The notes beneath the pieces were generated by a model. It did no database searches. It saw nothing but the letters and a program-made list of their open reading frames with translations, and had not been told where the DNA came from. Source: Phycisphaerales bacterium Planc_01 (GTDB lineage: Bacteria > Planctomycetota > Phycisphaerae > Sedimentisphaerales > Anaerobacaceae). Taken from it: DNA of 64,000 bases. Within the stretch, counting starts at the first letter, position 1. Every line of letters starts with the position of its first letter. Positions 1-64,000 of the stretch are shown one piece after another. The stretch covers positions 394,829 to 458,828 of the forward strand of contig LVBB01000016.1 of the NCBI GenBank assembly GCA_001603075.1. Direction: 5' to 3'. The position numbers and the translations under genes are program-made.

Positions 1-28
1 GCACTCGGGTCGCCAATGCCCCGAGTGC
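1..28. repeat. Inverted repeat at window edge
   Basis: GCACTCGGG and CCCGAGTGC form a perfect 9-bp stem around a 10-nt loop. It lies downstream of the minus-strand lipoprotein gene that ends at 94, so it could be part of that gene's terminator, but there is no U-run. The minus strand from about 60 to 1 can also be read as a hydrophobic stretch (FVIIVVALGALATRV), which could be the start of a further gene cut by the window edge. I cannot decide between these. Confidence 0.4.
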
Positions 29-93
29 CACGACGATGATCACGAATCCGTATAGTCCGGCCCCCCTCTCAGAAGGGACCCAGCTCTGCCGTT

Positions 94-918
94 TCATTGC
101 ACCGGCTTGCCGTAGACATCCACCTCGATGTAGTGGTTCAGATCGTTGCTCGTATTGCCGTTGCTGTAGAGCCGAACGTAACGGCCTTTGGGAGTGCCGT
201 GCGAGACGCAATCGATCAACTCGCCTTCGGACGTCTCGGTGTAGTGCATGTCCGTGCCGATGCCCAGGCCGGACGAATTGTCGTGGTCGTTGTTGAACAC
301 GGTCTTGACGTCGGTGATGAAGTCCTTGTCGTTGGAAATCTGCACGACGACGTCAAAGTACACTCGCGGCTGCTTGTGGTAGTGCCACACCACGATCGCG
401 GCGATCTCGGCCTCCTGCTCGAGGTCGACCTGCACCCATTGCAGGAACGGCCCCAGTTCGACGTAGCTGCCGTCTGCGGCCTCCTTGTCGCCGTCGGTAA
501 TCATCTCGATGTCACCGATGATGGGCTCTTCATCGCTGGCCGAGACCGGCTTGTTCAGCGAAAGGAGCTTGGCGCCGACCGGCGCCAGGAACGGCGGACG
601 GGCCTTGCCGGTGGGCTTCCTGAGGTTGGGCACGCGCGTATCCTGCGGCGTCCCGACGAACATCGGCTTGGGCAGCTTGATGTCGAGCGGCGCCATCTCG
701 GCCCCGGCGGAAACCGCTTCTTTGACCTCTGTGACGACTTCCTTGACTTCTTCCTTCGCCGCGTCGGCCAACTTCGCCGCCGTCGAAGGCTCCTGGGTGC
801 TGGCGGGCGCCGGAGCGGCCGACTGTGACGGCGCCGGCTCGGGCTCCTGCGCCTTCTTACACGACGGGCCGAAGCACAGAGCCACAGCGAGCAACGCCAG
901 ACAGATCAACTTTGCCAT
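94..918 (-). CDS. Secreted lipoprotein with discoidin (F5/8 type C)-like domain
   Basis: A 274-residue exported protein. The N-terminus has a lipoprotein-type signal (hydrophobic run ending CFGPSCKK), followed by a Pro/Ala/Glu-rich linker to about residue 85. The C-terminal half (about 130-270) reads as a galactose-binding/discoidin-like beta-sandwich, with WVQVDLEQEAEIAAIVVWHY and the closing GRYVRLYSNGNT typical of F5/8C modules, so it probably binds carbohydrate at the cell surface. I chose the ATG at 918 because an AGAGGA element precedes it; an ATG eight codons upstream (942) is possible. A TTGACA-17-TAGCAT promoter lies about 120 nt upstream, so it is probably transcribed alone. No catalytic residues are apparent. 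Confidence 0.75.
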   Translation of the reverse strand: MAKLICLALLAVALCFGPSCKKAQEPEPAPSQSAAPAPASTQEPSTAAKLADAAKEEVKEVVTEVKEAVSAGAEMAPLDIKLPKPMFVGTPQDTRVPNLRKPTGKARPPFLAPVGAKLLSLNKPVSASDEEPIIGDIEMITDGDKEAADGSYVELGPFLQWVQVDLEQEAEIAAIVVWHYHKQPRVYFDVVVQISNDKDFITDVKTVFNNDHDNSSGLGIGTDMHYTETSEGELIDCVSHGTPKGRYVRLYSNGNTSNDLNHYIEVDVYGKPVQ

Positions 919-1034
919 CGAACCTGCATTCCTCTTTCCCATTTCCTTGACCTCAATAAGTGCAGAACCTCATATCCGTACTTCGCCGATTCGGCCCACG
1001 CCACTCACGCCGGCCCCAACGATAGAGAACAGGT

Positions 1035-1063
1035 ATGCTACCGACCTGCTCCTGTCTTGTCAA
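1035..1063 (-). promoter_or_regulatory. Sigma-70-type promoter for the lipoprotein gene
   Basis: On the minus strand TTGACA is followed after 17 nt by TAGCAT (6/6 and 4/6 matches). It lies between the permease terminator and the lipoprotein start at 918, which is the expected position for an independent promoter. Confidence 0.5.
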
Positions 1064-1146
1064 GTTGCGCCGGGAGGGATTTTGTTACATCCAACAGAGA
1101 CGCTCAGTGTCCACCTCGGGGCACCTGGGAACCACCCGCACACACG

Positions 1147-1185
1147 CAGAAAAGAGACAGGGGTTTGACCTCGGTCAAACCCCTG
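1147..1185 (-). terminator. Rho-independent terminator of the NCS1 permease gene
   Basis: A perfect 13-bp inverted repeat (CAGGGGTTTGACC, 2-nt loop, GGTCAAACCCCTG) lies 44 nt after the permease stop codon. On the minus strand it is followed by TCTCTTTTCT, the U-rich tail expected of an intrinsic terminator. Confidence 0.8.
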
Positions 1186-1228
1186 CTACGTTCATACAAC
1201 CGTGAAACAGATCGCGGCGTTCGTGCAC

Positions 1229-2614
1229 CTATTTCGCTTCGGCGCCCGGCATCGCCACCACGGGCGGCTGAAGCCCGGCCTTGGCCAATACGAAATAGAT
1301 GACCGCACCCACGATGAAGGCCACCAGCGGCGCGGCCGGAATGTTGGCCAGTCCGACCAGCGGTGCGATGCCCACGATGAAACCGACGGCCCACGAGATC
1401 CAGCCGGCCTGGTTCCAGCCCTTGCGAGGACCGGCCCATTTCTTGCCGGCCAGCAGATAATCCACCATCATCGCGCCGCAGATCGGACCGAACGAGGCAC
1501 CGATGACTGTGAACACCGCTCCAGCCTGTCCGGCCCAACCGGTCACGGCGAGAAGAACACTGACCGCTGCGCCAATCCCGACCGAGATCGAGGGATTGAC
1601 CTTGGGCAGAGTCGTCTTGAAGCTGTTGGCCGCAATGAACGATGAGAAGCAGGCGGACGGGAAGGCGGCAATAGCCAGCAGGAGGCCCATGACCTTTCCC
1701 GCGCCGGGAGAGCCCATCACATTGCCCATGAACCCACCGTCGGCAGGATTCACGGCGTATTGGCCTGTAAGCCCGAATGCTCCTGCCGCGATCAGGAGTG
1801 CGGCGCCGGCCGAAACGATCGTCGCAATCGCGATACCGAAGAGCCCGCCCATCTGAACGTCCTTCCCGTCGATGCTGTTGGTTCCAAAATCCACACCGGC
1901 GGCACCGGCTGTAGCAAAGAAACCGACCACAAACGTGATGGACAACGCAATGACGCCCAGGAAGCTCAGCCCCGGCGTTCCAATCGCCTCAGGAGCGGTA
2001 CCGGCCGCAACGAACGCTGCCGCATCAAAGTCACCCACGCCCCCGATCGTCTTGACCAACAAAATCAACAGAATCGCAATGGGAATCACGGGCAGAAACG
2101 TGGCAACCTTTGCCACATACTGAATCCCTTTGAGACCGACGAAAGCCGCCACCACTGCCCACAGAACAGCAATGATCTTCTGTGCAGCCGGATTGTTGTT
2201 GAACATCGGAGACAACGCCATTGACGAGAAATAGGCGTTGACACCGAGCCAGCCGAACTGGAGAACACCCATAAGGAAGCCGGGCATGAGAAAACCGCCC
2301 TGGGTCCCATACGTTGAGCTGCCGACAACATAAAGAGGCAAGCCGGTCTTCATGCCCAACATGCCCGGAACCAAATAGAACAGGAAGTGGCAGAGCAGCG
2401 CCGCAATCACAAGTCCGAGAAGGGCCACCCCCACCCCTTGGGCGAGGGTTCCGCCCGGCGCACCGCCGCCGCCACTGGGCGCCTGGCTCCAGAAGACGAA
2501 CCACAGGAAGATCCCGGCGTAGGTCGGCGCAGTGTTCTTGTACCACGGGGCCCGGTTCGTAGGCGGGTTGGCCTTGGCCATGCTCAGATAGTCTGGTAGT
2601 ACTCCGTTGCTCAT
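1229..2614 (-). CDS. NCS1-family permease (purine/cytosine-type transporter)
   Basis: A 461-residue inner-membrane protein with about 12 hydrophobic segments. The N-terminus (RAPWYKNTAPTYAGIFLWF) and the Gly-rich first helix are like nucleobase:cation symporter-1 transporters such as CodB. Family knowledge predicts cation-coupled uptake of a nucleobase, hydantoin, allantoin or vitamin-like compound; the substrate cannot be read from sequence. The ATG has a strong AGGAG site eight to nine bases upstream (TTTAGGAGAGCCGATC). It is monocistronic in appearance: 293 nt separate it from the cytochrome b gene, and a strong terminator follows. Nothing in the neighbouring sugar locus obviously supplies or consumes a nucleobase, so its link to the cluster is unclear. 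Confidence 0.8.
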   Translation of the reverse strand: MSNGVLPDYLSMAKANPPTNRAPWYKNTAPTYAGIFLWFVFWSQAPSGGGGAPGGTLAQGVGVALLGLVIAALLCHFLFYLVPGMLGMKTGLPLYVVGSSTYGTQGGFLMPGFLMGVLQFGWLGVNAYFSSMALSPMFNNNPAAQKIIAVLWAVVAAFVGLKGIQYVAKVATFLPVIPIAILLILLVKTIGGVGDFDAAAFVAAGTAPEAIGTPGLSFLGVIALSITFVVGFFATAGAAGVDFGTNSIDGKDVQMGGLFGIAIATIVSAGAALLIAAGAFGLTGQYAVNPADGGFMGNVMGSPGAGKVMGLLLAIAAFPSACFSSFIAANSFKTTLPKVNPSISVGIGAAVSVLLAVTGWAGQAGAVFTVIGASFGPICGAMMVDYLLAGKKWAGPRKGWNQAGWISWAVGFIVGIAPLVGLANIPAAPLVAFIVGAVIYFVLAKAGLQPPVVAMPGAEAK

Positions 2615-2907
2615 GATCGGCTCTCCTAAATCAAATACCCCGACTCATTTACGTCCAACTCATAGAATCGGCACAAATGCGGCATTCTCAATAGGCAAAG
2701 TGGGGCATGTGCACCGGAGCCCTGCCGGAGAGGAATCCGACCATCGGATGCACGCGTTTCTCCCCATGCCTTTCGCGAACCGTCGCCTCGGCCGTCACAA
2801 AACCAAAACCACGCCCGGCCCGCGCCGCCTCGGCCGGTTCAGGCGTGGAGAAATCAAAGATGGGCCTGCGAAGCCCTCAAAATGCGACACGCGCCGCGCG
2901 AATCCCC
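2615..2907. other. Gap between permease and cytochrome b genes
   Basis: No open frame here looks coding, and I see no convincing terminator for the cytochrome b gene. The region should contain the permease promoter; the best candidate on the minus strand (TTGGAC-17-TTTGAT near 2637-2665) is weak. Confidence 0.4.
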
Positions 2908-3567
2908 TCACTGCGCGAATCGGACCCGAACGGCCAGATACGTATGAACGATCACCGCAACGAAAAACGCAATGCTCGTCCACCGATGAATCGCCAAGGC
3001 CAATTCCTGATAGTATGTCCCAAACAGCGGAAACATGCTCAGCACGATCGAAAGGATCAGGGGCAACGCCAGGACGACGATCGCCCAGAACGCCGCCTTC
3101 TGCGCGGTCGAGGCACAGCGGCAGGCCTCTTCAGGGGCCGGGACATGCAACCGCGTAACGCGGCGAAGAAGCCGCTGCACACACGGGCAGTCGCCCACGA
3201 CGAAACGGTAGCGACTGGCCCAGGTGATCGCCAGAACCGCCAGGCAGAAGGCGAAGATCGGGGCAAACGTCGCGTGCACCATCATGAGATAGCCGGAGAT
3301 GTGCTCGTCCCCTCGCACGAGAAGCGGCCAGAAGCCCGTGAATGCCAGGACCAAAAAGCACACCACGGCCAGAAGGTAGCACAGCTTCTTCAGCGCACCC
3401 AACAGGCTGTTGCGCTGCTCGATCAGCAGAAGGCTGAAGGCGTGGACAAGGCCACGGACAAAGCCGGAGCCGCCCCGACATTCGGGACCGGCAGGAAAGG
3501 CGAACCAGTGGATGACGACGCCGATGAAGGTGGCCAACACGATGAAGATGGATATGGTCTGAAACAT
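2908..3567 (-). CDS. Cytochrome b-like integral membrane protein
   Basis: A 219-residue protein with about five transmembrane segments (roughly 3-22, 57-80, 93-118, 158-182, 190-212). His residues sit in or next to several helices (H20, H43, H88, H98, and the pairs in ALAIHRW and AVIVHTYLAV), the pattern of a di-heme b-type cytochrome of the b561/NapI-like class. A Cys-rich cytoplasmic or periplasmic loop (GDCPCVQ, EEACRCAS) is unusual. It starts 24 nt after the heptaheme cytochrome c gene and must be co-transcribed with it; together they look like a quinone-linked electron-transfer module. The heme-ligand assignment is by inspection only. Confidence 0.65.
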   Translation of the reverse strand: MFQTISIFIVLATFIGVVIHWFAFPAGPECRGGSGFVRGLVHAFSLLLIEQRNSLLGALKKLCYLLAVVCFLVLAFTGFWPLLVRGDEHISGYLMMVHATFAPIFAFCLAVLAITWASRYRFVVGDCPCVQRLLRRVTRLHVPAPEEACRCASTAQKAAFWAIVVLALPLILSIVLSMFPLFGTYYQELALAIHRWTSIAFFVAVIVHTYLAVRVRFAQ

Positions 3568-3591
3568 CTGGATTACTCACCCAAGCAGAAT

Positions 3592-5496
3592 CTATTCGTC
3601 TTCGGCCAGAACTCTGGCAACGGCGCCCAGCGCCTTGAGCCCATACAGTAGCAGCACGATGCCCAGGACCGCCGATGCTCCCAGCGCAATCACCTTGAAC
3701 CATGGGCGGAACACGAACGACGCCGAGAACGCCCACGCGTAGAACGGGCTGATGTCCTGGAAGCCGACCATCTGTCGGGTCGCCGGCACGTCTGAGGCGA
3801 TCGGACTGTCGACTGCAACCTTGCCGAAGAAGAACGGCGAGTCGGTCGCATGACAGTCGGTGCAGTAGCGAATGCCCAGCGACTGAGCCGCGGGGCGTAC
3901 GGTGTGCGCCAGGGGCCACATGTACGGCTTCGCCACAGGGTGATCGGCTTCTTCCTCGACCTCGCCGGCCTCGTTCAACGAATACAACGCTCCACCGGCC
4001 ACGTAGACCGCATTGGCATCGGCCGCTTGCGAAAGGGACTTGAGGGCCGCAGCGATCTGTTCCGTGGAAATGCCCGGCCAGGTCCCGCTCGAGGGGATCT
4101 CCAGCTTGTCGAATTGAGCTTTGATGGCCCTTTCGACAACATCCAGCGCGATCGGCGTCACTTTGTCGTCGGCGCGAGTGCCCCAGTAGGCCGGCCATAT
4201 TACTTTGTGCGGCGAGATTTTGTCGCCGTCGTGGGCGAAGACAGGCGAGAGGATATGCGGCACCATCTCCTCCGACTTGTTCACATTGGGCGTACCCAGC
4301 CGGTGGGCGCGCGAGGTCTTCGTGAAGACGGCTTGTTCGCCCGGCCAAGGCCCGGAGTGGCACGCCGTGCAACTCAGCCGTTCGAAGTGCACCGGAGGCA
4401 ACCCCACGTGCTGAGGCACCGGAGCGCCCAGACGACCCGCATCCGGCACATTCGGCCCGGCAGGAAGATGACACCCCTGGCACGTCGTCGTTGCCGCGAG
4501 TCGGCTGTCCGAGATCTCCTCTTCGCCCGGGTAGCCGCGGATGATCTCGTGATGGATATCATTGCGATGGCAATCGACGCATGTCAGGCCGGCCTTGAGA
4601 TGAACGTCCTCCTCGGACGACCACTTCTCGGTCTTCTCATCGGTGCCGCTGAAATATACGTCGGAATGGCAGTAGTAGCACCGCGCGTTCGGGACCTCCC
4701 GCACGATGTCGAACAGCACCTGATGATCGGAATCGAACGCACCGTCGCGATACTCCACGCGGGGTTCCTTGTCGCCGCCCTCCGGCATGAACGGATCGTA
4801 GGCCACGCCCATGTCCGCGGCGGAACCTTTCACGGAAGCAAACTCACACGAAGCGGCCGCCGCCCAGCGGTTGTTCTGCCTGACCGCGATCTGGACCGCC
4901 CAGCCGCTGACGCCTCCCATGTCCTGGCCGTAGTGTCCGTTGTGACAGGCCAGGCAATTGATCTCGAGTTTGCCGGAGATATACTGCCGGCCAACGTCGG
5001 CGTCGTCGGTCGCCTTGACTTCCCCCGGTCCGCCGCCGGGCATGTGCCGACCGAACAGCCTCGTGAACGCGAACTCCGAGAGCCCGAACTCGCGAGGCTG
5101 AATCGTCCCGGCCCACGAACGGTACGAAAGCGGGACCTGGATCCCCAGCTTCGGGTCCACGTAGATCCACGGCTCTCCGGGCCGGCCGGGCGGCACCGTC
5201 TCATCCATCGCGTTGAAGTGCCAGCCGCGCCGGATCACGTCGTAACTGTGACACTCGCCGCAGGTGTACTTGGTGGAGAAGGGCAGGAGCGGGTCCGCAT
5301 CGGGCGTGACTTGCGCGCCCTTGTCGCCATCCTCGTCCTCCGCAAACAGCGGGATCAGATGGGTCGGGTGCGCTCGGCTGCCGTCACTCTCATCCCCCAA
5401 CAAGCCCTTCGCTGCCTCCTGCGATTCCTGCGCGGACGCCATCGCCAAAGACAACACCGGCAACAGAACGACGGCTAAGATCAGTCTGCTTCTCAA
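3592..5496 (-). CDS. Membrane-anchored heptaheme cytochrome c
   Basis: A periplasmic electron-transfer protein of about 634 residues. It has a signal peptide, seven CXXCH heme-binding motifs in order (CGECH, CLACH, CYYCH, CVDCH, CQGCH, CTACH, CTDCH), and one C-terminal transmembrane helix (WFKVIALGASAVLGIVLLLY) ending in a short cytoplasmic tail. Many extra His residues could act as distal ligands. I prefer the TTG at 5496, which gives a clean signal peptide (RSRLILAVVLLPVLSLAMASA) after AAAGGA. The ATG at 5565 would place a hairpin inside the coding region and only 6 nt after the previous stop. The gene follows a TAT oxidoreductase gene and precedes the cytochrome b gene, so the three are probably one operon. 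Family and redox partner are not identifiable. Confidence 0.8.
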   Translation of the reverse strand: MRSRLILAVVLLPVLSLAMASAQESQEAAKGLLGDESDGSRAHPTHLIPLFAEDEDGDKGAQVTPDADPLLPFSTKYTCGECHSYDVIRRGWHFNAMDETVPPGRPGEPWIYVDPKLGIQVPLSYRSWAGTIQPREFGLSEFAFTRLFGRHMPGGGPGEVKATDDADVGRQYISGKLEINCLACHNGHYGQDMGGVSGWAVQIAVRQNNRWAAAASCEFASVKGSAADMGVAYDPFMPEGGDKEPRVEYRDGAFDSDHQVLFDIVREVPNARCYYCHSDVYFSGTDEKTEKWSSEEDVHLKAGLTCVDCHRNDIHHEIIRGYPGEEEISDSRLAATTTCQGCHLPAGPNVPDAGRLGAPVPQHVGLPPVHFERLSCTACHSGPWPGEQAVFTKTSRAHRLGTPNVNKSEEMVPHILSPVFAHDGDKISPHKVIWPAYWGTRADDKVTPIALDVVERAIKAQFDKLEIPSSGTWPGISTEQIAAALKSLSQAADANAVYVAGGALYSLNEAGEVEEEADHPVAKPYMWPLAHTVRPAAQSLGIRYCTDCHATDSPFFFGKVAVDSPIASDVPATRQMVGFQDISPFYAWAFSASFVFRPWFKVIALGASAVLGIVLLLYGLKALGAVARVLAEDE

Positions 5497-5527
5497 GGCT
5501 ATCCCAAATCCTTTCTTGAGAGATGAC

Positions 5528-5548
5528 CGGGCACCTTGCGGGTGCCCG
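5528..5548. terminator. Intergenic hairpin between oxidoreductase and cytochrome c genes
   Basis: CGGGCACC, a 5-nt loop and GGTGCCCG form a perfect 8-bp stem that extends by five more pairs across one mismatch. It lies between the stop at 5571 and the proposed TTG start at 5496. There is no U-run, so it may be an mRNA processing or stability element, not a full terminator. Confidence 0.45.
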
Positions 5549-5570
5549 ATCATCGCCCGAAACACTCGAT

Positions 5571-6923
5571 CTATACGTGGAACTCGTCCTTGCCGAATTC
5601 GAGTCGGCGTCCGGCCTCGACCGCCTCGTTGACCTTGAGCACCATCACTGCCGTCTCGTAGCCGATTTCGGCCGGGCAGTTGAGCTTCTCTTTGCCGCGC
5701 ATGGCGTTGAAGAAGTTCTCCAGGTGCGGCTGATGGTACGGTTTGCCGTCCATGGTGATCGGAATCTCGTAGGCCGGCGGCGCGAGGGTCTCACGGACGT
5801 CCAGGACCGCCTCGCCTTCCGGCTTGGCCTCTTCCTTCTTCGGCTCTTTGACGAAACCGAGTTTGACCCACTTGTCCCATTCCGGAGCCGTCGCCTCGCG
5901 GTAGACCGAACCCCGGCTGGCCGACTCGGAGATTTGCAGCGTGCCCTGGTCGCCCATGAACGTCTCGAAGTAGCCCTGCGAGCTGTTCGTGGTCAGGACT
6001 TGATAGAAGCCCCGTACGACGCCGGCCTTCGTCTCGAACTCATAGATGGCCATGACCGTGTCATACCACTCATGGGTCTTGGCGTCGTAGTAGTCGGTCC
6101 CGCCGCTGGCGATGACCGAACGTGGGGTCGCATCGAGGAACCAACTGTAGATGTCGATCTGATGGGAGCCCAGATCGACGATCGGACCGCCGCCCAGTTT
6201 CCTGTACCAGCGCCAGTTGCGGAACTGCTCCATGCTTTCGAAACCATGCTTGCCCAAGACGTCGGCGGGAATCACCATCTTCTCAGGGTACCCAAGCGGG
6301 GGCTGAGCGCCGCGATTCCATTGCCCGTTGATCGTGGTCATCCGCCCGAGGATGTTGGCCTGCTTGATCAGCTTGTCGTAGCAGTGGATATACCGCGGAT
6401 TGCTGCGACGCTGGTGGCCGATCTGCAGGAGCTTTCCGGTCCGCTTCTGCGCCTCGACCATCTGCTTGGCCTTGGCCAGTTCGTTGGACATCTCCTTCTC
6501 GCAGTAGACGTCGAGTCCGGCCTCCATGCAGGCAATGGCGTGCTCGGCATGCCAGAAGTCGGGTGTCGCGACGATCACCGCGTCGATCTTGCCCTTCTCC
6601 TTGTCGAGCATCTCCTTGTAGTCCACGTAGGTGTTGTTCTGGTGGCCATAGCGAGCGAGCGTTCGCGAGACGCGCTTGAGGTTGTACTCCTCCCAGATGT
6701 CACAGACCGCCTTGAACCGCACGCCCGGGATCGTCCGAGCGGCGTCCATCAGGATCTGTCCCTGGGAGCCCGCCCCCAACAGGGCCACGTTGATATCGTC
6801 CGGCTTCGCGCCGCCGGCCTGGGCAAAAACGCGGGGAGCCATCGCCAACCCGGCCCCTACGGCCGCCGTGGACCGCAGGAAGCTGCGTCGATCCATCCCT
6901 TTTTCGTTCGTCTGGTCGCTCAT
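5571..6923 (-). CDS. TAT-exported Gfo/Idh/MocA oxidoreductase (EKE variant)
   Basis: A 450-residue secreted NAD(P)-dependent dehydrogenase homologue. The N-terminus carries a TAT signal (MDRRSFLRS, then an Ala-rich run ending VFAQAGG). The Rossmann glycine motif is LLGAGSQG, followed by AVCDIWEEYN, ATPDFWHAEH and the catalytic-lysine motif CEKEMSNEL. Lys is kept, but the usual EKP proline is Glu. The C-terminal domain has GGGPIVDLGSHQIDIYSW. It differs from the tandem array to its right, lacking their WWDFGTG block, and so forms a separate subgroup; GH109-like glycosidase activity is an alternative. A near-consensus promoter lies about 70 nt upstream, and the heptaheme cytochrome follows. Confidence 0.85.
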   Translation of the reverse strand: MSDQTNEKGMDRRSFLRSTAAVGAGLAMAPRVFAQAGGAKPDDINVALLGAGSQGQILMDAARTIPGVRFKAVCDIWEEYNLKRVSRTLARYGHQNNTYVDYKEMLDKEKGKIDAVIVATPDFWHAEHAIACMEAGLDVYCEKEMSNELAKAKQMVEAQKRTGKLLQIGHQRRSNPRYIHCYDKLIKQANILGRMTTINGQWNRGAQPPLGYPEKMVIPADVLGKHGFESMEQFRNWRWYRKLGGGPIVDLGSHQIDIYSWFLDATPRSVIASGGTDYYDAKTHEWYDTVMAIYEFETKAGVVRGFYQVLTTNSSQGYFETFMGDQGTLQISESASRGSVYREATAPEWDKWVKLGFVKEPKKEEAKPEGEAVLDVRETLAPPAYEIPITMDGKPYHQPHLENFFNAMRGKEKLNCPAEIGYETAVMVLKVNEAVEAGRRLEFGKDEFHV

Positions 6924-6991
6924 TGTATTCGTATTAGCTCCAAAAAGTTAGCACTTCAATTTGCGATGAACTGTCAAAATTTTGGCCCGTT

Positions 6992-7020
6992 ATTATGGTG
7001 GCCCCGGCGCAGATTGTCAA
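6992..7020 (-). promoter_or_regulatory. Strong sigma-70-type promoter for the oxidoreductase-cytochrome operon
   Basis: On the minus strand TTGACA is followed after exactly 17 nt by CATAAT (6/6 and 5/6 matches). It points at the gene starting at 6923, leaving a leader of about 60 nt. A short stem (CCCCG/CGGGG near 7029-7044) just upstream may end the preceding transcript. Confidence 0.75.
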
Positions 7021-7096
7021 GGGAACTGCCCCGATTTTCCGGGGTCCGATAATGCCGCCCCGCAACCAACTGGCGAGGCGGTCACCGGGCCATCAC

Positions 7097-9253
7097 TCAC
7101 TCCAGCAAGGGTTTCACAATGATATTGCGATAGGCCACCGGACCATGGTTGCCCTGGAACATCAGCGGTCCCACGGGTGATTCCTTGCCCGTCAGCCCCC
7201 CCGGTGTCTGCTGGGGCATGATAAGGTTCTTGTGCAGCAACTGGCCGTTGAGCTCGACTTTCACGAACTCGGCGTTCTGGGTCTTCCTGCCATCGGCGTC
7301 GAATCGCGGAGCACGGAACTCGATGACATACTGCTGCCACTCGCCCGGCTTCTTGCAGGCGTTGACCGGCGGGGCAAAGCCGCCGTAAATAGCGCCCATG
7401 TCCCCACTGCCCATTCGCATCTTGCCGTAGCTGTCCAGCACCTGGACTTCGTACTCGCCCATCACATAGATGCCCGAGTTGGACCCCTGAGGCACCATCA
7501 CCTCCAGTTCGATCCGGCAGTCACCGAATTTCGCCTTCGAGTAAATGTCCTGGCTCTCGCCGTGCTTGGGCGCCAGGTTGATCAGCTCGCCGACCCCTTC
7601 AACCTGCTCCAACTGCTTCGGGTCGCTCGCAGCGACTTTGGCCCTTCCGGCCGTCCACAGGTTCGCCTTGCCCGAGCCGGTGCTTGTCGCCCAGCCGTCG
7701 AGGTCGTTGCCGTTGAAAACCAACTGCGCGTCGCCGTAGGCAGGACACAGGCGTTGGACGCGGATGTCCTTGAAGTCCACGATCATCGGCGGGCCGGCGT
7801 GAAGCTGCAGCGCCAGCAGCCCCTTCCGCGAGGCACCCTTGCGGTCCTGCGGGTCGCCCGGCGCGGTCAGCCGGTCATTGTCGATCAACTCCATCGTCTG
7901 GTAACCGTTGAGGAAATGCTGGAGGTGGTTGCCCTGGCAGATGATGTCGTACTCGTTCCAGTCCTTGTCCTTGTAGTAGCCCTCCTGGACGAGCTGCTTC
8001 TGGTCATTGACGCGGCCGCGAACGACCTTCTCGCCGTTTCCATCGATCACCATCAGATCGCCCACGTTGACCAGCCAGGCGCGGCCGCCCTCGTCGTACA
8101 AGAAGCCGACCGTGCCGGGATTGTTCTCCACCTCGGCCTGATACCCGCTGATCCGCCACTTGGCGAACTCCTTGCTGCGGTACTGCACGCCGGAGTTGCC
8201 GCTGAGGATGCGAAACTTCAGGTTCAGGTGGAAATCGCCGAACGCGCCGCCGCGATAGACCAAAAACGTGTTGCCCCGAGCGGGGTTCTCGGGCGTCGTC
8301 TCGCCTCGGATGAAGCCGTCCTTAACCGACCACAGTTGGGGTTCGCCGTCCCAGGCGCCGAGGTTCTTGCCGTCGAACAGATACTCCCACGTGCTGACAG
8401 CCAGATCGGAGGCCGTCCGATGGAACCAATCCACACAGCCGGCGATCTCCGGCAGGCTGTTGTCCCAGTTGTGCTCATACTCGATGGAGAAGACCCCGTC
8501 GAACTTCTGCCAGGCCAGTTCGGCCAGCACCGCGCCGACTTTGCTCTTGCCCGTGCCCCAGATCACATCGTGGGCACCTTTGTTGCCGAACTCGTTGAGG
8601 TCTTTGAAGTGCAGACTGCGAATCCTCCCGGCCCGGCCCAGTTTCTTGACCGCTTCGACCGGATCGATTCCCGAACGGGTCCAGTGCCCGGTGTCGGCGC
8701 AGGCGCCGATCCATTTGCTGCGGCCCTCGCAAACCCTCATCACGGTGTCGGGGTTCCAGTAGTAAGAGGGCTCCGGGTGGTTGTGGATCGCCACGCCGAT
8801 CTTGTACTCCTGGCAGAGCCGATCGATCAACGGGATGGCATCCTCGGGCGGCTCGGAGACGATCGTCTCGATACCCATGTCGCGAGCGAAGTTGAACACC
8901 TTGCGACATTCCTCCTCGTTGTTCGGCAGGCCCACCACGCCGTAGTTGACCAGCCTGATCCCCTGCTCATTGAGCATCTGCTTGACCTGAAGCCGCAGTG
9001 CGGCCGACATGTTGTGGTCCAGTCTGGCGTCACCGTCTTCCTGGCTGAGCTTCTGGCCGGGATAGGCTTCGATGTAACCCAGGCCGACCGACTTCGTCTT
9101 GGCCACCGCCTCATAGAACGTGAACCGATTGAAGCTATACGCCTGTGTCCCCAGGCGCCATTGGTCTTTCGCCTCGGCGCCGGTGACGGCAACACCGCAG
9201 ATACAAATCCCCGTCACTGCCAGAACGACCACTGTCTTCATCCATTTGTTCAT
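7097..9253 (-). CDS. Secreted TIM-barrel isomerase/lyase fused to two DUF1080 domains
   Basis: A 718-residue exported three-domain protein. Residues 1-30 are a signal peptide. Residues about 32-285 form a xylose-isomerase/AP-endonuclease-like TIM barrel with candidate metal ligands in IHNHPEPSYY, ACADTGHW, LHFKDLNEFG and FSIEYEHN. Two DUF1080 (PF06439) jelly rolls follow, at about 290-505 (begins YLFDGKNLGAWDG) and 515-718 (begins LVFNGNDLDGWATS; core NSGIYVMGEYEVQVLDSYG). DUF1080 proteins are known to act as 3-keto-glycoside hydrolases or hydratases, and TIM barrels of this type as their partner lyases. Here both activities would sit on one chain. ATG 9253 is chosen because AGGAG lies 8 nt upstream. 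Confidence 0.85.
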   Translation of the reverse strand: MNKWMKTVVVLAVTGICICGVAVTGAEAKDQWRLGTQAYSFNRFTFYEAVAKTKSVGLGYIEAYPGQKLSQEDGDARLDHNMSAALRLQVKQMLNEQGIRLVNYGVVGLPNNEEECRKVFNFARDMGIETIVSEPPEDAIPLIDRLCQEYKIGVAIHNHPEPSYYWNPDTVMRVCEGRSKWIGACADTGHWTRSGIDPVEAVKKLGRAGRIRSLHFKDLNEFGNKGAHDVIWGTGKSKVGAVLAELAWQKFDGVFSIEYEHNWDNSLPEIAGCVDWFHRTASDLAVSTWEYLFDGKNLGAWDGEPQLWSVKDGFIRGETTPENPARGNTFLVYRGGAFGDFHLNLKFRILSGNSGVQYRSKEFAKWRISGYQAEVENNPGTVGFLYDEGGRAWLVNVGDLMVIDGNGEKVVRGRVNDQKQLVQEGYYKDKDWNEYDIICQGNHLQHFLNGYQTMELIDNDRLTAPGDPQDRKGASRKGLLALQLHAGPPMIVDFKDIRVQRLCPAYGDAQLVFNGNDLDGWATSTGSGKANLWTAGRAKVAASDPKQLEQVEGVGELINLAPKHGESQDIYSKAKFGDCRIELEVMVPQGSNSGIYVMGEYEVQVLDSYGKMRMGSGDMGAIYGGFAPPVNACKKPGEWQQYVIEFRAPRFDADGRKTQNAEFVKVELNGQLLHKNLIMPQQTPGGLTGKESPVGPLMFQGNHGPVAYRNIIVKPLLE

Positions 9254-9317
9254 CTGGAATTCTCCTGAACGCAAAACCCCTGTCGCACCACGATTGTGAG
9301 ATCCCCTGTCGCCTTCG

Positions 9318-10640
9318 CTACAGGGTCCATCCCTGGCGATACCGCCGGCGCAGATGCTCGTTCACTTCCGGCATGTTCGTGACCTTCATCGCCGCGCTGT
9401 CCCACTCGATCTTCCGACCGGCCTTGGCAGCGATGTTGCCCAGCAGGATGGCCTCGGTCAGAGGACCGGCATAGTCGAAATTCGACAGGGGCTTGGGCCC
9501 GCCCTTGCACGCCTCGACCCATTCGAGGTAGTGGCCGCTGTCCCCCTGCTTGAACCGCCGAATCCACGGATCGGGCGTCTTGATCCCGCGCATCTTCGAG
9601 TACGGAATCAACTCCGGCCGGCTGCCGTGCGGCAGCAGGAGTGTCCCCTTGTCGCCGTAATACAGACCGCCCTGATCGGGCAGGTTGCGCCCCTCTTCCA
9701 GATCCTCCGGGCGCGGTGGCCGATTGTCCCCGTCGAACCATCGCACCGTCACCGCCGGACGGTCGCCGCGGGCCGGGAATTCCCACGTGATGATCGTCTT
9801 GGTCGGGTACGTTTCATCACTGAACGGCCCAGGTTGCGCTTCAATGCTCGTCGGCGCATCGAGATCGAGGGCCCACCACGCCGGGTCGATGATGTGGCAT
9901 CCCATGTCGCCGAGCGTCCCGGTGCCGAAGTCCCACCAGCGCCGCCAGTTTCCGGGAAGATAGGTCGGGTGATACGGCCGATAGGGGGCCGGTCCGAGCC
10001 AGAGGTCCCAATCGAGTGTCTCGGGCACAGGCGGCGTGTCGGTCGGACGCGTGCCGCCGCCCCAGTTCTTGCCGCTCCAGAGGTCCACCTTATGCACCTT
10101 GCCGATCAGACCCGACTGGATCATCTCGACCATCGTCTTCATTTCCGTCGTCGCGTGAAGCTGAGTCCCCATCTGCGTCACGACGCCGTACTGCCGGGCC
10201 GCCATCGTCAGACGACGCACCTCGTACACGTTGTGACAGAGCGGCTTCTGGCAGTAGACGTGCTTGCCCCGCTGCATGGCCGCCATCGAGGCGACCGCGT
10301 GGATATGATCCGGCGTCGAAACGCTCACGGCGTCGATGTTCTTGTCCTCGGCGTCGAGCATCTTACGGAAGTCGCGATACTTCTTGGCATCGGGGAACCT
10401 CTCAAACGTGCCGGCTGCATGCCGCCAGTCCACGTCGCACAGCGCAACGATGTTCTCGCCGGCAAACTGGCCGACGTCGCTGGCCCCCATGCCGCCAACA
10501 CCGATACAGGCGATGTTGAGCTTCTCGCTGGGCGCGACGTGGTTCGGCCCGCCGAGAACGTGACGCGGAACCACGGTGAACGCCGCAACTGCCGCCGCAC
10601 CCCCGAGAAACCGCCGTCTGGTAATTCGTCCATCTTTCAT
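9318..10640 (-). CDS. TAT-exported Gfo/Idh/MocA oxidoreductase, array member 1
   Basis: A 440-residue protein with TAT signal ITRRRFLGGAAAVAAF. The Rossmann motif is CIGVGGMGAS, followed by ALCDVDW and STPDHIHA. The catalytic-lysine motif is CQKPL (Gln replaces the usual Glu; Lys is kept). The C-terminal domain carries the array's signature DWDLWLGPAP, WWDFGTGTLGDMGCH and a closing RQGWTL. Predicted role is periplasmic oxidation of a sugar hydroxyl with bound NAD(P). It starts 44 nt after the next upstream gene's stop and ends 64 nt before the TIM-DUF1080 fusion, which suggests co-transcription. The stop codon lies inside a small hairpin (CCCTGT/ACAGGG). Confidence 0.87.
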   Translation of the reverse strand: MKDGRITRRRFLGGAAAVAAFTVVPRHVLGGPNHVAPSEKLNIACIGVGGMGASDVGQFAGENIVALCDVDWRHAAGTFERFPDAKKYRDFRKMLDAEDKNIDAVSVSTPDHIHAVASMAAMQRGKHVYCQKPLCHNVYEVRRLTMAARQYGVVTQMGTQLHATTEMKTMVEMIQSGLIGKVHKVDLWSGKNWGGGTRPTDTPPVPETLDWDLWLGPAPYRPYHPTYLPGNWRRWWDFGTGTLGDMGCHIIDPAWWALDLDAPTSIEAQPGPFSDETYPTKTIITWEFPARGDRPAVTVRWFDGDNRPPRPEDLEEGRNLPDQGGLYYGDKGTLLLPHGSRPELIPYSKMRGIKTPDPWIRRFKQGDSGHYLEWVEACKGGPKPLSNFDYAGPLTEAILLGNIAAKAGRKIEWDSAAMKVTNMPEVNEHLRRRYRQGWTL

Positions 10641-10683
10641 CGTAACTATCCTTCAACCTGGTGAGTGATTGGATCTCGTCGGC

Positions 10684-12036
10684 TTACAGCGTCCAGCCTT
10701 CACGATATTCCTTGGTCAAATACTTGTTCGCCTCGGGGACGTTGGTGAACTCGAACTTGCTGGCGTCCCAGAGCAGCTTCGTTCCCAGATACTTGTCCTG
10801 CTTCAGCTCCGAGCGCAGGGCGATGTTGCCCATCAGCACCACCTGCGCGAGCAAACCGGCGTGGTCCGGGAAGTTCGAGCCGGCGGGCTTGCCGCCCTTG
10901 CACGCCTGAATCCACTCGACGTAATGGCCGGGCGAACGCTCCAGCTTCTGCGGCGGCTTGCCGTAGTCTTTCTGCCGAGACTCCGGCAACAGGCGGCCGC
11001 CATACAGCTTGCCCTTCTCGCCGATGTAGAGCGCGCCGTTGGTGTCCCAGCGACGGCCATCCTCCAGCTCGTTCGGCCGAGGCGGCTTCATTCCGCCGTC
11101 GTACCAGTGCAGCGTCACCGGGGCCAGGTCACCGCGGGCGGGGAACTCGTACGTCACACGGGAGGCGACCGGGTAGGTCTCATCGTTGACGAGAGTGCAG
11201 CAGGCCTCCACGCTCGTGGGATATCCCAGCTTCAGGGCGCGGAACACCGGATCGATGCTGTGGCAGCCGATGTCGCCGAGCGCTCCGGTGCCGAAATCCC
11301 ACCAGCCGCGCCAGACGAACGGATGATACACCCTTGGCACGTACGGGCGCATCGGGGCCGGACCGATCAGGAGGTCCCAGTTGAGCGTCTCGGGGACGGA
11401 ATCGTTGCCCTGCGGCCGGTCCACACCTTGCGGCCAGTACCACTTGTTGGTCCCGTTCAGAGGCCGATCCGTCCAGACGTGCACCTCGCGCACCTGGCCA
11501 ATGGCCCCGTCCCAGATCGTTTCGCACAGCAGACGGGTCTGCTCCGAGGCCTGGCCCTGGTTGCCCATCTGCGTGGCGACACCCGCCTGGCGGGCGGCTT
11601 CGGCCAGCATCCTGGCTTCCAGAACGGTGTGGGTCAGCGGCTTCTCGCAGTACACGTGCTTGCCCCGCTTGATCGCCGCCAGCGAGACCGGCGCGTGCAT
11701 GTGATCCGGGGTCCCCACAACCACCGCGTCGATGTTCTTGCCCTCCTTGTCGAGCATTTCGCGGAAGTCGTAGTACTTCCTGGCGTCGGGATAGCGTCGG
11801 AACGTCCCGGCTGCATGCCGCCAATCCACGTCGCACAATGCGACGATGTTCTCGCTCTCCATGTTCCTCAGATCGCTGGCGCCCTGTCCACCGATACCGA
11901 CCCCTGCGATATTGAGCTTCTCGCTGGGAGGGGTGTTGTTCGGCCCGCCCAGCACGTGACGCGGAACCACCGTGAACGCCCCAATGGCCGCTGCGGCACC
12001 CATGAAATCACGCCGAGATAATGCCTTGTCTTTCAC
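10684..12036 (-). CDS. TAT-exported Gfo/Idh/MocA oxidoreductase, array member 2
   Basis: A 450-residue protein. A GTG start at 12036 is preferred: GAGGAG lies 7 nt upstream, and the ATG at 12051 overlaps that site. The TAT signal is LSRRDFMGAAAAIGAF, the cofactor motif GVGIGGQGAS, then ALCDVDW, GTPDHMHA, CEKPLTHTV. The C-terminal half has NWDLLIGPAP, WWDFGTGALGDIGCH and the end REGWTL. The sequence is closely related to members 1, 3 and 4 across its whole length, indicating expansion by duplication. Substrate unknown; the family context suggests a sugar or cyclitol. Confidence 0.87.
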   Translation of the reverse strand: MKDKALSRRDFMGAAAAIGAFTVVPRHVLGGPNNTPPSEKLNIAGVGIGGQGASDLRNMESENIVALCDVDWRHAAGTFRRYPDARKYYDFREMLDKEGKNIDAVVVGTPDHMHAPVSLAAIKRGKHVYCEKPLTHTVLEARMLAEAARQAGVATQMGNQGQASEQTRLLCETIWDGAIGQVREVHVWTDRPLNGTNKWYWPQGVDRPQGNDSVPETLNWDLLIGPAPMRPYVPRVYHPFVWRGWWDFGTGALGDIGCHSIDPVFRALKLGYPTSVEACCTLVNDETYPVASRVTYEFPARGDLAPVTLHWYDGGMKPPRPNELEDGRRWDTNGALYIGEKGKLYGGRLLPESRQKDYGKPPQKLERSPGHYVEWIQACKGGKPAGSNFPDHAGLLAQVVLMGNIALRSELKQDKYLGTKLLWDASKFEFTNVPEANKYLTKEYREGWTL

Positions 12037-12079
12037 AATAATACTCCTCATTCTGATGATTGCGCCATGGACGATTCTG

Positions 12080-13450
12080 TTACAGCAGCCATCCGTCGCG
12101 GTATTCGTCGCGGATGTACCTGTTGGCCTCCGGCAAATTGGTGATCTTCATGTTCGGGCCGTCGCAGTGGAGTTTGAGCCCTTTCTCGTACAACTGCCTT
12201 TCCATTCGCAGGGCGATATTTCCGTAGAGAACCACTTCGGTCAGCGGTCCCGCCCAATCGAAATTCGCTCGCGCCGCCGGCCCCCCTTTGCACGCGATCA
12301 GCCACTCCTTGTGGTGGCCGGGCGAACGCTCGATCCGCTGCGGCGGCTTGCCATACTCTTTCATCCGCGCCTCCGGGATCAGGCGATAGCCCAGCATCTT
12401 ACCCTTGTCACCCACGAAAAGATTGTCGTCGGCCTCACCGAACTTGCGTCCTTCCTCCAGCTCCACCGGCCGCTCGGGCATCATGCCGCCGTCGTACCAG
12501 GTCAGCGTCAAAGCAGGCATTTCCTGCCGGGCCGGGAACTGGAAACGGACGATCGACGCCTTCGGGGCAGTTTCCTCTTTCACGCCGGCTCCCTCATCCA
12601 TATTGCTGGAGCAGGCCTCCACTGTCGTCGGATACCCGAGCTTGAGCGCGCGGAAGACCGGATCAAGCTGATGGCAGCCGATGTCGCCGAGCACGCCCGT
12701 TCCAAAGTCCCACCAGCCGCGCCAACTGAACGGCAGATAGCATGGGTGGTAGGGCCGCGATCTGGCCGGGCCAAGCCACAGGTCCCAATCCAGTGTCGCC
12801 GGTACGGGCGGCGTGTCACTCGGCCGGCCGATCCCGCGGGGCGAGATGGGCCGGTTGCACCACGCGTGGACCTCGCGGACCGGGCCGATCGCACCGTCCC
12901 AGAGGATCTCCGAAACGAGCCGATTGCTCTCCGTCGCCTGGCCCTGGTTGCCGAGCTGCGTGGCGACCTTGGCCTCGCGGGCCGCCTCGGCAAGCTGTCG
13001 GCACTCCCAGATCGAGTGCGCCAGTGGCTTCTCGCAGTAGACGTGCTTGCCGCGTTTGATGGCGGCCATCGCGATCACGGCGTGGGTGTGGTCCGGGGTG
13101 GCAATCACGACCGCATCGATGTCCTTCTGCTCGTCGAGCATCTTGCGGAAGTCGCGCCACTTGCGGGCCCTGGGGTACTTCGCGAACACCCTGCCCGCGT
13201 AGGCGTCGTCCACATCGCACAGCGCAGCGATGTTCTCGCTGCCGACCTCGTCGAGGTCCCCCTCGCCCCGGCCGCCGATGCCGATGCCGGCGATGTTGAG
13301 CTTCTCACTGGGCGGCACGTAGCCCGCCCCCCCCAATACGCGACGCGGCACAATGGTAAACGCCGCCACGGCCGCCATCTCCTGCATGAACCGCCGCCGC
13401 GACGGCCGATCCATCGCCCCGTCCTGCCTTCCTTCGCTGTCCGCTCTCAT
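12080..13450 (-). CDS. TAT-exported Gfo/Idh/MocA oxidoreductase, array member 3
   Basis: A protein of about 456 residues with TAT signal PSRRRFMQEMAAVAAF. Motifs in order are GIGIGGRGEGD, ALCDVDDAYA, ATPDHTHAVI, CEKPLAHSI, DWDLWLGPA, WWDFGTGVLGDIGCH and a C-terminal RDGWLL. The start is uncertain: the ATG at 13450 gives a 30-residue lead before the twin arginines, an ATG at 13414 would place them near the N-terminus, and one at 13477 is also in frame. It has a roughly ten-residue insert (EGAGVKEETAP) in the C-terminal domain compared with member 2. Confidence 0.85.
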   Translation of the reverse strand: MRADSEGRQDGAMDRPSRRRFMQEMAAVAAFTIVPRRVLGGAGYVPPSEKLNIAGIGIGGRGEGDLDEVGSENIAALCDVDDAYAGRVFAKYPRARKWRDFRKMLDEQKDIDAVVIATPDHTHAVIAMAAIKRGKHVYCEKPLAHSIWECRQLAEAAREAKVATQLGNQGQATESNRLVSEILWDGAIGPVREVHAWCNRPISPRGIGRPSDTPPVPATLDWDLWLGPARSRPYHPCYLPFSWRGWWDFGTGVLGDIGCHQLDPVFRALKLGYPTTVEACSSNMDEGAGVKEETAPKASIVRFQFPARQEMPALTLTWYDGGMMPERPVELEEGRKFGEADDNLFVGDKGKMLGYRLIPEARMKEYGKPPQRIERSPGHHKEWLIACKGGPAARANFDWAGPLTEVVLYGNIALRMERQLYEKGLKLHCDGPNMKITNLPEANRYIRDEYRDGWLL

Positions 13451-13526
13451 GATCCTGGCCCCACCTTGCTGGTTCATTGGACTTCCCGGCCAAACGAACA
13501 ATCAATCATCAATAATCCACAATCAA

Positions 13527-14957
13527 TCAGAGAGTCCATCCGTCGCGATACGCCCGCTGCATGTACGCGTTGGCCTCGGGCAGATTCGTCACCTTCATGC
13601 TCGCGCCGTCGTAGGCGAGCCTGAGCCCTTTGGCCTGCAGTTCGAGGCTCATGCGCACCGCGACGTTGCCCAGCAGGACCATCTCCGTCAATGGACCGGC
13701 GTAGTCGAAATGCGAGCCGGCCGGTCGGCCTCCCTTGCAGGCCTCGATCCATTCTTTGTGATGGCCGACCGAGCGCGGGATCGTCTTGTCGGGCCGCTGA
13801 TACGCTCGCATCTTCGATTCGGGAATCAGACGGGGGTTGTTGCCGTAGCTGCCGCACATGATCTTGCCCTTCTCACCCACGAAGATCACACCGCCCAGCT
13901 TGTCCCCCATCGACCTGCCGTCCTCGAGCTCCCTGGGACGCGGCGGCATCAGGCCCCCGTCATACCAGGTCAAATCCAGCCCCGGCATGCCTTCACGCTC
14001 GGGGAATTCGTATCGCACGATGGAAGCCTGCGGATAGCTTTCCGTATTGAACGGTTTGTCCCAGGTGATCGTCGGAACGAAGATCGAGCAGCTCGCTTCC
14101 ACACTCGTCGGGGCATCAAGCTTCAAGGCCCAGAAGACCGGATCGAGATTATGACATCCCATGTCGCCCAGTCCGCCGGTGCCGAAATCCCACCAGCCTC
14201 GCCACAGCGCGGGCACGTAGGCGGAATGATACGCCCGCCACGGAGCCGGGCCCAGCCACAGGTCCCAGTCCAGCGTTTTGGGAACCGGCGGGGTCTCTTG
14301 GGGCCGCTGGAGCCCTTGCGGCCAGACGGCGTGCGTCGTCCATGCGTGTACTTCGCGGACCGGCCCGATTGCACCATCCCAAATCCACTCGCAGATCAGG
14401 CGAATGCCTTCGCCCGCGTGGCCTTGATTGCCCATCTGTGTGGCGACGCCCGCCTCGCGCGCGGCCTTCGCGATTGCGCGCGCCTCGTGCATCGAATGTG
14501 TCAGAGGCTTCTCACAGTAGACATGCTTGCCCATCTGGATCGCCGTCATCGTGGCGACGGCATGGGTATGATCCGGCGTGGCGACGATAACCGCGTCAAT
14601 GTGCTTGTCTTCCTTCTCAAGCATGACCCGGAAGTCGGAGTACGCGCCGGCCTTCGGGTGACGCTTGAATGTCTCGGCGGCATGAGCGTGATCCACGTCG
14701 CACAGGGCGACGATGTTCTCGCTGCTGACATTCTGCATGTCGCCGGCGCCCTGGCCCCCAACACCGATGCCGGCGATGTTGAGCTTCTCGCTTGGGGGAA
14801 CATGGCCCGCTCCGCCGAGCACGTGACGAGGGACGATCGTCCATGCCGTAAGACTCGCCGCCGCTCCGAGCACTCGGCGGCGGGACAGCTTCGGCCTCCC
14901 CTCGAAGGCTTTGTGTCCATCGAGACATCTGCGGCCGATTGTCGTGGCCCTTCGCAC
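13527..14957 (-). CDS. TAT-exported Gfo/Idh/MocA oxidoreductase, array member 4
   Basis: A 476-residue protein. The frame stays open far upstream, but a GTG at 14957 with AAGGAG seven bases before it is the evident start; upstream codons overlap the neighbouring gene and its terminator. Motifs are LSRRRVLGAAASLTAW (TAT), GIGVGGQGAGD, ALCDVDHAHA, ATPDHTHAVA, CEKPLTHSM, DWDLWLGPAPW, WWDFGTGGLGDMGCH and RDGWTL at the end. TAT twin arginines are followed by Arg-Val, where the others have Arg/Asp-Phe, so export efficiency may differ. Its Shine-Dalgarno lies directly behind the U-run of the preceding terminator, so read-through could control its expression. Confidence 0.85.
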   Translation of the reverse strand: MRRATTIGRRCLDGHKAFEGRPKLSRRRVLGAAASLTAWTIVPRHVLGGAGHVPPSEKLNIAGIGVGGQGAGDMQNVSSENIVALCDVDHAHAAETFKRHPKAGAYSDFRVMLEKEDKHIDAVIVATPDHTHAVATMTAIQMGKHVYCEKPLTHSMHEARAIAKAAREAGVATQMGNQGHAGEGIRLICEWIWDGAIGPVREVHAWTTHAVWPQGLQRPQETPPVPKTLDWDLWLGPAPWRAYHSAYVPALWRGWWDFGTGGLGDMGCHNLDPVFWALKLDAPTSVEASCSIFVPTITWDKPFNTESYPQASIVRYEFPEREGMPGLDLTWYDGGLMPPRPRELEDGRSMGDKLGGVIFVGEKGKIMCGSYGNNPRLIPESKMRAYQRPDKTIPRSVGHHKEWIEACKGGRPAGSHFDYAGPLTEMVLLGNVAVRMSLELQAKGLRLAYDGASMKVTNLPEANAYMQRAYRDGWTL

Positions 14958-14969
14958 GAGCGATCTCCT

Positions 14970-15008
14970 TGAAAACGGCCCCTGCGCCGGCTGCGGTGCA
15001 GGGGCCGT
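14970..15008 (-). terminator. Terminator between array members 5 and 4
   Basis: ACGGCCCCTGC and GCAGGGGCCGT form a perfect 11-bp stem (14975-15008). On the minus strand it is followed at once by TTTTC. It follows the stop of the gene at 15034 by 26 nt and breaks the oxidoreductase array into transcriptional units. Confidence 0.75.
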
Positions 15009-15033
15009 ATCTTGCTGCGAATCGACTGCCCGC

Positions 15034-16440
<1,407 letters not shown>

Positions 16441-16459
16441 GGAACACCTCGTGTTTCTA

Positions 16460-16496
16460 CAAAGGTGCTGCACGTCGGTGTCAACGTGCAGCACCT
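16460..16496 (-). terminator. Terminator-like hairpin between array members 6 and 5
   Basis: AGGTGCTGCACGT and ACGTGCAGCACCT form a perfect 13-bp stem with an 8-nt loop (16463-16496), 27 nt after the stop at 16524. On the minus strand it is followed by TTTG, a short U-run. Confidence 0.7.
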
Positions 16497-16523
16497 GTTA
16501 TGACAGAACGTGTGTCGAGGCAG

Positions 16524-17897
16524 TTAGACCTTCATCTCCAACGGACCCCAACCCGCGCGGGGCTCGCGCCAGGCCAGGTCGTTGATAGCCGGGTCGCTGG
16601 TGATCTCGCCTGCTTCGTTGAGCTCGAGCTTCTTGCCCGCACGGGCACAGAGGTTGCCGAGTTGAATGTTGGCGGTCATCGGACCGGAATAGGCAAAATT
16701 CGACTGGCTGAACTCACGCGGCTTCTCGCCCCGGCAGGCCATGAAGAACTCCTTGTGATGGCCGGGAGAGCGTTCGAGCAGTTGCGGCGGGCGGCCGAAC
16801 TCCTTGCGCCGGGCCTCGGGAATAATCAACGGGGTTTCCCAGTAATCGCCGTTGACCAGCATCTTGCCCTTGGAGCCGATGATCAGGTTGCCGGTTCTCG
16901 GCAGTTGGCGTCCATCGACTTCGAGTTCCTCGGGGGTATCCGGCATGAAGGGCTTGCCGTTCCCGTCATTGCCCTCGTACCAGAAGGTCTTGAACCCGGG
17001 CCGGCCGTCTTTGGCGCGGTAGGTGTTCTTGACCACCATACCAGCGGGCCACTGGTCCTTGACGGGCCCGGTCATGATGAACGGCTCAGCGGTGGCGGCG
17101 TAGCCCGGATTCATGATCGAGTAGATCCCGTCGGTCGTGTGGCAGGCCATGTCGCCCAACGCGCCGGAGCCGAAATCGACAAAGCCGCGCCAATTGAACG
17201 AGTGGTAGACGCCCTTCTTGTAGGGACGCATCGCCGCCGGGCCAATCCAGGCCTCCCAGTCCAGCGTATCAGGGATCGGATCGGCCCCTTCCGGACGGTC
17301 ACCGCCCTGGGGCCAGACCGGCCGATTCGTCCAGGTGTGGAACTCCTTGACGTCGCCGACGGCACCGGCCTTGATGTACTCGTATGCCAGCCGCCACCCG
17401 TTCCCGGCATGGCCCTGGTTGCCCTGCTGCGTGACAACCTTGGGATTCCTGGCATAGGCGGCCGCCAGAAGCTGCGCCTCGCGAACCGACCAGGTCAGCG
17501 GCTTCTCCGTGTAGCAGTGAATGCCCATGGAGACAGCGGTCATCGTCGGCGCGAAATGACTGTGGTCCGGCGTCGCCACGAACACCACGTCGAGATTCTT
17601 TCCGTGGTTCTCGAAGACCTTGCGCCAATCCGTGTAGCCCTTCGCCTGTCCCCAGCCTTCCTTCTCCAACACCCCGCCCCACCGGGTCTTGTCGGTTTCG
17701 GCAAAGGCGATGCATTGACAGCCTTCTCCATGGGCGGCGCCGGTATGCGACCCCGCCTGCCCGCCTACGGCAATGAACCCCACCTGGAGCTTTTCATTGA
17801 GCCCCTGGGCCCGGATGAGGCTCGGGAAACCGATCGCAGATACCGCTCCGAATGCGGCCGTGCGTTTGACAAACTGACGACGTGTGATGTTCGACAT
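16524..17897 (-). CDS. TAT-exported Gfo/Idh/MocA oxidoreductase, array member 6 (duplicate copy A)
   Basis: A 457-residue protein with TAT signal ITRRQFVKRTAAFGAV, ending LIRAQG. Motifs: FIAVGGQAGSH, AFAETDKTRW, ATPDHSHFAP, YTEKPLTWSV, DWEAWIGPAAM, NWRGFVDFGSGALGDMACH and the C-terminus EPRAGWGPLEMKV. It forms a distinct subgroup with its right-hand neighbour, to which it is roughly 92-93% identical by eye; differences concentrate between residues 45 and 245, and the C-terminal 200 residues are almost unchanged. The ATG has AAGGAG eight bases upstream, and the 15 nt before the start are also shared with copy B. Confidence 0.87.
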   Translation of the reverse strand: MSNITRRQFVKRTAAFGAVSAIGFPSLIRAQGLNEKLQVGFIAVGGQAGSHTGAAHGEGCQCIAFAETDKTRWGGVLEKEGWGQAKGYTDWRKVFENHGKNLDVVFVATPDHSHFAPTMTAVSMGIHCYTEKPLTWSVREAQLLAAAYARNPKVVTQQGNQGHAGNGWRLAYEYIKAGAVGDVKEFHTWTNRPVWPQGGDRPEGADPIPDTLDWEAWIGPAAMRPYKKGVYHSFNWRGFVDFGSGALGDMACHTTDGIYSIMNPGYAATAEPFIMTGPVKDQWPAGMVVKNTYRAKDGRPGFKTFWYEGNDGNGKPFMPDTPEELEVDGRQLPRTGNLIIGSKGKMLVNGDYWETPLIIPEARRKEFGRPPQLLERSPGHHKEFFMACRGEKPREFSQSNFAYSGPMTANIQLGNLCARAGKKLELNEAGEITSDPAINDLAWREPRAGWGPLEMKV

Positions 17898-17961
17898 GAG
17901 CTTGGCTCCTTAACTCACAGTAAATGAAAGAATCGACCTTCCGCTACGTTTCGTGATTCAC

Positions 17962-19338
17962 TCAGACCTTCATTTCCAGCGGACCCCAACCCGCGCGCGG
18001 TTCGCGCCACGCCAGAGCGTTGATCGCCGGGTCGCTGGTGATCTCGCCCGCTTCGTTGAGCTCGAGCTTCTTGCCCGCACGGGCACAGAGGTTGCCGAGT
18101 TGAATGTTGGCGGCCATGGGACCGGAATAGCTGAAGTTCGACTGGCTGAACTCGCGCGGCTTCTCGCCCCGGCAGGCCATGAAGAACTCCTTGTGATGGC
18201 CGGGAGAGCGTTCGAGCAGTTGCGGCGGGCGACCGAACTCCTTGCGCCGGGCCTCGGGAATAATCAATGGGGTTTCCCAGTAATCGCCATTGACCAGCAT
18301 CTTGCCCTTGCTGCCGATGATCAGGTTTCCGGTTCTCGGCAGTTGGCGTCCATCAACTTCGAGTTCCTCAGGGGTATCCGGCATGAAGGGCCTGCCGTTC
18401 CCGTCCACGCCCTCGTACCAGAAGGTCTTGAACCCGGGCCGGCCATCTTTGGCGCGGTAGGTGCTCTTGACCACCATCCCGGCGGGCCACTGATCCTTGA
18501 CGGGACCGGTCATGATGAACGGCTCAGCGGTGGCCGCGTAGCCCGGATTCATGATCGAGTAGATCCCGTCGGTCGTGTGGCAGGCCATATCGCCCAGAGC
18601 ACCGGAGCCGAAATCGACCACGCCTCGCCAGTTGAAATCGTGGTAAGCCCGGTTGCCCTTGTACGGACGCATGGGGGCCGGTCCGATCCAGGCATCCCAG
18701 TCCAGCGTCTCGGGGACCGGATCCGATCCTTCCGGCCGGTCGCCACCCTGGGGCCAGATCGGACGGTTCGTCCAGGTATGGAACTCCTTGATGTCGCCGA
18801 CGGCGCCGGCCTTGACGTACTCGTATGCCAGCCGCCATCCGTTCCCCGCATGCCCTTGGTTGCCCTGCTGCGTGACGACCTTGGGATTCTTGGCATAGGC
18901 GGCCGCCAGAAGCTGCGCCTCGCGAACCGACCAGGTCAGCGGCTTCTCCGTGTAGCAGTGAATGCCCATCGACACGGCGGTCATCGACGGAGCAAAATGG
19001 GTGTGGTCGGGCGTCGCCACGAAGACCACGTCGAGGTTCTTCCCGTGGTTCTCGAACACCTTGCGCCAATCCGTGTAACCCTTCGCCTGTTCCCAGCCCT
19101 TCCTTTCCAATACGCCGCCCCACCGACCCTTGTCGGTCTCGGCGAAGGCAATGCACTGGCAGCCTTCTTCATAGGCCTCACCGGTATGGGCTCCGGCCCG
19201 TCCGCCCACGGCGATGAATCCTACCTGGAGCTTCTCGTTGAGCCCCTGGGCCCGGATGAGGCTCGGGAAACCGATCGCGGATACGGCTCCGAACGCAGCC
19301 GTGCGTTTGACAAACTGACGACGTGTGATGTTCGACAT
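17962..19338 (-). CDS. TAT-exported Gfo/Idh/MocA oxidoreductase, array member 7 (duplicate copy B)
   Basis: A 458-residue tandem duplicate of the gene at 16524-17897. It begins with the same residues (SNITRRQFVKRTAAFGAV) and ends with the same residues (WGPLEMKV). ATG 19338 is chosen because its ribosome site (AAGGAGCCAAGCTC) is identical to that of copy A; upstream in-frame codons run into the next gene. Motif differences from copy A include VGGRAGAH, DKGRWGGVLERKG, DWDAWIGPAPM and a changed loop around residues 225-235 (GNRAYHDF for KGVYHSF), close to the expected substrate side of the C-terminal domain. All catalytic motifs (YTEKPLTW, LGDMACH) are intact. Confidence 0.87.
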   Translation of the reverse strand: MSNITRRQFVKRTAAFGAVSAIGFPSLIRAQGLNEKLQVGFIAVGGRAGAHTGEAYEEGCQCIAFAETDKGRWGGVLERKGWEQAKGYTDWRKVFENHGKNLDVVFVATPDHTHFAPSMTAVSMGIHCYTEKPLTWSVREAQLLAAAYAKNPKVVTQQGNQGHAGNGWRLAYEYVKAGAVGDIKEFHTWTNRPIWPQGGDRPEGSDPVPETLDWDAWIGPAPMRPYKGNRAYHDFNWRGVVDFGSGALGDMACHTTDGIYSIMNPGYAATAEPFIMTGPVKDQWPAGMVVKSTYRAKDGRPGFKTFWYEGVDGNGRPFMPDTPEELEVDGRQLPRTGNLIIGSKGKMLVNGDYWETPLIIPEARRKEFGRPPQLLERSPGHHKEFFMACRGEKPREFSQSNFSYSGPMAANIQLGNLCARAGKKLELNEAGEITSDPAINALAWREPRAGWGPLEMKV

Positions 19339-19384
19339 GAGCTTGGCTCCTTCACTTCGGGTGAATAACAGATCGATGTCTAAG

Positions 19385-20767
19385 TTACAGAGACCACCCC
19401 TCGCGGAACACCGGACGCACATAGGCGTTGGCTTCCTCGTCGTTGGTGACCTTCATGTTCTCGCCGTCCCATTCGAGCTTCTTGCCCGGGTTCAGCACGG
19501 CCAGGTTACCCATCACCACGGTCTCGGTAAACGGACCGGAGTAGTCGAAGCTGGAACTGGCCGCCGGACCGCCTTTGCATGCCCGCACCCAGTCCTGCTC
19601 GTGGCCGCCCGGGCCGTTCTCGATGCGAGGGATGCTCTTGGCCGGTCGCGTGTAGGCCCGCATCTTCGTCTCGGGAATGATCCGCGCGTTCTCGCTGTAG
19701 GTCCCGCACATGATCTTGCCTTTGGTGCCGACGAAGATCGAGCCGCTCTCGGGAATCTTGCGCCCGGGTTCGAGATCGTCGGGCCGCTGTGGCAGGATGC
19801 CACCGTCGTACCAGTGCAGCTTCACCGGGACCATGCCCTCGCGGGCCGGGAACTGATAGTGCACGACTTCTGCGGTCGGATACGTCTCCTTGTTCTCGAA
19901 CCGCGTCCACATCGTCGGCACTTCGTACGAGTGGCTGGCCTCCACGCTGACGGGATACTTGAGCTTCAGCGCCCAGAAGGCGGCGTCCATCACGTGACAG
20001 CCCATGTCCCCCAGCGCCCCGGCACCGAAGTCGATCCATGCACGCCAATTGAACGGAAGGTACGTCGGGTGATACGGCCGCATCGGCGATGGACCGATCC
20101 AGAGGTCCCAGTCCAGCGTCTCGGGCACGGGCGGGGTGTCCTTCGGCCGATCCAGGCCCTGCGGCCATACCGGACGATTCGTCCAGCAATGCACTTCGTG
20201 GACGTCGCCGATCGCGCCGTCCCAGATCCACTCGCAGAGCATCCGAACCTCCTCGCTCGAATGGCCCTGGTTGCCCATCTGCGTGGCGACCTTGTACTTC
20301 CGCGCCGCCTCGGTCAGCATGCGCGCCTCGTAGACGCTGCGGGTCAGCGGTTTTTGCACGTAGACGTGCTTGCCCCGCTGCATCGCCGCCATCGCCACCA
20401 CCGCGTGCGTATGGTCGGGCGTGGCGACGATCACCGCATCGATGTCCTTCTGCTCGTCGAGCATCTTGCGGTAATCGTTCCAGGTTCTGGCTTTGGGATA
20501 CCGCTTGAACACCTCGGCCGAATACGTCCAGTCCACATCGCACAGCGCGACGATGTTCTCGCTCTCGCAGGCACGGATGTTGTTCTGGCCCATGCCCCCG
20601 ATCCCGACGCCCGCGACGTTGAGCTTCTCACTCGGTGGGGTATGGCCCGGGCCGCCCAGGACCTGTCGCGGCACGAATGTCACCGCGGCCATCGCGGCGG
20701 CGGCCGTCCCCATGAAATCGCGACGGGACAACCTGCCGCTGTGCCCTTCTGCCGTTGCCTTCTTCAT
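19385..20767 (-). CDS. TAT-exported Gfo/Idh/MocA oxidoreductase, array member 8
   Basis: A 460-residue protein with TAT signal LSRRDFMGTAAAAMAAV, GVGIGGMGQN, ALCDVDWTYS, ATPDHTHAVV and the lysine motif VQKPLTRSV (Gln for Glu, and Val where most members have Cys). The C-terminal domain has DWDLWIGPSPM, NWRAWIDFGAGALGDMGCH and the end REGWSL. It resembles members 1-4 far more than the adjacent duplicate pair, so the array was not built by a single run of tandem copying. It starts 105 nt downstream of the secreted HEAT protein gene. Confidence 0.86.
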   Translation of the reverse strand: MKKATAEGHSGRLSRRDFMGTAAAAMAAVTFVPRQVLGGPGHTPPSEKLNVAGVGIGGMGQNNIRACESENIVALCDVDWTYSAEVFKRYPKARTWNDYRKMLDEQKDIDAVIVATPDHTHAVVAMAAMQRGKHVYVQKPLTRSVYEARMLTEAARKYKVATQMGNQGHSSEEVRMLCEWIWDGAIGDVHEVHCWTNRPVWPQGLDRPKDTPPVPETLDWDLWIGPSPMRPYHPTYLPFNWRAWIDFGAGALGDMGCHVMDAAFWALKLKYPVSVEASHSYEVPTMWTRFENKETYPTAEVVHYQFPAREGMVPVKLHWYDGGILPQRPDDLEPGRKIPESGSIFVGTKGKIMCGTYSENARIIPETKMRAYTRPAKSIPRIENGPGGHEQDWVRACKGGPAASSSFDYSGPFTETVVMGNLAVLNPGKKLEWDGENMKVTNDEEANAYVRPVFREGWSL

Positions 20768-20872
20768 TCCCTGATCCCTTTTCTGACAATTCGCTCGCCG
20801 ATCGAGGACATTGTCCCCATCGGAACATCACACCACAGGCTCGGTCATCCGCCGAGACGACGGCCACCACCC

Positions 20873-22249
20873 TTACGGGGTCGCGGTCCCATCGATCACC
20901 CCCTGCGCCTGCTCGCGCAGAGTCTCATTCTTCGTATTCCTGACCACTCTGGCAAGCAGCTCGCGGCACTCCTGCCGATGGGCATCCTGAATCTTCTCCG
21001 CAATCCGGACGACGGCCGACTCGGCCTCCACCTGAAGTGCCGCGTCATCCAGATACTGCGCGGCCATCTGCAGGGCCTGCAATGTCCCTGCGCCGCCCAG
21101 ACCGGCAAGCACGCGTTTCTTCTCGATGGCGTTGGGAGCCAGCTCCATCGCCTTGGCGTACAGCGCGACCGTCTCTTCGGCCGACCGGTCGCTCGGCGAG
21201 TCGAGCAGACGCACGAAACCTCGCAGCGAAAGGACCTTGTGCACGGGATTGTCGCTGGTCTGCGCTACCTGAAGCAGGTCGTCGACCGGTTCCGGCGTCG
21301 GCCAATCCGACAGGGCCCGAATCGCCGCGTCCCGAAGCTCCGCCTCCGGACGGGCCAAGGCTGCACGCAAAGCTGCCAGCGCGCTGTTGTCGCCGATCCG
21401 ACCGAGCATGCGAAGCAGCGAAGCCCGAGCGGCGGTCTTCTCGGTGTTGGGCAGAACCGCCAGAACGCAAGCCGCACGCCGACTCGGGTCTTCGATCTTG
21501 CGGGCGACGGCAGCCACAGTCCGCTCGCCCTCGTTGCGGTCCGACTCGCTTGTCAAAGTCAGCGTCAGATCGATCAGGGCCGGCAGAGTCTTCGGATCGG
21601 CGACGATCCGCAAGACCTTCAGCGATTCCAACCGGACCTTTCGATCGCTGTCGCCGGCCGCCTGCAGCAGAGAGGCCACTCCATCGACAATGTTGCGTTC
21701 GCCGACCGCGCGGATCAATTCGACTCTGACCGCGGCGTCGGCCGTCTTGAGACCATCGAGAATCGTGGGGTTCACGTCGGGCCCGCGCAGTCGATAGAGG
21801 CTGTCTCTGGCGGCCTTCTGCTCCTGCCCGCCACTGCGAGCGGCCCGTGGCGCCAGCATGGAAATCTGCTCCGCTCCCCCCAACTGGCCGACGGCCCGCA
21901 GGGCGGCGATGCGCACCGATTCATCCTGGGCCCCGGCTGCCTCGGCGACCGCCGGCAACGCCGTCGCATCGCCGCGGTCCGCCAAAGTCGAGAGCAACTG
22001 GACCTGGACCGCAGGAGACAGCTTGGGGAGTTCCTCGGCCAGCGACCGGGTGATCGCCTCACCCGGGATATCCCGCACGATGGCGATGGCGCCGGCCTGC
22101 CGCTGGGGATCTCCACTGCGAAGCTCGTCGATCACCAGATCGATCACTTCCTGGTGTGCATCACCGGCCACCACACGGTGGGGCCCCGCCAGAGCGGCCA
22201 CAACGACCAGAACCAGCACCAAGCCGTTTCTCTTCAAAGACAACCTCAT
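20873..22249 (-). CDS. Secreted HEAT-repeat protein
   Basis: A 458-residue exported protein: signal peptide (residues 1-29, hydrophobic LVLVLVVVAALAG, cleavage near VVAGDA), then continuous HEAT-like alpha-solenoid repeats of about 30-35 residues (for example AVRVELIRAVGERNI, KVRLESLKVLRIVADP, ELRDAAIRALSDWP). No catalytic domain is visible. Such solenoids are binding scaffolds and in planctomycetes often occur beside ThuA and Gfo/Idh/MocA genes. It lies between the ThuA-HEAT gene and the oxidoreductase array, all on one strand. The start has a GGTGG element six bases upstream. Confidence 0.75.
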   Translation of the reverse strand: MRLSLKRNGLVLVLVVVAALAGPHRVVAGDAHQEVIDLVIDELRSGDPQRQAGAIAIVRDIPGEAITRSLAEELPKLSPAVQVQLLSTLADRGDATALPAVAEAAGAQDESVRIAALRAVGQLGGAEQISMLAPRAARSGGQEQKAARDSLYRLRGPDVNPTILDGLKTADAAVRVELIRAVGERNIVDGVASLLQAAGDSDRKVRLESLKVLRIVADPKTLPALIDLTLTLTSESDRNEGERTVAAVARKIEDPSRRAACVLAVLPNTEKTAARASLLRMLGRIGDNSALAALRAALARPEAELRDAAIRALSDWPTPEPVDDLLQVAQTSDNPVHKVLSLRGFVRLLDSPSDRSAEETVALYAKAMELAPNAIEKKRVLAGLGGAGTLQALQMAAQYLDDAALQVEAESAVVRIAEKIQDAHRQECRELLARVVRNTKNETLREQAQGVIDGTATP

Positions 22250-22295
22250 CTATACCACCCTAAATCGAGATCGGCATTCCATTCTTGCGCTCCCG

Positions 22296-22331
22296 CGCCT
22301 GAGGCGGCGCCTCTCGGCCCAACCTCAGGCG
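22296..22331. terminator. Intergenic hairpin after the ThuA-HEAT gene
   Basis: CGCCTGAGG and CCTCAGGCG form a perfect 9-bp stem with an 18-nt GC-rich loop, 17 nt after the stop at 22348. No U-run follows, so it may be a processing or stability hairpin. Confidence 0.45.
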
Positions 22332-22347
22332 AGAGTGTCATTCGTGA

Positions 22348-23982
22348 CTACCTGTTCGGATTGCCGGCGGCGTTGAGCATCCCGCGCAGAGCGGCGGTCC
22401 GAATCAGTTGCGGCACGCCCGCCTTGTTCAGCTCACGATACATCTTCAGCGCGCCGGCCCTGTCGCCTTCGACCACCATCTGGTCGGCGCATCGCAGGCA
22501 CGCGTCATAGGCAACCATCTTCAGCCTGTCGGGCGCGCTGTCCTTGACCTTGTCGAGCACGGCGGCCGCATCGGCCCCGCCGATCTTGCCCAAGGCGCTG
22601 ATCGCCGCACCGGCCAACAGCGGATCGGAGGCGGTCGCCAGCTTGCCGACCTCGCCGGCCGCACCGCGATAGCCACGCTCGCCCAGCGAGTTGACCACGC
22701 CGATCTTGGCCTTGCCTTCGGCCTTGGGAAGGGCCGCAAGCAGCGCCTTGTCGGCGGCATCGCCCGGAATGCGCTCCAGCGCGTACCGTGCCATGTCGGA
22801 AAGCTTCTCATCGATCAGCATGGAGGCCAGCACCGGCACGGACTGGTCGCTCCCGATGATGCTCAGCTCGCGGCAAACATATTGCTTGCCCGCGTACTTC
22901 GCATCGGATTGCAGCACGCCCAGCAGACCCTTCTCAATGGCCTTCAGCTCGTCCGTCTTGCCGTACGCCTGGCGGATCTTGTCGCTCAGGGTCGTCAAGG
23001 CCTCCCGGCTGTCCCCGAAGTCGTACGTCTTGACCTTCGCCAACAACTGGTCCATCTCCGAACCTGCTCCACCGCCGGCGGCCGGTTTCGGTGTCGTATC
23101 GACCTTGAGGTCCCCGGCCGCGAACTGAATGCCGAGCAGCAGATGCTCGAGGATCGTCGGATTCATGAAGACCGGATCGTTGTGCCCCAGCGAACAGTAG
23201 AACATGCGGCCCTTGCCCCAGTCCTTGATCCACGTGATGCCGGTGTCCTCATCTCCCTCGCGCACGCCCTTGGTGTTCCGCGTCGTTTCGTCGCTCAAGT
23301 CCAGGCTCATCAGAACGAACTGCTTCTCGCGCGAATACAGCGGCGGGTCGGTCCGGTAGATCTCATCGCTGAGCTTGAAGCCCTGCCCCTTGAACGGCGC
23401 CATCAGCGGATGATCGGGATGATCGATCTTGAAAGCCCAGGTCCCGGGGGCGTTCCAGGGATGGCCGGTGAACTTGTTGCCCATCATCTCCATGCCTTCG
23501 GGCCATTCGTAGAAATTGTCGGCGGCGGCGTGGAGGCCGACGAGTCCCTTGCCGCTCTTGACGAAGTCCATCAGGGCCTCGCATCGCTCGGGCGTGGTCT
23601 CGGGATTGAACTTCAGGCTCGTCGAGTTGTTCAGGCAGATGATGTCGAACTCTTTGAGTCTGTCGGCTGTGAACACCGAGTAATCGTCCGTGACGTGCGT
23701 CACCTCGAACGCCCCGGTCTTCTCGCCCATGATCTCCAGCGCTTTGTTCGCCACCGGGATCACCGTGTGAAAGAAGGTCTCGCAGCGCCAGAACACGAGC
23801 ATCTTGCGGGGTTTCTCGGGGGTCACGGCCGCCTTGGTCGGCATGGCCGCTGCGATCCTGGCGATCTCCTCATCCTTCAACTGCCGCAGCTCCTTCGGCG
23901 ACTGGGCCCACAGCGGACCCGCCAGCATCGCGACACAAAAGCCGGCCATCAGTACGGCGGCGATACCCTTCGATCGAATCAT
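22348..23982 (-). CDS. Secreted ThuA domain-HEAT repeat fusion
   Basis: A 544-residue exported protein. Signal peptide 1-27 (SKGIAAVLMAGFCVAMLAG, cleavage after LWAQ). Residues about 60-300 are a ThuA (trehalose-utilisation, class-I glutamine-amidotransferase-like) domain with MLVFWRCETFFHTVIP, ICLNNSTSLKF, GKGLVGLHAAADNFYEWPEG and MFYCSLGHNDPVF. Residues about 330-540 are HEAT-like repeats. ThuA proteins are linked to oxidation or isomerisation of disaccharides; the exact reaction of secreted ones is not settled. ATG 23982 has AAGGAG seven bases upstream. Position between two oxidoreductase blocks ties it to the same catabolic locus. Confidence 0.82.
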   Translation of the reverse strand: MIRSKGIAAVLMAGFCVAMLAGPLWAQSPKELRQLKDEEIARIAAAMPTKAAVTPEKPRKMLVFWRCETFFHTVIPVANKALEIMGEKTGAFEVTHVTDDYSVFTADRLKEFDIICLNNSTSLKFNPETTPERCEALMDFVKSGKGLVGLHAAADNFYEWPEGMEMMGNKFTGHPWNAPGTWAFKIDHPDHPLMAPFKGQGFKLSDEIYRTDPPLYSREKQFVLMSLDLSDETTRNTKGVREGDEDTGITWIKDWGKGRMFYCSLGHNDPVFMNPTILEHLLLGIQFAAGDLKVDTTPKPAAGGGAGSEMDQLLAKVKTYDFGDSREALTTLSDKIRQAYGKTDELKAIEKGLLGVLQSDAKYAGKQYVCRELSIIGSDQSVPVLASMLIDEKLSDMARYALERIPGDAADKALLAALPKAEGKAKIGVVNSLGERGYRGAAGEVGKLATASDPLLAGAAISALGKIGGADAAAVLDKVKDSAPDRLKMVAYDACLRCADQMVVEGDRAGALKMYRELNKAGVPQLIRTAALRGMLNAAGNPNR

Positions 23983-24006
23983 GTCAGCTCCTTTCTTCAA
24001 AAGTCT

Positions 24007-24096
24007 GAGGTTTGACGTTTGAGGTTTGAAGCGAAGAGGACGGGGCATGATGCGAACCCTGCAACTTCGCACTTCAAACTCCACACTTCAAACTCC
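24007..24096. repeat. Inverted array of GGAGTTTGAAG-type units
   Basis: Two GAGGTTTGA-type units (24007-24015 and 24021-24031) face two perfect CTTCAAACTCC units (24072-24082 and 24086-24096). Together they form a long imperfect inverted repeat in the gap between an oxidoreductase stop codon (24098) and the ThuA-HEAT gene. On the minus strand the hairpin is followed by ACTTTTG, so it may also terminate transcription. Confidence 0.55.
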
Positions 24097-24097
24097 A

Positions 24098-25375
24098 TCA
24101 CAGATGCCACGGGGCCCGCATCGGGCGCGACAGCATCCGATTGGCCTCGGGGTCGTTCACGAATTCTTCTTTGTCCGGGTTCCAGCGCAGCTTGCGCTCC
24201 AGCCGCATGGCGATCTCGCCCAGCAGACCCACGCTGATCGAGCGATGGGCCACCTCGACGGGCGTGATCGTCTTCTGACGGGACTTGACGCAATCGAGAA
24301 AATTCTGTTGGTGGTCGCGGCTGTGGTACAGGCGAATCTCGTTGGGCCCGATCGCCTCGTTCCACAACTCCGCCGGGTTCGTCGCCTGCCGGCCGCGATC
24401 CACATGGACCCAGCCCTTCTCGCCGTACCACACGGTCCCCATGCCCTTGGGCACCAGCCGGTCGCTGGCAACCACCATCTCGACGTCGTTGGCATACCGG
24501 CAGGTGAACTTGTACTCGGTCGGCACGTCGTAGATGCCGTCTTTCGGATAAACGCCTCGACCTTCGATCTCGACCGGGCCGGTCTCATCGAGGCCCAGAC
24601 CCCAATGGGCGATATCAATGTGGTGGCCCGCCCAGTCGGTGAGCTGCCCCCCGGAATAATCCATGATCCAACGCCAGTCCCAATGAGAGACCCCACGGAA
24701 CGGCACCCACGGGGCCGGCCCAAGCCAGAAGTCCCAGTCCAGGTTCTCCGGGACCGGCTGCACCGCCTTGACCTCGCCGCCGCCGCCGGTCGGCAGGCCC
24801 ACCTCCACGCGAGTGACCTTGCCGATCCGCCCGTTGCGGACCAACTCGCACGCGTGGTGGAAGTTCCCTTGCGAACGCTGCCAACTGCCGGTCTGCCAAA
24901 TCCGGTCGTAGCGATGGACCGCCTCGACCATTCTCTTGCCTTCGGCAATCGTCCGCGCGAGCGGCTTTTCGCCATACATATCTTTGCCGGCCCGGGCCGC
25001 CATGATGACCGGGATGGAATGCCAATGGTCCGGCACCGCCAGCGACAAAGCATCGATATCGTCACGGGCGATCAGCTCGCGAAAGTCGTGATAGGCCGCA
25101 CAATCGCTGTTGCCATATTTCTCATCGACCCGCCGTTTGGCGCCCTCGCGATGTCCCTTGTCCACATCGCAGACCGCCAGCACCCTTGCATCGCCCTTGT
25201 TGAGGAAGCCGTTCATATTCCCCGAGCCCTGCGAGCCAACCCCGATACAACCCATCGTGATCCTGCCGCTCGGGGCCCCGGCGCCGAAAACCGACGACGG
25301 GACGATGTACGGAAACGCCACCGCACCGGCGGCCGTCCCCAGGAATTGACGACGCGATACACGTCTTTTTGTCAT
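24098..25375 (-). CDS. TAT-exported Gfo/Idh/MocA oxidoreductase (HHxDIAxW subgroup, copy 1)
   Basis: A 425-residue protein with TAT signal VSRRQFLGTAAGAVAFPYIV. Motifs: CIGVGSQGSGN, AVCDVDKGHR, AVPDHWHSIP, YGEKPLARTI, DWDFWLGPAPW, then GGQLTDWAGHHIDIAHWGLG where the main array has WWDFGTG-LGDMGCH. The C-terminus is RAPWHL. This subgroup is more like the widespread planctomycetal secreted dehydrogenases, and it pairs with the next gene upstream. ATG 25375 has GAGGAG eight bases upstream. The stop codon is immediately followed by an inverted repeat array. Confidence 0.87.
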   Translation of the reverse strand: MTKRRVSRRQFLGTAAGAVAFPYIVPSSVFGAGAPSGRITMGCIGVGSQGSGNMNGFLNKGDARVLAVCDVDKGHREGAKRRVDEKYGNSDCAAYHDFRELIARDDIDALSLAVPDHWHSIPVIMAARAGKDMYGEKPLARTIAEGKRMVEAVHRYDRIWQTGSWQRSQGNFHHACELVRNGRIGKVTRVEVGLPTGGGGEVKAVQPVPENLDWDFWLGPAPWVPFRGVSHWDWRWIMDYSGGQLTDWAGHHIDIAHWGLGLDETGPVEIEGRGVYPKDGIYDVPTEYKFTCRYANDVEMVVASDRLVPKGMGTVWYGEKGWVHVDRGRQATNPAELWNEAIGPNEIRLYHSRDHQQNFLDCVKSRQKTITPVEVAHRSISVGLLGEIAMRLERKLRWNPDKEEFVNDPEANRMLSRPMRAPWHL

Positions 25376-25427
25376 ACACGTTGCTCCTCACTCTCGCCGC
25401 AGAATGCGGCGGACTCCACGCCTTGGA

Positions 25428-26723
25428 TCAAAGATGCCATGGACTGCGATACCCTCGCGACAGAAGGCGGTTGGCTTCGTCGTCGCCGACGAACATCTCG
25501 CGCTCCGGGTCCCATTTCAGCGGCCGCTGAAGCTGGTATGCGATATTGCCCAGGTGACAGACCGTTACGGAACGGCACCCGGTCTCGATATCGCAGATCG
25601 GCCTCGTGCGCTTGCGAATCGCATCGAGCCAGTCCACATAGTGGTTGTTGCATTCGTACAGATGGATTTCCTCGGGACGGATCTTGACGTCCTTCAGTTC
25701 GTCGGGCCAGGTCTTCAGATAGCCGCGATTGGTCTCGACCTTGCCCTCGGTCCCGGCGAACAACACACCGTTGGCGTTGTCACGGACCATCGTCACGCCG
25801 TTGGCGTACTTGTACGTGAGCACCTTGTAGTCCTTGCCGTCCGGCGGAATGATCTCCACGGGGCCGCTCTCGTCCATCCCCAGGCCCCACTGCGCGATGT
25901 CGAAGTGGTGCGCGCCCCAGTCGGTCATGCCGCCGCCGCCGAACGCGCTGTGGTTGCGCCAGTTCGGGAACCCATCAAAGCTGATGTTTGGCGAGAGCTC
26001 CTCGTTATACGGCCGCCACAGCACCGGTCCCAACCACATGTCCCAGTCGAGATAGTCCGGCACGGGCTGCGCCGGCAGCGGCCGATCGCCGGGCGGGCCG
26101 CCAACGCCCACCGTGATGTGCTGAAGCTGTCCGATATAGCCGTTGCGGACCAACTCGCAGCCCAGACGGAAATGCCAGTCGGACCGCTGCATGCTACCGG
26201 TCTGAAAAACCCGGTCGTACTTGCGGACCGCATTGACCATCGCCCGCGCCTCGGCCACCGTCTGCGAAAGCGGTTTCTCGCAGTAGATGTCCTTGCCCGC
26301 CTTGCACGAATCGACGACGTGGACGGCATGCCAGTGGTCGGGCGTCGAGATCACAACGGCGTCGATGTCGCTGCGGGCCAGCAGATCCCGAAAGTCACCA
26401 TAGCTGTCGCAGCCTTTATAGGACTGCCCGCTCTTGCCGGCGTAGTGATCTTCGATGATCTTCTGGTTGCGCGCCAGCTTCAGCTTGTCCACATCGCAGG
26501 CGGCTACGACATGGGTGCCCGCCGAGTTCAGGAACGACCGTGTCAGGTGCTGGCTCTGCTTGCCGCACCCGATGAACCCCAGCGTGATCCGCTCGCTGGG
26601 CGGTGCCTGCCCCCCCTGGCCGAACACCGACGACGGCACGACATACGGAAATGCCATCGCCGCGACAGCAGCGCTCGCCGTCGTCCTGATGAAACCGCGC
26701 CGATCCATACGCACTTTTGTCAT
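25428..26723 (-). CDS. TAT-exported Gfo/Idh/MocA oxidoreductase (HHxDIAxW subgroup, copy 2)
   Basis: A 431-residue protein, start at ATG 26723 with GAGGG nine bases before it; longer in-frame extensions upstream are non-coding. TAT signal MDRRGFIRTTASAAVAAM, then FIGCGKQSQH, AACDVDKLKL, STPDHWHAVH, YCEKPLSQTV, DWDMWLGPVLW, GGGGMTDWGAHHFDIAQWGL and the end RSPWHL. It is the nearest relative in the window of the gene at 24098 and lies 52 nt upstream of it, so the pair is co-transcribed. The glycine loop (GCGKQS) departs from the usual GxGxxG third glycine, which may affect cofactor choice. Confidence 0.86.
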   Translation of the reverse strand: MTKVRMDRRGFIRTTASAAVAAMAFPYVVPSSVFGQGGQAPPSERITLGFIGCGKQSQHLTRSFLNSAGTHVVAACDVDKLKLARNQKIIEDHYAGKSGQSYKGCDSYGDFRDLLARSDIDAVVISTPDHWHAVHVVDSCKAGKDIYCEKPLSQTVAEARAMVNAVRKYDRVFQTGSMQRSDWHFRLGCELVRNGYIGQLQHITVGVGGPPGDRPLPAQPVPDYLDWDMWLGPVLWRPYNEELSPNISFDGFPNWRNHSAFGGGGMTDWGAHHFDIAQWGLGMDESGPVEIIPPDGKDYKVLTYKYANGVTMVRDNANGVLFAGTEGKVETNRGYLKTWPDELKDVKIRPEEIHLYECNNHYVDWLDAIRKRTRPICDIETGCRSVTVCHLGNIAYQLQRPLKWDPEREMFVGDDEANRLLSRGYRSPWHL

Positions 26724-26922
26724 CGAACTGCCCTCGTCTTTCGGTGAACCCTGCGGACGTTGCCGGCACCATGCCGCGCCGGTCCGTATGAATGTGACAC
26801 TGGATCGGCAGGATCGCTTCGGTCTCGGGCTGGAAACAAATGCGGTGCCGTAACCACCCTCCCGACGGATTGGCGCCATACCCCACCGCGCCGGATGCTC
26901 ATGCTGCTTCTCCTGCAACCGT

Positions 26923-26955
26923 CAGGGCCCGGACCCTTGAGAGGTCCAGGCCCTG
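26923..26955 (-). terminator. Hairpin after the TIM-barrel isomerase-like gene
   Basis: CAGGGCC-GGACC pairs with GGTCC-GGCCCTG around a 7-nt loop: 12 bp with one mismatch, 17 nt past the stop at 26972. No U-run follows on the minus strand, so the terminator call is moderate. Confidence 0.5.
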
Positions 26956-26971
26956 CGGAAGTCGGTCCTGA

Positions 26972-27970
26972 CTATCTGTCAAACTGTGCGTCGAAGGCAA
27001 TCGCCGACGGCTTGAAATCGAACTTCTTGACCGCGGCGCACGACTCTTCGGCCCCGTGCTCGCGATCCATCCGGCTGTCTTCCCACTCGATCGACAGCGG
27101 ACCCTGATAGCCGATGTCATTCAGCGCCACGATGATCTCCTCGAAGTTGATGTCACCGTGCCCGATCGAACGGAAGTCCCAGTACCGACGCGGATCGGCG
27201 AATTCCGTGTGGCCGCCGAAAACGCCGACCGTGCCGTCCCCATGGCCCCACCAGACGTCCTTCATGTGAGCGTGGAAGATGCGGTCGGAGAAGGTGCGGA
27301 TGAACTTGACATAGTCCACGCCCTGGTAGCCGAAGTGGCTGGGGTCGTAGTTGAAGCCGAAGCACTCGTGCCCCTTGACCGCGTCGATGGCCCGCTGGGC
27401 CGAGGCGATGTCGAAAGCGATCTCGGTGGGATGGACTTCCAGAGCAAACTTGATCCCCTCGGCTTTGAACGCGTCGAGGATCGGCGTGAAACGCTTGGCG
27501 AAGTCGTCGTAGCCAGCTTGGATCATCGCCGGCGATGCCGGGGGGAACGAGTACAGAAGGTGCCAGATGGAACTGCCGGTGAAGCCGTTGACCACCTTGA
27601 CGCCGAGCTTCTTGGCCGCCTTGGCCGCGTCGATCATCCTCTCGGCGGCGCGTTTCTTGACGCCCTCGGGTTCGCCGTTGCCCCAGATCTTCGGACCGGC
27701 GAATCCCTTGTGACGCTCGTCGATGTTGTCACAGATGCATTGCCCTATCAGGTGGTTTGAGATGGCAAACACTTTGAGCCCGTACTTGTCCAACAGGGCC
27801 CGCTTGGCTTTGCAGTAGCCGTCGTCGGCCAGGGCCTTGTCCACCTCGAAGTGGTCGCCCCAGCAGGCCAGCTCCAGCCCATCGTATCCCCAGCCGGCCG
27901 CCTTCTTGGCCAGCGTCTCCAGCGGCAGGTCCGCCCATTGCCCGGTGAAAAGTGTGACAGGTCTAGCCAT
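26972..27970 (-). CDS. Sugar phosphate isomerase/epimerase-like TIM barrel (cytoplasmic)
   Basis: A 332-residue AP-endonuclease-2/xylose-isomerase-like TIM barrel without a signal peptide. Candidate divalent-metal ligands are visible in [46 protein letters not shown] and LSIEWEDSR. The family includes sugar and inosose isomerases, epimerases, dehydratases and 3-keto-glycoside lyases, so the reaction is not fixed. It may process imported oxidised sugars produced by the secreted enzymes. The start has a strong ribosome site (AAGGAGG eight bases upstream). A TTGCCA-16-TATAAT promoter lies about 200 nt upstream, and the leader contains a long bulged hairpin near 28009-28045. Confidence 0.85.
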
Positions 27971-28166
27971 CTCGTAACCTCCTTTTGCAGTTCAGTTTGA
28001 AGACCTTTCCAAAGCGATTCCTTTCTCCGGGAAAGAACGCTTACAGTTGTCCCGTTATTGCCGCTACATTGGTCGCGAGCCTCTTGACGTGCGCGTCTTG
28101 CGTTGCCGAACTGAAGTTGTATTCATGAAAGGCACTGATCCTCCCAGGCCGTCTTAAAGGTTCCTC

Positions 28167-28194
28167 ATTATACCGGCCCGCCGGAGAGTGGCAA
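28167..28194 (-). promoter_or_regulatory. Sigma-70-type promoter for the TIM-barrel gene
   Basis: On the minus strand TTGCCA (5/6) is followed after 16 nt by TATAAT (6/6). It leaves a leader of about 190 nt before the start at 27970, long enough for post-transcriptional control. Confidence 0.65.
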
Positions 28195-28239
28195 ACGCAA
28201 TTTCCAGCCAAATCCCACTTCGCCAACGGCCAATAAAAT

Positions 28240-29712
28240 CTACCGAACATGCGTTATTTTGAGCACATAGGCGTGTTGGCAGGGCACCTCGTCGATGGAT
28301 AGAGCGGGAACCTTAACCACCACATTGCGACCGGACCGACGCCACTCGACAGATTGCGCCACGCCGAGCATCGTTACATTCGTATTCGGCGAGACCTCGA
28401 TATCCTCAATCACCAACTCGGATTTTGGCCAGCGCGGCGTAATCGCATACAGCGTGTCATCCTTTGTTGTGAAAAATACATCAATAACAGCCTTGTCGCC
28501 CGCCGGCGGCCCCGTAAGCTCGGCGATATCGTACTTGGCCTTGTACTCCTGCCCGTAGCCGACCTCCGGGCGCTTGCCTTCGGTCCACTGGATGGTCTTC
28601 TTCCAGTTCCGCGTGCCGTAGATCGCCTCGCCGTTGACCTTGAGCCAGTCGCCGATCTGGATCAGCCGCTCTTCCATGATGACCGGGATCGTCCCGTCGC
28701 CGTCCGGGCCGATGTCCAGCAGCAGATTGCCGCCCCGACTGACGATGTCGATGAGCATTAAGATCAGGTCCCGTGAGGACTTATAGTCGGAAAGGGACTC
28801 CGTCCGGCTGTACCCGAACGAGTGCGCCATGCCGCGGCATTCCTCCCACGGATGCGTCCCGCTGGCCAGGCCGGCTCCGTACTCGGTCGTCCAGTACCCG
28901 CCGTGCTTGTGCCGGCTGTCCTTGCCCCACCGGTCGTTGATCACCACCCTGTCCTTCACCGACGAGTCGTTGAGAAGCCACGCCATCAGCTCTTCGCTGC
29001 GCCAATCGCTGCTGTGCATGTCCCACTCGCCGTCGGAGAAGATCACCGTCGGCTTGTATCGCGTCACTAAGTCCTTGAACTGCGGGAACATGTGCTTGTC
29101 GATGTACAACGCGCGGTCGGTCACCCAAAGCGGGTTGTACCACTCGTATAGCGAGTAATAGAAGCCCATCTCGATGCCCTTGGCGCGGACGGCCTCGGTC
29201 AGCTCGCCAAGCAGGTCGCGGTTGGGCCCGATGTCCACGCTGTTCCACGGCCGGCCCCAGCTTCGATTCGCCTCGGCGCTCGGCCAGAGACAATACCCGT
29301 CGTGGTGCTTGCTGGTCAGCACGATGTACTTGGCCCCGCTGCGGTGGAAGATGTCCGCCCACTGCGCCGGGTCGTAGAGTTCGGCCTTGAACATCGGCGC
29401 GAATTCCGCATAGGGGAAGTTCTCGCCGTACATCTTCTTATGATATTGCCACCACGGACCGTTCTTGGCCTTGTCGCCGGTGATGCGATTCCAGTACCAC
29501 TCGGAGTACTCGCCCCGCACCGACCACGAGGGGACGGAATACACGCCCCAGTGAATGAAGATCCCGAACTTCGCATCCACCCACCACTGCGGCGTCGGGC
29601 GTTTGTCGATCGACTCCCACTTCGCCTCGTACCGCTGCGCTCCGCACACCCCCGGCCACATCAGCAGCAACGCAAAACAACACAGCGCAAACAAACCCAT
29701 CCACCTCTTCAT
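28240..29712 (-). CDS. Secreted GH29 alpha-L-fucosidase
   Basis: A 490-residue exported glycoside hydrolase that should release terminal alpha-L-fucose from glycans. Signal peptide 1-25 (hydrophobic LFALCCFALLLMWPGV). The GH29 catalytic barrel shows FGIFIHWGVYSVPSW near residue 55, YIVLTSKHHDGYCLWPS, and YKPTVIFSDGEWD, whose Asp227 aligns with the family's nucleophile. The barrel is followed by a beta-sandwich domain (about 370-490). Length is normal for the family. ATG 29712 is preferred (AAAGGAG upstream). It is the only classical glycosidase in the cluster, pointing to fucose-containing polysaccharide or mucin-like glycans as part of the diet. Confidence 0.92.
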   Translation of the reverse strand: MKRWMGLFALCCFALLLMWPGVCGAQRYEAKWESIDKRPTPQWWVDAKFGIFIHWGVYSVPSWSVRGEYSEWYWNRITGDKAKNGPWWQYHKKMYGENFPYAEFAPMFKAELYDPAQWADIFHRSGAKYIVLTSKHHDGYCLWPSAEANRSWGRPWNSVDIGPNRDLLGELTEAVRAKGIEMGFYYSLYEWYNPLWVTDRALYIDKHMFPQFKDLVTRYKPTVIFSDGEWDMHSSDWRSEELMAWLLNDSSVKDRVVINDRWGKDSRHKHGGYWTTEYGAGLASGTHPWEECRGMAHSFGYSRTESLSDYKSSRDLILMLIDIVSRGGNLLLDIGPDGDGTIPVIMEERLIQIGDWLKVNGEAIYGTRNWKKTIQWTEGKRPEVGYGQEYKAKYDIAELTGPPAGDKAVIDVFFTTKDDTLYAITPRWPKSELVIEDIEVSPNTNVTMLGVAQSVEWRRSGRNVVVKVPALSIDEVPCQHAYVLKITHVR

Positions 29713-30035
29713 CGGAGCAACTCCTTTCTGCACGGTTTCACAACCACCAGCCGCGACACACCCCGCATCGCCCTGCAAGGACGATCATAGACCCAGGACA
29801 GGATGGAATCCAATGAAAAGACATGGCAACGCGCCGAGTTCGACGTCAGCGAATCGGTCGTGTGAGTGCCCGAACGAAGGGATAGATGGGCCCAGAAACC
29901 CGATTGATCTGCTTCGGGCCTTGTGATAACATAATGATGCGCATCGGCAGAGATCTCAGGCTTGGAGAACACGGCTTGGTCGCGAAGATCACGACAACAC
30001 AGATCAGTGTCACACATGATCGCCGTGAGGAGAGC
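29713..30035. other. Divergent intergenic region
   Basis: This gap separates the minus-strand fucosidase from the plus-strand toxin-antitoxin island. It holds the fucosidase promoter candidate at 29784-29813. On the plus strand TTGATC-17-TAACAT (29904-29932) is a weak candidate promoter for the island. I see no convincing gene; the frame upstream of 30036 is open but lacks a ribosome site. Confidence 0.5.
29784..29813 (-). promoter_or_regulatory. Candidate promoter for the fucosidase gene
   Basis: On the minus strand TTGGAT is followed after 18 nt by TATGAT (3/6 and 5/6). The predicted leader is about 65 nt. Confidence 0.4.
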
Positions 30036-30197
30036 ATGGAGGCGAAAGCCCGCTGGTTTCAGTCTTTGCCGCTTTCCGAACGGATGGAGATGCTCTGCTG
30101 TTTCACCGATCTGGCGTTGACCGTCAACCCCGCACTCCAGGAACGCAAAGATGCTCAACCGATTGCAGGACGTGTTCAGGTCCTTTCAGCACCATGA
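30036..30197 (+). CDS. Small protein overlapping a nucleotidyltransferase gene (putative antitoxin/partner)
   Basis: A 53-residue, mostly helical protein (begins EAKARWFQSLPLSERMEML, ends AGRVQVLSAP). It overlaps the next gene by 47 nt in another frame, so the two are translationally coupled. GAGGAG lies close before the ATG at 30036; an upstream in-frame ATG (29886) lacks a ribosome site. Its compact size, its overlap with an MNT-type nucleotidyltransferase and the VapBC pair next door suggest a toxin-antitoxin partner role. It does not look like the HEPN protein usual in MNT/HEPN modules. Function is inferred from context only. Confidence 0.6.
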   Translation: MEAKARWFQSLPLSERMEMLCCFTDLALTVNPALQERKDAQPIAGRVQVLSAP

Positions 30198-30621
30198 CGT
30201 GAGATACATCGTGATCGGCGGAATCGCCTCCGTCCTGCACGGCGTACCTCGCGCCACGTTCGACTTGGACATCCTGATCGAACCGACGCCCGAGAATGCC
30301 GAGCGTCTGCTCCGCGCCCTGCTGGACGCCGGCTTGGGCAGCGCCTCGCTGACATCAGCCGCCGATGTGCTCGCCCATGAGATCACGATGTTCAAAGATC
30401 GCATCCGCGTGGACGTGCAGACCTCCACGCCGGGCCTGACGTTCCAGGAAGCGTGGACCCATCATCAGGTGGTGTCGTACCAAGGCCAGCAGTTCTTCAT
30501 CGTCTCGCGCGAGGATCTGATTCGCTCCAAACGGGCCGCCGGGCGCGACATCGATCTCGAAGACGTCCGCCTCCTCACAGCCACCGAACCACCCGACCAA
30601 CCGCCGCCTGATTCCCATTGA
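30151..30621 (+). CDS. MNT/AbiEii-type nucleotidyltransferase
   Basis: A 156-residue cytoplasmic protein with the nucleotidyltransferase core: a GGIASVLHG helix-loop followed by RATFDLDILIE, where the paired Asp residues bind the catalytic metal, and RIRVDVQT supplying the third acidic residue. Downstream VSREDLIRSKRAAGRDIDLED is typical of AbiEii/MNT-like proteins that transfer nucleotides to protein or tRNA targets. It starts inside the preceding small gene and has CCAGGA nine bases before the ATG. The pair probably forms a two-gene toxin-antitoxin-like unit; which partner is toxic cannot be told from sequence. Confidence 0.8.
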   Translation: MLNRLQDVFRSFQHHDVRYIVIGGIASVLHGVPRATFDLDILIEPTPENAERLLRALLDAGLGSASLTSAADVLAHEITMFKDRIRVDVQTSTPGLTFQEAWTHHQVVSYQGQQFFIVSREDLIRSKRAAGRDIDLEDVRLLTATEPPDQPPPDSH

Positions 30622-30789
30622 GGCCCCGCCCCAGTCAGCCCGAAAGCCCCCTCCGACACAACACACCCGCCGTAGCACCGCCATTCGGAACAACATACTC
30701 AATTCGAGAGCCAAATCAGGCGAACTGTCCTGGCGATTCACGCGGATCGCATGACTCATGACACATGACAAGGGGCGGCAGGAATTGGT

Positions 30790-30818
30790 TTGACGGGCCA
30801 TGCTGCGGGTTGTATCAT
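30790..30818 (+). promoter_or_regulatory. vapBC promoter
   Basis: TTGACG, a 17-nt spacer and TATCAT form a near-consensus sigma-70-type promoter (5/6 and 5/6). The predicted transcription start lies around 30825, inside the palindromic operator. Confidence 0.75.
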
Positions 30819-30831
30819 GTACATGCATGTA
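30816..30831. promoter_or_regulatory. Palindromic operator of the VapBC system
   Basis: Two overlapping perfect palindromes, CATGTACATG (30816-30825) and TACATGCATGTA (30820-30831), sit between the -10 box and the antitoxin start. VapB antitoxins typically bind such palindromes to repress their own operon. Confidence 0.65.
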
Positions 30832-30857
30832 TGTGTATGCTCGAAAGGAGAGTTCCT

Positions 30858-31085
30858 GTGGCGACGAAGACGATCAGTATCGATCTGGAGGCGTACGACC
30901 GGCTCAAGGCGGTGCAACGGGAGACCGAGTCGTTCAGCCAGGTCATCAAGCGCGTGGTGGGCAAGCCGCTGGACGTGCCGCAATTCCTCAAGCGCATCGG
31001 CCGTAAGCCGATCAGCGCCGAAGCAGCGGCCGCCATCGAATCGCACGTTGAGAAACGGCGCCGTCCATCCCGACGGAAACGGTAA
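30858..31085 (+). CDS. vapB: VapB-like antitoxin
   Basis: A 75-residue protein starting at a GTG with GGAG seven bases upstream. The N-terminus (ATKTISIDLEAYDRLKAV) fits a ribbon-helix-helix DNA-binding domain, and the basic C-terminal half (HVEKRRRPSRRKR end) would wrap the toxin. It overlaps the toxin gene by one base (TAATG), the usual VapBC coupling. It should neutralise the VapC ribonuclease and repress the operon through the palindromes at 30816-30831. A longer frame opening at 30765 covers the promoter and operator and is not credible. Confidence 0.82.
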   Translation: MATKTISIDLEAYDRLKAVQRETESFSQVIKRVVGKPLDVPQFLKRIGRKPISAEAAAAIESHVEKRRRPSRRKR

Positions 31086-31492
31086 TGGCGTGCCTGGATA
31101 CCACCATCCTGATCGATCTGATCGGCAGGCGCTCGGTTCGAAAGCGTCAGGCCGTGCGCAAGATCGAGGAACTGGCCGAAAGAGGCCAGGCACTCACAAC
31201 CACGCGTTTCAACGTTGCGGAACTCTACGTGGGCCTGGCCAGGTCCACGCGTCCCAAAGACGACGAGGAGGCCATCGGCACTCTGCTGCGTGAATTCGAG
31301 GTGCTGGAGTTCAACGATGCGGCGGCGCGCGTCTTCGGCTCGGTCACCGGCCTTCTACAGCAGATCGGCATACCCGCCGGCGATGTGGACGTGCTGATCG
31401 CCGCCACGGCCATGGTCCACGGCCATTCGCTCATCACACGCAACGCCCGACACTTCAGGCACATCCCCCATCTCACCGTCGAGGACTACTGA
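31085..31492 (+). CDS. vapC: VapC-type PIN-domain toxin
   Basis: A 135-residue PIN-domain ribonuclease. The acidic metal-binding residues are visible: Asp5 in CLDTTILID, Glu46 in FNVAELYVG, and Asp100/Asp102 in AGDVDVLIAATA. ITRNARHFRHI near the C-terminus gives the conserved Asn/Arg. Length is standard for VapC. Family members cleave tRNA or rRNA and are held inactive by VapB, encoded immediately upstream with a one-base overlap. The next gene runs the other way and its stop is 28 nt beyond. Confidence 0.88.
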   Translation: MACLDTTILIDLIGRRSVRKRQAVRKIEELAERGQALTTTRFNVAELYVGLARSTRPKDDEEAIGTLLREFEVLEFNDAAARVFGSVTGLLQQIGIPAGDVDVLIAATAMVHGHSLITRNARHFRHIPHLTVEDY

Positions 31493-31520
31493 CGCACGCG
31501 CCGGTTCAAGGAGCGTGGGC

Positions 31521-34250
31521 TCACCGTGGATTCGCGTACTCTGCGTAGCGAGCGGCGAGTTCCTCCCGTGACGGGGTTGGGCCCCGGCCGATCTGGAAGC
31601 GGTAGCGCAGCGTCAGCGTACGGTCCTTGCCGATCGTCCCGGTGAAGAACGCGCCGAAGCGACCGTAGTCGCGATAGGCCGAGAAGACCGTATCCTTCGG
31701 ATTGTCGGGGTGGTTCATCTGCTGGACCCAGTAGCGCCGGCCGGCCAGGCCACAAGACAACGTCACCCACGGCAGGTCCTTGTCCGTGCGCGGATCGATT
31801 CCATCGCGATGGAACAGATACTGGGCCTTGTCCTCGTCCGGCCCGGCTCCCACGTCGTTGTGCGCGCGGTATTGCACGCCGGCATGTTCGGGGTCGCCAT
31901 CAAGGACCACATCGCCGCGCACGGCCGTCAGATCGCTGCACCAATCGAGCAGCACGACGGACGGGTCGTCGAGCCGACGGGCGGTGATGTGCCGCCGTTC
32001 CACGAGGACCGGCTCGCCGTCCGGGTCGTTCCAGTGGATCACGGAGACGAACGTGGCGGCATTCCCCTCGGCCGACTTCTCCTCGAACCGCTGGTGCACC
32101 TGGGCGACGTTGGGCATGTGCCACAGATCGTACCGCTTGCCCTCGAACCCGAGCTTGTTCCAGCCGACGAAGATCCCGCGATGGTGCGGGTACTGAATCC
32201 CGTCGGCCGGATACTCACTCTGGCCATCCGGGCCGTTGGTCAGCCGCTGCCTCCCGTCATAGACGTGCAGAAACGGCTTGTACGTCTCGAACCGCCGCTG
32301 CGGCGTCGAGGGGTCAAAGTCGTACATATAGCGCAGGAGTGGCTTCCCGTCGGCGAGCACATCGAGCGACCGGCCGGCATTGTCGCGAAACGACATTCCG
32401 TCGGAATCCAATGGGGCGATCCAGATGTTGCGGAAGCTCACGGCGCTGCCGTGGTCCTGGAGCAGAATGGGCAGCGGCTCGGGCCCCTCGGGCCGGCCGG
32501 CGCCGGTCTTGTTCGGGACCGCCACGTCGTCGTGGACCAGTACGCCGTTGTGATAGACGGTGACGCGAGCGTCGGCCACCTTGGTGTCCCCATCGTAGCG
32601 GGCCTCACGGAAGCGGATGTCATAGCTCTGCCACTCGCCGGGCGCCTTGCAGACGTTGTAGTCCGGCGCCTTGAAACGGTAGATCGATCCGCATCCGGCG
32701 AACTCCAGTTCCCCGCCGTACGAGTTGATGATCTGGACTTCGTAGCGTCTCTGGATGTAAACCCCGCTGTTGCCGCGCTCGCGGTCCTGCGGGTCGGTCG
32801 GCAGTTGGAATTCCACGTGCATCACGAAATCCCTGACGGGCTTCTTCGTCAGGAGGCTGCCGCTGCCCGGGACGACCTGCATCGCGCCGTCGGCCAGCTT
32901 CCAGCGGATCTCGCCTCCGCCGTCCCGTTCCCAGTTTGAGAAGTCGGTCCCGTCGAACAGGACGATCGCATTGTCGGGCCGGCCGAACTTTGCGTCCACC
33001 TGCGGCGGATGGGCGTAATCCTGCCAGATGCGCTCGGCGTCGGCCACCACGACCTTGCCCTGGTGCACGTACATCCGGTAGCGGAAGACGTGGTCCTCCC
33101 CGGGCTTCATCTCCCAGGACGTTGCCTGCGAGGGGCAGAAGTTGAAGAAGATGTAGTTGTCCGGCTCCGGCCAGATCCGCATCGGCTCGGGATGCTGGAA
33201 ATTCTGCGGGTGGCTGTAGAACGTGACGCCTTCCCACTCGTCGATCCTGCCCGATGTATCGCACCATCGTGCGCGGGTGCCGTGGCCGTCGCGGCCCTTG
33301 CCCTCGCTGGTCAGGTAAGCAGCGGTCTGGCCCTTCCACTTCGAGGTGGCGCGGAAGCCGAATCCGCCGTAGCGGTACTGGTCCTGAATGAGCGGCTCAT
33401 CGGCGACGCACCGCTGCGTGGACTCAAAGTCGATCAGCCAGTACCCCTTCTCGGGCCCGCCCACATTGTAGGCGCGAACGTCCCAGACCTCGTTGAGGAT
33501 CACCTGCTCGCCCTTGCTGGTCTTGCGGGCGACGTGCTCCTGCTCGACCTGGAACCCGCCGAAGACCGGTCCGTCGGTTGTGGACAGATACTTCGCGAAG
33601 CGAACGGTTCCAGTCCCGTCGCCAACGTTCCAGAAATCGACCATCCTGCCTTCGAATTGCGTGTGGGTCCACGGCATCCAGAGCCCCATGTGGTGGATGT
33701 GGTCCGCCGGATGGATCTCGGTCAACACCGAGCCTTTGGCAGACCAGAGCGGGTGGATGAATCCGCTGCGGTCATAGAGCGACCGCCGTGCCTCCGGGAT
33801 GCGTCCGATGTCCTTCGGGGCCGGGACGACAGCGTGGTTGTAGCGCAGGATGTTGGCGCCGCCGAGTTGAAGATCGAGGGCCTTGTCACCCTTGACCGCT
33901 GTGACCAGGCCGTCCGTCGCCGGCTCGCCGCGAACCAGCTCGAACACCCGGCTCTGCCCGGCCGGTGTCGTGCCGCCCAGAATCCACCACAACCTCGGGG
34001 TCGATCCCGGCTCGACCTGGGCAGGCACCGCGACGCGTTGCGAACCCTTGACCTCTTGCAGACGCAGCGACGCCATGTCGGTCAGCCCGACCAGCGGCGC
34101 CGATACCGGCGTGTCCACGCGGGTGTGCTCGCCCGCCCGAACCGTAAACGTCGCCAACGGCTCGGCGGCGAACGCCTGCGCAGCGAACAGGAGACAGAAA
34201 AGCACGAGGAAGAAGACGGCTGTTGGTCTCGACGATGGACGTGTCTGCAT
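31521..34250 (-). CDS. Secreted DUF6807-DUF1080-DUF6807 fusion
   Basis: A 909-residue exported protein with an unusual sandwich layout. Signal peptide 1-29 (AVFFLVLFCLLFAAQAFA). Residues about 30-420 are a PmoA-like (DUF6807) domain with HPADHIHHMGLWMPWTH. Residues about 430-625 are a DUF1080 jelly roll (starts IVLFDGTDFSNWERDG; core GNSGVYIQRRYEVQIINSYG). Residues about 635-905 are a second DUF6807 domain with YPHHRGIFVGWNKLGF. DUF1080 proteins process 3-keto glycosides; DUF6807 has no assigned reaction. ATG 34250 follows AAAGGAG by seven bases. It is probably monocistronic and extends the oxidised-glycoside theme beyond the main cluster. Confidence 0.85.
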   Translation of the reverse strand: MQTRPSSRPTAVFFLVLFCLLFAAQAFAAEPLATFTVRAGEHTRVDTPVSAPLVGLTDMASLRLQEVKGSQRVAVPAQVEPGSTPRLWWILGGTTPAGQSRVFELVRGEPATDGLVTAVKGDKALDLQLGGANILRYNHAVVPAPKDIGRIPEARRSLYDRSGFIHPLWSAKGSVLTEIHPADHIHHMGLWMPWTHTQFEGRMVDFWNVGDGTGTVRFAKYLSTTDGPVFGGFQVEQEHVARKTSKGEQVILNEVWDVRAYNVGGPEKGYWLIDFESTQRCVADEPLIQDQYRYGGFGFRATSKWKGQTAAYLTSEGKGRDGHGTRARWCDTSGRIDEWEGVTFYSHPQNFQHPEPMRIWPEPDNYIFFNFCPSQATSWEMKPGEDHVFRYRMYVHQGKVVVADAERIWQDYAHPPQVDAKFGRPDNAIVLFDGTDFSNWERDGGGEIRWKLADGAMQVVPGSGSLLTKKPVRDFVMHVEFQLPTDPQDRERGNSGVYIQRRYEVQIINSYGGELEFAGCGSIYRFKAPDYNVCKAPGEWQSYDIRFREARYDGDTKVADARVTVYHNGVLVHDDVAVPNKTGAGRPEGPEPLPILLQDHGSAVSFRNIWIAPLDSDGMSFRDNAGRSLDVLADGKPLLRYMYDFDPSTPQRRFETYKPFLHVYDGRQRLTNGPDGQSEYPADGIQYPHHRGIFVGWNKLGFEGKRYDLWHMPNVAQVHQRFEEKSAEGNAATFVSVIHWNDPDGEPVLVERRHITARRLDDPSVVLLDWCSDLTAVRGDVVLDGDPEHAGVQYRAHNDVGAGPDEDKAQYLFHRDGIDPRTDKDLPWVTLSCGLAGRRYWVQQMNHPDNPKDTVFSAYRDYGRFGAFFTGTIGKDRTLTLRYRFQIGRGPTPSREELAARYAEYANPR

Positions 34251-34311
34251 GGTGGCGCTCCTTTCATTTCCAGCGGCTGTGCGGCCCAGTACCTCCCGGC
34301 CGCAAGAAAGG

Positions 34312-34340
34312 ATTCTAACCCACCGATCCACCTTCAGCAA
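34312..34340 (-). promoter_or_regulatory. Promoter for the DUF6807-DUF1080 gene
   Basis: On the minus strand TTGCTG is followed after 17 nt by TAGAAT (3/6 and 5/6), 62 nt before the start at 34250. Confidence 0.5.
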
Positions 34341-34407
34341 GGGCGACACGACACCGAATGCGTGGGGCAAGATCTCTCTGGCGAAAGTCGGGGAACGCGG
34401 GAGCAGA

Positions 34408-35838
34408 TCACCCTTTGATGCAGATCAGCGGTTCGAGGCGGGCGACCTTTTTGGCCAAACCGGCCTTCTCGGTGGCGTCGACGACGGCCGTGACATCTTT
34501 GTACGCGCCGGGGGCCTCCTCAGCAACGCCTCGCAGGGAGGCGCCCTTGATCACAATGCCCTTCTGCGCCAGGTGCATGACGACGTCCTTGCCATGCCAC
34601 CGTTGGGTGGCCTGCTTGCGGCTCATCGCGCGGCCCGCCCCGTGGCAGCAGGAGCCGAACGACAGCTCCATGCCCGTCCGCGTGCCGGCCAGCACATAGG
34701 AAGATGTCCCCATGGTCCCGCCGATCAGGACGGGCTGGCCGGTCTGTTGCAGGTCCGCCGGCAGCGCAGGGTGTCCCGGCCCGAAGGCGCGGGTCGCCCC
34801 CTTGCGATGGACGTAGAGCTTTCGCGGCTTGCCGTCGACGAGATGCTCCTCGACCTTGCAGGTATTATGCGAAACGTCGTAGAGCAGCTTCACATCGGCC
34901 TTGGGCAACAGATCGCAGAACACCTGGCGGACCAGGTGCGTCAGGACCTGCCGGTTGGCGACCGCGCAGTTGATGCCTGCGTTCATCGCACCGTAGTACT
35001 GCCTGCCGAGGTCGGACTTGATCGGCGCGCAGGCCAGTTCCTTCTCGGGCAGTTCGATGCCCTCGCTCTTGGCCGCCTTGACCATGCGAGGCAGGAAATC
35101 GGTCGCCACCTGATGACCCAAGCCCCGGGAGCCGCAGTGGATCATCACGACAATGTCGTTCAGGCGCAGTCCGAACGCCTCGGCAATCGTCGCATCGTAG
35201 ATCGCCGAGATGCGCTGGACTTCGAGGTAGTGGTTGCCCGAACCGAGCGTGCCGACCTGGTCTCTCTGTCGCTGCTTGGCGTGATCGGAAACGAATCGCG
35301 GCTCGGCGCCGCCTATCCGGCCGTTCTCCTCGATGCGAGCGAGGTCTTCCTGCGTGCCATAGCCGCGTGAGACCGCCCAGTGCGCTCCGCCGCGAAGCAT
35401 GTCGTCCATCTCGCCGGGCGACAATTCGAGCTTGCCTCGGCTGCCGACGCCGGCCGGGATGCAATGGGCCAGCATCGTCGCAAGCGGGTCTTTGCATCGT
35501 TCGATGTCGTCGTACGTCAGGCTGGTCGTCAAGGCCCGCACGCCGCAGGCGATGTCGAAACCGACGCCGCCGGCCGAGATCACCCCGCCCTGTTCGGCGT
35601 CGAAGCCGGCCACGCCTCCGATGGGAAAACCGTAGCCCCAGTGAGCGTCGGGCATCGCGTAGGAGGCCCGGACCACGCCCGGCAGCGCCGCCACGTGGGC
35701 CGCCTGGGCATAGACCTGCTCGTCCATCGCGTCAATCAGGGGCTTGTCCGCGAAAACAACGACGGGAACTCGCATGGAACCGAACGGATCGATGCACCAT
35801 GCACATTCGCTGTGGCGCTTGAGCTTCTCGGCATACAT
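34408..35838 (-). CDS. rtcB: RNA-splicing ligase RtcB
   Basis: A 476-residue RNA ligase that joins 2',3'-cyclic-phosphate and 5'-OH ends using GTP and Mn2+, in tRNA splicing or RNA repair. Metal and active-site motifs are complete: GVGFDIACGVRAL (metal Cys), LGSGNHYLEV, HCGSRGLGHQ, DVSHNTCKVEEH, GGTMGTSSYVLAG and CCHGAGRAMSR, whose His is guanylylated. Length is normal. ATG 35838 with AAGGAG ten bases upstream is preferred over the ATG 11 codons earlier, which falls before the archease stop. The archease gene ends 25 nt upstream, so the two form an operon. Confidence 0.95.
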   Translation of the reverse strand: MYAEKLKRHSECAWCIDPFGSMRVPVVVFADKPLIDAMDEQVYAQAAHVAALPGVVRASYAMPDAHWGYGFPIGGVAGFDAEQGGVISAGGVGFDIACGVRALTTSLTYDDIERCKDPLATMLAHCIPAGVGSRGKLELSPGEMDDMLRGGAHWAVSRGYGTQEDLARIEENGRIGGAEPRFVSDHAKQRQRDQVGTLGSGNHYLEVQRISAIYDATIAEAFGLRLNDIVVMIHCGSRGLGHQVATDFLPRMVKAAKSEGIELPEKELACAPIKSDLGRQYYGAMNAGINCAVANRQVLTHLVRQVFCDLLPKADVKLLYDVSHNTCKVEEHLVDGKPRKLYVHRKGATRAFGPGHPALPADLQQTGQPVLIGGTMGTSSYVLAGTRTGMELSFGSCCHGAGRAMSRKQATQRWHGKDVVMHLAQKGIVIKGASLRGVAEEAPGAYKDVTAVVDATEKAGLAKKVARLEPLICIKG

Positions 35839-35863
35839 GCCGCACGGTCTCCTTCCCTGGACG

Positions 35864-36286
35864 TCACACATCCACGATACACTGAGCGACCCACATACCC
35901 CTGGAATCGCGTTCCACCTTCAGATCGGCGTAAGTGGCCGCCTTGACCTCCACCGCCGGCTGGTGCCTGGTCACATCCACCATATCGCCCCAGGCGGTCG
36001 CCCGAATGCCCCCATCGACCGGTGCGACGTCGAACCGGCCGAACAGCATCGTTCGCGTGTCCATTTCGTAGAGCAGAGCGCTGAGCCAATACCAGAACAG
36101 CATCTCGTCGTCATCCTCTTCACAGATGATCTCGACGGATTTCCGAGGCTCGATCTTTGCCGGGTCGGTGATGATGGCGGTCAGCGCCAGCGCCGCCTGA
36201 GCGTAGGCCTCTTCTCGCGTGCGGCCGAAGCCGCGAATTCCCATGTCCGCGGGATGCGAGTAGTGTTCCCAATGGGGCTCGGTCAT
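35864..36286 (-). CDS. Archease (RtcB activator)
   Basis: A 140-residue archease. The family signature HYSHPADMGIRGFGRT is at the N-terminus, EEAYAQAALALTAIITDP follows, and the C-terminal metal-binding segment ends VERDSRGMWVAQCIVDV. Archease speeds guanylylation of RtcB and allows multiple turnovers; the gene sits directly upstream of rtcB, as in many archaea and bacteria. I chose ATG 36286 because the protein then begins at the normal family length; longer frames would overlap the neighbouring beta-helix gene. The ribosome site is weak (GTGGAT). Confidence 0.92.
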   Translation of the reverse strand: MTEPHWEHYSHPADMGIRGFGRTREEAYAQAALALTAIITDPAKIEPRKSVEIICEEDDDEMLFWYWLSALLYEMDTRTMLFGRFDVAPVDGGIRATAWGDMVDVTRHQPAVEVKAATYADLKVERDSRGMWVAQCIVDV

Positions 36287-36313
36287 AGCGAATCCACAAT
36301 AGAGACCTGGTAC

Positions 36314-36333
36314 GGGCGAATGATGATTCGCCC
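36314..36333. repeat. REP-like palindrome, copy 1
   Basis: GGGCGAATGATGATTCGCCC, an 8-bp stem with a 4-nt loop. The same 20 bases recur at 51925-51944 in the same orientation. In both places the element directly follows the stop codon of a minus-strand gene (here the TAG at 36334-36336). Confidence 0.75.
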
Positions 36334-38667
36334 CTACCGGGCCATCACGACGGATGACCAGCCGGTTTCGTTGCGTCCCGGGGAGGTGTCTCTGGCCTTC
36401 ACGCGAAACCGATGGGCCTGGCCGGAACGCCCGATCAGTACGGAATACTCCCTGGAACTCTGCCACTTGCTGCTGAAACCCGACTCGGTCGTGCACTGAA
36501 AGAGGTACTCGACGTCGGCTCGTTCATCGACGGCCTCGACGGCCGTCATGGTCGCGTAGTAATTGAGGCTTCCTCCACCGATGTTGACTTCCTTGGGCTC
36601 CGACTCCCATTTCATCGGGTCCGGCGTCGGGGGTTGCAGGTCGGCGGTCGCGGACAACGAAAAGAGGGTCGGATTCTGATTGGGCGACTTGTCCCTGGCC
36701 CGAACCTCGAAGGTGTAGTGTCCATGCGGCACCGAGGTCACTTCGTAGATTCGGCTGTCCTGCCAGCCGCTGCTGTAAGCCGGATGCGACGTGCACTCGA
36801 ACTGGTATTCGACACCGCTGGCATCCATCGCCTCGGTGGCGACCATGCGAATCGCGTTCGACGAAGAGTCGTAGGGCTCGGTCTCCCACGTCATCGGGTT
36901 CGGCGTCGGCGACGTGGTGTCGTCCTGCAGCGTACTGGTGCGGGCGGTCTCGGACCAGTCGGTCTCCAGCCGGTTGCCCCGATTCCTCGCCTTGACCCGA
37001 TACCAGTAGAGTGTCATGGGCTCAAGCCCCGTCTGCTCCCACTGCGGTTGCTGCCCGGCGGCAAACGTCAGCCACCCGCTGTTGGACTCCGGATGCTGGG
37101 CGTTCTCGAAGTAGTACTCGACCTCGGTCCCGTCCCCGGATGTCGCAACCGTTGCGGTCATGGCAATCGAATAGGGTCCGGTCCCATACGGAGCGGTGGC
37201 CCACGTCATCGGATTCGGTGTCGGTGGGATCGGCGTCGTCGGGGGCGTCCCGCGCCAGGCCCGTGCCAAAACGGCGAAATCGCGGAAGTCCACTGCGCCG
37301 TTCCGATCGATGTCTTCAGCAAGCAAATCGTCCTGCACGAGCCACATGGCCGCCCACCGCACGAGATCGTCGGGCTCGACCAGCCCGTCATGGTCCAGGT
37401 CCGCCGGATGTCCCGCATCGGACAGCGACATGCTGGCCTGTGCGGTGCCTCCATAGGCGCCCACATTGATGCGCCGGCCATGCGGCCACAACTCGGCGGA
37501 AAAGTCCGAGTCCGGCGGGCCCGCATCGATGCACTGGCTCGTTTCGCTGTCGGCCACCCACAGCCGGACCGCCGGGTCCCATCGACCGGCCTGCGAGCGC
37601 AGGTGATAGTCTCCGTCGATCCACACGTCGTCATCAGTCTGAGGCGTGCCATTGTCGTCCCAGCGACCTTCGGCAGCGAACAACGGGTCCGCAACAAAAT
37701 CTCCGGTTCCCAGTGTCGCATTGCCGCCGAAATTGCCGCTGTCGTTCATCCAGAAGGCATTGTAAGAGTTGGTGCACGGGCCGTAGATGCCGCCGGTAAA
37801 AGGCGCCTCGTTGAACGCGAAAATGTTGCTGCAAACCGTCCCCGAACAACGGCTCAGAGCGCCGCCATAGGTGCCGGCGACGTTGCCGACGATCGTGTTG
37901 TTGCAGATCCGCTGCATGCACGCATACAGGCCCCCGCCTTCTCCCGTAGCCCGGTTGCCTGCAATGACATTGTTCTCGATCGATCCGTTGCAGTCGTAGA
38001 GCCCCCCGCCGTCGGGGACGGCGACGTTGCCGACGATCCGATTGCCGACGATCCAGCCATCACAGAAATACAGCCCGCTGGCCTCGGTGTTGTAGGAGAT
38101 CACATTGTCGCGAATTGTTCCGTGACAGTAGGCAAGCCCGGCGACGTTGTAGGAGATCGTATTGCCCTCGATCAGACCGCTGCATGCATAGATGCCCTCC
38201 AGCCCGTTGGCGACGATGGTGTTGCCGACGATGGTCGGCGTCGCGTCGCTCTGGCCGGCAATCCCGGCGCCTTCGCAGTCGCGTATGATGTTCTTCGAGA
38301 TCGTCGGGGCCGATCCCACACAGGAAACGCCATGGCCGGTGATCGTGAAGCCTTCCAGAACGCATTGGCCGGTCTCATCGGAATCGAAGATGACGCTGGA
38401 ACCGGACGGTCCGACAATCACCGTCGCCCCCACCACCGCCGGGTCATCCGGGTCTTCGCTGCGAACGGTGATGCGTTTGCCGACGAACGCGATCCGCTCG
38501 CGGTACGTCCCCGGCCGGACCACGATGACATCGCCGTCCCGGGACGCATCGATCGCCCGCTGAATGGTCGGGTAGTCGGCCGAGCCGTCGGCATCGACCG
38601 AGATCGTTCTCGCGGCACAGGGAACGGTCAGCACCCAAACGATCAGCGCTGCAACGAGTCTATTCAT
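36334..38667 (-). CDS. Secreted right-handed beta-helix protein with dockerin-like domain and three C-terminal repeats
   Basis: A 777-residue extracellular protein. Signal peptide 1-19. Residues about 25-300 form a parallel beta-helix (GDVIVVRPGTYRERI, GFTITGHGV, then many NTIVxNG/NVISYN-type coils), as in pectate-lyase-like and NosD-like proteins. Residues about 410-460 are a dockerin-like EF-hand pair (DLDHDGLVEPDDLVRW and DIDRNGAVDFRDFAVLARAW). The C-terminal 300 residues are three repeats, each opening with PTPNPMTW or PTPDPMKW, FN3-like. Catalytic residues cannot be picked out, so it may be a lyase or a carbohydrate-binding surface protein. A TTGAAT-17-TATCAT promoter precedes it. Its TAG stop abuts a palindromic repeat. 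Confidence 0.85.
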   Translation of the reverse strand: MNRLVAALIVWVLTVPCAARTISVDADGSADYPTIQRAIDASRDGDVIVVRPGTYRERIAFVGKRITVRSEDPDDPAVVGATVIVGPSGSSVIFDSDETGQCVLEGFTITGHGVSCVGSAPTISKNIIRDCEGAGIAGQSDATPTIVGNTIVANGLEGIYACSGLIEGNTISYNVAGLAYCHGTIRDNVISYNTEASGLYFCDGWIVGNRIVGNVAVPDGGGLYDCNGSIENNVIAGNRATGEGGGLYACMQRICNNTIVGNVAGTYGGALSRCSGTVCSNIFAFNEAPFTGGIYGPCTNSYNAFWMNDSGNFGGNATLGTGDFVADPLFAAEGRWDDNGTPQTDDDVWIDGDYHLRSQAGRWDPAVRLWVADSETSQCIDAGPPDSDFSAELWPHGRRINVGAYGGTAQASMSLSDAGHPADLDHDGLVEPDDLVRWAAMWLVQDDLLAEDIDRNGAVDFRDFAVLARAWRGTPPTTPIPPTPNPMTWATAPYGTGPYSIAMTATVATSGDGTEVEYYFENAQHPESNSGWLTFAAGQQPQWEQTGLEPMTLYWYRVKARNRGNRLETDWSETARTSTLQDDTTSPTPNPMTWETEPYDSSSNAIRMVATEAMDASGVEYQFECTSHPAYSSGWQDSRIYEVTSVPHGHYTFEVRARDKSPNQNPTLFSLSATADLQPPTPDPMKWESEPKEVNIGGGSLNYYATMTAVEAVDERADVEYLFQCTTESGFSSKWQSSREYSVLIGRSGQAHRFRVKARDTSPGRNETGWSSVVMAR

Positions 38668-38709
38668 ATCCGTATCCTTCCTCCTGAGGAACCTTTCTCA
38701 CTGACCGCT

Positions 38710-38738
38710 ATGATACCCGAAATCCCCGTCCGATTCAA
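38710..38738 (-). promoter_or_regulatory. Promoter for the beta-helix protein gene
   Basis: On the minus strand TTGAAT is followed after 17 nt by TATCAT (4/6 and 5/6), about 43 nt before the start codon. A clear AGGAGGAAGG ribosome site lies between. Confidence 0.65.
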
Positions 38739-38760
38739 GCTCCGCGCGTCGGGCACGGCG

Positions 38761-40725
38761 CTATTCGACCACCTTCAACCCACCGTCCGCAATCAGCGAA
38801 TAGGTCTGCTCGCACTGCGGAACGGTGGTACCGGCCACCACGATCAGCCAGGAGCCCTCGGCGGGATCGGCCACATGGACCTGCTCGACGTTGTTCGTAT
38901 GGTCTTCCCTGTCGCGCCGGGCCGGCTCCTGCGGCGTCCGCGGGTCAAGCGTCCAGGGGAAATGACGCCGCCCGGCCGGGTCGATCACCACAAGGTCCAG
39001 GTCGTTGACCAGGGCCGGCGCCGCAAGCGGATCGGCGGGAAAATCGTCCCAGACCAAGGCAATCTTCAGCTCGGTCTGCTCGGAAGACACCTCGAACACA
39101 TAGGTGTTTCGTTGGCCCGGCGACTCGATACGCCCCTCGATAATGAGCGCATCGAGCGTGTTGGCGCGGACGAACTCGACCGCCCGCCTGGCGTCGATCG
39201 ATCCGTATCCCGAGGCATAATCGGGGCCCGGACTGCCCAGGTCGGCTGCGGTGTGGATCAGGATGCCCTTGAGTGTCGAGGGCAGCGGATCGGTCCCATA
39301 CGTGGCGCGCCAGTCCTCCAGAAGCAAGGCCAGCGTCCCCGAAACCGACGGCGCCGCCATCGAGGTGCCGCAGCCGGAGCCGTAGCGATTGCCCGGCAGC
39401 GTCGACCAGACGCCCCAGCCCTTGCGGGCCTCGCAGCCCGGGCCCATCACATCGGGCTTGATCCGCCCATCCGCCGTCGGTCCCTTGTTGCTCGACGACC
39501 AGATCGAGCCATCGTCCGAATTGGTGGCCCCGACCGTGATGACGTTCTTGCCGACCGCCATCGAGACGATCGTGGCCCAGCCGCCTTCGTTGCCGGCCGC
39601 ACAGACGACTGACACGGGCTTGCCGAGGCCTCCTCGGACGATCTCGTCGAGGGCGGCGCAGTAATCCTTGTAGACATGCCACTCGACCTTGGCCCATGAG
39701 TTGTTGGAGATGTCGATGTCATATAGGTCGATGGCCTGCTCATATTGCTGGCGAAGATGGGCCACGTTGTCCCAGGCGCGAAACGACACCAGCGTGGCCG
39801 CCGGAGCCATACCTCGATAGCGACGGCCGGTCAGCAGACTTCCGTCGCCCACGAGCGTGCCGGCCACCAGGGTGGCGTGATCGCCCGATCGGCCGTCGTC
39901 ATCGACGTTCGTGACCCGGCCGATCAGGTCCACGTGGTTGGCGTCGGGATGGCCTGACTCCCACTGGCCGACGATAACGCCGGAGCCGCTCAGACTATAG
40001 GGCGGCACCTGGACCGCATCGACGCTGGTCGCCGCCCGCACCCCGTCGTTCAGGTCCGCCGATTCGTAGTGCTGATCGATCCACTTGACGCCGTCACACG
40101 AGGCCAGGTCGGCGATGCAATCGACGGGCAACAGCAGGACGATGTCCCGACCGGCCTCGGCGCGCCCGACGATCTGTCCGCCCAGCCGGACGATTGTCGC
40201 CACAGCCTCGCTCGCGTCGGCGTCCTCGAAGAGTGTCACGATCAGCCTGGCGGCACCATCGGCGGTTCTGGAATAGGTGTTGACACCCCCGTCGCGCAGG
40301 GACGGATCGATCTTGTCTTCCGGCTCGATCTTGGCCAGCGCCAGGACGCCTGGGATCGCTGCAATTCGCTCGGCCGCCCTCAAGGGAAAGCTCGCCAGCC
40401 ACGCGTGGTTGGGAATATACGACAGAAGCCGGACCTGCGCCCGGGCCAGTGTCGCTTTCTCCTCCACCGTCGGCACAGAGTCCAGTTGCAGGATGGCATG
40501 GATTCGCTCGGATCGATGGTCCTGCCGGACAGACATCAGCCCATCCAGGCCAGTTTCGGGAACGAAACGACGGCTCTTGAGCAGCACCGCCTCAGCGCCG
40601 AGCCCCTCGGTCGCCGCCAGCAAGACGATCAGCAAGCCCGCGAGGGCATTCAGCTTCTGCACGGCGGTCTCGCGACGTAGGACAACCACGCGCCGATTCA
40701 CTTTCGCCCAAAACCCCCGTTTCAT
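38761..40725 (-). CDS. Secreted subtilisin-family (S8) serine protease
   Basis: A protein of about 654 residues. An N-terminal signal/anchor (ALAGLLIVLLAATEGLGAEA) and a prodomain-like region (to about 205) precede the S8 catalytic domain. Visible motifs are the His block SGDHATLVAGTLVG, the oxyanion Asn in VVCAAGNEGGW, and the Ser block GCGTSMAAPSVSGTLAL. At the expected catalytic Asp position the sequence reads GQWESGHPDAN, with Glu in place of Asp unless the alignment is shifted. A C-terminal jelly-roll P-like domain (about 530-654) ends VVAGTTVPQCEQTYSL. ATG 40725 is chosen because the frame upstream overlaps the divergent channel gene. A TATAAT promoter lies 90 nt upstream. Confidence 0.85.
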   Translation of the reverse strand: MKRGFWAKVNRRVVVLRRETAVQKLNALAGLLIVLLAATEGLGAEAVLLKSRRFVPETGLDGLMSVRQDHRSERIHAILQLDSVPTVEEKATLARAQVRLLSYIPNHAWLASFPLRAAERIAAIPGVLALAKIEPEDKIDPSLRDGGVNTYSRTADGAARLIVTLFEDADASEAVATIVRLGGQIVGRAEAGRDIVLLLPVDCIADLASCDGVKWIDQHYESADLNDGVRAATSVDAVQVPPYSLSGSGVIVGQWESGHPDANHVDLIGRVTNVDDDGRSGDHATLVAGTLVGDGSLLTGRRYRGMAPAATLVSFRAWDNVAHLRQQYEQAIDLYDIDISNNSWAKVEWHVYKDYCAALDEIVRGGLGKPVSVVCAAGNEGGWATIVSMAVGKNVITVGATNSDDGSIWSSSNKGPTADGRIKPDVMGPGCEARKGWGVWSTLPGNRYGSGCGTSMAAPSVSGTLALLLEDWRATYGTDPLPSTLKGILIHTAADLGSPGPDYASGYGSIDARRAVEFVRANTLDALIIEGRIESPGQRNTYVFEVSSEQTELKIALVWDDFPADPLAAPALVNDLDLVVIDPAGRRHFPWTLDPRTPQEPARRDREDHTNNVEQVHVADPAEGSWLIVVAGTTVPQCEQTYSLIADGGLKVVE

Positions 40726-41067
40726 ACACCGACCCAACCTCACATCTGCCCTGCGAACTCGTCGAATCGCAGGCAGGCGACCATCCCCTCCCGGCGTTCC
40801 GATGGACCGCTTCATTATACCATTTCGAGCCACCCATTTCCAGTCCATGCGCCCCGACGATCCAATCACAATGGTCCCATATATCGTCTGTGAATCGGTG
40901 TGGTACAGGCGTTCGTTCGGACGGGTTTTTGCTGTCCATGCGCCAGACGGCCAAGTACACTGAGCACCCACAAGACGAACTGGATTCTGTCGCGCTCGGC
41001 CGCGCATATCGCATATATGGGGGATCCCGGGGCCTATCGGGATCGGAGGGCCGCTTTGGAGATCTGT
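40726..41067. other. Divergent promoter region between protease and channel genes
   Basis: It carries the protease promoter (40814-40842). Toward the channel gene there is a perfect 7-bp inverted repeat (GATCCCG at 41023 and CGGGATC at 41038-41044), ending 23 nt before the start codon, which could affect translation. A clear plus-strand promoter was not found. Confidence 0.5.
40814..40842 (-). promoter_or_regulatory. Promoter for the S8 protease gene (extended -10)
   Basis: On the minus strand TGGAAA is followed after 17 nt by TATAAT, and the -10 box is preceded by TGG, giving the extended TGn motif. Confidence 0.65.
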
Positions 41068-44000
41068 ATGGTCAGTGTGAATTCGGGCAATCCCAGGGCC
41101 ATGACGGCACACCTGATTCTGCTCGCAGCCCTTGTTCTGTCGCCTGCATCGCCGAGGTTGACGGCACAGACATCGGACACGATCTCGACCGGTCCGGCTG
41201 AGGTCAATCAGCCAGGTCCCACCGGTGCCGAGGCGGCCGAGACGACCAAAGCCGCACCCGTGGTCACCGCCGAAACGATCGACGCACGGAAGAAGCACAT
41301 CGCAGGCTCTGCGGATCTGGCCGATGACGCCAAGGTCCGACTGACCGAGATCTACGACAAAGCCCTGGCTCAGTTGAAACTGGCTCAGGAGCTGGCGGAG
41401 AAGGACCGGCAGTACGGACAGACCATCCAGAACGCACCGTCGACGCTGGAGGAGATCCGGAAATCGCTGGCGCAGCCGGCCGTCGCCGCTGCGCCGGAGG
41501 TGGCCCCGGACCTGACCCTGGCCCAGGCCGAGCAGAGTCTGGCACAGGCCCTTGTGGCCCTGGAGGAAGCCAAGAAGAGGGCCGCCGAACTGGAGGAAGA
41601 ACCGCGCAGGCGCGCCGACCGAAGGGCCAGGATCCCTGAGGAATCGAAGACCACACGTCAGCGGCTCGACGAGATACAGAAGGCCCTCGAAGCGCAGGCC
41701 GAACAGACCGAATCGGACCAGGCCAACCACGTTCTTCTGGCGGCCGAGCGGACTGTCCTGCAGAATCGGCTCGATGCGAACGCCAAAGAACTGCTGTCCT
41801 ACGATGCGACCAACGAACTGCTCGCCGCCCGCCGAGACCTGGCGACCCGGCAACTGGCGGCCGCCCAGAAACGGGTGGATTTCTGGCAGGAGAAGACGGA
41901 AGCCCTGCGGCAGAAGGCCGCCCAAGCCGCCAGGACCGAGGCCCTTCGCGCCAAGGAAGAAACCAAATCGGCCCGTCCGGAACTCCAGCCGATCGTCGAG
42001 AGGAATGCCGAACTGGCTCAGGAGCAGGCGGAACTCGTTTCAAGAATTCAGGGGGTCACGAGGTACGCCGAAACCGTGGACGCCACGCTGGCGACCACGC
42101 GAAAGGACTTCGACGAGATTCGTAGCCAGATCGAGACCGCCGGCAGGGTCACCGACTCGATAGGCATCCTGCTGCTGGGCAAACGAGACAAGCTCCCGAA
42201 CATCGGTGAACGCCAGCGGCGGATGCGAGATCGCCCTTCCGACATCGTCTCGTCGCAGCTTCAAGCGATGGCCTATGACAGACAATGGTCCGAGCTGGCC
42301 GACCTGACCGAAGAATTGGAGGCTGTGGCCGCCGGATTGGACGCCAGCCTTCCTGAAATCCAGCGCGACGTGGTCATCAAGGAGGCGGCCGACTATTACG
42401 AAGGCCAGAGGAAGCTGCTTCGGGCCATCTCGGACCACTATTGGGATTTTGCGACGCGTCTGGCCCATCTGGACAGCAGCGAGCGGCTGCTGGTCAAAAC
42501 CGTCGAGGATTTCTCGGACTTCATCGACGCCAATGTCTTGTGGGTCAAGAGCGACCGCATGCCGGGCCTGTCTCATTTCGGGCAGGCCGCCAAGGCGTTT
42601 CTCTGGCTCGTTTCTCCATTGAACTGGCAGAGAACCGCTCGCACGCTGTGGAACGATCTGTCCGCGAACCCCATGATCTACGTCCTTGTGGCAGCGCTCG
42701 TCGGGGCCGTGATAACGTTTCGTCGCCGGGTCCATGCCCGTATCAGAGCCGGCTCCGAGAAGGTCCGCCAGATTCAGACCGACTGCTTCTTCCTGACGGT
42801 CGAGGCGCTCGCTCTGACGGCGCTGCTGGCGGCAATCTGGCCGGCGTTTCTTCTGCTGGCTCACTGGCGTCTGTCGATGATGGCCCTCGATGATTTCGTC
42901 CGTGCGGTGGCCGCCGGATTGCACCGAATGGCCTCGGCCGTCTTCGTCCTGAGTTTCCTGAGCCGCCTGGCCATGCGCCACGGCCTGGCCGACGATCACT
43001 TTCGCGTTCGTGAGGAGCCGCTGGCCTTTCTGCGGCGGCATCTGCGATGGTTCGGCCTGCTCATCTATCCGGTCGTATTCGTGTTCGAAGTCATGCGAAC
43101 GCAGCAAACCGATGAGTCGTGGTACGGCGCCGCCGGGCGGATCGTCTTCATTGTGGGCCAGGCAGGCCTTGCGGTGTTTCTGCTGCGTTTGCTGCGTCCT
43201 GCCGCACCTCTGATGGAGACTTGGCTGAAGCAACATCGAGGAGGTTGGCTGGATCGTCTTCACTTCCTCTGGTATCCGGCGTGCCTGCTGGTACCGCTGT
43301 CCTTTGCCGTTCTGGCGGGCACAGGCTATCTCTACGGGGCCCGCTATCTCAACGAGAAGCTGATGCGCACCATCGGTCTGATTCTCATAGCCATCCTCGT
43401 TCGCGCGATGTTCGTCCGGGGCCTGACCCTCGCGCAGCGGCGACTGGCGCTGCTCGAACGACAGAAACGCCAGGCCGCCGTCGAGCAGAAACCCTTACAG
43501 GACCCGGCGACGACAGCGACCGCCACCGGAGAGACGCCCGAGAGCAAGGTCAAGCCCGAACAGACCATCTTCGAGATGTCGCAGCAAACCCGAAGACTCA
43601 TCGCGGCCGCGACCACCATCCTGCTCGTGCTCGGGGCATGGTACATCTGGAAGGACGTGCTCCCGGCGCTGACGAAGCTGGGGACGTTTGAACTCTACAA
43701 GGCCGGTCCCGACGAGATCGTCACCCTTGGGGCAATGGTCACAGCTTTGGTCCTGATCGCCCTGACCGTTCTGATCGCCCGCAACGTGCCGGGCCTGCTG
43801 GAGCTGGCCATCCTCAGACACCTGCCCCTGGACCGCGGCGTGCGTTTCGCGATCGTCACCATCTGCCGCTATATCTTTGTCGTGATCGGCGTGGTGCTGG
43901 CCTTCACCGAACTCGGCATCGGCTGGGCCAAGGTCCAGTGGCTCATCGCCGCCATGACGGTGGGCCTGGGCTTCGGCCTGCAGGAGATCTTCGCCAACTT

Positions 44001-44535
44001 CATCAGCGGCCTGATCATGCTGTTCGAGCAGCCGATTCGCGTCGACGACATTGTCACGGTCGGAGACGTCACCGGCCGCGTCACCATGATCCGCACCCGC
44101 GCGACCACAATTCGAAAGTGGGATCAGCGAGAGCTGATCGTGCCCAACAAGGAATTCATCACCGGCCGCCTGGTCAACTGGACCCTGTCGGACAGCATTC
44201 TCCGACGCGACTTCCCCGTTGGGATCGTCTACGGCTCGGACATTCGCAAAGCGGAGCAACTGCTCTACGACATCGCCCGCAACCATCCGCTGGTCCTGCA
44301 GGAACCCAAGCCGACCGTCCTGTTCAAAGGGTTCGGCGACAACAGCCTCGAGTTCGAGCTGCGCGTCTGTTTCGCAGGCATCGAGAACAATCTGCCGGTC
44401 TGGCACGACATCAACTTCGCCATCGACGACGCCTTCCGCGCCGCCGGGATCGAGATCGCCTTCCCGCAGCGTGACATCCACATCCGCACGATCCATGGCG
44501 AAATCCCCATCCAGACAAACAAACCCCCGGCGTAG
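41068..44535 (+). CDS. MscK/KefA-type large mechanosensitive channel
   Basis: An 1155-residue inner-membrane protein that should release solutes on hypo-osmotic shock. An N-terminal signal/hydrophobic segment (LILLAALVLSPASP) is followed by a long periplasmic, Ala/Glu-rich coiled-coil region (about 65-470). About ten transmembrane helices come next, ending in the MscS core (about 915-1150). The pore helix and beta domain are clear: AAMTVGLGFGLQEIFANFIS, IRVDDIVTVGDVTGRV, ELIVPNKEFITGRLVNWT. ATG 41068 has GGAG six bases upstream; the frame continues to 40900 but that part overlaps promoter sequence. A second ATG at 41101 is possible. The lipocalin gene follows after 32 nt. Confidence 0.9.
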   Translation: MVSVNSGNPRAMTAHLILLAALVLSPASPRLTAQTSDTISTGPAEVNQPGPTGAEAAETTKAAPVVTAETIDARKKHIAGSADLADDAKVRLTEIYDKALAQLKLAQELAEKDRQYGQTIQNAPSTLEEIRKSLAQPAVAAAPEVAPDLTLAQAEQSLAQALVALEEAKKRAAELEEEPRRRADRRARIPEESKTTRQRLDEIQKALEAQAEQTESDQANHVLLAAERTVLQNRLDANAKELLSYDATNELLAARRDLATRQLAAAQKRVDFWQEKTEALRQKAAQAARTEALRAKEETKSARPELQPIVERNAELAQEQAELVSRIQGVTRYAETVDATLATTRKDFDEIRSQIETAGRVTDSIGILLLGKRDKLPNIGERQRRMRDRPSDIVSSQLQAMAYDRQWSELADLTEELEAVAAGLDASLPEIQRDVVIKEAADYYEGQRKLLRAISDHYWDFATRLAHLDSSERLLVKTVEDFSDFIDANVLWVKSDRMPGLSHFGQAAKAFLWLVSPLNWQRTARTLWNDLSANPMIYVLVAALVGAVITFRRRVHARIRAGSEKVRQIQTDCFFLTVEALALTALLAAIWPAFLLLAHWRLSMMALDDFVRAVAAGLHRMASAVFVLSFLSRLAMRHGLADDHFRVREEPLAFLRRHLRWFGLLIYPVVFVFEVMRTQQTDESWYGAAGRIVFIVGQAGLAVFLLRLLRPAAPLMETWLKQHRGGWLDRLHFLWYPACLLVPLSFAVLAGTGYLYGARYLNEKLMRTIGLILIAILVRAMFVRGLTLAQRRLALLERQKRQAAVEQKPLQDPATTATATGETPESKVKPEQTIFEMSQQTRRLIAAATTILLVLGAWYIWKDVLPALTKLGTFELYKAGPDEIVTLGAMVTALVLIALTVLIARNVPGLLELAILRHLPLDRGVRFAIVTICRYIFVVIGVVLAFTELGIGWAKVQWLIAAMTVGLGFGLQEIFANFISGLIMLFEQPIRVDDIVTVGDVTGRVTMIRTRATTIRKWDQRELIVPNKEFITGRLVNWTLSDSILRRDFPVGIVYGSDIRKAEQLLYDIARNHPLVLQEPKPTVLFKGFGDNSLEFELRVCFAGIENNLPVWHDINFAIDDAFRAAGIEIAFPQRDIHIRTIHGEIPIQTNKPPA

Positions 44536-44567
44536 ACGCATCGCCGACGAAGAGCGAGGACAGAGCA

Positions 44568-45119
44568 ATGAAAGCGTATGGATTCCCAAGGGCCTTCCGA
44601 TGGCTTCCGCTACTGGCCGGCGTCGTCCTGGCCGGCTGCGCCGGGGTGCCTTCGGGCGTCGAGCCGGTCCGGGATTTTGATCTACCTCGCTACCTCGGGA
44701 CGTGGTATGAGATCGCCCGCCTGGATCACAGCTTCGAGCGAGGCCTGAGCAACGTCTCGGCCACGTACACGATGCGCAAGGACGGCGGCGTCGGCGTGCT
44801 CAACAGGGGCTATGACAAGCAGAAGGGCCGATGGAAACAGGTCGAAGGCAAGGCCTACTTGGTCAGCGGGCCGACAACCGGGCACCTGAAGGTGTCGTTC
44901 TTCGGGCCCTTCTACGGCAGCTACGTCGTCATCGCCCTGGACCGGGACCAGTACTCCTACGCCCTGGTCTGCGGGCCCAGCCGGTCGTACCTGTGGATCC
45001 TCGCCCGTGACACATCGCTCGATCCGGCGGTCGTGGACCGACTGATGACACAGGCCAAAGACCTGGGATTCGACACGGACGCACTGATTCGGGTCGAGCA
45101 CGACCGATCCGACCGCTGA
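44568..45119 (+). CDS. Outer-membrane lipoprotein lipocalin (Blc-like)
   Basis: A 183-residue bacterial lipocalin. The signal peptide ends in the lipobox LAGC (Cys24), so it is lipid-anchored. The lipocalin signature is present: RYLGTWYEIARLDHSFERGL near residue 42, then NVSATYTMRKDG and YALVCGPSRSYLWILARD, with AKDLGFDT at the end. Family members bind lipids such as lysophospholipids and respond to envelope stress. It lies 32 nt behind the MscK-type channel and may share its transcript, which would fit a joint envelope-stress role. Confidence 0.92.
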   Translation: MKAYGFPRAFRWLPLLAGVVLAGCAGVPSGVEPVRDFDLPRYLGTWYEIARLDHSFERGLSNVSATYTMRKDGGVGVLNRGYDKQKGRWKQVEGKAYLVSGPTTGHLKVSFFGPFYGSYVVIALDRDQYSYALVCGPSRSYLWILARDTSLDPAVVDRLMTQAKDLGFDTDALIRVEHDRSDR

Positions 45120-45161
45120 GAGCATTCGCGCCAAGAGAACCATACAGTGAGGACAAAGACA

Positions 45162-46604
45162 GTGACGCATTCGCACCCATTCGCCGACAGACTCCGCATC
45201 GTACTGACAACGGTCCTCCTGGCCTCACCGCTCCAGGCCGATATCGAGGCGGTGGAAGCCCCGCCCTTCACAGGGCAGGTGTCATCCTTTCATTCGTACG
45301 ACCGCTACGACTTCTCATACGCCGGACGCGAGTGCGTCGTCGTCACACCGAAGACCGTCGCGTCGGGCAAGCCGTGGATCTGGCGGGCCCGCTTCTTCGG
45401 CCACGAGCCGCAGACCGACGTCGCCCTGCTGGAGAAGGGATTTCACGTCGCGTACACCGATGTGGCCGGCCTGTTCGGCTCGCCCAAGGCTGTGGCCATC
45501 TGGGACCGGTTCTATGCCTATCTGACGCAGGTGCACGGCTTCGCGGCGAGGCCCGCTCTGGAGGGCATGAGCCGGGGCGGACTGATCGTCTACAACTGGG
45601 CGGCGAAGAACCCCGACAAGGTCGCCTGCATCTACGCCGACGCCCCCGTCTGCGACATCAGGAGCTGGCCCGGCGGCAAAGGAGCCGGACCGGGCAGCGC
45701 CGCCGATTGGGCGCAGTGCCTCGAAGCCTATGGCATGACCGAAGAGCAGGCCCTGACCGCCCGGTGCAATCCGATCGACCATCTCGAACCGCTGGCGACG
45801 GCCGGCGTTCCCCTGCTGCACGTCGTGGGCGACGCCGATGAGGTCGTGCCGGTGCCTGAGAACACCACGATCCTCGAAGAGCGGTACAAGGCCCTGGGCG
45901 GCTCGATTCAGGTGATTCACAAACCGGGCGTCGGACACCACCCGCACAGCCTGCAAGACCCGACCCCCATCGTGCAGTTCATCCTCAGCCATACCAGCAC
46001 GCCGCTGATCCGCGAGCGCATCGAATGGTGTGACATCTGGATCACCAACGCAGAGCATACTGACCTGCCGCGCGTCTTGCTGATCGGTGATTCGATCGTG
46101 CGCGGCTACTTCGCAGGCGTCGAGAGGGAACTCGAAGGCCAGGCCGACTGCGCCCGGCTGACGACGAGCCGCTGCATCTGCGATCCCGTATTCTTCGACG
46201 AGCTGAAGCTGGTCCTGACCCAGTATCGATTCGACGTGATTCACTTCAACAACGGTCTTCACGGCTGGGGATATACCGAGGACCAGTACAAAGCCGCCTT
46301 CCCGCGACTGCTCGACGCGTTGCAGCAACATAGCCGCGGCGCCAAGCTCATCTGGACGACCACCACGCCGGTCCGCCGTCGCGAGGCCCTGAGCGAGCTG
46401 TCGGAGACCACCGACCGCGTCCGGCGGCGGAACGCCATTGCCGCCGAATTCGTCGAGCCGCTCGGGCTACCCGTGAACGACCTGTTCGCGCTCGTGATCG
46501 ACCATCCGGAATACTACAGCCCCGACGGAGTCCACTTCAACGCAGACGGAATCCGCACCCAAGCCCAAAAGGTCGCCCAAACCATCCAGCCCCACCTGCC
46601 CTGA
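45162..46604 (+). CDS. Secreted alpha/beta-hydrolase fused to an SGNH hydrolase
   Basis: A two-enzyme protein of about 480 residues. After an N-terminal signal (RIVLTTVLLASPLQA), residues about 40-275 form an alpha/beta-hydrolase with nucleophile Ser137 in EGMSRGG, acidic residue in GDADEVVP and His259 in GVGHHPHS. Residues about 300-480 form an SGNH/GDSL hydrolase with LLIGDSIVRGY (block I Ser), FNNGLHGW (block III) and DGVHFNADG (block V Asp/His). Both triads look intact, so it may remove two kinds of ester from one polymer, for example acetyl and aryl or glucuronoyl esters on hemicellulose; this is inference. GTG 45162 follows TGAGGA by eight bases; GTG 45147 is an alternative. Confidence 0.85.
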   Translation: MTHSHPFADRLRIVLTTVLLASPLQADIEAVEAPPFTGQVSSFHSYDRYDFSYAGRECVVVTPKTVASGKPWIWRARFFGHEPQTDVALLEKGFHVAYTDVAGLFGSPKAVAIWDRFYAYLTQVHGFAARPALEGMSRGGLIVYNWAAKNPDKVACIYADAPVCDIRSWPGGKGAGPGSAADWAQCLEAYGMTEEQALTARCNPIDHLEPLATAGVPLLHVVGDADEVVPVPENTTILEERYKALGGSIQVIHKPGVGHHPHSLQDPTPIVQFILSHTSTPLIRERIEWCDIWITNAEHTDLPRVLLIGDSIVRGYFAGVERELEGQADCARLTTSRCICDPVFFDELKLVLTQYRFDVIHFNNGLHGWGYTEDQYKAAFPRLLDALQQHSRGAKLIWTTTTPVRRREALSELSETTDRVRRRNAIAAEFVEPLGLPVNDLFALVIDHPEYYSPDGVHFNADGIRTQAQKVAQTIQPHLP

Positions 46605-46647
46605 AGCCTTCACCCAAGCGGGGCGCGCCAGCGGATGTCCCACTGAC

Positions 46648-46676
46648 TTGCAGGCAGAATGACAATCGCGTATAGT
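46648..46676 (+). promoter_or_regulatory. Candidate promoter for the zinc-ribbon membrane protein
   Basis: TTGCAG is followed after 17 nt by TATAGT (3/6 and 5/6), 45 nt before the start codon. Confidence 0.45.
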
Positions 46677-46720
46677 CAGAGGGACATTAACTGGGGGCGA
46701 TCTGTGCGGATGATGGCGCG

Positions 46721-47629
46721 ATGATTCGATTTGCGTGCGTGTATTGCGGCAGGAAGATCTGGGCGAAGGACCGGCTCGCCGGGACACAGATCCCGTGTCC
46801 GGCGTGCGGGCATACCGTCCGCGTCAAGACGCCTTCCAGGACCAGGGGCGACGAGTCAGTGCGTGACAGCGCAGCGACCGACGCCCCGGACTGGCGGGGC
46901 CTGAGCGATCGTCAGATCGCCCGGGAGCTGCGCAAGCGCAGGGCCATGACCGAACAGGAACACAAGCGGCAGGCGATGACACGGGCGCTGTCTTCCCTGC
47001 TGCCGCGCTATGACAGCCTGACGCTGTTCGCGCTGAGTTCCGCATTCATCCTCCTGCTGCTTCTCGATCCCAAGGCGCCTCGCCACCCGTTGGCGTTGGC
47101 CCTGCCGATCTCGAAGGAACTGGGCGAACCTCTGGCGAGAGTCGTGTGGTCCCTTGCCGGGCACTTCGCCATCCTGGTCCCTCTGGCGGGCCTCGGGATG
47201 GTCCTGTCGCTGCTGGGCGTCTTCTATCCGAAGCCGAAGCCCAAAGAGGTCAAATGGCTGATGCTGTGCTTCGCGGTGGTGGTCACGGCCGGCACGGGCG
47301 TCTACACCGGGTCCCTCATGCTTACCACGGCACGAAGCTGGCTGATGGTGTTCCCCGCGTGGAACATCCTGAACTCCGTGGTTCCCCTGCTGTTGTTTCG
47401 GGCAGGTCTGCTCGATACGGAGGTGATCGTTGACACCGCCGCCCGATTCTGGCAGGTGATCGTCACCCTGGTCGTGACCGCGGCGCTGCTGATGGTGTGC
47501 CTGTATGTCTTCAGGCTGCACTGGGCCGTCACCTACTCGATCTGCGTCGGATACACAACGAGCTTGAATCACGCGGTTACGGACCTGTTCGGAGGAGGCG
47601 AGGTCGCGGCGGAAGTGGAGCAGGGTTGA
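46721..47629 (+). CDS. Zinc-ribbon polytopic membrane protein of unknown function
   Basis: A 302-residue protein. The N-terminus is a four-Cys zinc ribbon (FACVYCGRK at 5-13, IPCPACGHT at 24-32), as in many planctomycetal membrane proteins. A charged linker (to about 95, RELRKRRAMTEQEHKRQ) leads to five or six transmembrane helices (about 100-285). No enzyme motif is visible. It stands alone between the esterase fusion and a convergent OmpA-like gene, and shares a bidirectional terminator with the latter. I do not recognise a specific family. Confidence 0.75.
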   Translation: MIRFACVYCGRKIWAKDRLAGTQIPCPACGHTVRVKTPSRTRGDESVRDSAATDAPDWRGLSDRQIARELRKRRAMTEQEHKRQAMTRALSSLLPRYDSLTLFALSSAFILLLLLDPKAPRHPLALALPISKELGEPLARVVWSLAGHFAILVPLAGLGMVLSLLGVFYPKPKPKEVKWLMLCFAVVVTAGTGVYTGSLMLTTARSWLMVFPAWNILNSVVPLLLFRAGLLDTEVIVDTAARFWQVIVTLVVTAALLMVCLYVFRLHWAVTYSICVGYTTSLNHAVTDLFGGGEVAAEVEQG

Positions 47630-47635
47630 AAAGAT

Positions 47636-47689
47636 CAGGGGTCGGGGCTCAGAGACCCGCGAACGGACCTGCCTGAGCCCTGACCCCTG
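47636..47689. terminator. Bidirectional hairpin between convergent genes
   Basis: CAGGGGTCGGGGCTCAG pairs with CTGAGCCCTGACCCCTG over 17 positions, the only non-Watson-Crick pair being a G-U wobble on the plus-strand RNA. It lies between convergent genes ending at 47629 and 47704. No strong U-run is present on either side. Confidence 0.6.
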
Positions 47690-47703
47690 GAACTCGATCG
47701 TCG

Positions 47704-48483
47704 TCAGGACCCGCTGGGGACGATAAAGATCTCGACGCGGCGGTTCTGGGCGTTGCCTTTGTTGCCGGCCGCATTCGGGGCGATCGGCCGATACTCGCCG
47801 AAGCCGCGCGTGCTCATCCGCTTCGAATCGAGGCCACAACCTTCGAGCACAGCGACGACGGCAATCGCGCGATGGGATGAAAGATGGCGATTGGTCGGGT
47901 GGGCAACCTTGGTCTCCGGCCGGCGGATCGGAATGTCGTCGGTGTGTCCGGCGACGATAATATCGAACTGCTTGGCCTCGCTCGTGTTGAGGATGCCGCA
48001 CAGCGTCCGAACCGTCTCGGCCGCCGCGGTGGTCACTCTGTCGCTGCCAAGCTCGAAGAGCAGGTCGCTCTTGAACTTCACCAGGCCGCGATCGGGATCG
48101 TATTCGACCATATCGTTCTGGGCCGCGAAGTCTTCCAGCGCCGTGTTGAGCTCGACCGGCAGCACCGAAACGCCCATCAGCCGATCCTGCATGCTCTTGA
48201 TCAGCTCCTCTTTCCTGGCCAGGTCCTCTTCCAGCGCCGCGATCTTCTGGCGAAGCGCATCGACCTCGACGCCGCCGATCTGCCCCGCAGCCGACAGTTG
48301 TCGTCTCAGCCGATCCAACTCCAGGCGGTTGGCCTGCAACTCGCTCTCCAGTTCCGCGATCCGCTTGCGCTGGGTATCATTCTGGAGTCTCAGGTCACTC
48401 GTTCCCGCACACCCCCCGATCAGTGCCATGCCCATCGAGAGAACCAGCACGACGAAAATGCTCGAAAGCTTCAAACTCCGCAT
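47704..48483 (-). CDS. OmpA-like peptidoglycan-binding lipoprotein
   Basis: A 259-residue protein. Signal peptide with lipobox IGGC (Cys25), then a coiled coil from about 30 to 105 (RKRIAELESELQANRLELDR), then an OmpA/MotB domain (about 125-255) with LLFELGSDRVT, VAGHTDDIPI and NAQNRRVEIFI. It should tether the outer membrane to peptidoglycan. ATG 48483 has AAAGGA seven bases upstream and is the first Met of the signal peptide. A TTGACG-17-TCTATT promoter lies about 120 nt upstream. It is transcribed alone. Confidence 0.9.
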   Translation of the reverse strand: MRSLKLSSIFVVLVLSMGMALIGGCAGTSDLRLQNDTQRKRIAELESELQANRLELDRLRRQLSAAGQIGGVEVDALRQKIAALEEDLARKEELIKSMQDRLMGVSVLPVELNTALEDFAAQNDMVEYDPDRGLVKFKSDLLFELGSDRVTTAAAETVRTLCGILNTSEAKQFDIIVAGHTDDIPIRRPETKVAHPTNRHLSSHRAIAVVAVLEGCGLDSKRMSTRGFGEYRPIAPNAAGNKGNAQNRRVEIFIVPSGS

Positions 48484-48602
48484 TGCCCAATCCTTTCCAT
48501 TATCAAGAATCCCTAACGTGTCATCCCCTGAAAGCAGATGTGGGTGGTTCAGGACCTCGCGTTGTGCGGCAGATGGGTCCATCCCTGGCCACAGCGGTGG
48601 TA

Positions 48603-48631
48603 AATAGAATGGATTTCGCCTGCGGCGTCAA
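48603..48631 (-). promoter_or_regulatory. Candidate promoter for the OmpA-like gene
   Basis: On the minus strand TTGACG is followed after 17 nt by TCTATT (5/6 and 4/6). Confidence 0.45.
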
Positions 48632-48842
48632 GGGTAAAGTGGAGAATGTGAACCCCCTGTCGGCGCAGCGGGACGGCACGGGAGAATCAGCGACCCGTTT
48701 GTTATCGGATCGTGAAAAAACCGCGAGAAAAAGCGTAACACGCTCCCTCCGTCAGGGACTGACGGATACGAGTCCCATCGTGGTCCGCCTCCGGCGGATC
48801 GCCCTCGGGGCCGGTCTGCCGGCACGCGAATGGGCGGAAGGC

Positions 48843-48871
48843 TTGAAATCGGCCCGTCGTAACCCTATAAT
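48843..48871 (+). promoter_or_regulatory. Near-consensus promoter of the propeller/H-X9-DG operon
   Basis: TTGAAA, exactly 17 nt, TATAAT (5/6 and 6/6). The predicted leader is about 75 nt and ends in AGAGGAG before the ATG at 48954. Confidence 0.8.
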
Positions 48872-48953
48872 AGAAGCGTTAGCGGCTCTGTGGCGAAAGG
48901 AGGCGCCCGGAGAGGCGGCTGAAATTCTGGTGCGAGAAGAAGAGGAGCATCCC

Positions 48954-50312
48954 ATGAACACCAAGACATCGATCATCATCTTGGCGTGCGCAGGGGTCCT
49001 GACCTTTGCGCTGACGCAACCGTCCATCGTGCCGACAGCGTTGGCAGACCCGAACACCGCCAATCCACAGCTTCAACTGGAGAGCCAGTGGCCTTCGCTC
49101 GGAGGCGACTACACGCGAAGCGGACTGAGCCCCAATGAGGGACTGATCGAGCCGGCTGGTGAATGGAGCCGCGAGGTTGGCGGCGCCGTCGTCGGCAGCG
49201 CCACGGTGGGCCATGACGGCCGGATCCACGTCGCCTGTGAGGACGGCAGGCTCTACACGCTCGATGCCGGCGGTGCAACCCTGTGGACCGCCGACGTCAA
49301 CGCGCCGCTGCTCAGCGCGCCGAGCATCGGGCCTGATGGGCGCCTGTTCGTCGGCAGCCGGGACGGAAGGCTCAGCGCCCTGGATCCCAACGGCAGCGTG
49401 CGATGGACGCACGGCACGGGCGACGCGATCTACTCGTCACCGGCGATCGCATCGAACGGCAACGTCTACTTCGGATCGACCGACGGCAAGCTCTATGCCC
49501 TCGATGCCAACGGGGCAATGCTATGGTCATTCGAGACCAACGCTTTGGCGAATCTCCAAGGCGCCGTCTTCGCATCGCCTTCGATCGGCGCCGACGGCAC
49601 GGTCTACATCGCGGGCCTCTACGATCCGACTCTCTACGCCCTGGACCCGGCCGACGGCAGCGTCAAATGGGCGTGCAGCTTCGCGCTGTATCCGGAGAAC
49701 CCGGACGATCCCAACAGCACCAGGACGGGCGGCTGGCCGTTCGCCTCTCCGGTGATTGGTCCCGATGGGACGATCTATCAGACGCTGCTCTACGACTGCC
49801 ACCTCTATGCGATCGAGCCGAGCGACGGAACGATTCGCTGGTCCGTCGATCTGCTCGACACGCCGGCAATCGACAAAACCGCGATGGAATTCGATCCGTA
49901 TGCCGACGGCTGGTCCGAACCAGTCATCGGACCCGATGGGACCATCTACGTGAGCCTGGACGATCCCTATCTGCGATCGGTCGATCCGAGCGGCGCCCTC
50001 AAGTGGATCATCAGATTGGGCGATGTCGGTGGCTTCACGCTGACGGTCGACGCGAACGGCCTGGTCTACGCCGCCTGTGACGATGGCTGCGTATACGTCG
50101 TCGATGCCGACGGCCGGCAGATCGGCCACTGGCAGACGGCCGGCTGGCCCGCCTACCCGATCGTCACAGCCGACGGCGCTGTGCTCGTCACCGACTCGCA
50201 GGACTACTCGATGCTCATCACCGACGCGACCAACACGGTGCAAACCCTGTCCGTCGATTCGCTCCAGGAGCCGGCCTCCGAGCCCGACGACATGGAGGCG
50301 AACCAGATATGA
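48954..50312 (+). CDS. Secreted PQQ-type beta-propeller protein (BamB-like repeats)
   Basis: A 452-residue exported protein. Signal peptide 1-29 (SIIILACAGVLTFAL). The rest is a beta-propeller of about eight repeats with the sequence rhythm GPDGRLFVGSRDGRLSALD, SNGNVYFGSTDGKLYALD, GPDGTIYVSLDDPYLRSVD. These are PQQ-like (PF13360-type) blades without the catalytic residues of quinoprotein dehydrogenases, so a binding or scaffolding role is more likely. A near-consensus promoter and AGAGGAG site give confident start selection. Its stop overlaps the next start by four bases (ATGA), so it is coupled to two H-X9-DG proteins. Confidence 0.85.
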   Translation: MNTKTSIIILACAGVLTFALTQPSIVPTALADPNTANPQLQLESQWPSLGGDYTRSGLSPNEGLIEPAGEWSREVGGAVVGSATVGHDGRIHVACEDGRLYTLDAGGATLWTADVNAPLLSAPSIGPDGRLFVGSRDGRLSALDPNGSVRWTHGTGDAIYSSPAIASNGNVYFGSTDGKLYALDANGAMLWSFETNALANLQGAVFASPSIGADGTVYIAGLYDPTLYALDPADGSVKWACSFALYPENPDDPNSTRTGGWPFASPVIGPDGTIYQTLLYDCHLYAIEPSDGTIRWSVDLLDTPAIDKTAMEFDPYADGWSEPVIGPDGTIYVSLDDPYLRSVDPSGALKWIIRLGDVGGFTLTVDANGLVYAACDDGCVYVVDADGRQIGHWQTAGWPAYPIVTADGAVLVTDSQDYSMLITDATNTVQTLSVDSLQEPASEPDDMEANQI

Positions 50313-51130
50313 GAGCGAACCGAAGCGACATCATCGTCACTGTAGTCTGCATCGCCCTCGTGCTGATGACGCTCGGCGCTGCCGGCCGACAGGGCCGCGA
50401 GCGGGCCAGGAGAGCGGTGTGCCTGAGCAATCTCAAGAGCCTGACACAGGCCTGGCGTCAGTTCGCCGACGACCACGACGGCAACCTCGTGAATGCCGCT
50501 ACCGGCATATACTCTCCGCACGGCGCGCCGTGGGTCGGCCGGTGCTGGTCCAGTCACTACCAATCAGGCGGCCGGTTGCCCGAAGACCAGCAGATCAACG
50601 GGATTCGCGAAGGGGCGCTCTGGCCTTATGTGCAGAAGCTGAACCTGTATCGCTGCCCGAGCGGGCATGCGGGCGAGAGACTGAACTACTCCATCGTCGA
50701 CAGCATGAACGGGCTGAGCCGAACCGGTACGACGACCTGGGCCGGCGGCAAGACGCAGGGCGTGCGCATTGGCGATACGGTCGTTTGGGTGCAGAATCTC
50801 AGCGAGATCCTCTCGCCCGGTCCAGCCGAGCGCATGGTCTTCATCGACGAAGGATTCATCACGCCAGATAGCTACAACACCCACTACAATCAGGAAACCT
50901 GGTGGGACGATCCGCCGGTCCGACACAACGACGGCGTGACGGCCTCCTTCGCCGACGGCCACGCCGAACATTGGCAATGGAAAGGCGTCGATACCATCGA
51001 GTGGGGCCGATACAGCGAACAATCGCATCGGACCAACAACCACGCGCCGGAGACCGGCGAAGGTCGCGAAGACCTGCACCAGCTCCAGCGCGCCGTCTGG
51101 GGCCGCCTGGGATATGAGCCGACGCCATAG
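50309..51130 (+). CDS. Pseudopilin-like H-X9-DG protein, copy 1
   Basis: A 273-residue single-pass membrane or secreted protein: N-terminal hydrophobic helix (IIVTVVCIALVLMTLG), then CLSNLKSLTQAWRQFADDHDG, and the planctomycetal H-X9-DG motif in RHNDGVTASFADGHAEHW. It resembles DUF1559 proteins, which carry pilin-like N-termini, but the usual prepilin peptidase site (GFTLIELL) is missing. It overlaps the propeller gene by four bases and is followed after 14 nt by a paralogue. Function is unknown; a surface filament or adhesin role is inferred from the pilin-like layout. Confidence 0.78.
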   Translation: MRANRSDIIVTVVCIALVLMTLGAAGRQGRERARRAVCLSNLKSLTQAWRQFADDHDGNLVNAATGIYSPHGAPWVGRCWSSHYQSGGRLPEDQQINGIREGALWPYVQKLNLYRCPSGHAGERLNYSIVDSMNGLSRTGTTTWAGGKTQGVRIGDTVVWVQNLSEILSPGPAERMVFIDEGFITPDSYNTHYNQETWWDDPPVRHNDGVTASFADGHAEHWQWKGVDTIEWGRYSEQSHRTNNHAPETGEGREDLHQLQRAVWGRLGYEPTP

Positions 51131-51144
51131 AGAGGGAAGGGACG

Positions 51145-51903
51145 ATGTCAAGAATGCCGAGACTTCGGAGAATCGATGCGCTCGTACTGGTGCTGTGCGT
51201 GACTGTTCTGGTCGCTTGCCTGGGAGCAGCCGGCGAACAGGGACGCAATCGCGCCAAGGAGGCGGTCTGCCTGGCCAATGCCAAGGGACTGTCGCAGGCG
51301 TGGCTCCAGTTCGCCGAGGACCATGACGGCAATCTGGTCGGTGGGCACACGGGTGCCGGCCAGTGGGTGGACCGCGACCCGGCCGGCGCCACCCTCGTGC
51401 AGAAGAAGGAAGCCATCCGACGGGGTGCGCTGTTTCCTTACGTGGGCAAGGTGGAGATGTATCGTTGTCCCGCCGATCCGAGACGACAGGACCTGCGCTC
51501 CGTGACCTATCGAACATTTGCCATTCCCGGCGGCGCCAACGGAGAGATGTGGGCAGGATACACCAGAGCCAAACGGTTCTCCGACCTGGCCAACCCCGCA
51601 AGACAGTATGTCTTCGTCGAAGAAGCAGATCCCCGAGGCATCCAGATCGGTTCCTGGCAGATGAACCTTGGGCCAAAGACATGGGTGGACCCGCTGGCGA
51701 TGTGGCACCCCCAGCGCACCACGCTGGGCTTTGCCGACGGCCACGCCGAGACGCGCAAGTGGCAGAACCGAAGCCTGATCGAATGGTGCCATCGCGCGAT
51801 GTACGAGTCAGGCCAGTTCGCATTCAGTATGACCCCGCCGGCCGACGAGCGGGAAGACGTCGAGTACATGGCCGCCGGATTCCCCTGCAAGTCGATCCCG
51901 TGA
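51145..51903 (+). CDS. Pseudopilin-like H-X9-DG protein, copy 2
   Basis: A 252-residue paralogue of the preceding protein. They share the hydrophobic N-terminus (ALVLVLCVTVLVACLGAAG), CLANAKGLSQAWLQFAEDHDG, the MYRCPADP block and WHPQRTTLGFADGHAETRKW. The pair probably arose by local duplication and forms the end of a three-gene operon with the propeller protein. The gene has GAGGGAAGG before the ATG. A REP-like palindrome lies in the gap to the convergent phoU gene. Confidence 0.78.
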   Translation: MSRMPRLRRIDALVLVLCVTVLVACLGAAGEQGRNRAKEAVCLANAKGLSQAWLQFAEDHDGNLVGGHTGAGQWVDRDPAGATLVQKKEAIRRGALFPYVGKVEMYRCPADPRRQDLRSVTYRTFAIPGGANGEMWAGYTRAKRFSDLANPARQYVFVEEADPRGIQIGSWQMNLGPKTWVDPLAMWHPQRTTLGFADGHAETRKWQNRSLIEWCHRAMYESGQFAFSMTPPADEREDVEYMAAGFPCKSIP

Positions 51904-51924
51904 GGGGCGCGCTGGCACAGGTAG

Positions 51925-51944
51925 GGGCGAATGATGATTCGCCC
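51925..51944. repeat. REP-like palindrome, copy 2
   Basis: The same 20 bases as at 36314-36333 (GGGCGAATGATGATTCGCCC), again directly after a minus-strand stop codon (TGA at 51945-51947 of phoU). It may serve as a terminator between convergent genes. Confidence 0.75.
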
Positions 51945-52598
51945 TCACAGGCGGTGGCGGATGATGCGGCCCTCGATCATGTAGATGACATCTTCGGCGA
52001 TGTTCGTCGCGTGGTCGGCGATGCGTTCGAGGTGCCGGACCGCGGAGAACATGTGGATCAGCGATTCGGTGTGCTGTGGCCGGGCGGGGATCATGTCCTT
52101 GACGATCCGGTACATCTGGCGGTTCAGCTCGTCCACCTCGTCGTCGGCCGCACAGACCTCGTGTGCCAGCTTGGCGTTGAGGTTGACCAGAGCGTCGAGG
52201 CTCTTCTGGAGCATGGCCTGGGCCTTGCGGGCCATCGCCTTGAAATCGAACGAGATATCGACCGGCGGCTGGGTAGCCAGGAAGGCCGCCCGCTCGGCGA
52301 CGTTGACCGCCAGATCGCCGACCCGCTCCAGATCGTTGTTGATCTTCAGCGCCACGATGATGAACCGCAGGTCCGTCGCCACCGGCTGATAAAGGGCCAG
52401 AATCTTCAGACAACTCTCCTCGACCTGCACCTCCATCTCATCGAGCTTGAAATCGTTGTCGATGATCCGCTGCGCGAGAGCGGCATCGCGCGTCTCAATG
52501 GCGGTCGTCGCCTCGCGCACGGCTTGCTCGGCCATCGTCCCCAGCGTCAGGATCTCCTTCTTGAGGAGTTCGACATCACGTAACAAGTGGGCAGGCAT
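51945..52598 (-). CDS. phoU: Phosphate signalling protein PhoU
   Basis: A 217-residue cytoplasmic helical protein with two PhoU repeats, each with the metal-binding E/DxxxD motif (KINNDLERVGDLAVNVAE and VRHLERIADHATNIAED). It should couple the Pst transporter to PhoR and hold the kinase inactive when phosphate is sufficient. ATG 52598 follows AAGGGAG. Length is normal. It is the last gene of the pst group but lies behind a strong terminator after pstB, so it may depend on read-through or an unseen promoter. Confidence 0.95.
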   Translation of the reverse strand: MPAHLLRDVELLKKEILTLGTMAEQAVREATTAIETRDAALAQRIIDNDFKLDEMEVQVEESCLKILALYQPVATDLRFIIVALKINNDLERVGDLAVNVAERAAFLATQPPVDISFDFKAMARKAQAMLQKSLDALVNLNAKLAHEVCAADDEVDELNRQMYRIVKDMIPARPQHTESLIHMFSAVRHLERIADHATNIAEDVIYMIEGRIIRHRL

Positions 52599-52629
52599 AA
52601 GAAACTGCTCCCTTTCGGATGAATCAAAA

Positions 52630-52677
52630 CGCAAAACGAAAAAAGCAAAATAACGGAATCCCGATGGACATCGGGAT
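52630..52677 (-). terminator. Rho-independent terminator after pstB
   Basis: ATCCCGAT, a 4-nt loop and ATCGGGAT form a perfect 8-bp stem (52658-52677). On the minus strand it is followed by TTATTTTGCTTTTTTCG, a strong U-run. It separates pstB from phoU. Confidence 0.8.
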
Positions 52678-52724
52678 GACCTCCTCAATCGTGATTCTTG
52701 ATTGTTGATCTCTGCATTCGGGTG

Positions 52725-53609
52725 TTATCCGAATCGTCCGGTGACGTAGTCCTCGGTCTGTTTCTTCGCCGGGTTGCTGAAGATCTTCTCGGTCCGATCG
52801 TACTCGATCAACTCGCCCAGGCAGAAGAACGCCGCCCGCTCGCTGACACGGGCCGCCTGCTGCATGTTGTGCGTCACGATCACGATCGTGTACGTGCTCT
52901 GGAGCTGGCCGATCAGGTCCTCAATCCGCCCGGTCGCAATCGGGTCCAGCGCCGAGCAGGGCTCGTCCATCAGCAGGACGCGCGGGCGCGTCGCCAGCGC
53001 GCGGGCGATGCACAGCCGTTGCTGTTGCCCGCCGGACAACGCCAAGGCCGATTTTCGCAGATCGTCCTTGACCTCGTCCCAGATCGCCGCCGCCTTGAGG
53101 CTCTGCTCGACGATGTGATGCAGCTCCTCCTTGCGCCGGATTCCCTGAAGACGAGGACCGTAGGCGATGTTGTCGAAGATGCTCTTGGGGAAGGGGTTGG
53201 GCTTCTGGAAGACCATGCCCACCTGCTGGCGCAGGTTGACCAGGTTCGTACGCTTGTCATAAACGTTCTGCCCATCGACTTCAAGCAGGCCCTCGGTCCG
53301 CACGTGCGGGATCAGATCGTTCATGCGGTTGATGCTGCGCAGGAACGTGCTCTTGCCGCACCCGCTCGGGCCGATGATCGACGTGACGGTGCATGGGTGG
53401 ATGTCCATGGTGATGTCCCTGACCCCTGCCTTGGTGCCATAGTACAGGGAGAAACCGTTCGACCGGATCACGGGACAGACGCACGCGGCGGGCGGACTCT
53501 TCGAGTCAGGCGCGGACCGGCTGCCAAGGGTCACCATCATCCTGATATCGGATTTCGTCGCTTGGCTGTAGGCGGCGGTAGCTGGCATAGGCTTGTCTTT
53601 CTCCGGCAT
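52725..53609 (-). CDS. pstB: Phosphate ABC transporter ATP-binding protein PstB
   Basis: A 294-residue ATPase of the high-affinity phosphate importer. Walker [10 protein letters not shown] (80-88), Q-loop [15 protein letters not shown], signature LSGGQQQR, Walker [15 protein letters not shown] and the H-loop VTHNM are intact. An N-terminal extension of about 45 residues makes it longer than typical PstB (about 250-260); ATG at residue 8 is an alternative start. It lies 33 nt after pstA in the order pstS-C-A-B. Confidence 0.96.
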
Positions 53610-53642
53610 CCAACAATCACCTTTCGGCCCGCCATGGCGGGG

Positions 53643-55286
53643 TCAATGCCCTTTGAGCTTCTTGAACACCCTCGACCGCAGCACGATCGCCACCGCGTTG
53701 AGGACCAGGATCAGCACGATCAGGGTGAGCACCATGCCGTACTGATTGTGCGGGACCATCATCGCGAGGCGATCTCCCACGGCCATATCATAGCTGCCGT
53801 AGGACAACGTACGGGTCGGGTCGAAGATCGATTTCGGCACGGGCCCCATCGCCACGGCGCCGGTGAAAAGGATCGGAGCGGTCTCGCCGGCGATCCGGCT
53901 GAGGCTCAGGATCACCCCGGTGAGAATCCCCGGCAAGGCCGCCGGGAACGTCACGGTGACAAACGTGCGGAACCGGCTGGCGCCCAGAGCCAGCGATCCC
54001 TCCTTGTACGAGCGCGGCACCGTGCGGATGGCCTCTTCACTGGCGCGGATCATCACCGGTAGCGTCAGGACGGCCAAGGTCAGTGACGCCGCGAGAATGC
54101 ACGCCTTCGGCTCGAAACCGAGCTTGGGGAACAAAAAGAGCACGAAGAAGGCCAGGCCGAAGAGTCCGAACACGATGCTGGGCACGCCGGCCAGCGTGTT
54201 GATCGACATGCGAAGAATCCGCATGATCGGCCCCTCCGAGGCGCACTCGACGAGATAGGCCGCCGAGATCACCCCCAGCGGCACCACGAACAGCATCCCC
54301 ACCACGGTGATCAGCAGGGTCCCGATGATCTCCGGACCGACGCCGCCGAAGTAATGGCTGTCGAAATTGTCGTCGATGAAGAACTGCCAATACACCGTGA
54401 ACCGCGGCCGGAGCATCTCGTTGAGGTGCTCGGGCACGTAGGCGAACAACGGCTCGAGCGCCGTGTCATGAAACAACGCGGCCCTCGGGCTTCGCGCCTT
54501 GACGAGGGGTTGGCCCGGCTCCTTTTCGACCCACTTCTCGGCCCAGAGAAGTCTGTCGAGCAACGCTTGCGCCCGGTCCCAGCGCGTTGCCCCGTACGAT
54601 GTCATCGCCAGGGGCCGGGCCGACTGATTCGGGCGGGGCCCCAGCAGACCCGGATGCTCGATGGACCCGAAGAGAATGACCTCGACCTCATCGAGCGCGA
54701 CAAGGTAGTCGTGATAGTGGCTCAGATCGATGTGCTCGGCCGCGTCCAGAAAGTCGGTCGCCAGACTGAAGAATCGCTCGGCCACCGTGCCCTTGAATCG
54801 TGCCTCGTCCTTCTGGGCCAGCACCTCGGCGACGTTGGCGCGGATCAACGCGATGTCCTGGCTGCTGAACGCCTCTTCAAGCTTGTCGCGAATGATCCGA
54901 GCGACCTCTCTGGCTTCGGTATACTCCTCCGACGCCACATCCCTGTAGCGCAGTTCCCGGCCATATTCGCGGTTGATCTCCCGCGCCTCGGACGACATCG
55001 TGGCGATATCGATCCCTTTCTTGAACCGGTCGATCATATCATAGACGACCTGGCGGGCTCTGTCGGCCTCGGCGATTTCAGCCTCCAAGGCGGCTCGATC
55101 CGCGCGGTTGAACAGGTCGCGCTGCATCTTGCGAAACTCGATGGTCCCGCCGAACAACACCGCGCCGCTGCCCCGATAGATCATGGGGCCCAGGACGGCG
55201 ACCAGGACCAGCATCAGCAATACGATGGAGGCGCCGGTCAGGCCGGTGAAGACACGATCGAGGGTACGCCGGATGCCGAGATTCAT
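53643..55286 (-). CDS. pstA: Phosphate ABC transporter permease PstA with large extracytoplasmic insert
   Basis: A 547-residue permease, almost twice the length of E. coli PstA. After the first helix (GASIVLLMLVLVAVLGPMIY), about 270 mostly charged, helix/coiled-coil residues are inserted before the second helix (IIGTLLITVVGMLFVVPLGV). The rest is a normal PstA core with the EAA-type loop (ALGASRFRTFVTVTFPAALPGILTG). Other bacteria also have long PstA forms with N-terminal inserts, so this is not a frameshift. It starts immediately after the pstC stop (TAAATG), showing tight coupling. Confidence 0.95.
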   Translation of the reverse strand: MNLGIRRTLDRVFTGLTGASIVLLMLVLVAVLGPMIYRGSGAVLFGGTIEFRKMQRDLFNRADRAALEAEIAEADRARQVVYDMIDRFKKGIDIATMSSEAREINREYGRELRYRDVASEEYTEAREVARIIRDKLEEAFSSQDIALIRANVAEVLAQKDEARFKGTVAERFFSLATDFLDAAEHIDLSHYHDYLVALDEVEVILFGSIEHPGLLGPRPNQSARPLAMTSYGATRWDRAQALLDRLLWAEKWVEKEPGQPLVKARSPRAALFHDTALEPLFAYVPEHLNEMLRPRFTVYWQFFIDDNFDSHYFGGVGPEIIGTLLITVVGMLFVVPLGVISAAYLVECASEGPIMRILRMSINTLAGVPSIVFGLFGLAFFVLFLFPKLGFEPKACILAASLTLAVLTLPVMIRASEEAIRTVPRSYKEGSLALGASRFRTFVTVTFPAALPGILTGVILSLSRIAGETAPILFTGAVAMGPVPKSIFDPTRTLSYGSYDMAVGDRLAMMVPHNQYGMVLTLIVLILVLNAVAIVLRSRVFKKLKGH

Positions 55287-56261
55287 TTAGCTCTTCCCCG
55301 TCGCTTTCTTGGCCCGAGAGAGGAAATACTCGCTGACGATGTTCAACACGAACGTCATCAGCAAGAGCACCACGCCCACGGCGAACAGGGCGCTTCGGTG
55401 GGCCATGCCCTCGGGCGCCTCGCCCATCTCGCCGGCGATGGTGGCCGTCATCGTTCGGATCGACTGCGACAGGTCCCACCACGGATGTGGAATCTGCGTG
55501 GCGTTGCCCGAGGCCATCCAGACCACCATCGTCTCACCGATGGCCCGCATCATGCCGAGGACCACCGCCGCAATGATGCCGCTGTGTGCGGCGGGAATGA
55601 CCACTTTGACCATCGTCTCCAGACGCGTGGCCCCCAGGCTGTACGACGCCTCACGAAGCTCCCGGCCCAGCGCGGAGATCGCATCCTCGGCCACGCTGAT
55701 GATCGTCGGCAACGCCATCACCGCCAGGATCATCGAAGCATTCAACGCGTTGGTCCCGGTCGAGAAACCGAACCGTCTCTGCATCCACGGAGCCAGTACG
55801 AGCACCGCGAAGAAGCCATAGGCCACCGAGGGGATCGCCGCGAGGATCTCCACAACGGGCTTGGCGACGTTGCGGATCTTCCACGAGACAATGTCGCTCA
55901 GGAAGACCGCCGCGAGGATTCCCACGGGCACCGCGAACAGCAGCGCCGCAATCGAAACGTACAGCGAACCGACGATCAGCGTCAGGGCGCCGAAGACCGG
56001 CTCGTCCGCCGTCGGGCGCCACACCCGACTTGTGAGAAACTCCCGGACGCCGAACTCCCGAAGAAACGGCGTTGACCGCAGGATGACAAAGAGCAGGATC
56101 AGCAGGACGGCGAGGACGGACGTGGCCGTGATGAGAAACAGGACGGCCCGTCCCAGATAGGAGGCAATGAACCCGACGAGGTCTTCCCCCGGGGTCAGTG
56201 CCAGGGGCCGGCGACGGTCCGCCGACGGCCCCAGCATCAAAGTGAAGCTCCTGCTCTCCAT
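55287..56261 (-). CDS. pstC: Phosphate ABC transporter permease PstC
   Basis: A 324-residue permease with about six transmembrane helices after a 35-residue cytoplasmic tail. PstC features are AAIPSVAYGFFAVLVLAPW, the EAA loop SLGATRLETMVKVVIPAAHSGI and MRAIGETMVVWMASGN. It lies 22 nt downstream of pstS and is fused end to start with pstA. Unlike PstA it has no large insert. Confidence 0.95.
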   Translation of the reverse strand: MESRSFTLMLGPSADRRRPLALTPGEDLVGFIASYLGRAVLFLITATSVLAVLLILLFVILRSTPFLREFGVREFLTSRVWRPTADEPVFGALTLIVGSLYVSIAALLFAVPVGILAAVFLSDIVSWKIRNVAKPVVEILAAIPSVAYGFFAVLVLAPWMQRRFGFSTGTNALNASMILAVMALPTIISVAEDAISALGRELREASYSLGATRLETMVKVVIPAAHSGIIAAVVLGMMRAIGETMVVWMASGNATQIPHPWWDLSQSIRTMTATIAGEMGEAPEGMAHRSALFAVGVVLLLMTFVLNIVSEYFLSRAKKATGKS

Positions 56262-56283
56262 CCAGACCTTTCTTGCGACTCGC

Positions 56284-57102
56284 TCAGTAGGCCGTCAACG
56301 GCACGAAGCCTTTGGCCTCGACCAGTTCCTGTCCCTTTTCCGTCAGGTAGAAGGAACAGAACCTGTGGACCATCGAGCCCAGTTTGGGATAGCCGTTGGT
56401 GAACAGGAACAGCGGCCGGGCCACCGGGTAAACGCCGCTGGCGATGGTCTGCCGGCTCGGCGCGATCTGGTCGACCTTGATCGCTTTGACCTCTCTATCG
56501 AGGAATCCGATCCCGACGTAGCCGATGGCTCCCGGGGTCGTCTTGACTCTGGCGTGCGCCTGCGGATTCGCGTTGACGTATTCGACGCCCGGTCCCATCG
56601 GCTGTTTGGCCATCACGAGTTCATCGAACGTCTCGTAGGTTCCCGACGACGTGTCCCGGCTGATCACGACGATCGGCATGCTCGGTCCGCCGACCTGACT
56701 CCAATTGGTGATCTTATCGGCATAGATCTCGCGGACCTGTGCCGTCGTCAGGGCGCCGACCGGATTGGACGGGTGGACCACCACGCAGACGCCGTCCATC
56801 GCCACTACGTGGGCGACCGGAAAGACCCCGTTGGCCACCGCGTCCTTGAACTCCTTTTCCTTCATGAACCGGCTCATCGTCGCGATGTCGCAACGCCCAT
56901 CGACCAACGCGGCCGCTCCATCGCCGCTGCCGGTCTTCTTGACGGTGATGTCGAGATCCGGATGGACCCTCTTGAAATACTCCGCGAAGGCGTCCGCGAT
57001 CGGTCCGACGGTGGTGGACCCGTCGATTTGCAGGGTCTGGGCCTGGACGGCAATCCCCGTCACCAGCGAGAACACAAAGGCACTGAACAGCATCTTCTTC
57101 AT
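56284..57102 (-). CDS. pstS: Phosphate-binding protein PstS
   Basis: A 272-residue periplasmic binding protein. Signal peptide 1-21 (LFSAFVFSLVTGIAVQA). Phosphate-contact segments are IDGSTTVGPIADAFAEYF, KKTGSGDGAAALVDGRCDIA, and SRDTSSGTYETFDELV. ATG 57102 has AAGGAG eight bases upstream. It is the first gene of the pst operon, preceded by three 11-base-spaced GTTAG repeats and a TACAAA -10 element spaced as in PhoB-type promoters. Confidence 0.96.
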   Translation of the reverse strand: MKKMLFSAFVFSLVTGIAVQAQTLQIDGSTTVGPIADAFAEYFKRVHPDLDITVKKTGSGDGAAALVDGRCDIATMSRFMKEKEFKDAVANGVFPVAHVVAMDGVCVVVHPSNPVGALTTAQVREIYADKITNWSQVGGPSMPIVVISRDTSSGTYETFDELVMAKQPMGPGVEYVNANPQAHARVKTTPGAIGYVGIGFLDREVKAIKVDQIAPSRQTIASGVYPVARPLFLFTNGYPKLGSMVHRFCSFYLTEKGQELVEAKGFVPLTAY

Positions 57103-57128
57103 AGACTGGTCTCCTTGGCTTTCTCCTC

Positions 57129-57171
57129 TTTGTACGCGCGGCATGTTAGGATTGCGTTAGCCGGCGGTTAA
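57129..57171 (-). promoter_or_regulatory. Pho box and promoter of the pst operon
   Basis: On the plus strand GTTAG (57145), GTTAG (57156) and GTTAA (57167) repeat with an exact 11-base period. On the minus strand a TACAAA element (57129-57134) begins 10 nt beyond the last repeat, the spacing seen where a PhoB-type activator replaces the -35 box. A 16-base block here matches the one before the porin gene at 13 positions. Confidence 0.75.
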
Positions 57172-57193
57172 TATCCCGTTATCGGCGGGGCAA

Positions 57194-58564
57194 TCAGAAG
57201 AACGCATGCAGCCGCATCAGCAGGATGTCGGCCTGCCCCACGTCATCGACGTCGGTACGGATGTAGTCCCACATGATCCGCATGTTGGGATTGAGATACC
57301 AATTCATGCCCGCGCTGAGGTTGTCCAATTCCCCGCCGCGGATGTCCTTGTCATTCAGGTCGATGTTGGAATAGCGGGCCTTGAGTTCCCACGCGCCGGG
57401 ACCTCCGCCGAAACGGAAATTCCTCTTCGGCTTGACCAGACCGAACGTGCCGGAGGAGGTGCTGTAAGGACGCCGTTCGCCTGTCAGGAAGTAGCTGGCC
57501 TGGGCATAGTACGCGCTGAAATCGACGTCCGAGACCCCGGTTCGATCCGTATCTGCCCGTACGTATTCGGTCTGAAGCGAGACGGGCCCGGCGACCCATG
57601 CCGCCTCCAGCCCGAGCAGGTTCGCCCGATCGGAGGCGATAGCGCCGGTATCGACGAAGCGGTCGGTCATGGGCGTCTCCGGGCGGGCGCGATAGCGCAG
57701 CGTCTCATCCGGGTTCCTGTAACTGTAAGCGGCGCCGAGGTGCAGGAGCGACTGGCCCTTGTCCTTGTACCACGGCAGGCCCGTCACGCGCCCCGTGAGG
57801 TTGTAGCCTCCGTCATCCATATCGAACCCTGTATCGTCGGTGTCGCGGAACAACCCGGCGGCCCAGGTCATGCGACTGTCCAGCGCGACGTCATGCAGCA
57901 TGAAACCGACGTTGCGGCTGGGTGCAAACGCGTTCGGCAGGGCCCGTTCGACGAACGTCATGTAGTTGCTGCTGGTCAGCTCTTCCAGGCTGAAGGGCTC
58001 TTTGAACTGCCCCATACGCAGCTTGCCGAGCGGCAAGTCCGTCAGGCCGATGTAGGCGTCCCTCAGGGCGGTGCCCCCGCCGGCGAAATCGAGTTGCAGC
58101 ATGTAGTCTACGTTCTCGTAGATGCTGCCGGCCATATAGAAACGCACCCGACGGAACCCGACGCCGTCTTCCTGCTCGCCGATCCCGGATTTGATGTCGT
58201 CATCCTCGCCGATCCAGAGCCAGTCGAACATCATGCGCCCGCCGATCCGCAACTGGAACAGATCATCGGCCGTCTTGAATCGAAGGCCGTCTCTCCAATA
58301 CGCCTGCAGATCCGTGGGGGCCTTCTCGATCTGCGAGTCTTTCAGGGCGGCGATCTCCTCGCTCATCGAACGCTCTTTGAGTTTCTGCCGGGCTTCGAGC
58401 TGGTTGATCCGATCTTCCAGTTCCGCCGACCGCATCTTCTGGTCTTCGAGCTGCTGTTTGAGGTCGCCCAGTTCGTCGGCCCCGCAAGCCACAGGCCGGC
58501 CGACAACCGTCAACAACAGCATTCCCATCAGCGCGCCGTACATGCTCGTTCGCTTCGTATCCAT
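57194..58564 (-). CDS. Phosphate-selective porin (OprP/OprO-type)
   Basis: A 456-residue outer-membrane beta-barrel. Signal peptide 1-27, then a short coiled coil (LKQQLEDQKMRSAELEDRI), then the porin O/P domain with GVGFRRVRFYMAGSIYENVD, LQLDFAGGGTALRDAYIGL, LGKLRMGQFKEPFSLEELTS and the closing MWDYIRTDVDDVGQADIL, ending in Phe-Phe as outer-membrane barrels do. It should let phosphate or polyphosphate into the periplasm under starvation. ATG 58564 is the first Met of the signal peptide (TGGAGA upstream). A Pho box about 120-140 nt upstream links it to pstS. Confidence 0.9.
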   Translation of the reverse strand: MDTKRTSMYGALMGMLLLTVVGRPVACGADELGDLKQQLEDQKMRSAELEDRINQLEARQKLKERSMSEEIAALKDSQIEKAPTDLQAYWRDGLRFKTADDLFQLRIGGRMMFDWLWIGEDDDIKSGIGEQEDGVGFRRVRFYMAGSIYENVDYMLQLDFAGGGTALRDAYIGLTDLPLGKLRMGQFKEPFSLEELTSSNYMTFVERALPNAFAPSRNVGFMLHDVALDSRMTWAAGLFRDTDDTGFDMDDGGYNLTGRVTGLPWYKDKGQSLLHLGAAYSYRNPDETLRYRARPETPMTDRFVDTGAIASDRANLLGLEAAWVAGPVSLQTEYVRADTDRTGVSDVDFSAYYAQASYFLTGERRPYSTSSGTFGLVKPKRNFRFGGGPGAWELKARYSNIDLNDKDIRGGELDNLSAGMNWYLNPNMRIMWDYIRTDVDDVGQADILLMRLHAFF

Positions 58565-58663
58565 CGCAGCGTCTCCACACAGATCCACGAACACCCTTGG
58601 CGCGATCAGGCCGATCCTGAAACACCGCAACTGGGGTTCGCGCGATACTTGTAGCCCCGAACT

Positions 58664-58701
58664 GTTACAGTTCAATCAGTTTCACGTTAGAATCGCATTA
58701 G
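58664..58701 (-). promoter_or_regulatory. Pho box of the porin gene
   Basis: On the plus strand GTTAG (58686) and ATTAG (58697) are 11 bases apart, with GTTAC a further 22 bases away at 58664. The block GTTAGAATCGCATTAG (58686-58701) matches GTTAGGATTGCGTTAG before pstS at 13 of 16 positions. Confidence 0.7.
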
Positions 58702-58732
58702 CGAAAGGCGCGCGTGACGACGCCAAAACCGA

Positions 58733-60508
58733 TCAACGCGGCAGATGAAGGGTGAAGGCCGTGCCCTGCCCGGGGGTGCTCTCGACACTGATGTGGCCGC
58801 CGTGGACGAGAATGATGTGCTTGACGATGGCCAGACCGAGGCCCGTGCCCCCCAGCTTGCGGCTTCGGCTCTTGTCCACGACGTAGAACCGCTCGAAGAC
58901 CCGGGCCAGGTGCTCCTTCGGAATCCCACAGCCGCGGTCGCGCACGCCGATGGCGACCTCACTGTCCTTCTGCAGAACCTCGATCGACACGGTCGTCCCT
59001 TCGTCGCTGTACTTGACGGCGTTGTCGATCAGATTGACGATGGCCTGTTCAAGGAGCGGCGCGTTGATCTTCGCGGAGATCGACTCGTCGCACGACAGTT
59101 CCACCTTGATTTGTTTCTGCTCGGCACGGACGCCCGCCAGCTCGATGGCGGCTTCGAGCACGCCGCGAAGCGCGATCTCCTCAAAGAGAATGGCCCGCCG
59201 CTCCGTTCCCTCTTCGAGACGTGACAGACTCAGAAGGTCATCGATGATCGCATTGAGCCGCTGGGCGTGCTTGGCGATGATCCCCAGATACCGAGACGCC
59301 TGCTCGCCATCGCCAAGCCCGCCGTCCAGCAGGGCCTCGGCGAAGCCCTGGATCGAGGTCACGGGGGTCTTCAGTTCGTGCGAAACGTTGGCGACGAAAT
59401 CCCGACGCAGATTCTCGAGCCGGTGAATCCGGGTCATATCGCTGAGCACGATCACCGCTCCGCCTCGCTCGGCCTGTGGATCGGCCAGGCCCGCCCCGTG
59501 AACGCGGAAGAACCGCCCCCCCTCCTCCGGGAAGGATACGTCGCCTTCGGTGGGCTGATCGCTTTCCAGAGTCTGGCGAACGAACTGCTGCAATCCGACG
59601 TTGCGGATGACTTCCTCGATGTGGCGTCCCTGAGCGCCGAGCGGGTCGATGCCGAGCAATTGTGCGGCCGCCCGGTTCGCGCTGACGATGCGTCCCCGGC
59701 GGTCCACCGCCAGGACACCCTCGCCCAGGCTGGAGAGGATCGCCTTCACCTCGTTCCGCTGCCGGGTGATGGTGAGAATTCGGTCCTGAAGCTGCGTGGC
59801 CATCTCGTTCAGCGCCCCCGCCAACTCATCCAACTCGGCGGCGCCGGTGTCCGGGACGCGGGTATCGAGCTGTCCCTGTGCGAACAGTTGGGCGATGCGC
59901 TTCATGCGGGTGATTGGGGCGCTGATCCGACGTGAGATCAGCAGGCTCAGCAAGGCGGCACATACCGCCACGATCGCCCCGGCCCACACGATGGCGATGT
60001 AAATGCGACGCAGGGCGCGCTCGATTTCCGTCACAGGGATCGCCGTGCGCACGACGACACCCGTCTGGCCGGCCTCACGGACCGGTAGGGCGACGTACAT
60101 CATGTTCCGCCCGAGCGTCGGGCTGAAACGAATCGACCGCCCGAGCCCCTTGGCAATCGCATCGATGATCTCGGCCCGGTTGGAGTGGTCCTCCATCAGC
60201 GCAGGGTTCTCATCCGAATCGCCCAGGACCCTTCCGTCGGACGCAATCACCGTCAGTCGCATCTGGCCACTGCCGGCCCGCCCCAGCTTCTTGCACAAGG
60301 CATCGACATCGGCCGCCGTCCCGGTATCGAGCACGGACGCCACTTGCGAGGCCACCACATCCCCGACCAGACGAAGCTCCTCCTTGAGCTGATCGAGATA
60401 GAACGTGCGGAGCGTGTACGACGAATAGGCGGTCGCCGCAAGCAGGGCCAACAAGGTCGTGGCCAGAAACGACGGGTAAAGCTGCCAGATCAGTTTCCTT
60501 CGGAACAT
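58733..60508 (-). CDS. phoR: Phosphate-regulon sensor histidine kinase PhoR
   Basis: A 591-residue membrane kinase. TM1 about 10-31, periplasmic sensor about 32-165, TM2 about 170-192, HAMP about 193-245, PAS about 255-360 ([20 protein letters not shown]), HisKA with phospho-acceptor His377 in [12 protein letters not shown], and a HATPase domain with [20 protein letters not shown] and [12 protein letters not shown]. This is the PhoR/VicK layout, and position inside the phosphate locus supports PhoR. It should phosphorylate a PhoB-type regulator that is not in this window. ATG 60508 is chosen as the last Met before TM1. Confidence 0.9.
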
Positions 60509-60599
60509 CACTCGGCCCCATTGCCAGAAAGAACCATGACAGACCCTGCGTCCTACGGCCCGACATCCTTTCGGGTTCACGGGCCCATCGGAGCGGCAG

Positions 60600-62303
60600 C
60601 TACGAGGCCGGCGGGATCTTCTGCGGCTTGACGCCTTCCCATTGCAGACCCCCGATCGTCGCCTGCGCGATGTTCGTCAGGTGATCGCCGATCTTCTCGG
60701 CGTTGTCTACCAGGTCGATAAAGATCAGCCCCGCGACCGCCGTGCAGGCGCCGTCGGTCATGCGCGCCACGTGGCTGCGGCGAAACTCCAGTTGCATCTC
60801 GTTGAGTTTCCGTTCGCTGGCCAGAGCCGACCGGGCTTTCGCCACGTCCCCCGCCTCCAGGGCGGCCACCACGCGACTGAACATCTGGATCAACTCGTCA
60901 CGGATCTGCTCGGCCTCCTGCCGTGCGGCCTCGCTGAACTCGAGCTTCTGCAGGTTCTTGCGCTCGGCGATTTCGACGATGTTGACCGCATGGTCGCCGA
61001 TTCGTTCCAGATCGTTGACCGCGTGCAGAAGCACCGGAAGCTCCGTGCTGACATCCTCGGACAGAGCCTCCTCGGACAGGTCGGTCAGGTACGAGGTGAT
61101 CTCCATCTGAAAAGCGTCGATCTGGTCTTCCAGTTCCCGGACGGAGACGAAGTTCTTCGGGAGGCCTTCAATAATGCCCTCGACCGCCAACAAAACGGCC
61201 GTCTCCGCGGTCTTGGCCATACGAACGATTTCGCGCCGGGCCTGTTCCATGGCAAGCACCGGAGTCTGCAGCAGGTGCCTCTCGAGAATCACCGGCTGGA
61301 ATGTCACCTCGTCGGCCCGGACGGGGAGGATTCGCAGAACGATGATCTCGAGCACGCGGATCAGCGGCAGGAACACGATCGTGTTGAACACGTTGAACGC
61401 ACTGTGAGCGATCGCCAGAAAGACCATGATCGTCCCCTGCGACAGCTCGACGGGCGCGAGCCACTCCACGAAGTCGGCAAACCAGCCGATCCAGACCAGA
61501 GGCAGAACGTAGAGAACGCCGATCACATTGAACATCGTATGGCCCATGGCCGTCCGGCGGGCGTTTCGCGACGTCCGCAACGCCGCAATCTGCGCGGTAA
61601 TCGTCGTGCCGATGTTGTCACCGAGAACAAACGGGATGGCCACACGCAGCACCACGTCCCAGTCGGAGCCGAACGCGCCCTGCAACGCCAGTGTCTGAAT
61701 CAGGGCAATCGAGGCCGAACTGCTCTGAAGGAGCATGGTCAGGACCGTTCCCGCCAGGATCGCCAGAATCGGATTGGCCCCAAGCCAGATCAAAGCTCGT
61801 TTGGTGCTCTCGCTGTCACCGAGAGGGGCGAACGCCTCCTTCATGAAGTGAATGCCCAGGAACAGCAGCCCGAACCCGATCATGATCTGCCCGACACTTC
61901 GAGCCCTGGCCGACTTGCCGGCAATGTAGAGAAGAAAGCCCGCGCCAACCATCGGAAGGGCATAGCTGCTGATCTTGAAAATGGCAAATGCCGAGACGAG
62001 CCACGCCGTGAAGGTCGTTCCCACATTGGCTCCGAGGACGACGCAGAGGGCTTGCCGCAACGTCAACAGCCCGGCATTGACGAGCCCGACGGTCATCACC
62101 GTCGTGGCCGAACTGGACTGGACCAGGCACGTGACCAGCGCGCCCATCAGCACCGCGACAACGCGGTGTTTCGTCAGAGCTTCGAGCAGGCTCTTGAGTT
62201 TCTGTCCGGCGACCTTCCGCAAGCCGTCGGTCATCAACCCCATGCCGAAAAGGAACAGCCCCAGCCCGCCGACGGTTCCAAATACCATGTCTTTAATGTC
62301 CAT
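60600..62303 (-). CDS. Na+/phosphate symporter with C-terminal PhoU domain, copy 1
   Basis: A 567-residue membrane protein. The N-terminal Na/Pi-cotransporter (NptA/YjbB-like) domain has the two inverted QSSSA repeats (LVQSSSATTVM and MLLQSSSASIAL) with NVGTT and NIGTT motifs. The C-terminal 220 residues are a PhoU-like helical bundle (LHAVNDLERIGDHAVNIVE, IDLVDNAEKIGDHLTNIA). Such proteins move phosphate with sodium; direction (uptake or export) depends on conditions. GAGGAA precedes the ATG. A paralogue lies 82 nt upstream and phoR 91 nt downstream. Confidence 0.93.
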   Translation of the reverse strand: MDIKDMVFGTVGGLGLFLFGMGLMTDGLRKVAGQKLKSLLEALTKHRVVAVLMGALVTCLVQSSSATTVMTVGLVNAGLLTLRQALCVVLGANVGTTFTAWLVSAFAIFKISSYALPMVGAGFLLYIAGKSARARSVGQIMIGFGLLFLGIHFMKEAFAPLGDSESTKRALIWLGANPILAILAGTVLTMLLQSSSASIALIQTLALQGAFGSDWDVVLRVAIPFVLGDNIGTTITAQIAALRTSRNARRTAMGHTMFNVIGVLYVLPLVWIGWFADFVEWLAPVELSQGTIMVFLAIAHSAFNVFNTIVFLPLIRVLEIIVLRILPVRADEVTFQPVILERHLLQTPVLAMEQARREIVRMAKTAETAVLLAVEGIIEGLPKNFVSVRELEDQIDAFQMEITSYLTDLSEEALSEDVSTELPVLLHAVNDLERIGDHAVNIVEIAERKNLQKLEFSEAARQEAEQIRDELIQMFSRVVAALEAGDVAKARSALASERKLNEMQLEFRRSHVARMTDGACTAVAGLIFIDLVDNAEKIGDHLTNIAQATIGGLQWEGVKPQKIPPAS

Positions 62304-62385
62304 TCACGTTCCTCGGACCTTTCGGCTGTGGATTGTGGACTGCGAATTTCCGACTGAAGGATACATCGGCAACGGGCACTTCCGG

Positions 62386-64000
62386 TCAGTCAACCATGTG
62401 GGGATTCTGGGCAATCTTGGGCTCGACGCCGGCCCATTGGAGACCCCCGATGACCGCTTGGGCAATGTTGGTCAGATGGTCCCCGATCTTCTCGATGTTG
62501 TCGACCAGATCGATAAAGATCAGGCCGCCCTCCGGTGTACAGAGTCCCTCGCGCATGCGATCCACATGACTGCGACGAAACTCGACCTGCATTCGATTGA
62601 GGTGCTTCTCATTCGTAAGGGCCGACTTGGCCTGCTCCACGTCACTGTTCTGGAGGGCCCCAATGATATAATCGAACATCTGGTCGACTTCCCGCTTCAA
62701 GCGGTCGGCTTCGGCCAGCGCCGAGTCTGTGAACAGGAGCTTCTGATCCATCTTCCGCTCGGCGATTTCCGCAATGTTGACCGCATGATCGCCGATGCGT
62801 TCCAGATCGTTGACCGTGTGCAGAAGCACGGGCAATTCGATGGAAACCTCCTCGGAGAGATGTCGGCTCGACAGGGCCGACAGGTAAGACGTGATCTCCA
62901 ACTGGAAACAATCGATGAAATCTTCGATCTCCCTGACGGCGGCCAGCTTGCGCGCATCGTTCTCGGCGATGCCGGCAATCGAGGCGCACAGCGCTCTCTT
63001 GGCGGTCTTGGCCATGCGCACGATCTCGCGTTTGGTCTGCTCGAGGGCGATTTCCGGCGTGTCGAGGAGGTGCTTTTCCAGCATGATGGGCCTCATGGCC
63101 GCATCGCCGGGCCGTTCGCGGACCACACGGACGACGAAACGCTCCAGCAGCCCGGCCATCGGCAGCCAGACGGCGGCGTCGGCGAGCTTGAAGACGGTGT
63201 GGGCCACCGCAATGGACATGGCGATCGTGGTCGGCCCCAACGTCCAGGGACATACGGCGGCGACAAACGTCCCGAACCATCCCCAGTGAACGAATGGGTA
63301 CCCCATGACAACCCCGGCGACGTTAAACACCGTGTGCGCCCAGGCGGCCCGCCGGGCGCTGACGTTGGTCTGGATCGCCGCGAGCTGCGCGGTGATGGTC
63401 GTGCCGACATTGCTGCCGAGCACGAAAGGAATGGCGATGTTCAATGCCACGTGCCAATCGAGGCCAAACGCCCCGCCGAGAGCCAACAACTGGACGATCG
63501 CAATCGCCGCCGAACTGCTCTGCAACAGCATCGTGATCCCCGTCCCTGCCAGAATCGCCAGGAAAGGTCGATGGCCGAGCGAAACGAAAAGCTCCTGGAC
63601 CCTGCGACTGTGCTCCAGGGGCTCGAACGCATCCTTCATGAACCCGATGCCGACGAACAAAAGGCCGAAACCGAGGAAGATCTGCCCCACGCTGCGGACC
63701 TTTCGCGTTCGTCCGCCCACATGCATGAGGAATCCCAATCCGACGGCCGGCAAGGCGTAGGCGGTGATCTTGAAGGCCCCGAGCCCCGAGATCGACACGA
63801 GCCAGGCGGTGGCGGTGGTGCCGACGTTGGTGCCGATGATAACGCAAATGGCCTGCTTGAGAGTCAGCAGGCCGGCATTGACGAAACCGATGACCATCAC
63901 CGTGGTGGCCGAACTCGACTGGATCAGCGCCGTGATGCCCGCCCCGATGGCGAAAGCGACAAACGCCTTCTTCGTCATGGACTCAAGCACACTCTTCAGA
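62386..64000 (-). CDS. Na+/phosphate symporter with C-terminal PhoU domain, copy 2 (5' end outside window)
   Basis: At least 538 residues; the frame is open to the window edge, and comparison with its neighbour shows that about 30-35 N-terminal residues (first helix) are missing, so it is partial. Motifs: ALIQSSSATTVM, TNVGTTATAW, MLLQSSSAAIAI, SNVGTTITAQ, and the PhoU-like end (LHTVNDLERIGDHAVNIAE, IDLVDNIEKIGDHLTNIA). It shares the C-terminal GGLQWAGVEP block with copy 1, confirming tandem duplication. Both copies precede phoR, so phosphate transport and sensing genes are grouped. Confidence 0.92.
   Translation of the reverse strand, partial: LKSVLESMTKKAFVAFAIGAGITALIQSSSATTVMVIGFVNAGLLTLKQAICVIIGTNVGTTATAWLVSISGLGAFKITAYALPAVGLGFLMHVGGRTRKVRSVGQIFLGFGLLFVGIGFMKDAFEPLEHSRRVQELFVSLGHRPFLAILAGTGITMLLQSSSAAIAIVQLLALGGAFGLDWHVALNIAIPFVLGSNVGTTITAQLAAIQTNVSARRAAWAHTVFNVAGVVMGYPFVHWGWFGTFVAAVCPWTLGPTTIAMSIAVAHTVFKLADAAVWLPMAGLLERFVVRVVRERPGDAAMRPIMLEKHLLDTPEIALEQTKREIVRMAKTAKRALCASIAGIAENDARKLAAVREIEDFIDCFQLEITSYLSALSSRHLSEEVSIELPVLLHTVNDLERIGDHAVNIAEIAERKMDQKLLFTDSALAEADRLKREVDQMFDYIIGALQNSDVEQAKSALTNEKHLNRMQVEFRRSHVDRMREGLCTPEGGLIFIDLVDNIEKIGDHLTNIAQAVIGGLQWAGVEPKIAQNPHMVD

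Follow-up and report, generated by a model that had tools for sequence, protein, structure and literature searches.

The window analyzed here (the whole stretch of DNA, 64,000 nucleotides) carries, on the minus strand at 7097..9253, a gene for a protein of 718 aa in which a signal peptide (approximately residues 1-28; 9170..9253), a TIM barrel (residues 30-284; 8402..9166) and two DUF1080 domains, termed D1 (residues 288-499; 7757..8392) and D2 (residues 505-717; 7103..7741), follow one another, all on that same strand. Pfam search of the full protein matched PF01261 (AP_endonuc_2, xylose isomerase-like TIM barrel) at residues 51-263 with 55.6 bits (cut-off 31.1) and PF06439 (3-keto-disaccharide hydrolase, DUF1080) in two stretches with 239.8 bits (cut-off 26.8; best at 288-499), and a genome-level search placed each PF06439 copy above the latter cut-off by itself (127.4 and 119.6 bits); the domain order put forward in the original prediction is thereby borne out, and its coordinates were right, the gene being on the minus strand. 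An NCBIfam search of the same protein returned IolE and CbiR only, both below cut-off. The N-terminal ~28 residues are read as a Sec signal peptide by inspection of the sequence, and model confidence there is low (pLDDT < 50 for residues 1-28). A plus-strand ORF at 7232-9268 was considered and rejected as an antisense shadow, as the GC3 signal (0.84 for the minus frame of 7097-9253), the Pfam matches and the conservation all fall on the minus frame.

Downstream, and likewise on the minus strand, lie genes for a Gfo/Idh/MocA oxidoreductase with a Tat signal, here called GfoA (5571..6923), and for four syntenic products: a multihaem cytochrome c with seven CXXCH motifs (3592..5565), a cytochrome b561-type membrane protein (2908..3567), a multi-pass membrane protein that has no Pfam match and looks permease-like by inspection (1229..2614), and an F5/8 type C (discoidin-like) protein (94..942). 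GfoA, as the downstream neighbor, then the cytochrome c and the cytochrome b561 are found in that order in 13 of the 14 loci with enough flank (the window, L010, L013-L022 and L025, with L011 as the exception), be it loci with the fused gene or those in which it is split into two adjacent genes (see below), which suggests that electrons from glycoside oxidation may be able to leave to the respiratory chain. The L025 contig, labelled as Bacteroidetes, encodes a barrel-DUF1080 protein, GfoA, the multihaem cytochrome c, the cytochrome b561 and a discoidin-like gene, and either inter-phylum transfer or a mislabelled bin would explain its presence there.

The upstream neighbor, in fused and split loci, is a second Gfo/Idh/MocA gene with a twin-arginine leader, Gfo2 (9318..10640, minus), beyond which seven further minus-strand genes of this family with Tat-like leaders span 10684..20767 (10684-12051, 12080-13501, ~13527-15000 with an uncertain start, 15034-16494, 16524-17897, 17962-19422 and 19385-20767), followed by another two at 24098..26918 (24098-25375 and 25428-26918, minus). 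Altogether, 11 Gfo/Idh/MocA domains, most with twin-arginine leaders, are found at 6.4-26.6 kb of the window (genes 5571-26918, ~21 kb), and genome-wide there are 84 matches to this family and 35 to DUF1080. Genes of a C3 oxidoreductase family are thus co-located with lyase and hydratase domains, in an order conserved in relatives, and C3 oxidation by any of the 11 enzymes would be expected from their family. Two adjacent genes of this set (16524-17897 and 17962-19422) are identical in their N-terminal sequence (MSNITRRQFVKRTAAFGAVSAIGFPSLIRAQ), which suggests that they may be a recent tandem duplication. The window also holds a second barrel gene (26972-27970), a ThuA-HEAT protein and an alpha-L-fucosidase, as well as a DUF6807-DUF1080 fusion of 949 aa at 31521-34370.

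As every source of the fused gene is a MAG, misassembly, or a pseudogene in decay, has to be considered. Counting over the genome_contigs set and 298 genomes of the class (with L073 and L079 left out as repeats of L010 and L013), there are 12 distinct fused genes, including that of the window, in planctomycete MAGs (L001, L009-L014 and L074-L078); the others are intact, come from independent assemblies and are 65-94% identical to the window protein. Comparison of the window gene with its two nearest relatives (L009 and L010) yielded dN/dS of ~0.08-0.11 in each domain, and all domains of the fused protein are under purifying selection. With 12 intact genes and a dN/dS of ~0.1, an artefact or pseudogene was rejected, its probability being vanishingly small: the domain fusion is genuine, conserved and assembled from known families. 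Within the class sample, fused genes were confined to the window's own family (8/25 genomes sampled there), and in a phylum sample of 392 genomes no match at E <= 1e-110 was seen outside the window genome, save for one barrel-only protein. Fusions of the barrel to a single DUF1080 domain are common in this order. Searches of an open-access library turned up no described barrel-DUF1080 fusion, an absence that carries little weight as the key 2024 papers lie outside that scope.

The AlphaFold2 model of the fused protein, built from a 92-sequence alignment, has a mean pLDDT of 92.9 and a pTM of 0.88, the barrel and D1 are linked by just a few residues, and the high pTM suggests that the predicted arrangement of the domains may be fixed. 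The closest structure to the modelled barrel is that of BDI_1903 of Parabacteroides distasonis (3p6l; Z 38.1, rmsd 1.2, 44% identity), which differs in being a barrel alone, with no DUF1080 attached. D1-D2 (286-717) matched BT3469 of Bacteroides thetaiotaomicron (4jqt), likewise a tandem of a D1-like N-terminal domain followed by a canonical DUF1080, albeit one without a barrel; its rmsd of 11.9 despite a Z of 25.0 is read as single domains that fit in a differing mutual orientation. For these close homologues (3p6l, 4kw2, 4qhz and 4jqt), which bear structural-genomics titles only, there is to our knowledge no known activity.

For the barrel, there is also a remote relationship: a profile of 30 barrels matches AtOGE (8BVK; E = 2e-11), the Mn2+ O-glycoside beta-eliminase of Agrobacterium tumefaciens, whose metal ligands are H132, D163 and H189 and whose catalytic residue is H134 (PMC10628242), with the barrel-type hydratase 8ro4 being a far weaker match (E = 0.006). 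AtOGE is a free single-domain protein, unlike the one described here, and shares with it the TIM barrel fold and, as counted along the profile alignment, the H-x-H, D and H of its Mn2+ site along with the catalytic His, so that H132, H134, D163 and H189 fall on H157, H159, D187 and H215. These four, as well as E258, are conserved across 77 barrels (H190 and E260 are also listed as conserved in the window protein); the AtOGE alignment ends before E233, its fourth and weak ligand, and E258, which is invariant and lies near the C-terminal barrel strand, is beyond the aligned stretch. Loss of the metal ligands from the barrel, which the original prediction had named, together with loss of the catalytic pocket in both DUF1080 domains, as an argument against an enzymatic relay, has thus not taken place, because all the alignable AtOGE-type metal and catalytic positions are there and conserved.

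The same site weighs on a reading suggested by what relatives are called in Pfam and the PDB ("sugar phosphate isomerase/epimerase" and "putative glycosyl hydrolase"), according to which the barrel would be an unrelated sugar isomerase or epimerase and the DUF1080 domains classical glycosidases of the xanthanase/lichenase type, as THTE_1561 has been described to be an endo-xanthanase/lichenase (PMC9007349). Not only the AtOGE-type site of the barrel, but also the Gfo/Idh/MocA context and the secretion speak against it, the periplasm not being where an isomerase acting on free or phosphorylated sugars would be expected, and we regard this reading as very unlikely.

The two DUF1080 copies had been predicted to be quite different from each other, and so they are: identity between D1 and D2 is 27%, the profile-profile probability is 79%, and the nearest solved structures differ (the N-terminal domain of 4jqt for D1, 4qhz for D2). 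Solved DUF1080 relatives among the structure matches of the model are titled 3-keto-2-hydroxy-glucal hydratase (8tda, 8v31) or 3-keto-glycoside eliminase/hydratase (8rr2, 9fbe), though identity to the characterized enzymes is just ~16-18% over the structural alignment. The BT2157 and AL2 enzymes (3osd, 8tda, 8rr2, 8v31) have the PF06439 fold in common with the domains seen here and differ in being single-domain proteins. Their E-x-Q is kept in D2 as E602-x-Q604, and the candidate counterpart of the His near their C-terminal RN motif is H703, which lies near an FRN motif and is shifted by one residue relative to the QxHG His of the BT2157 type, whereas the motif is swapped in D1 (Q372-x-E374, with H485 as the putative His counterpart), as it is in the 4jqt N-terminal domain; these DUF1080 metal and catalytic residues were assigned by counting along alignments and not from a structure. 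The Bacteroides enzyme reportedly has a Ca2+ site and a preference for alpha anomers (Kastner et al. 2024). The H275N variant of a Bacteroides lyase is hydration-deficient (PMC13273386), and H275 probably is, by the same kind of counting, the QxHG histidine. Separate jobs for D1 and D2 are plausible, given the Q-x-E of the former versus the E-x-Q of the latter and of active relatives.

The departure of D1 from E-x-Q is, at the same time, a point for another reading, in which the barrel alone would catalyze both elimination and hydration, and D1 and D2 would serve as carbohydrate-binding modules that keep the enzyme attached to its substrate. Both LgdB1 and LgdB2, which act in levoglucosan utilization, carry the annotation of a sugar phosphate isomerase, much like the barrel, and LgdB2 eliminates and hydrates (PMC7676230). 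In Thermogutta, moreover, the CBM66 designation of a binding module overlaps with DUF1080 (PMC5673643), a domain that is also attached to others, such as DUF6807. However, D2 is strongly constrained and still has E, Q and His at the conserved places, and lone DUF1080 proteins are catalytic in Bacteroides (8rr2, 8tda; BT2157 in PMC9007349); we regard this reading as rather unlikely. LgdB2 and BT2157 also bear on the premise that in known pathways elimination and hydration reside on separate proteins, which is true only in part because each of these two performs both steps.

It could also be that the barrel and both DUF1080 domains are lyases of differing anomer or linkage preference, making up one enzyme of broad range for alpha- and beta-3-keto-glycosides instead of a two-step relay. 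The Bacteroides protein BT2157 was deposited as an eliminase/hydratase and solved with alpha-3-keto-glucose, AtOGE acts specifically on the beta-glucoside (PMC10628242), the two DUF1080 copies are strongly divergent, and the large number of Gfo/Idh/MocA genes encoded alongside suggests that the substrate range is wide; hydration would, however, still be required somewhere, and this reading strikes us as decidedly unlikely.

Eight relatives (L015-L021 and L023, the second gene of the pair being cut off in L023) have, instead of the fused gene, two adjacent genes, the first for a barrel-DUF1080 protein whose single C-terminal DUF1080 is of another type (X), the second for D1-D2 with its own leader and hence a separate exported protein, unlike in the window. 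These two-gene relatives at the corresponding locus are a new observation. The barrel is the same in barrel-X proteins (L015-L021, which share the locus, L082-L089 and others), and barrel-X on its own is common across the order and was also seen in the Bacteroidetes MAG L025; Hydrogenedentota and Verrucomicrobia have lone barrels. As the split relatives carry barrel-X and a separate D1-D2, the D1-D2 of the fused genes stands where the barrel otherwise has its own X, and the barrel may have lost its C-terminal DUF1080 upon being joined to the adjacent D1-D2 protein.

The fused genes are not monophyletic (AU p = 0.00024 for the concatenated alignment, 0.0006 for the barrel alone and 5.6e-5 for D1 alone), the test on D2 alone being borderline (p = 0.055), so a history in which the fusion arose once, was inherited vertically and never reverted is rejected by all of these except, narrowly, D2, and repeated fusion or recombination is therefore suggested. 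The simplest reading is that at least two fusions took place, by deletions running from the start of X to the homologous start of D1. The junction, nevertheless, does not vary in position among the fused genes; in nearly all of them a Gly follows the last "L" of the barrel, and the residue two positions past the first Trp of D1 is aromatic or Arg, so that one fusion event later spread by recombination is possible as well. L011 looks chimeric, having a fused-type barrel and a D1-D2 near that of the split L015. Other arrangements of these domains were also seen: a reverse-order fusion of 557 aa, DUF1080 preceding the barrel, in the window's own genome (L003, G000:C36, 1291-2961), and three consecutive DUF1080 domains in L085 and at G000:C139:82648-84336.

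Cleavage of glycosides by oxidation, elimination, hydration and reduction is a non-hydrolytic route characterized recently and in few organisms. Since the barrel has AtOGE-type positions and solved DUF1080 relatives are titled as hydratases or eliminase/hydratases, a polypeptide for elimination plus hydration is the natural reading, and we consider it on balance probable that the fused protein is an exported enzyme of this route, acting on 3-keto-glycosides in the periplasm. A neighboring Tat-exported Gfo/Idh/MocA enzyme would oxidize the glycoside at C3, upon which the barrel, with a divalent metal (probably Mn2+) and H159, would eliminate the aglycone from the 3-keto-glycoside to leave a 2-hydroxy-3-keto-glycal. 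The fusion might channel this intermediate, as put forward in the original prediction. A DUF1080 domain would hydrate the glycal to the 3-keto sugar, D2 being the likelier one by virtue of its canonical E-x-Q and His, and that domain might also eliminate the opposite anomer; D1, as a divergent copy, might serve other substrates, or binding and positioning. Finally, another Gfo enzyme would reduce the 3-keto sugar, or the electrons would exit via the multihaem cytochrome and cytochrome b561. A more far-reaching version, which we find quite unlikely as a whole, is that planctomycetes have repeatedly exchanged the own DUF1080 of the eliminating barrel for a fused hydratase pair so that the unstable 3-keto-glycal is handed over, all within a periplasmic locus in which oxidation at C3 is linked to respiration by the multihaem cytochrome c and cytochrome b561 rather than being redox-neutral.

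What the locus offers, in any case, is a planctomycete group that merges two kinds of sugar-cleaving domains, usually separate proteins, into one protein predicted to be exported. The natural fusion, together with its two-gene relatives at the same locus, would allow a direct test: does coupling elimination physically to hydration matter? The conserved cytochrome genes, in turn, raise a testable question of their own: where do the electrons go?
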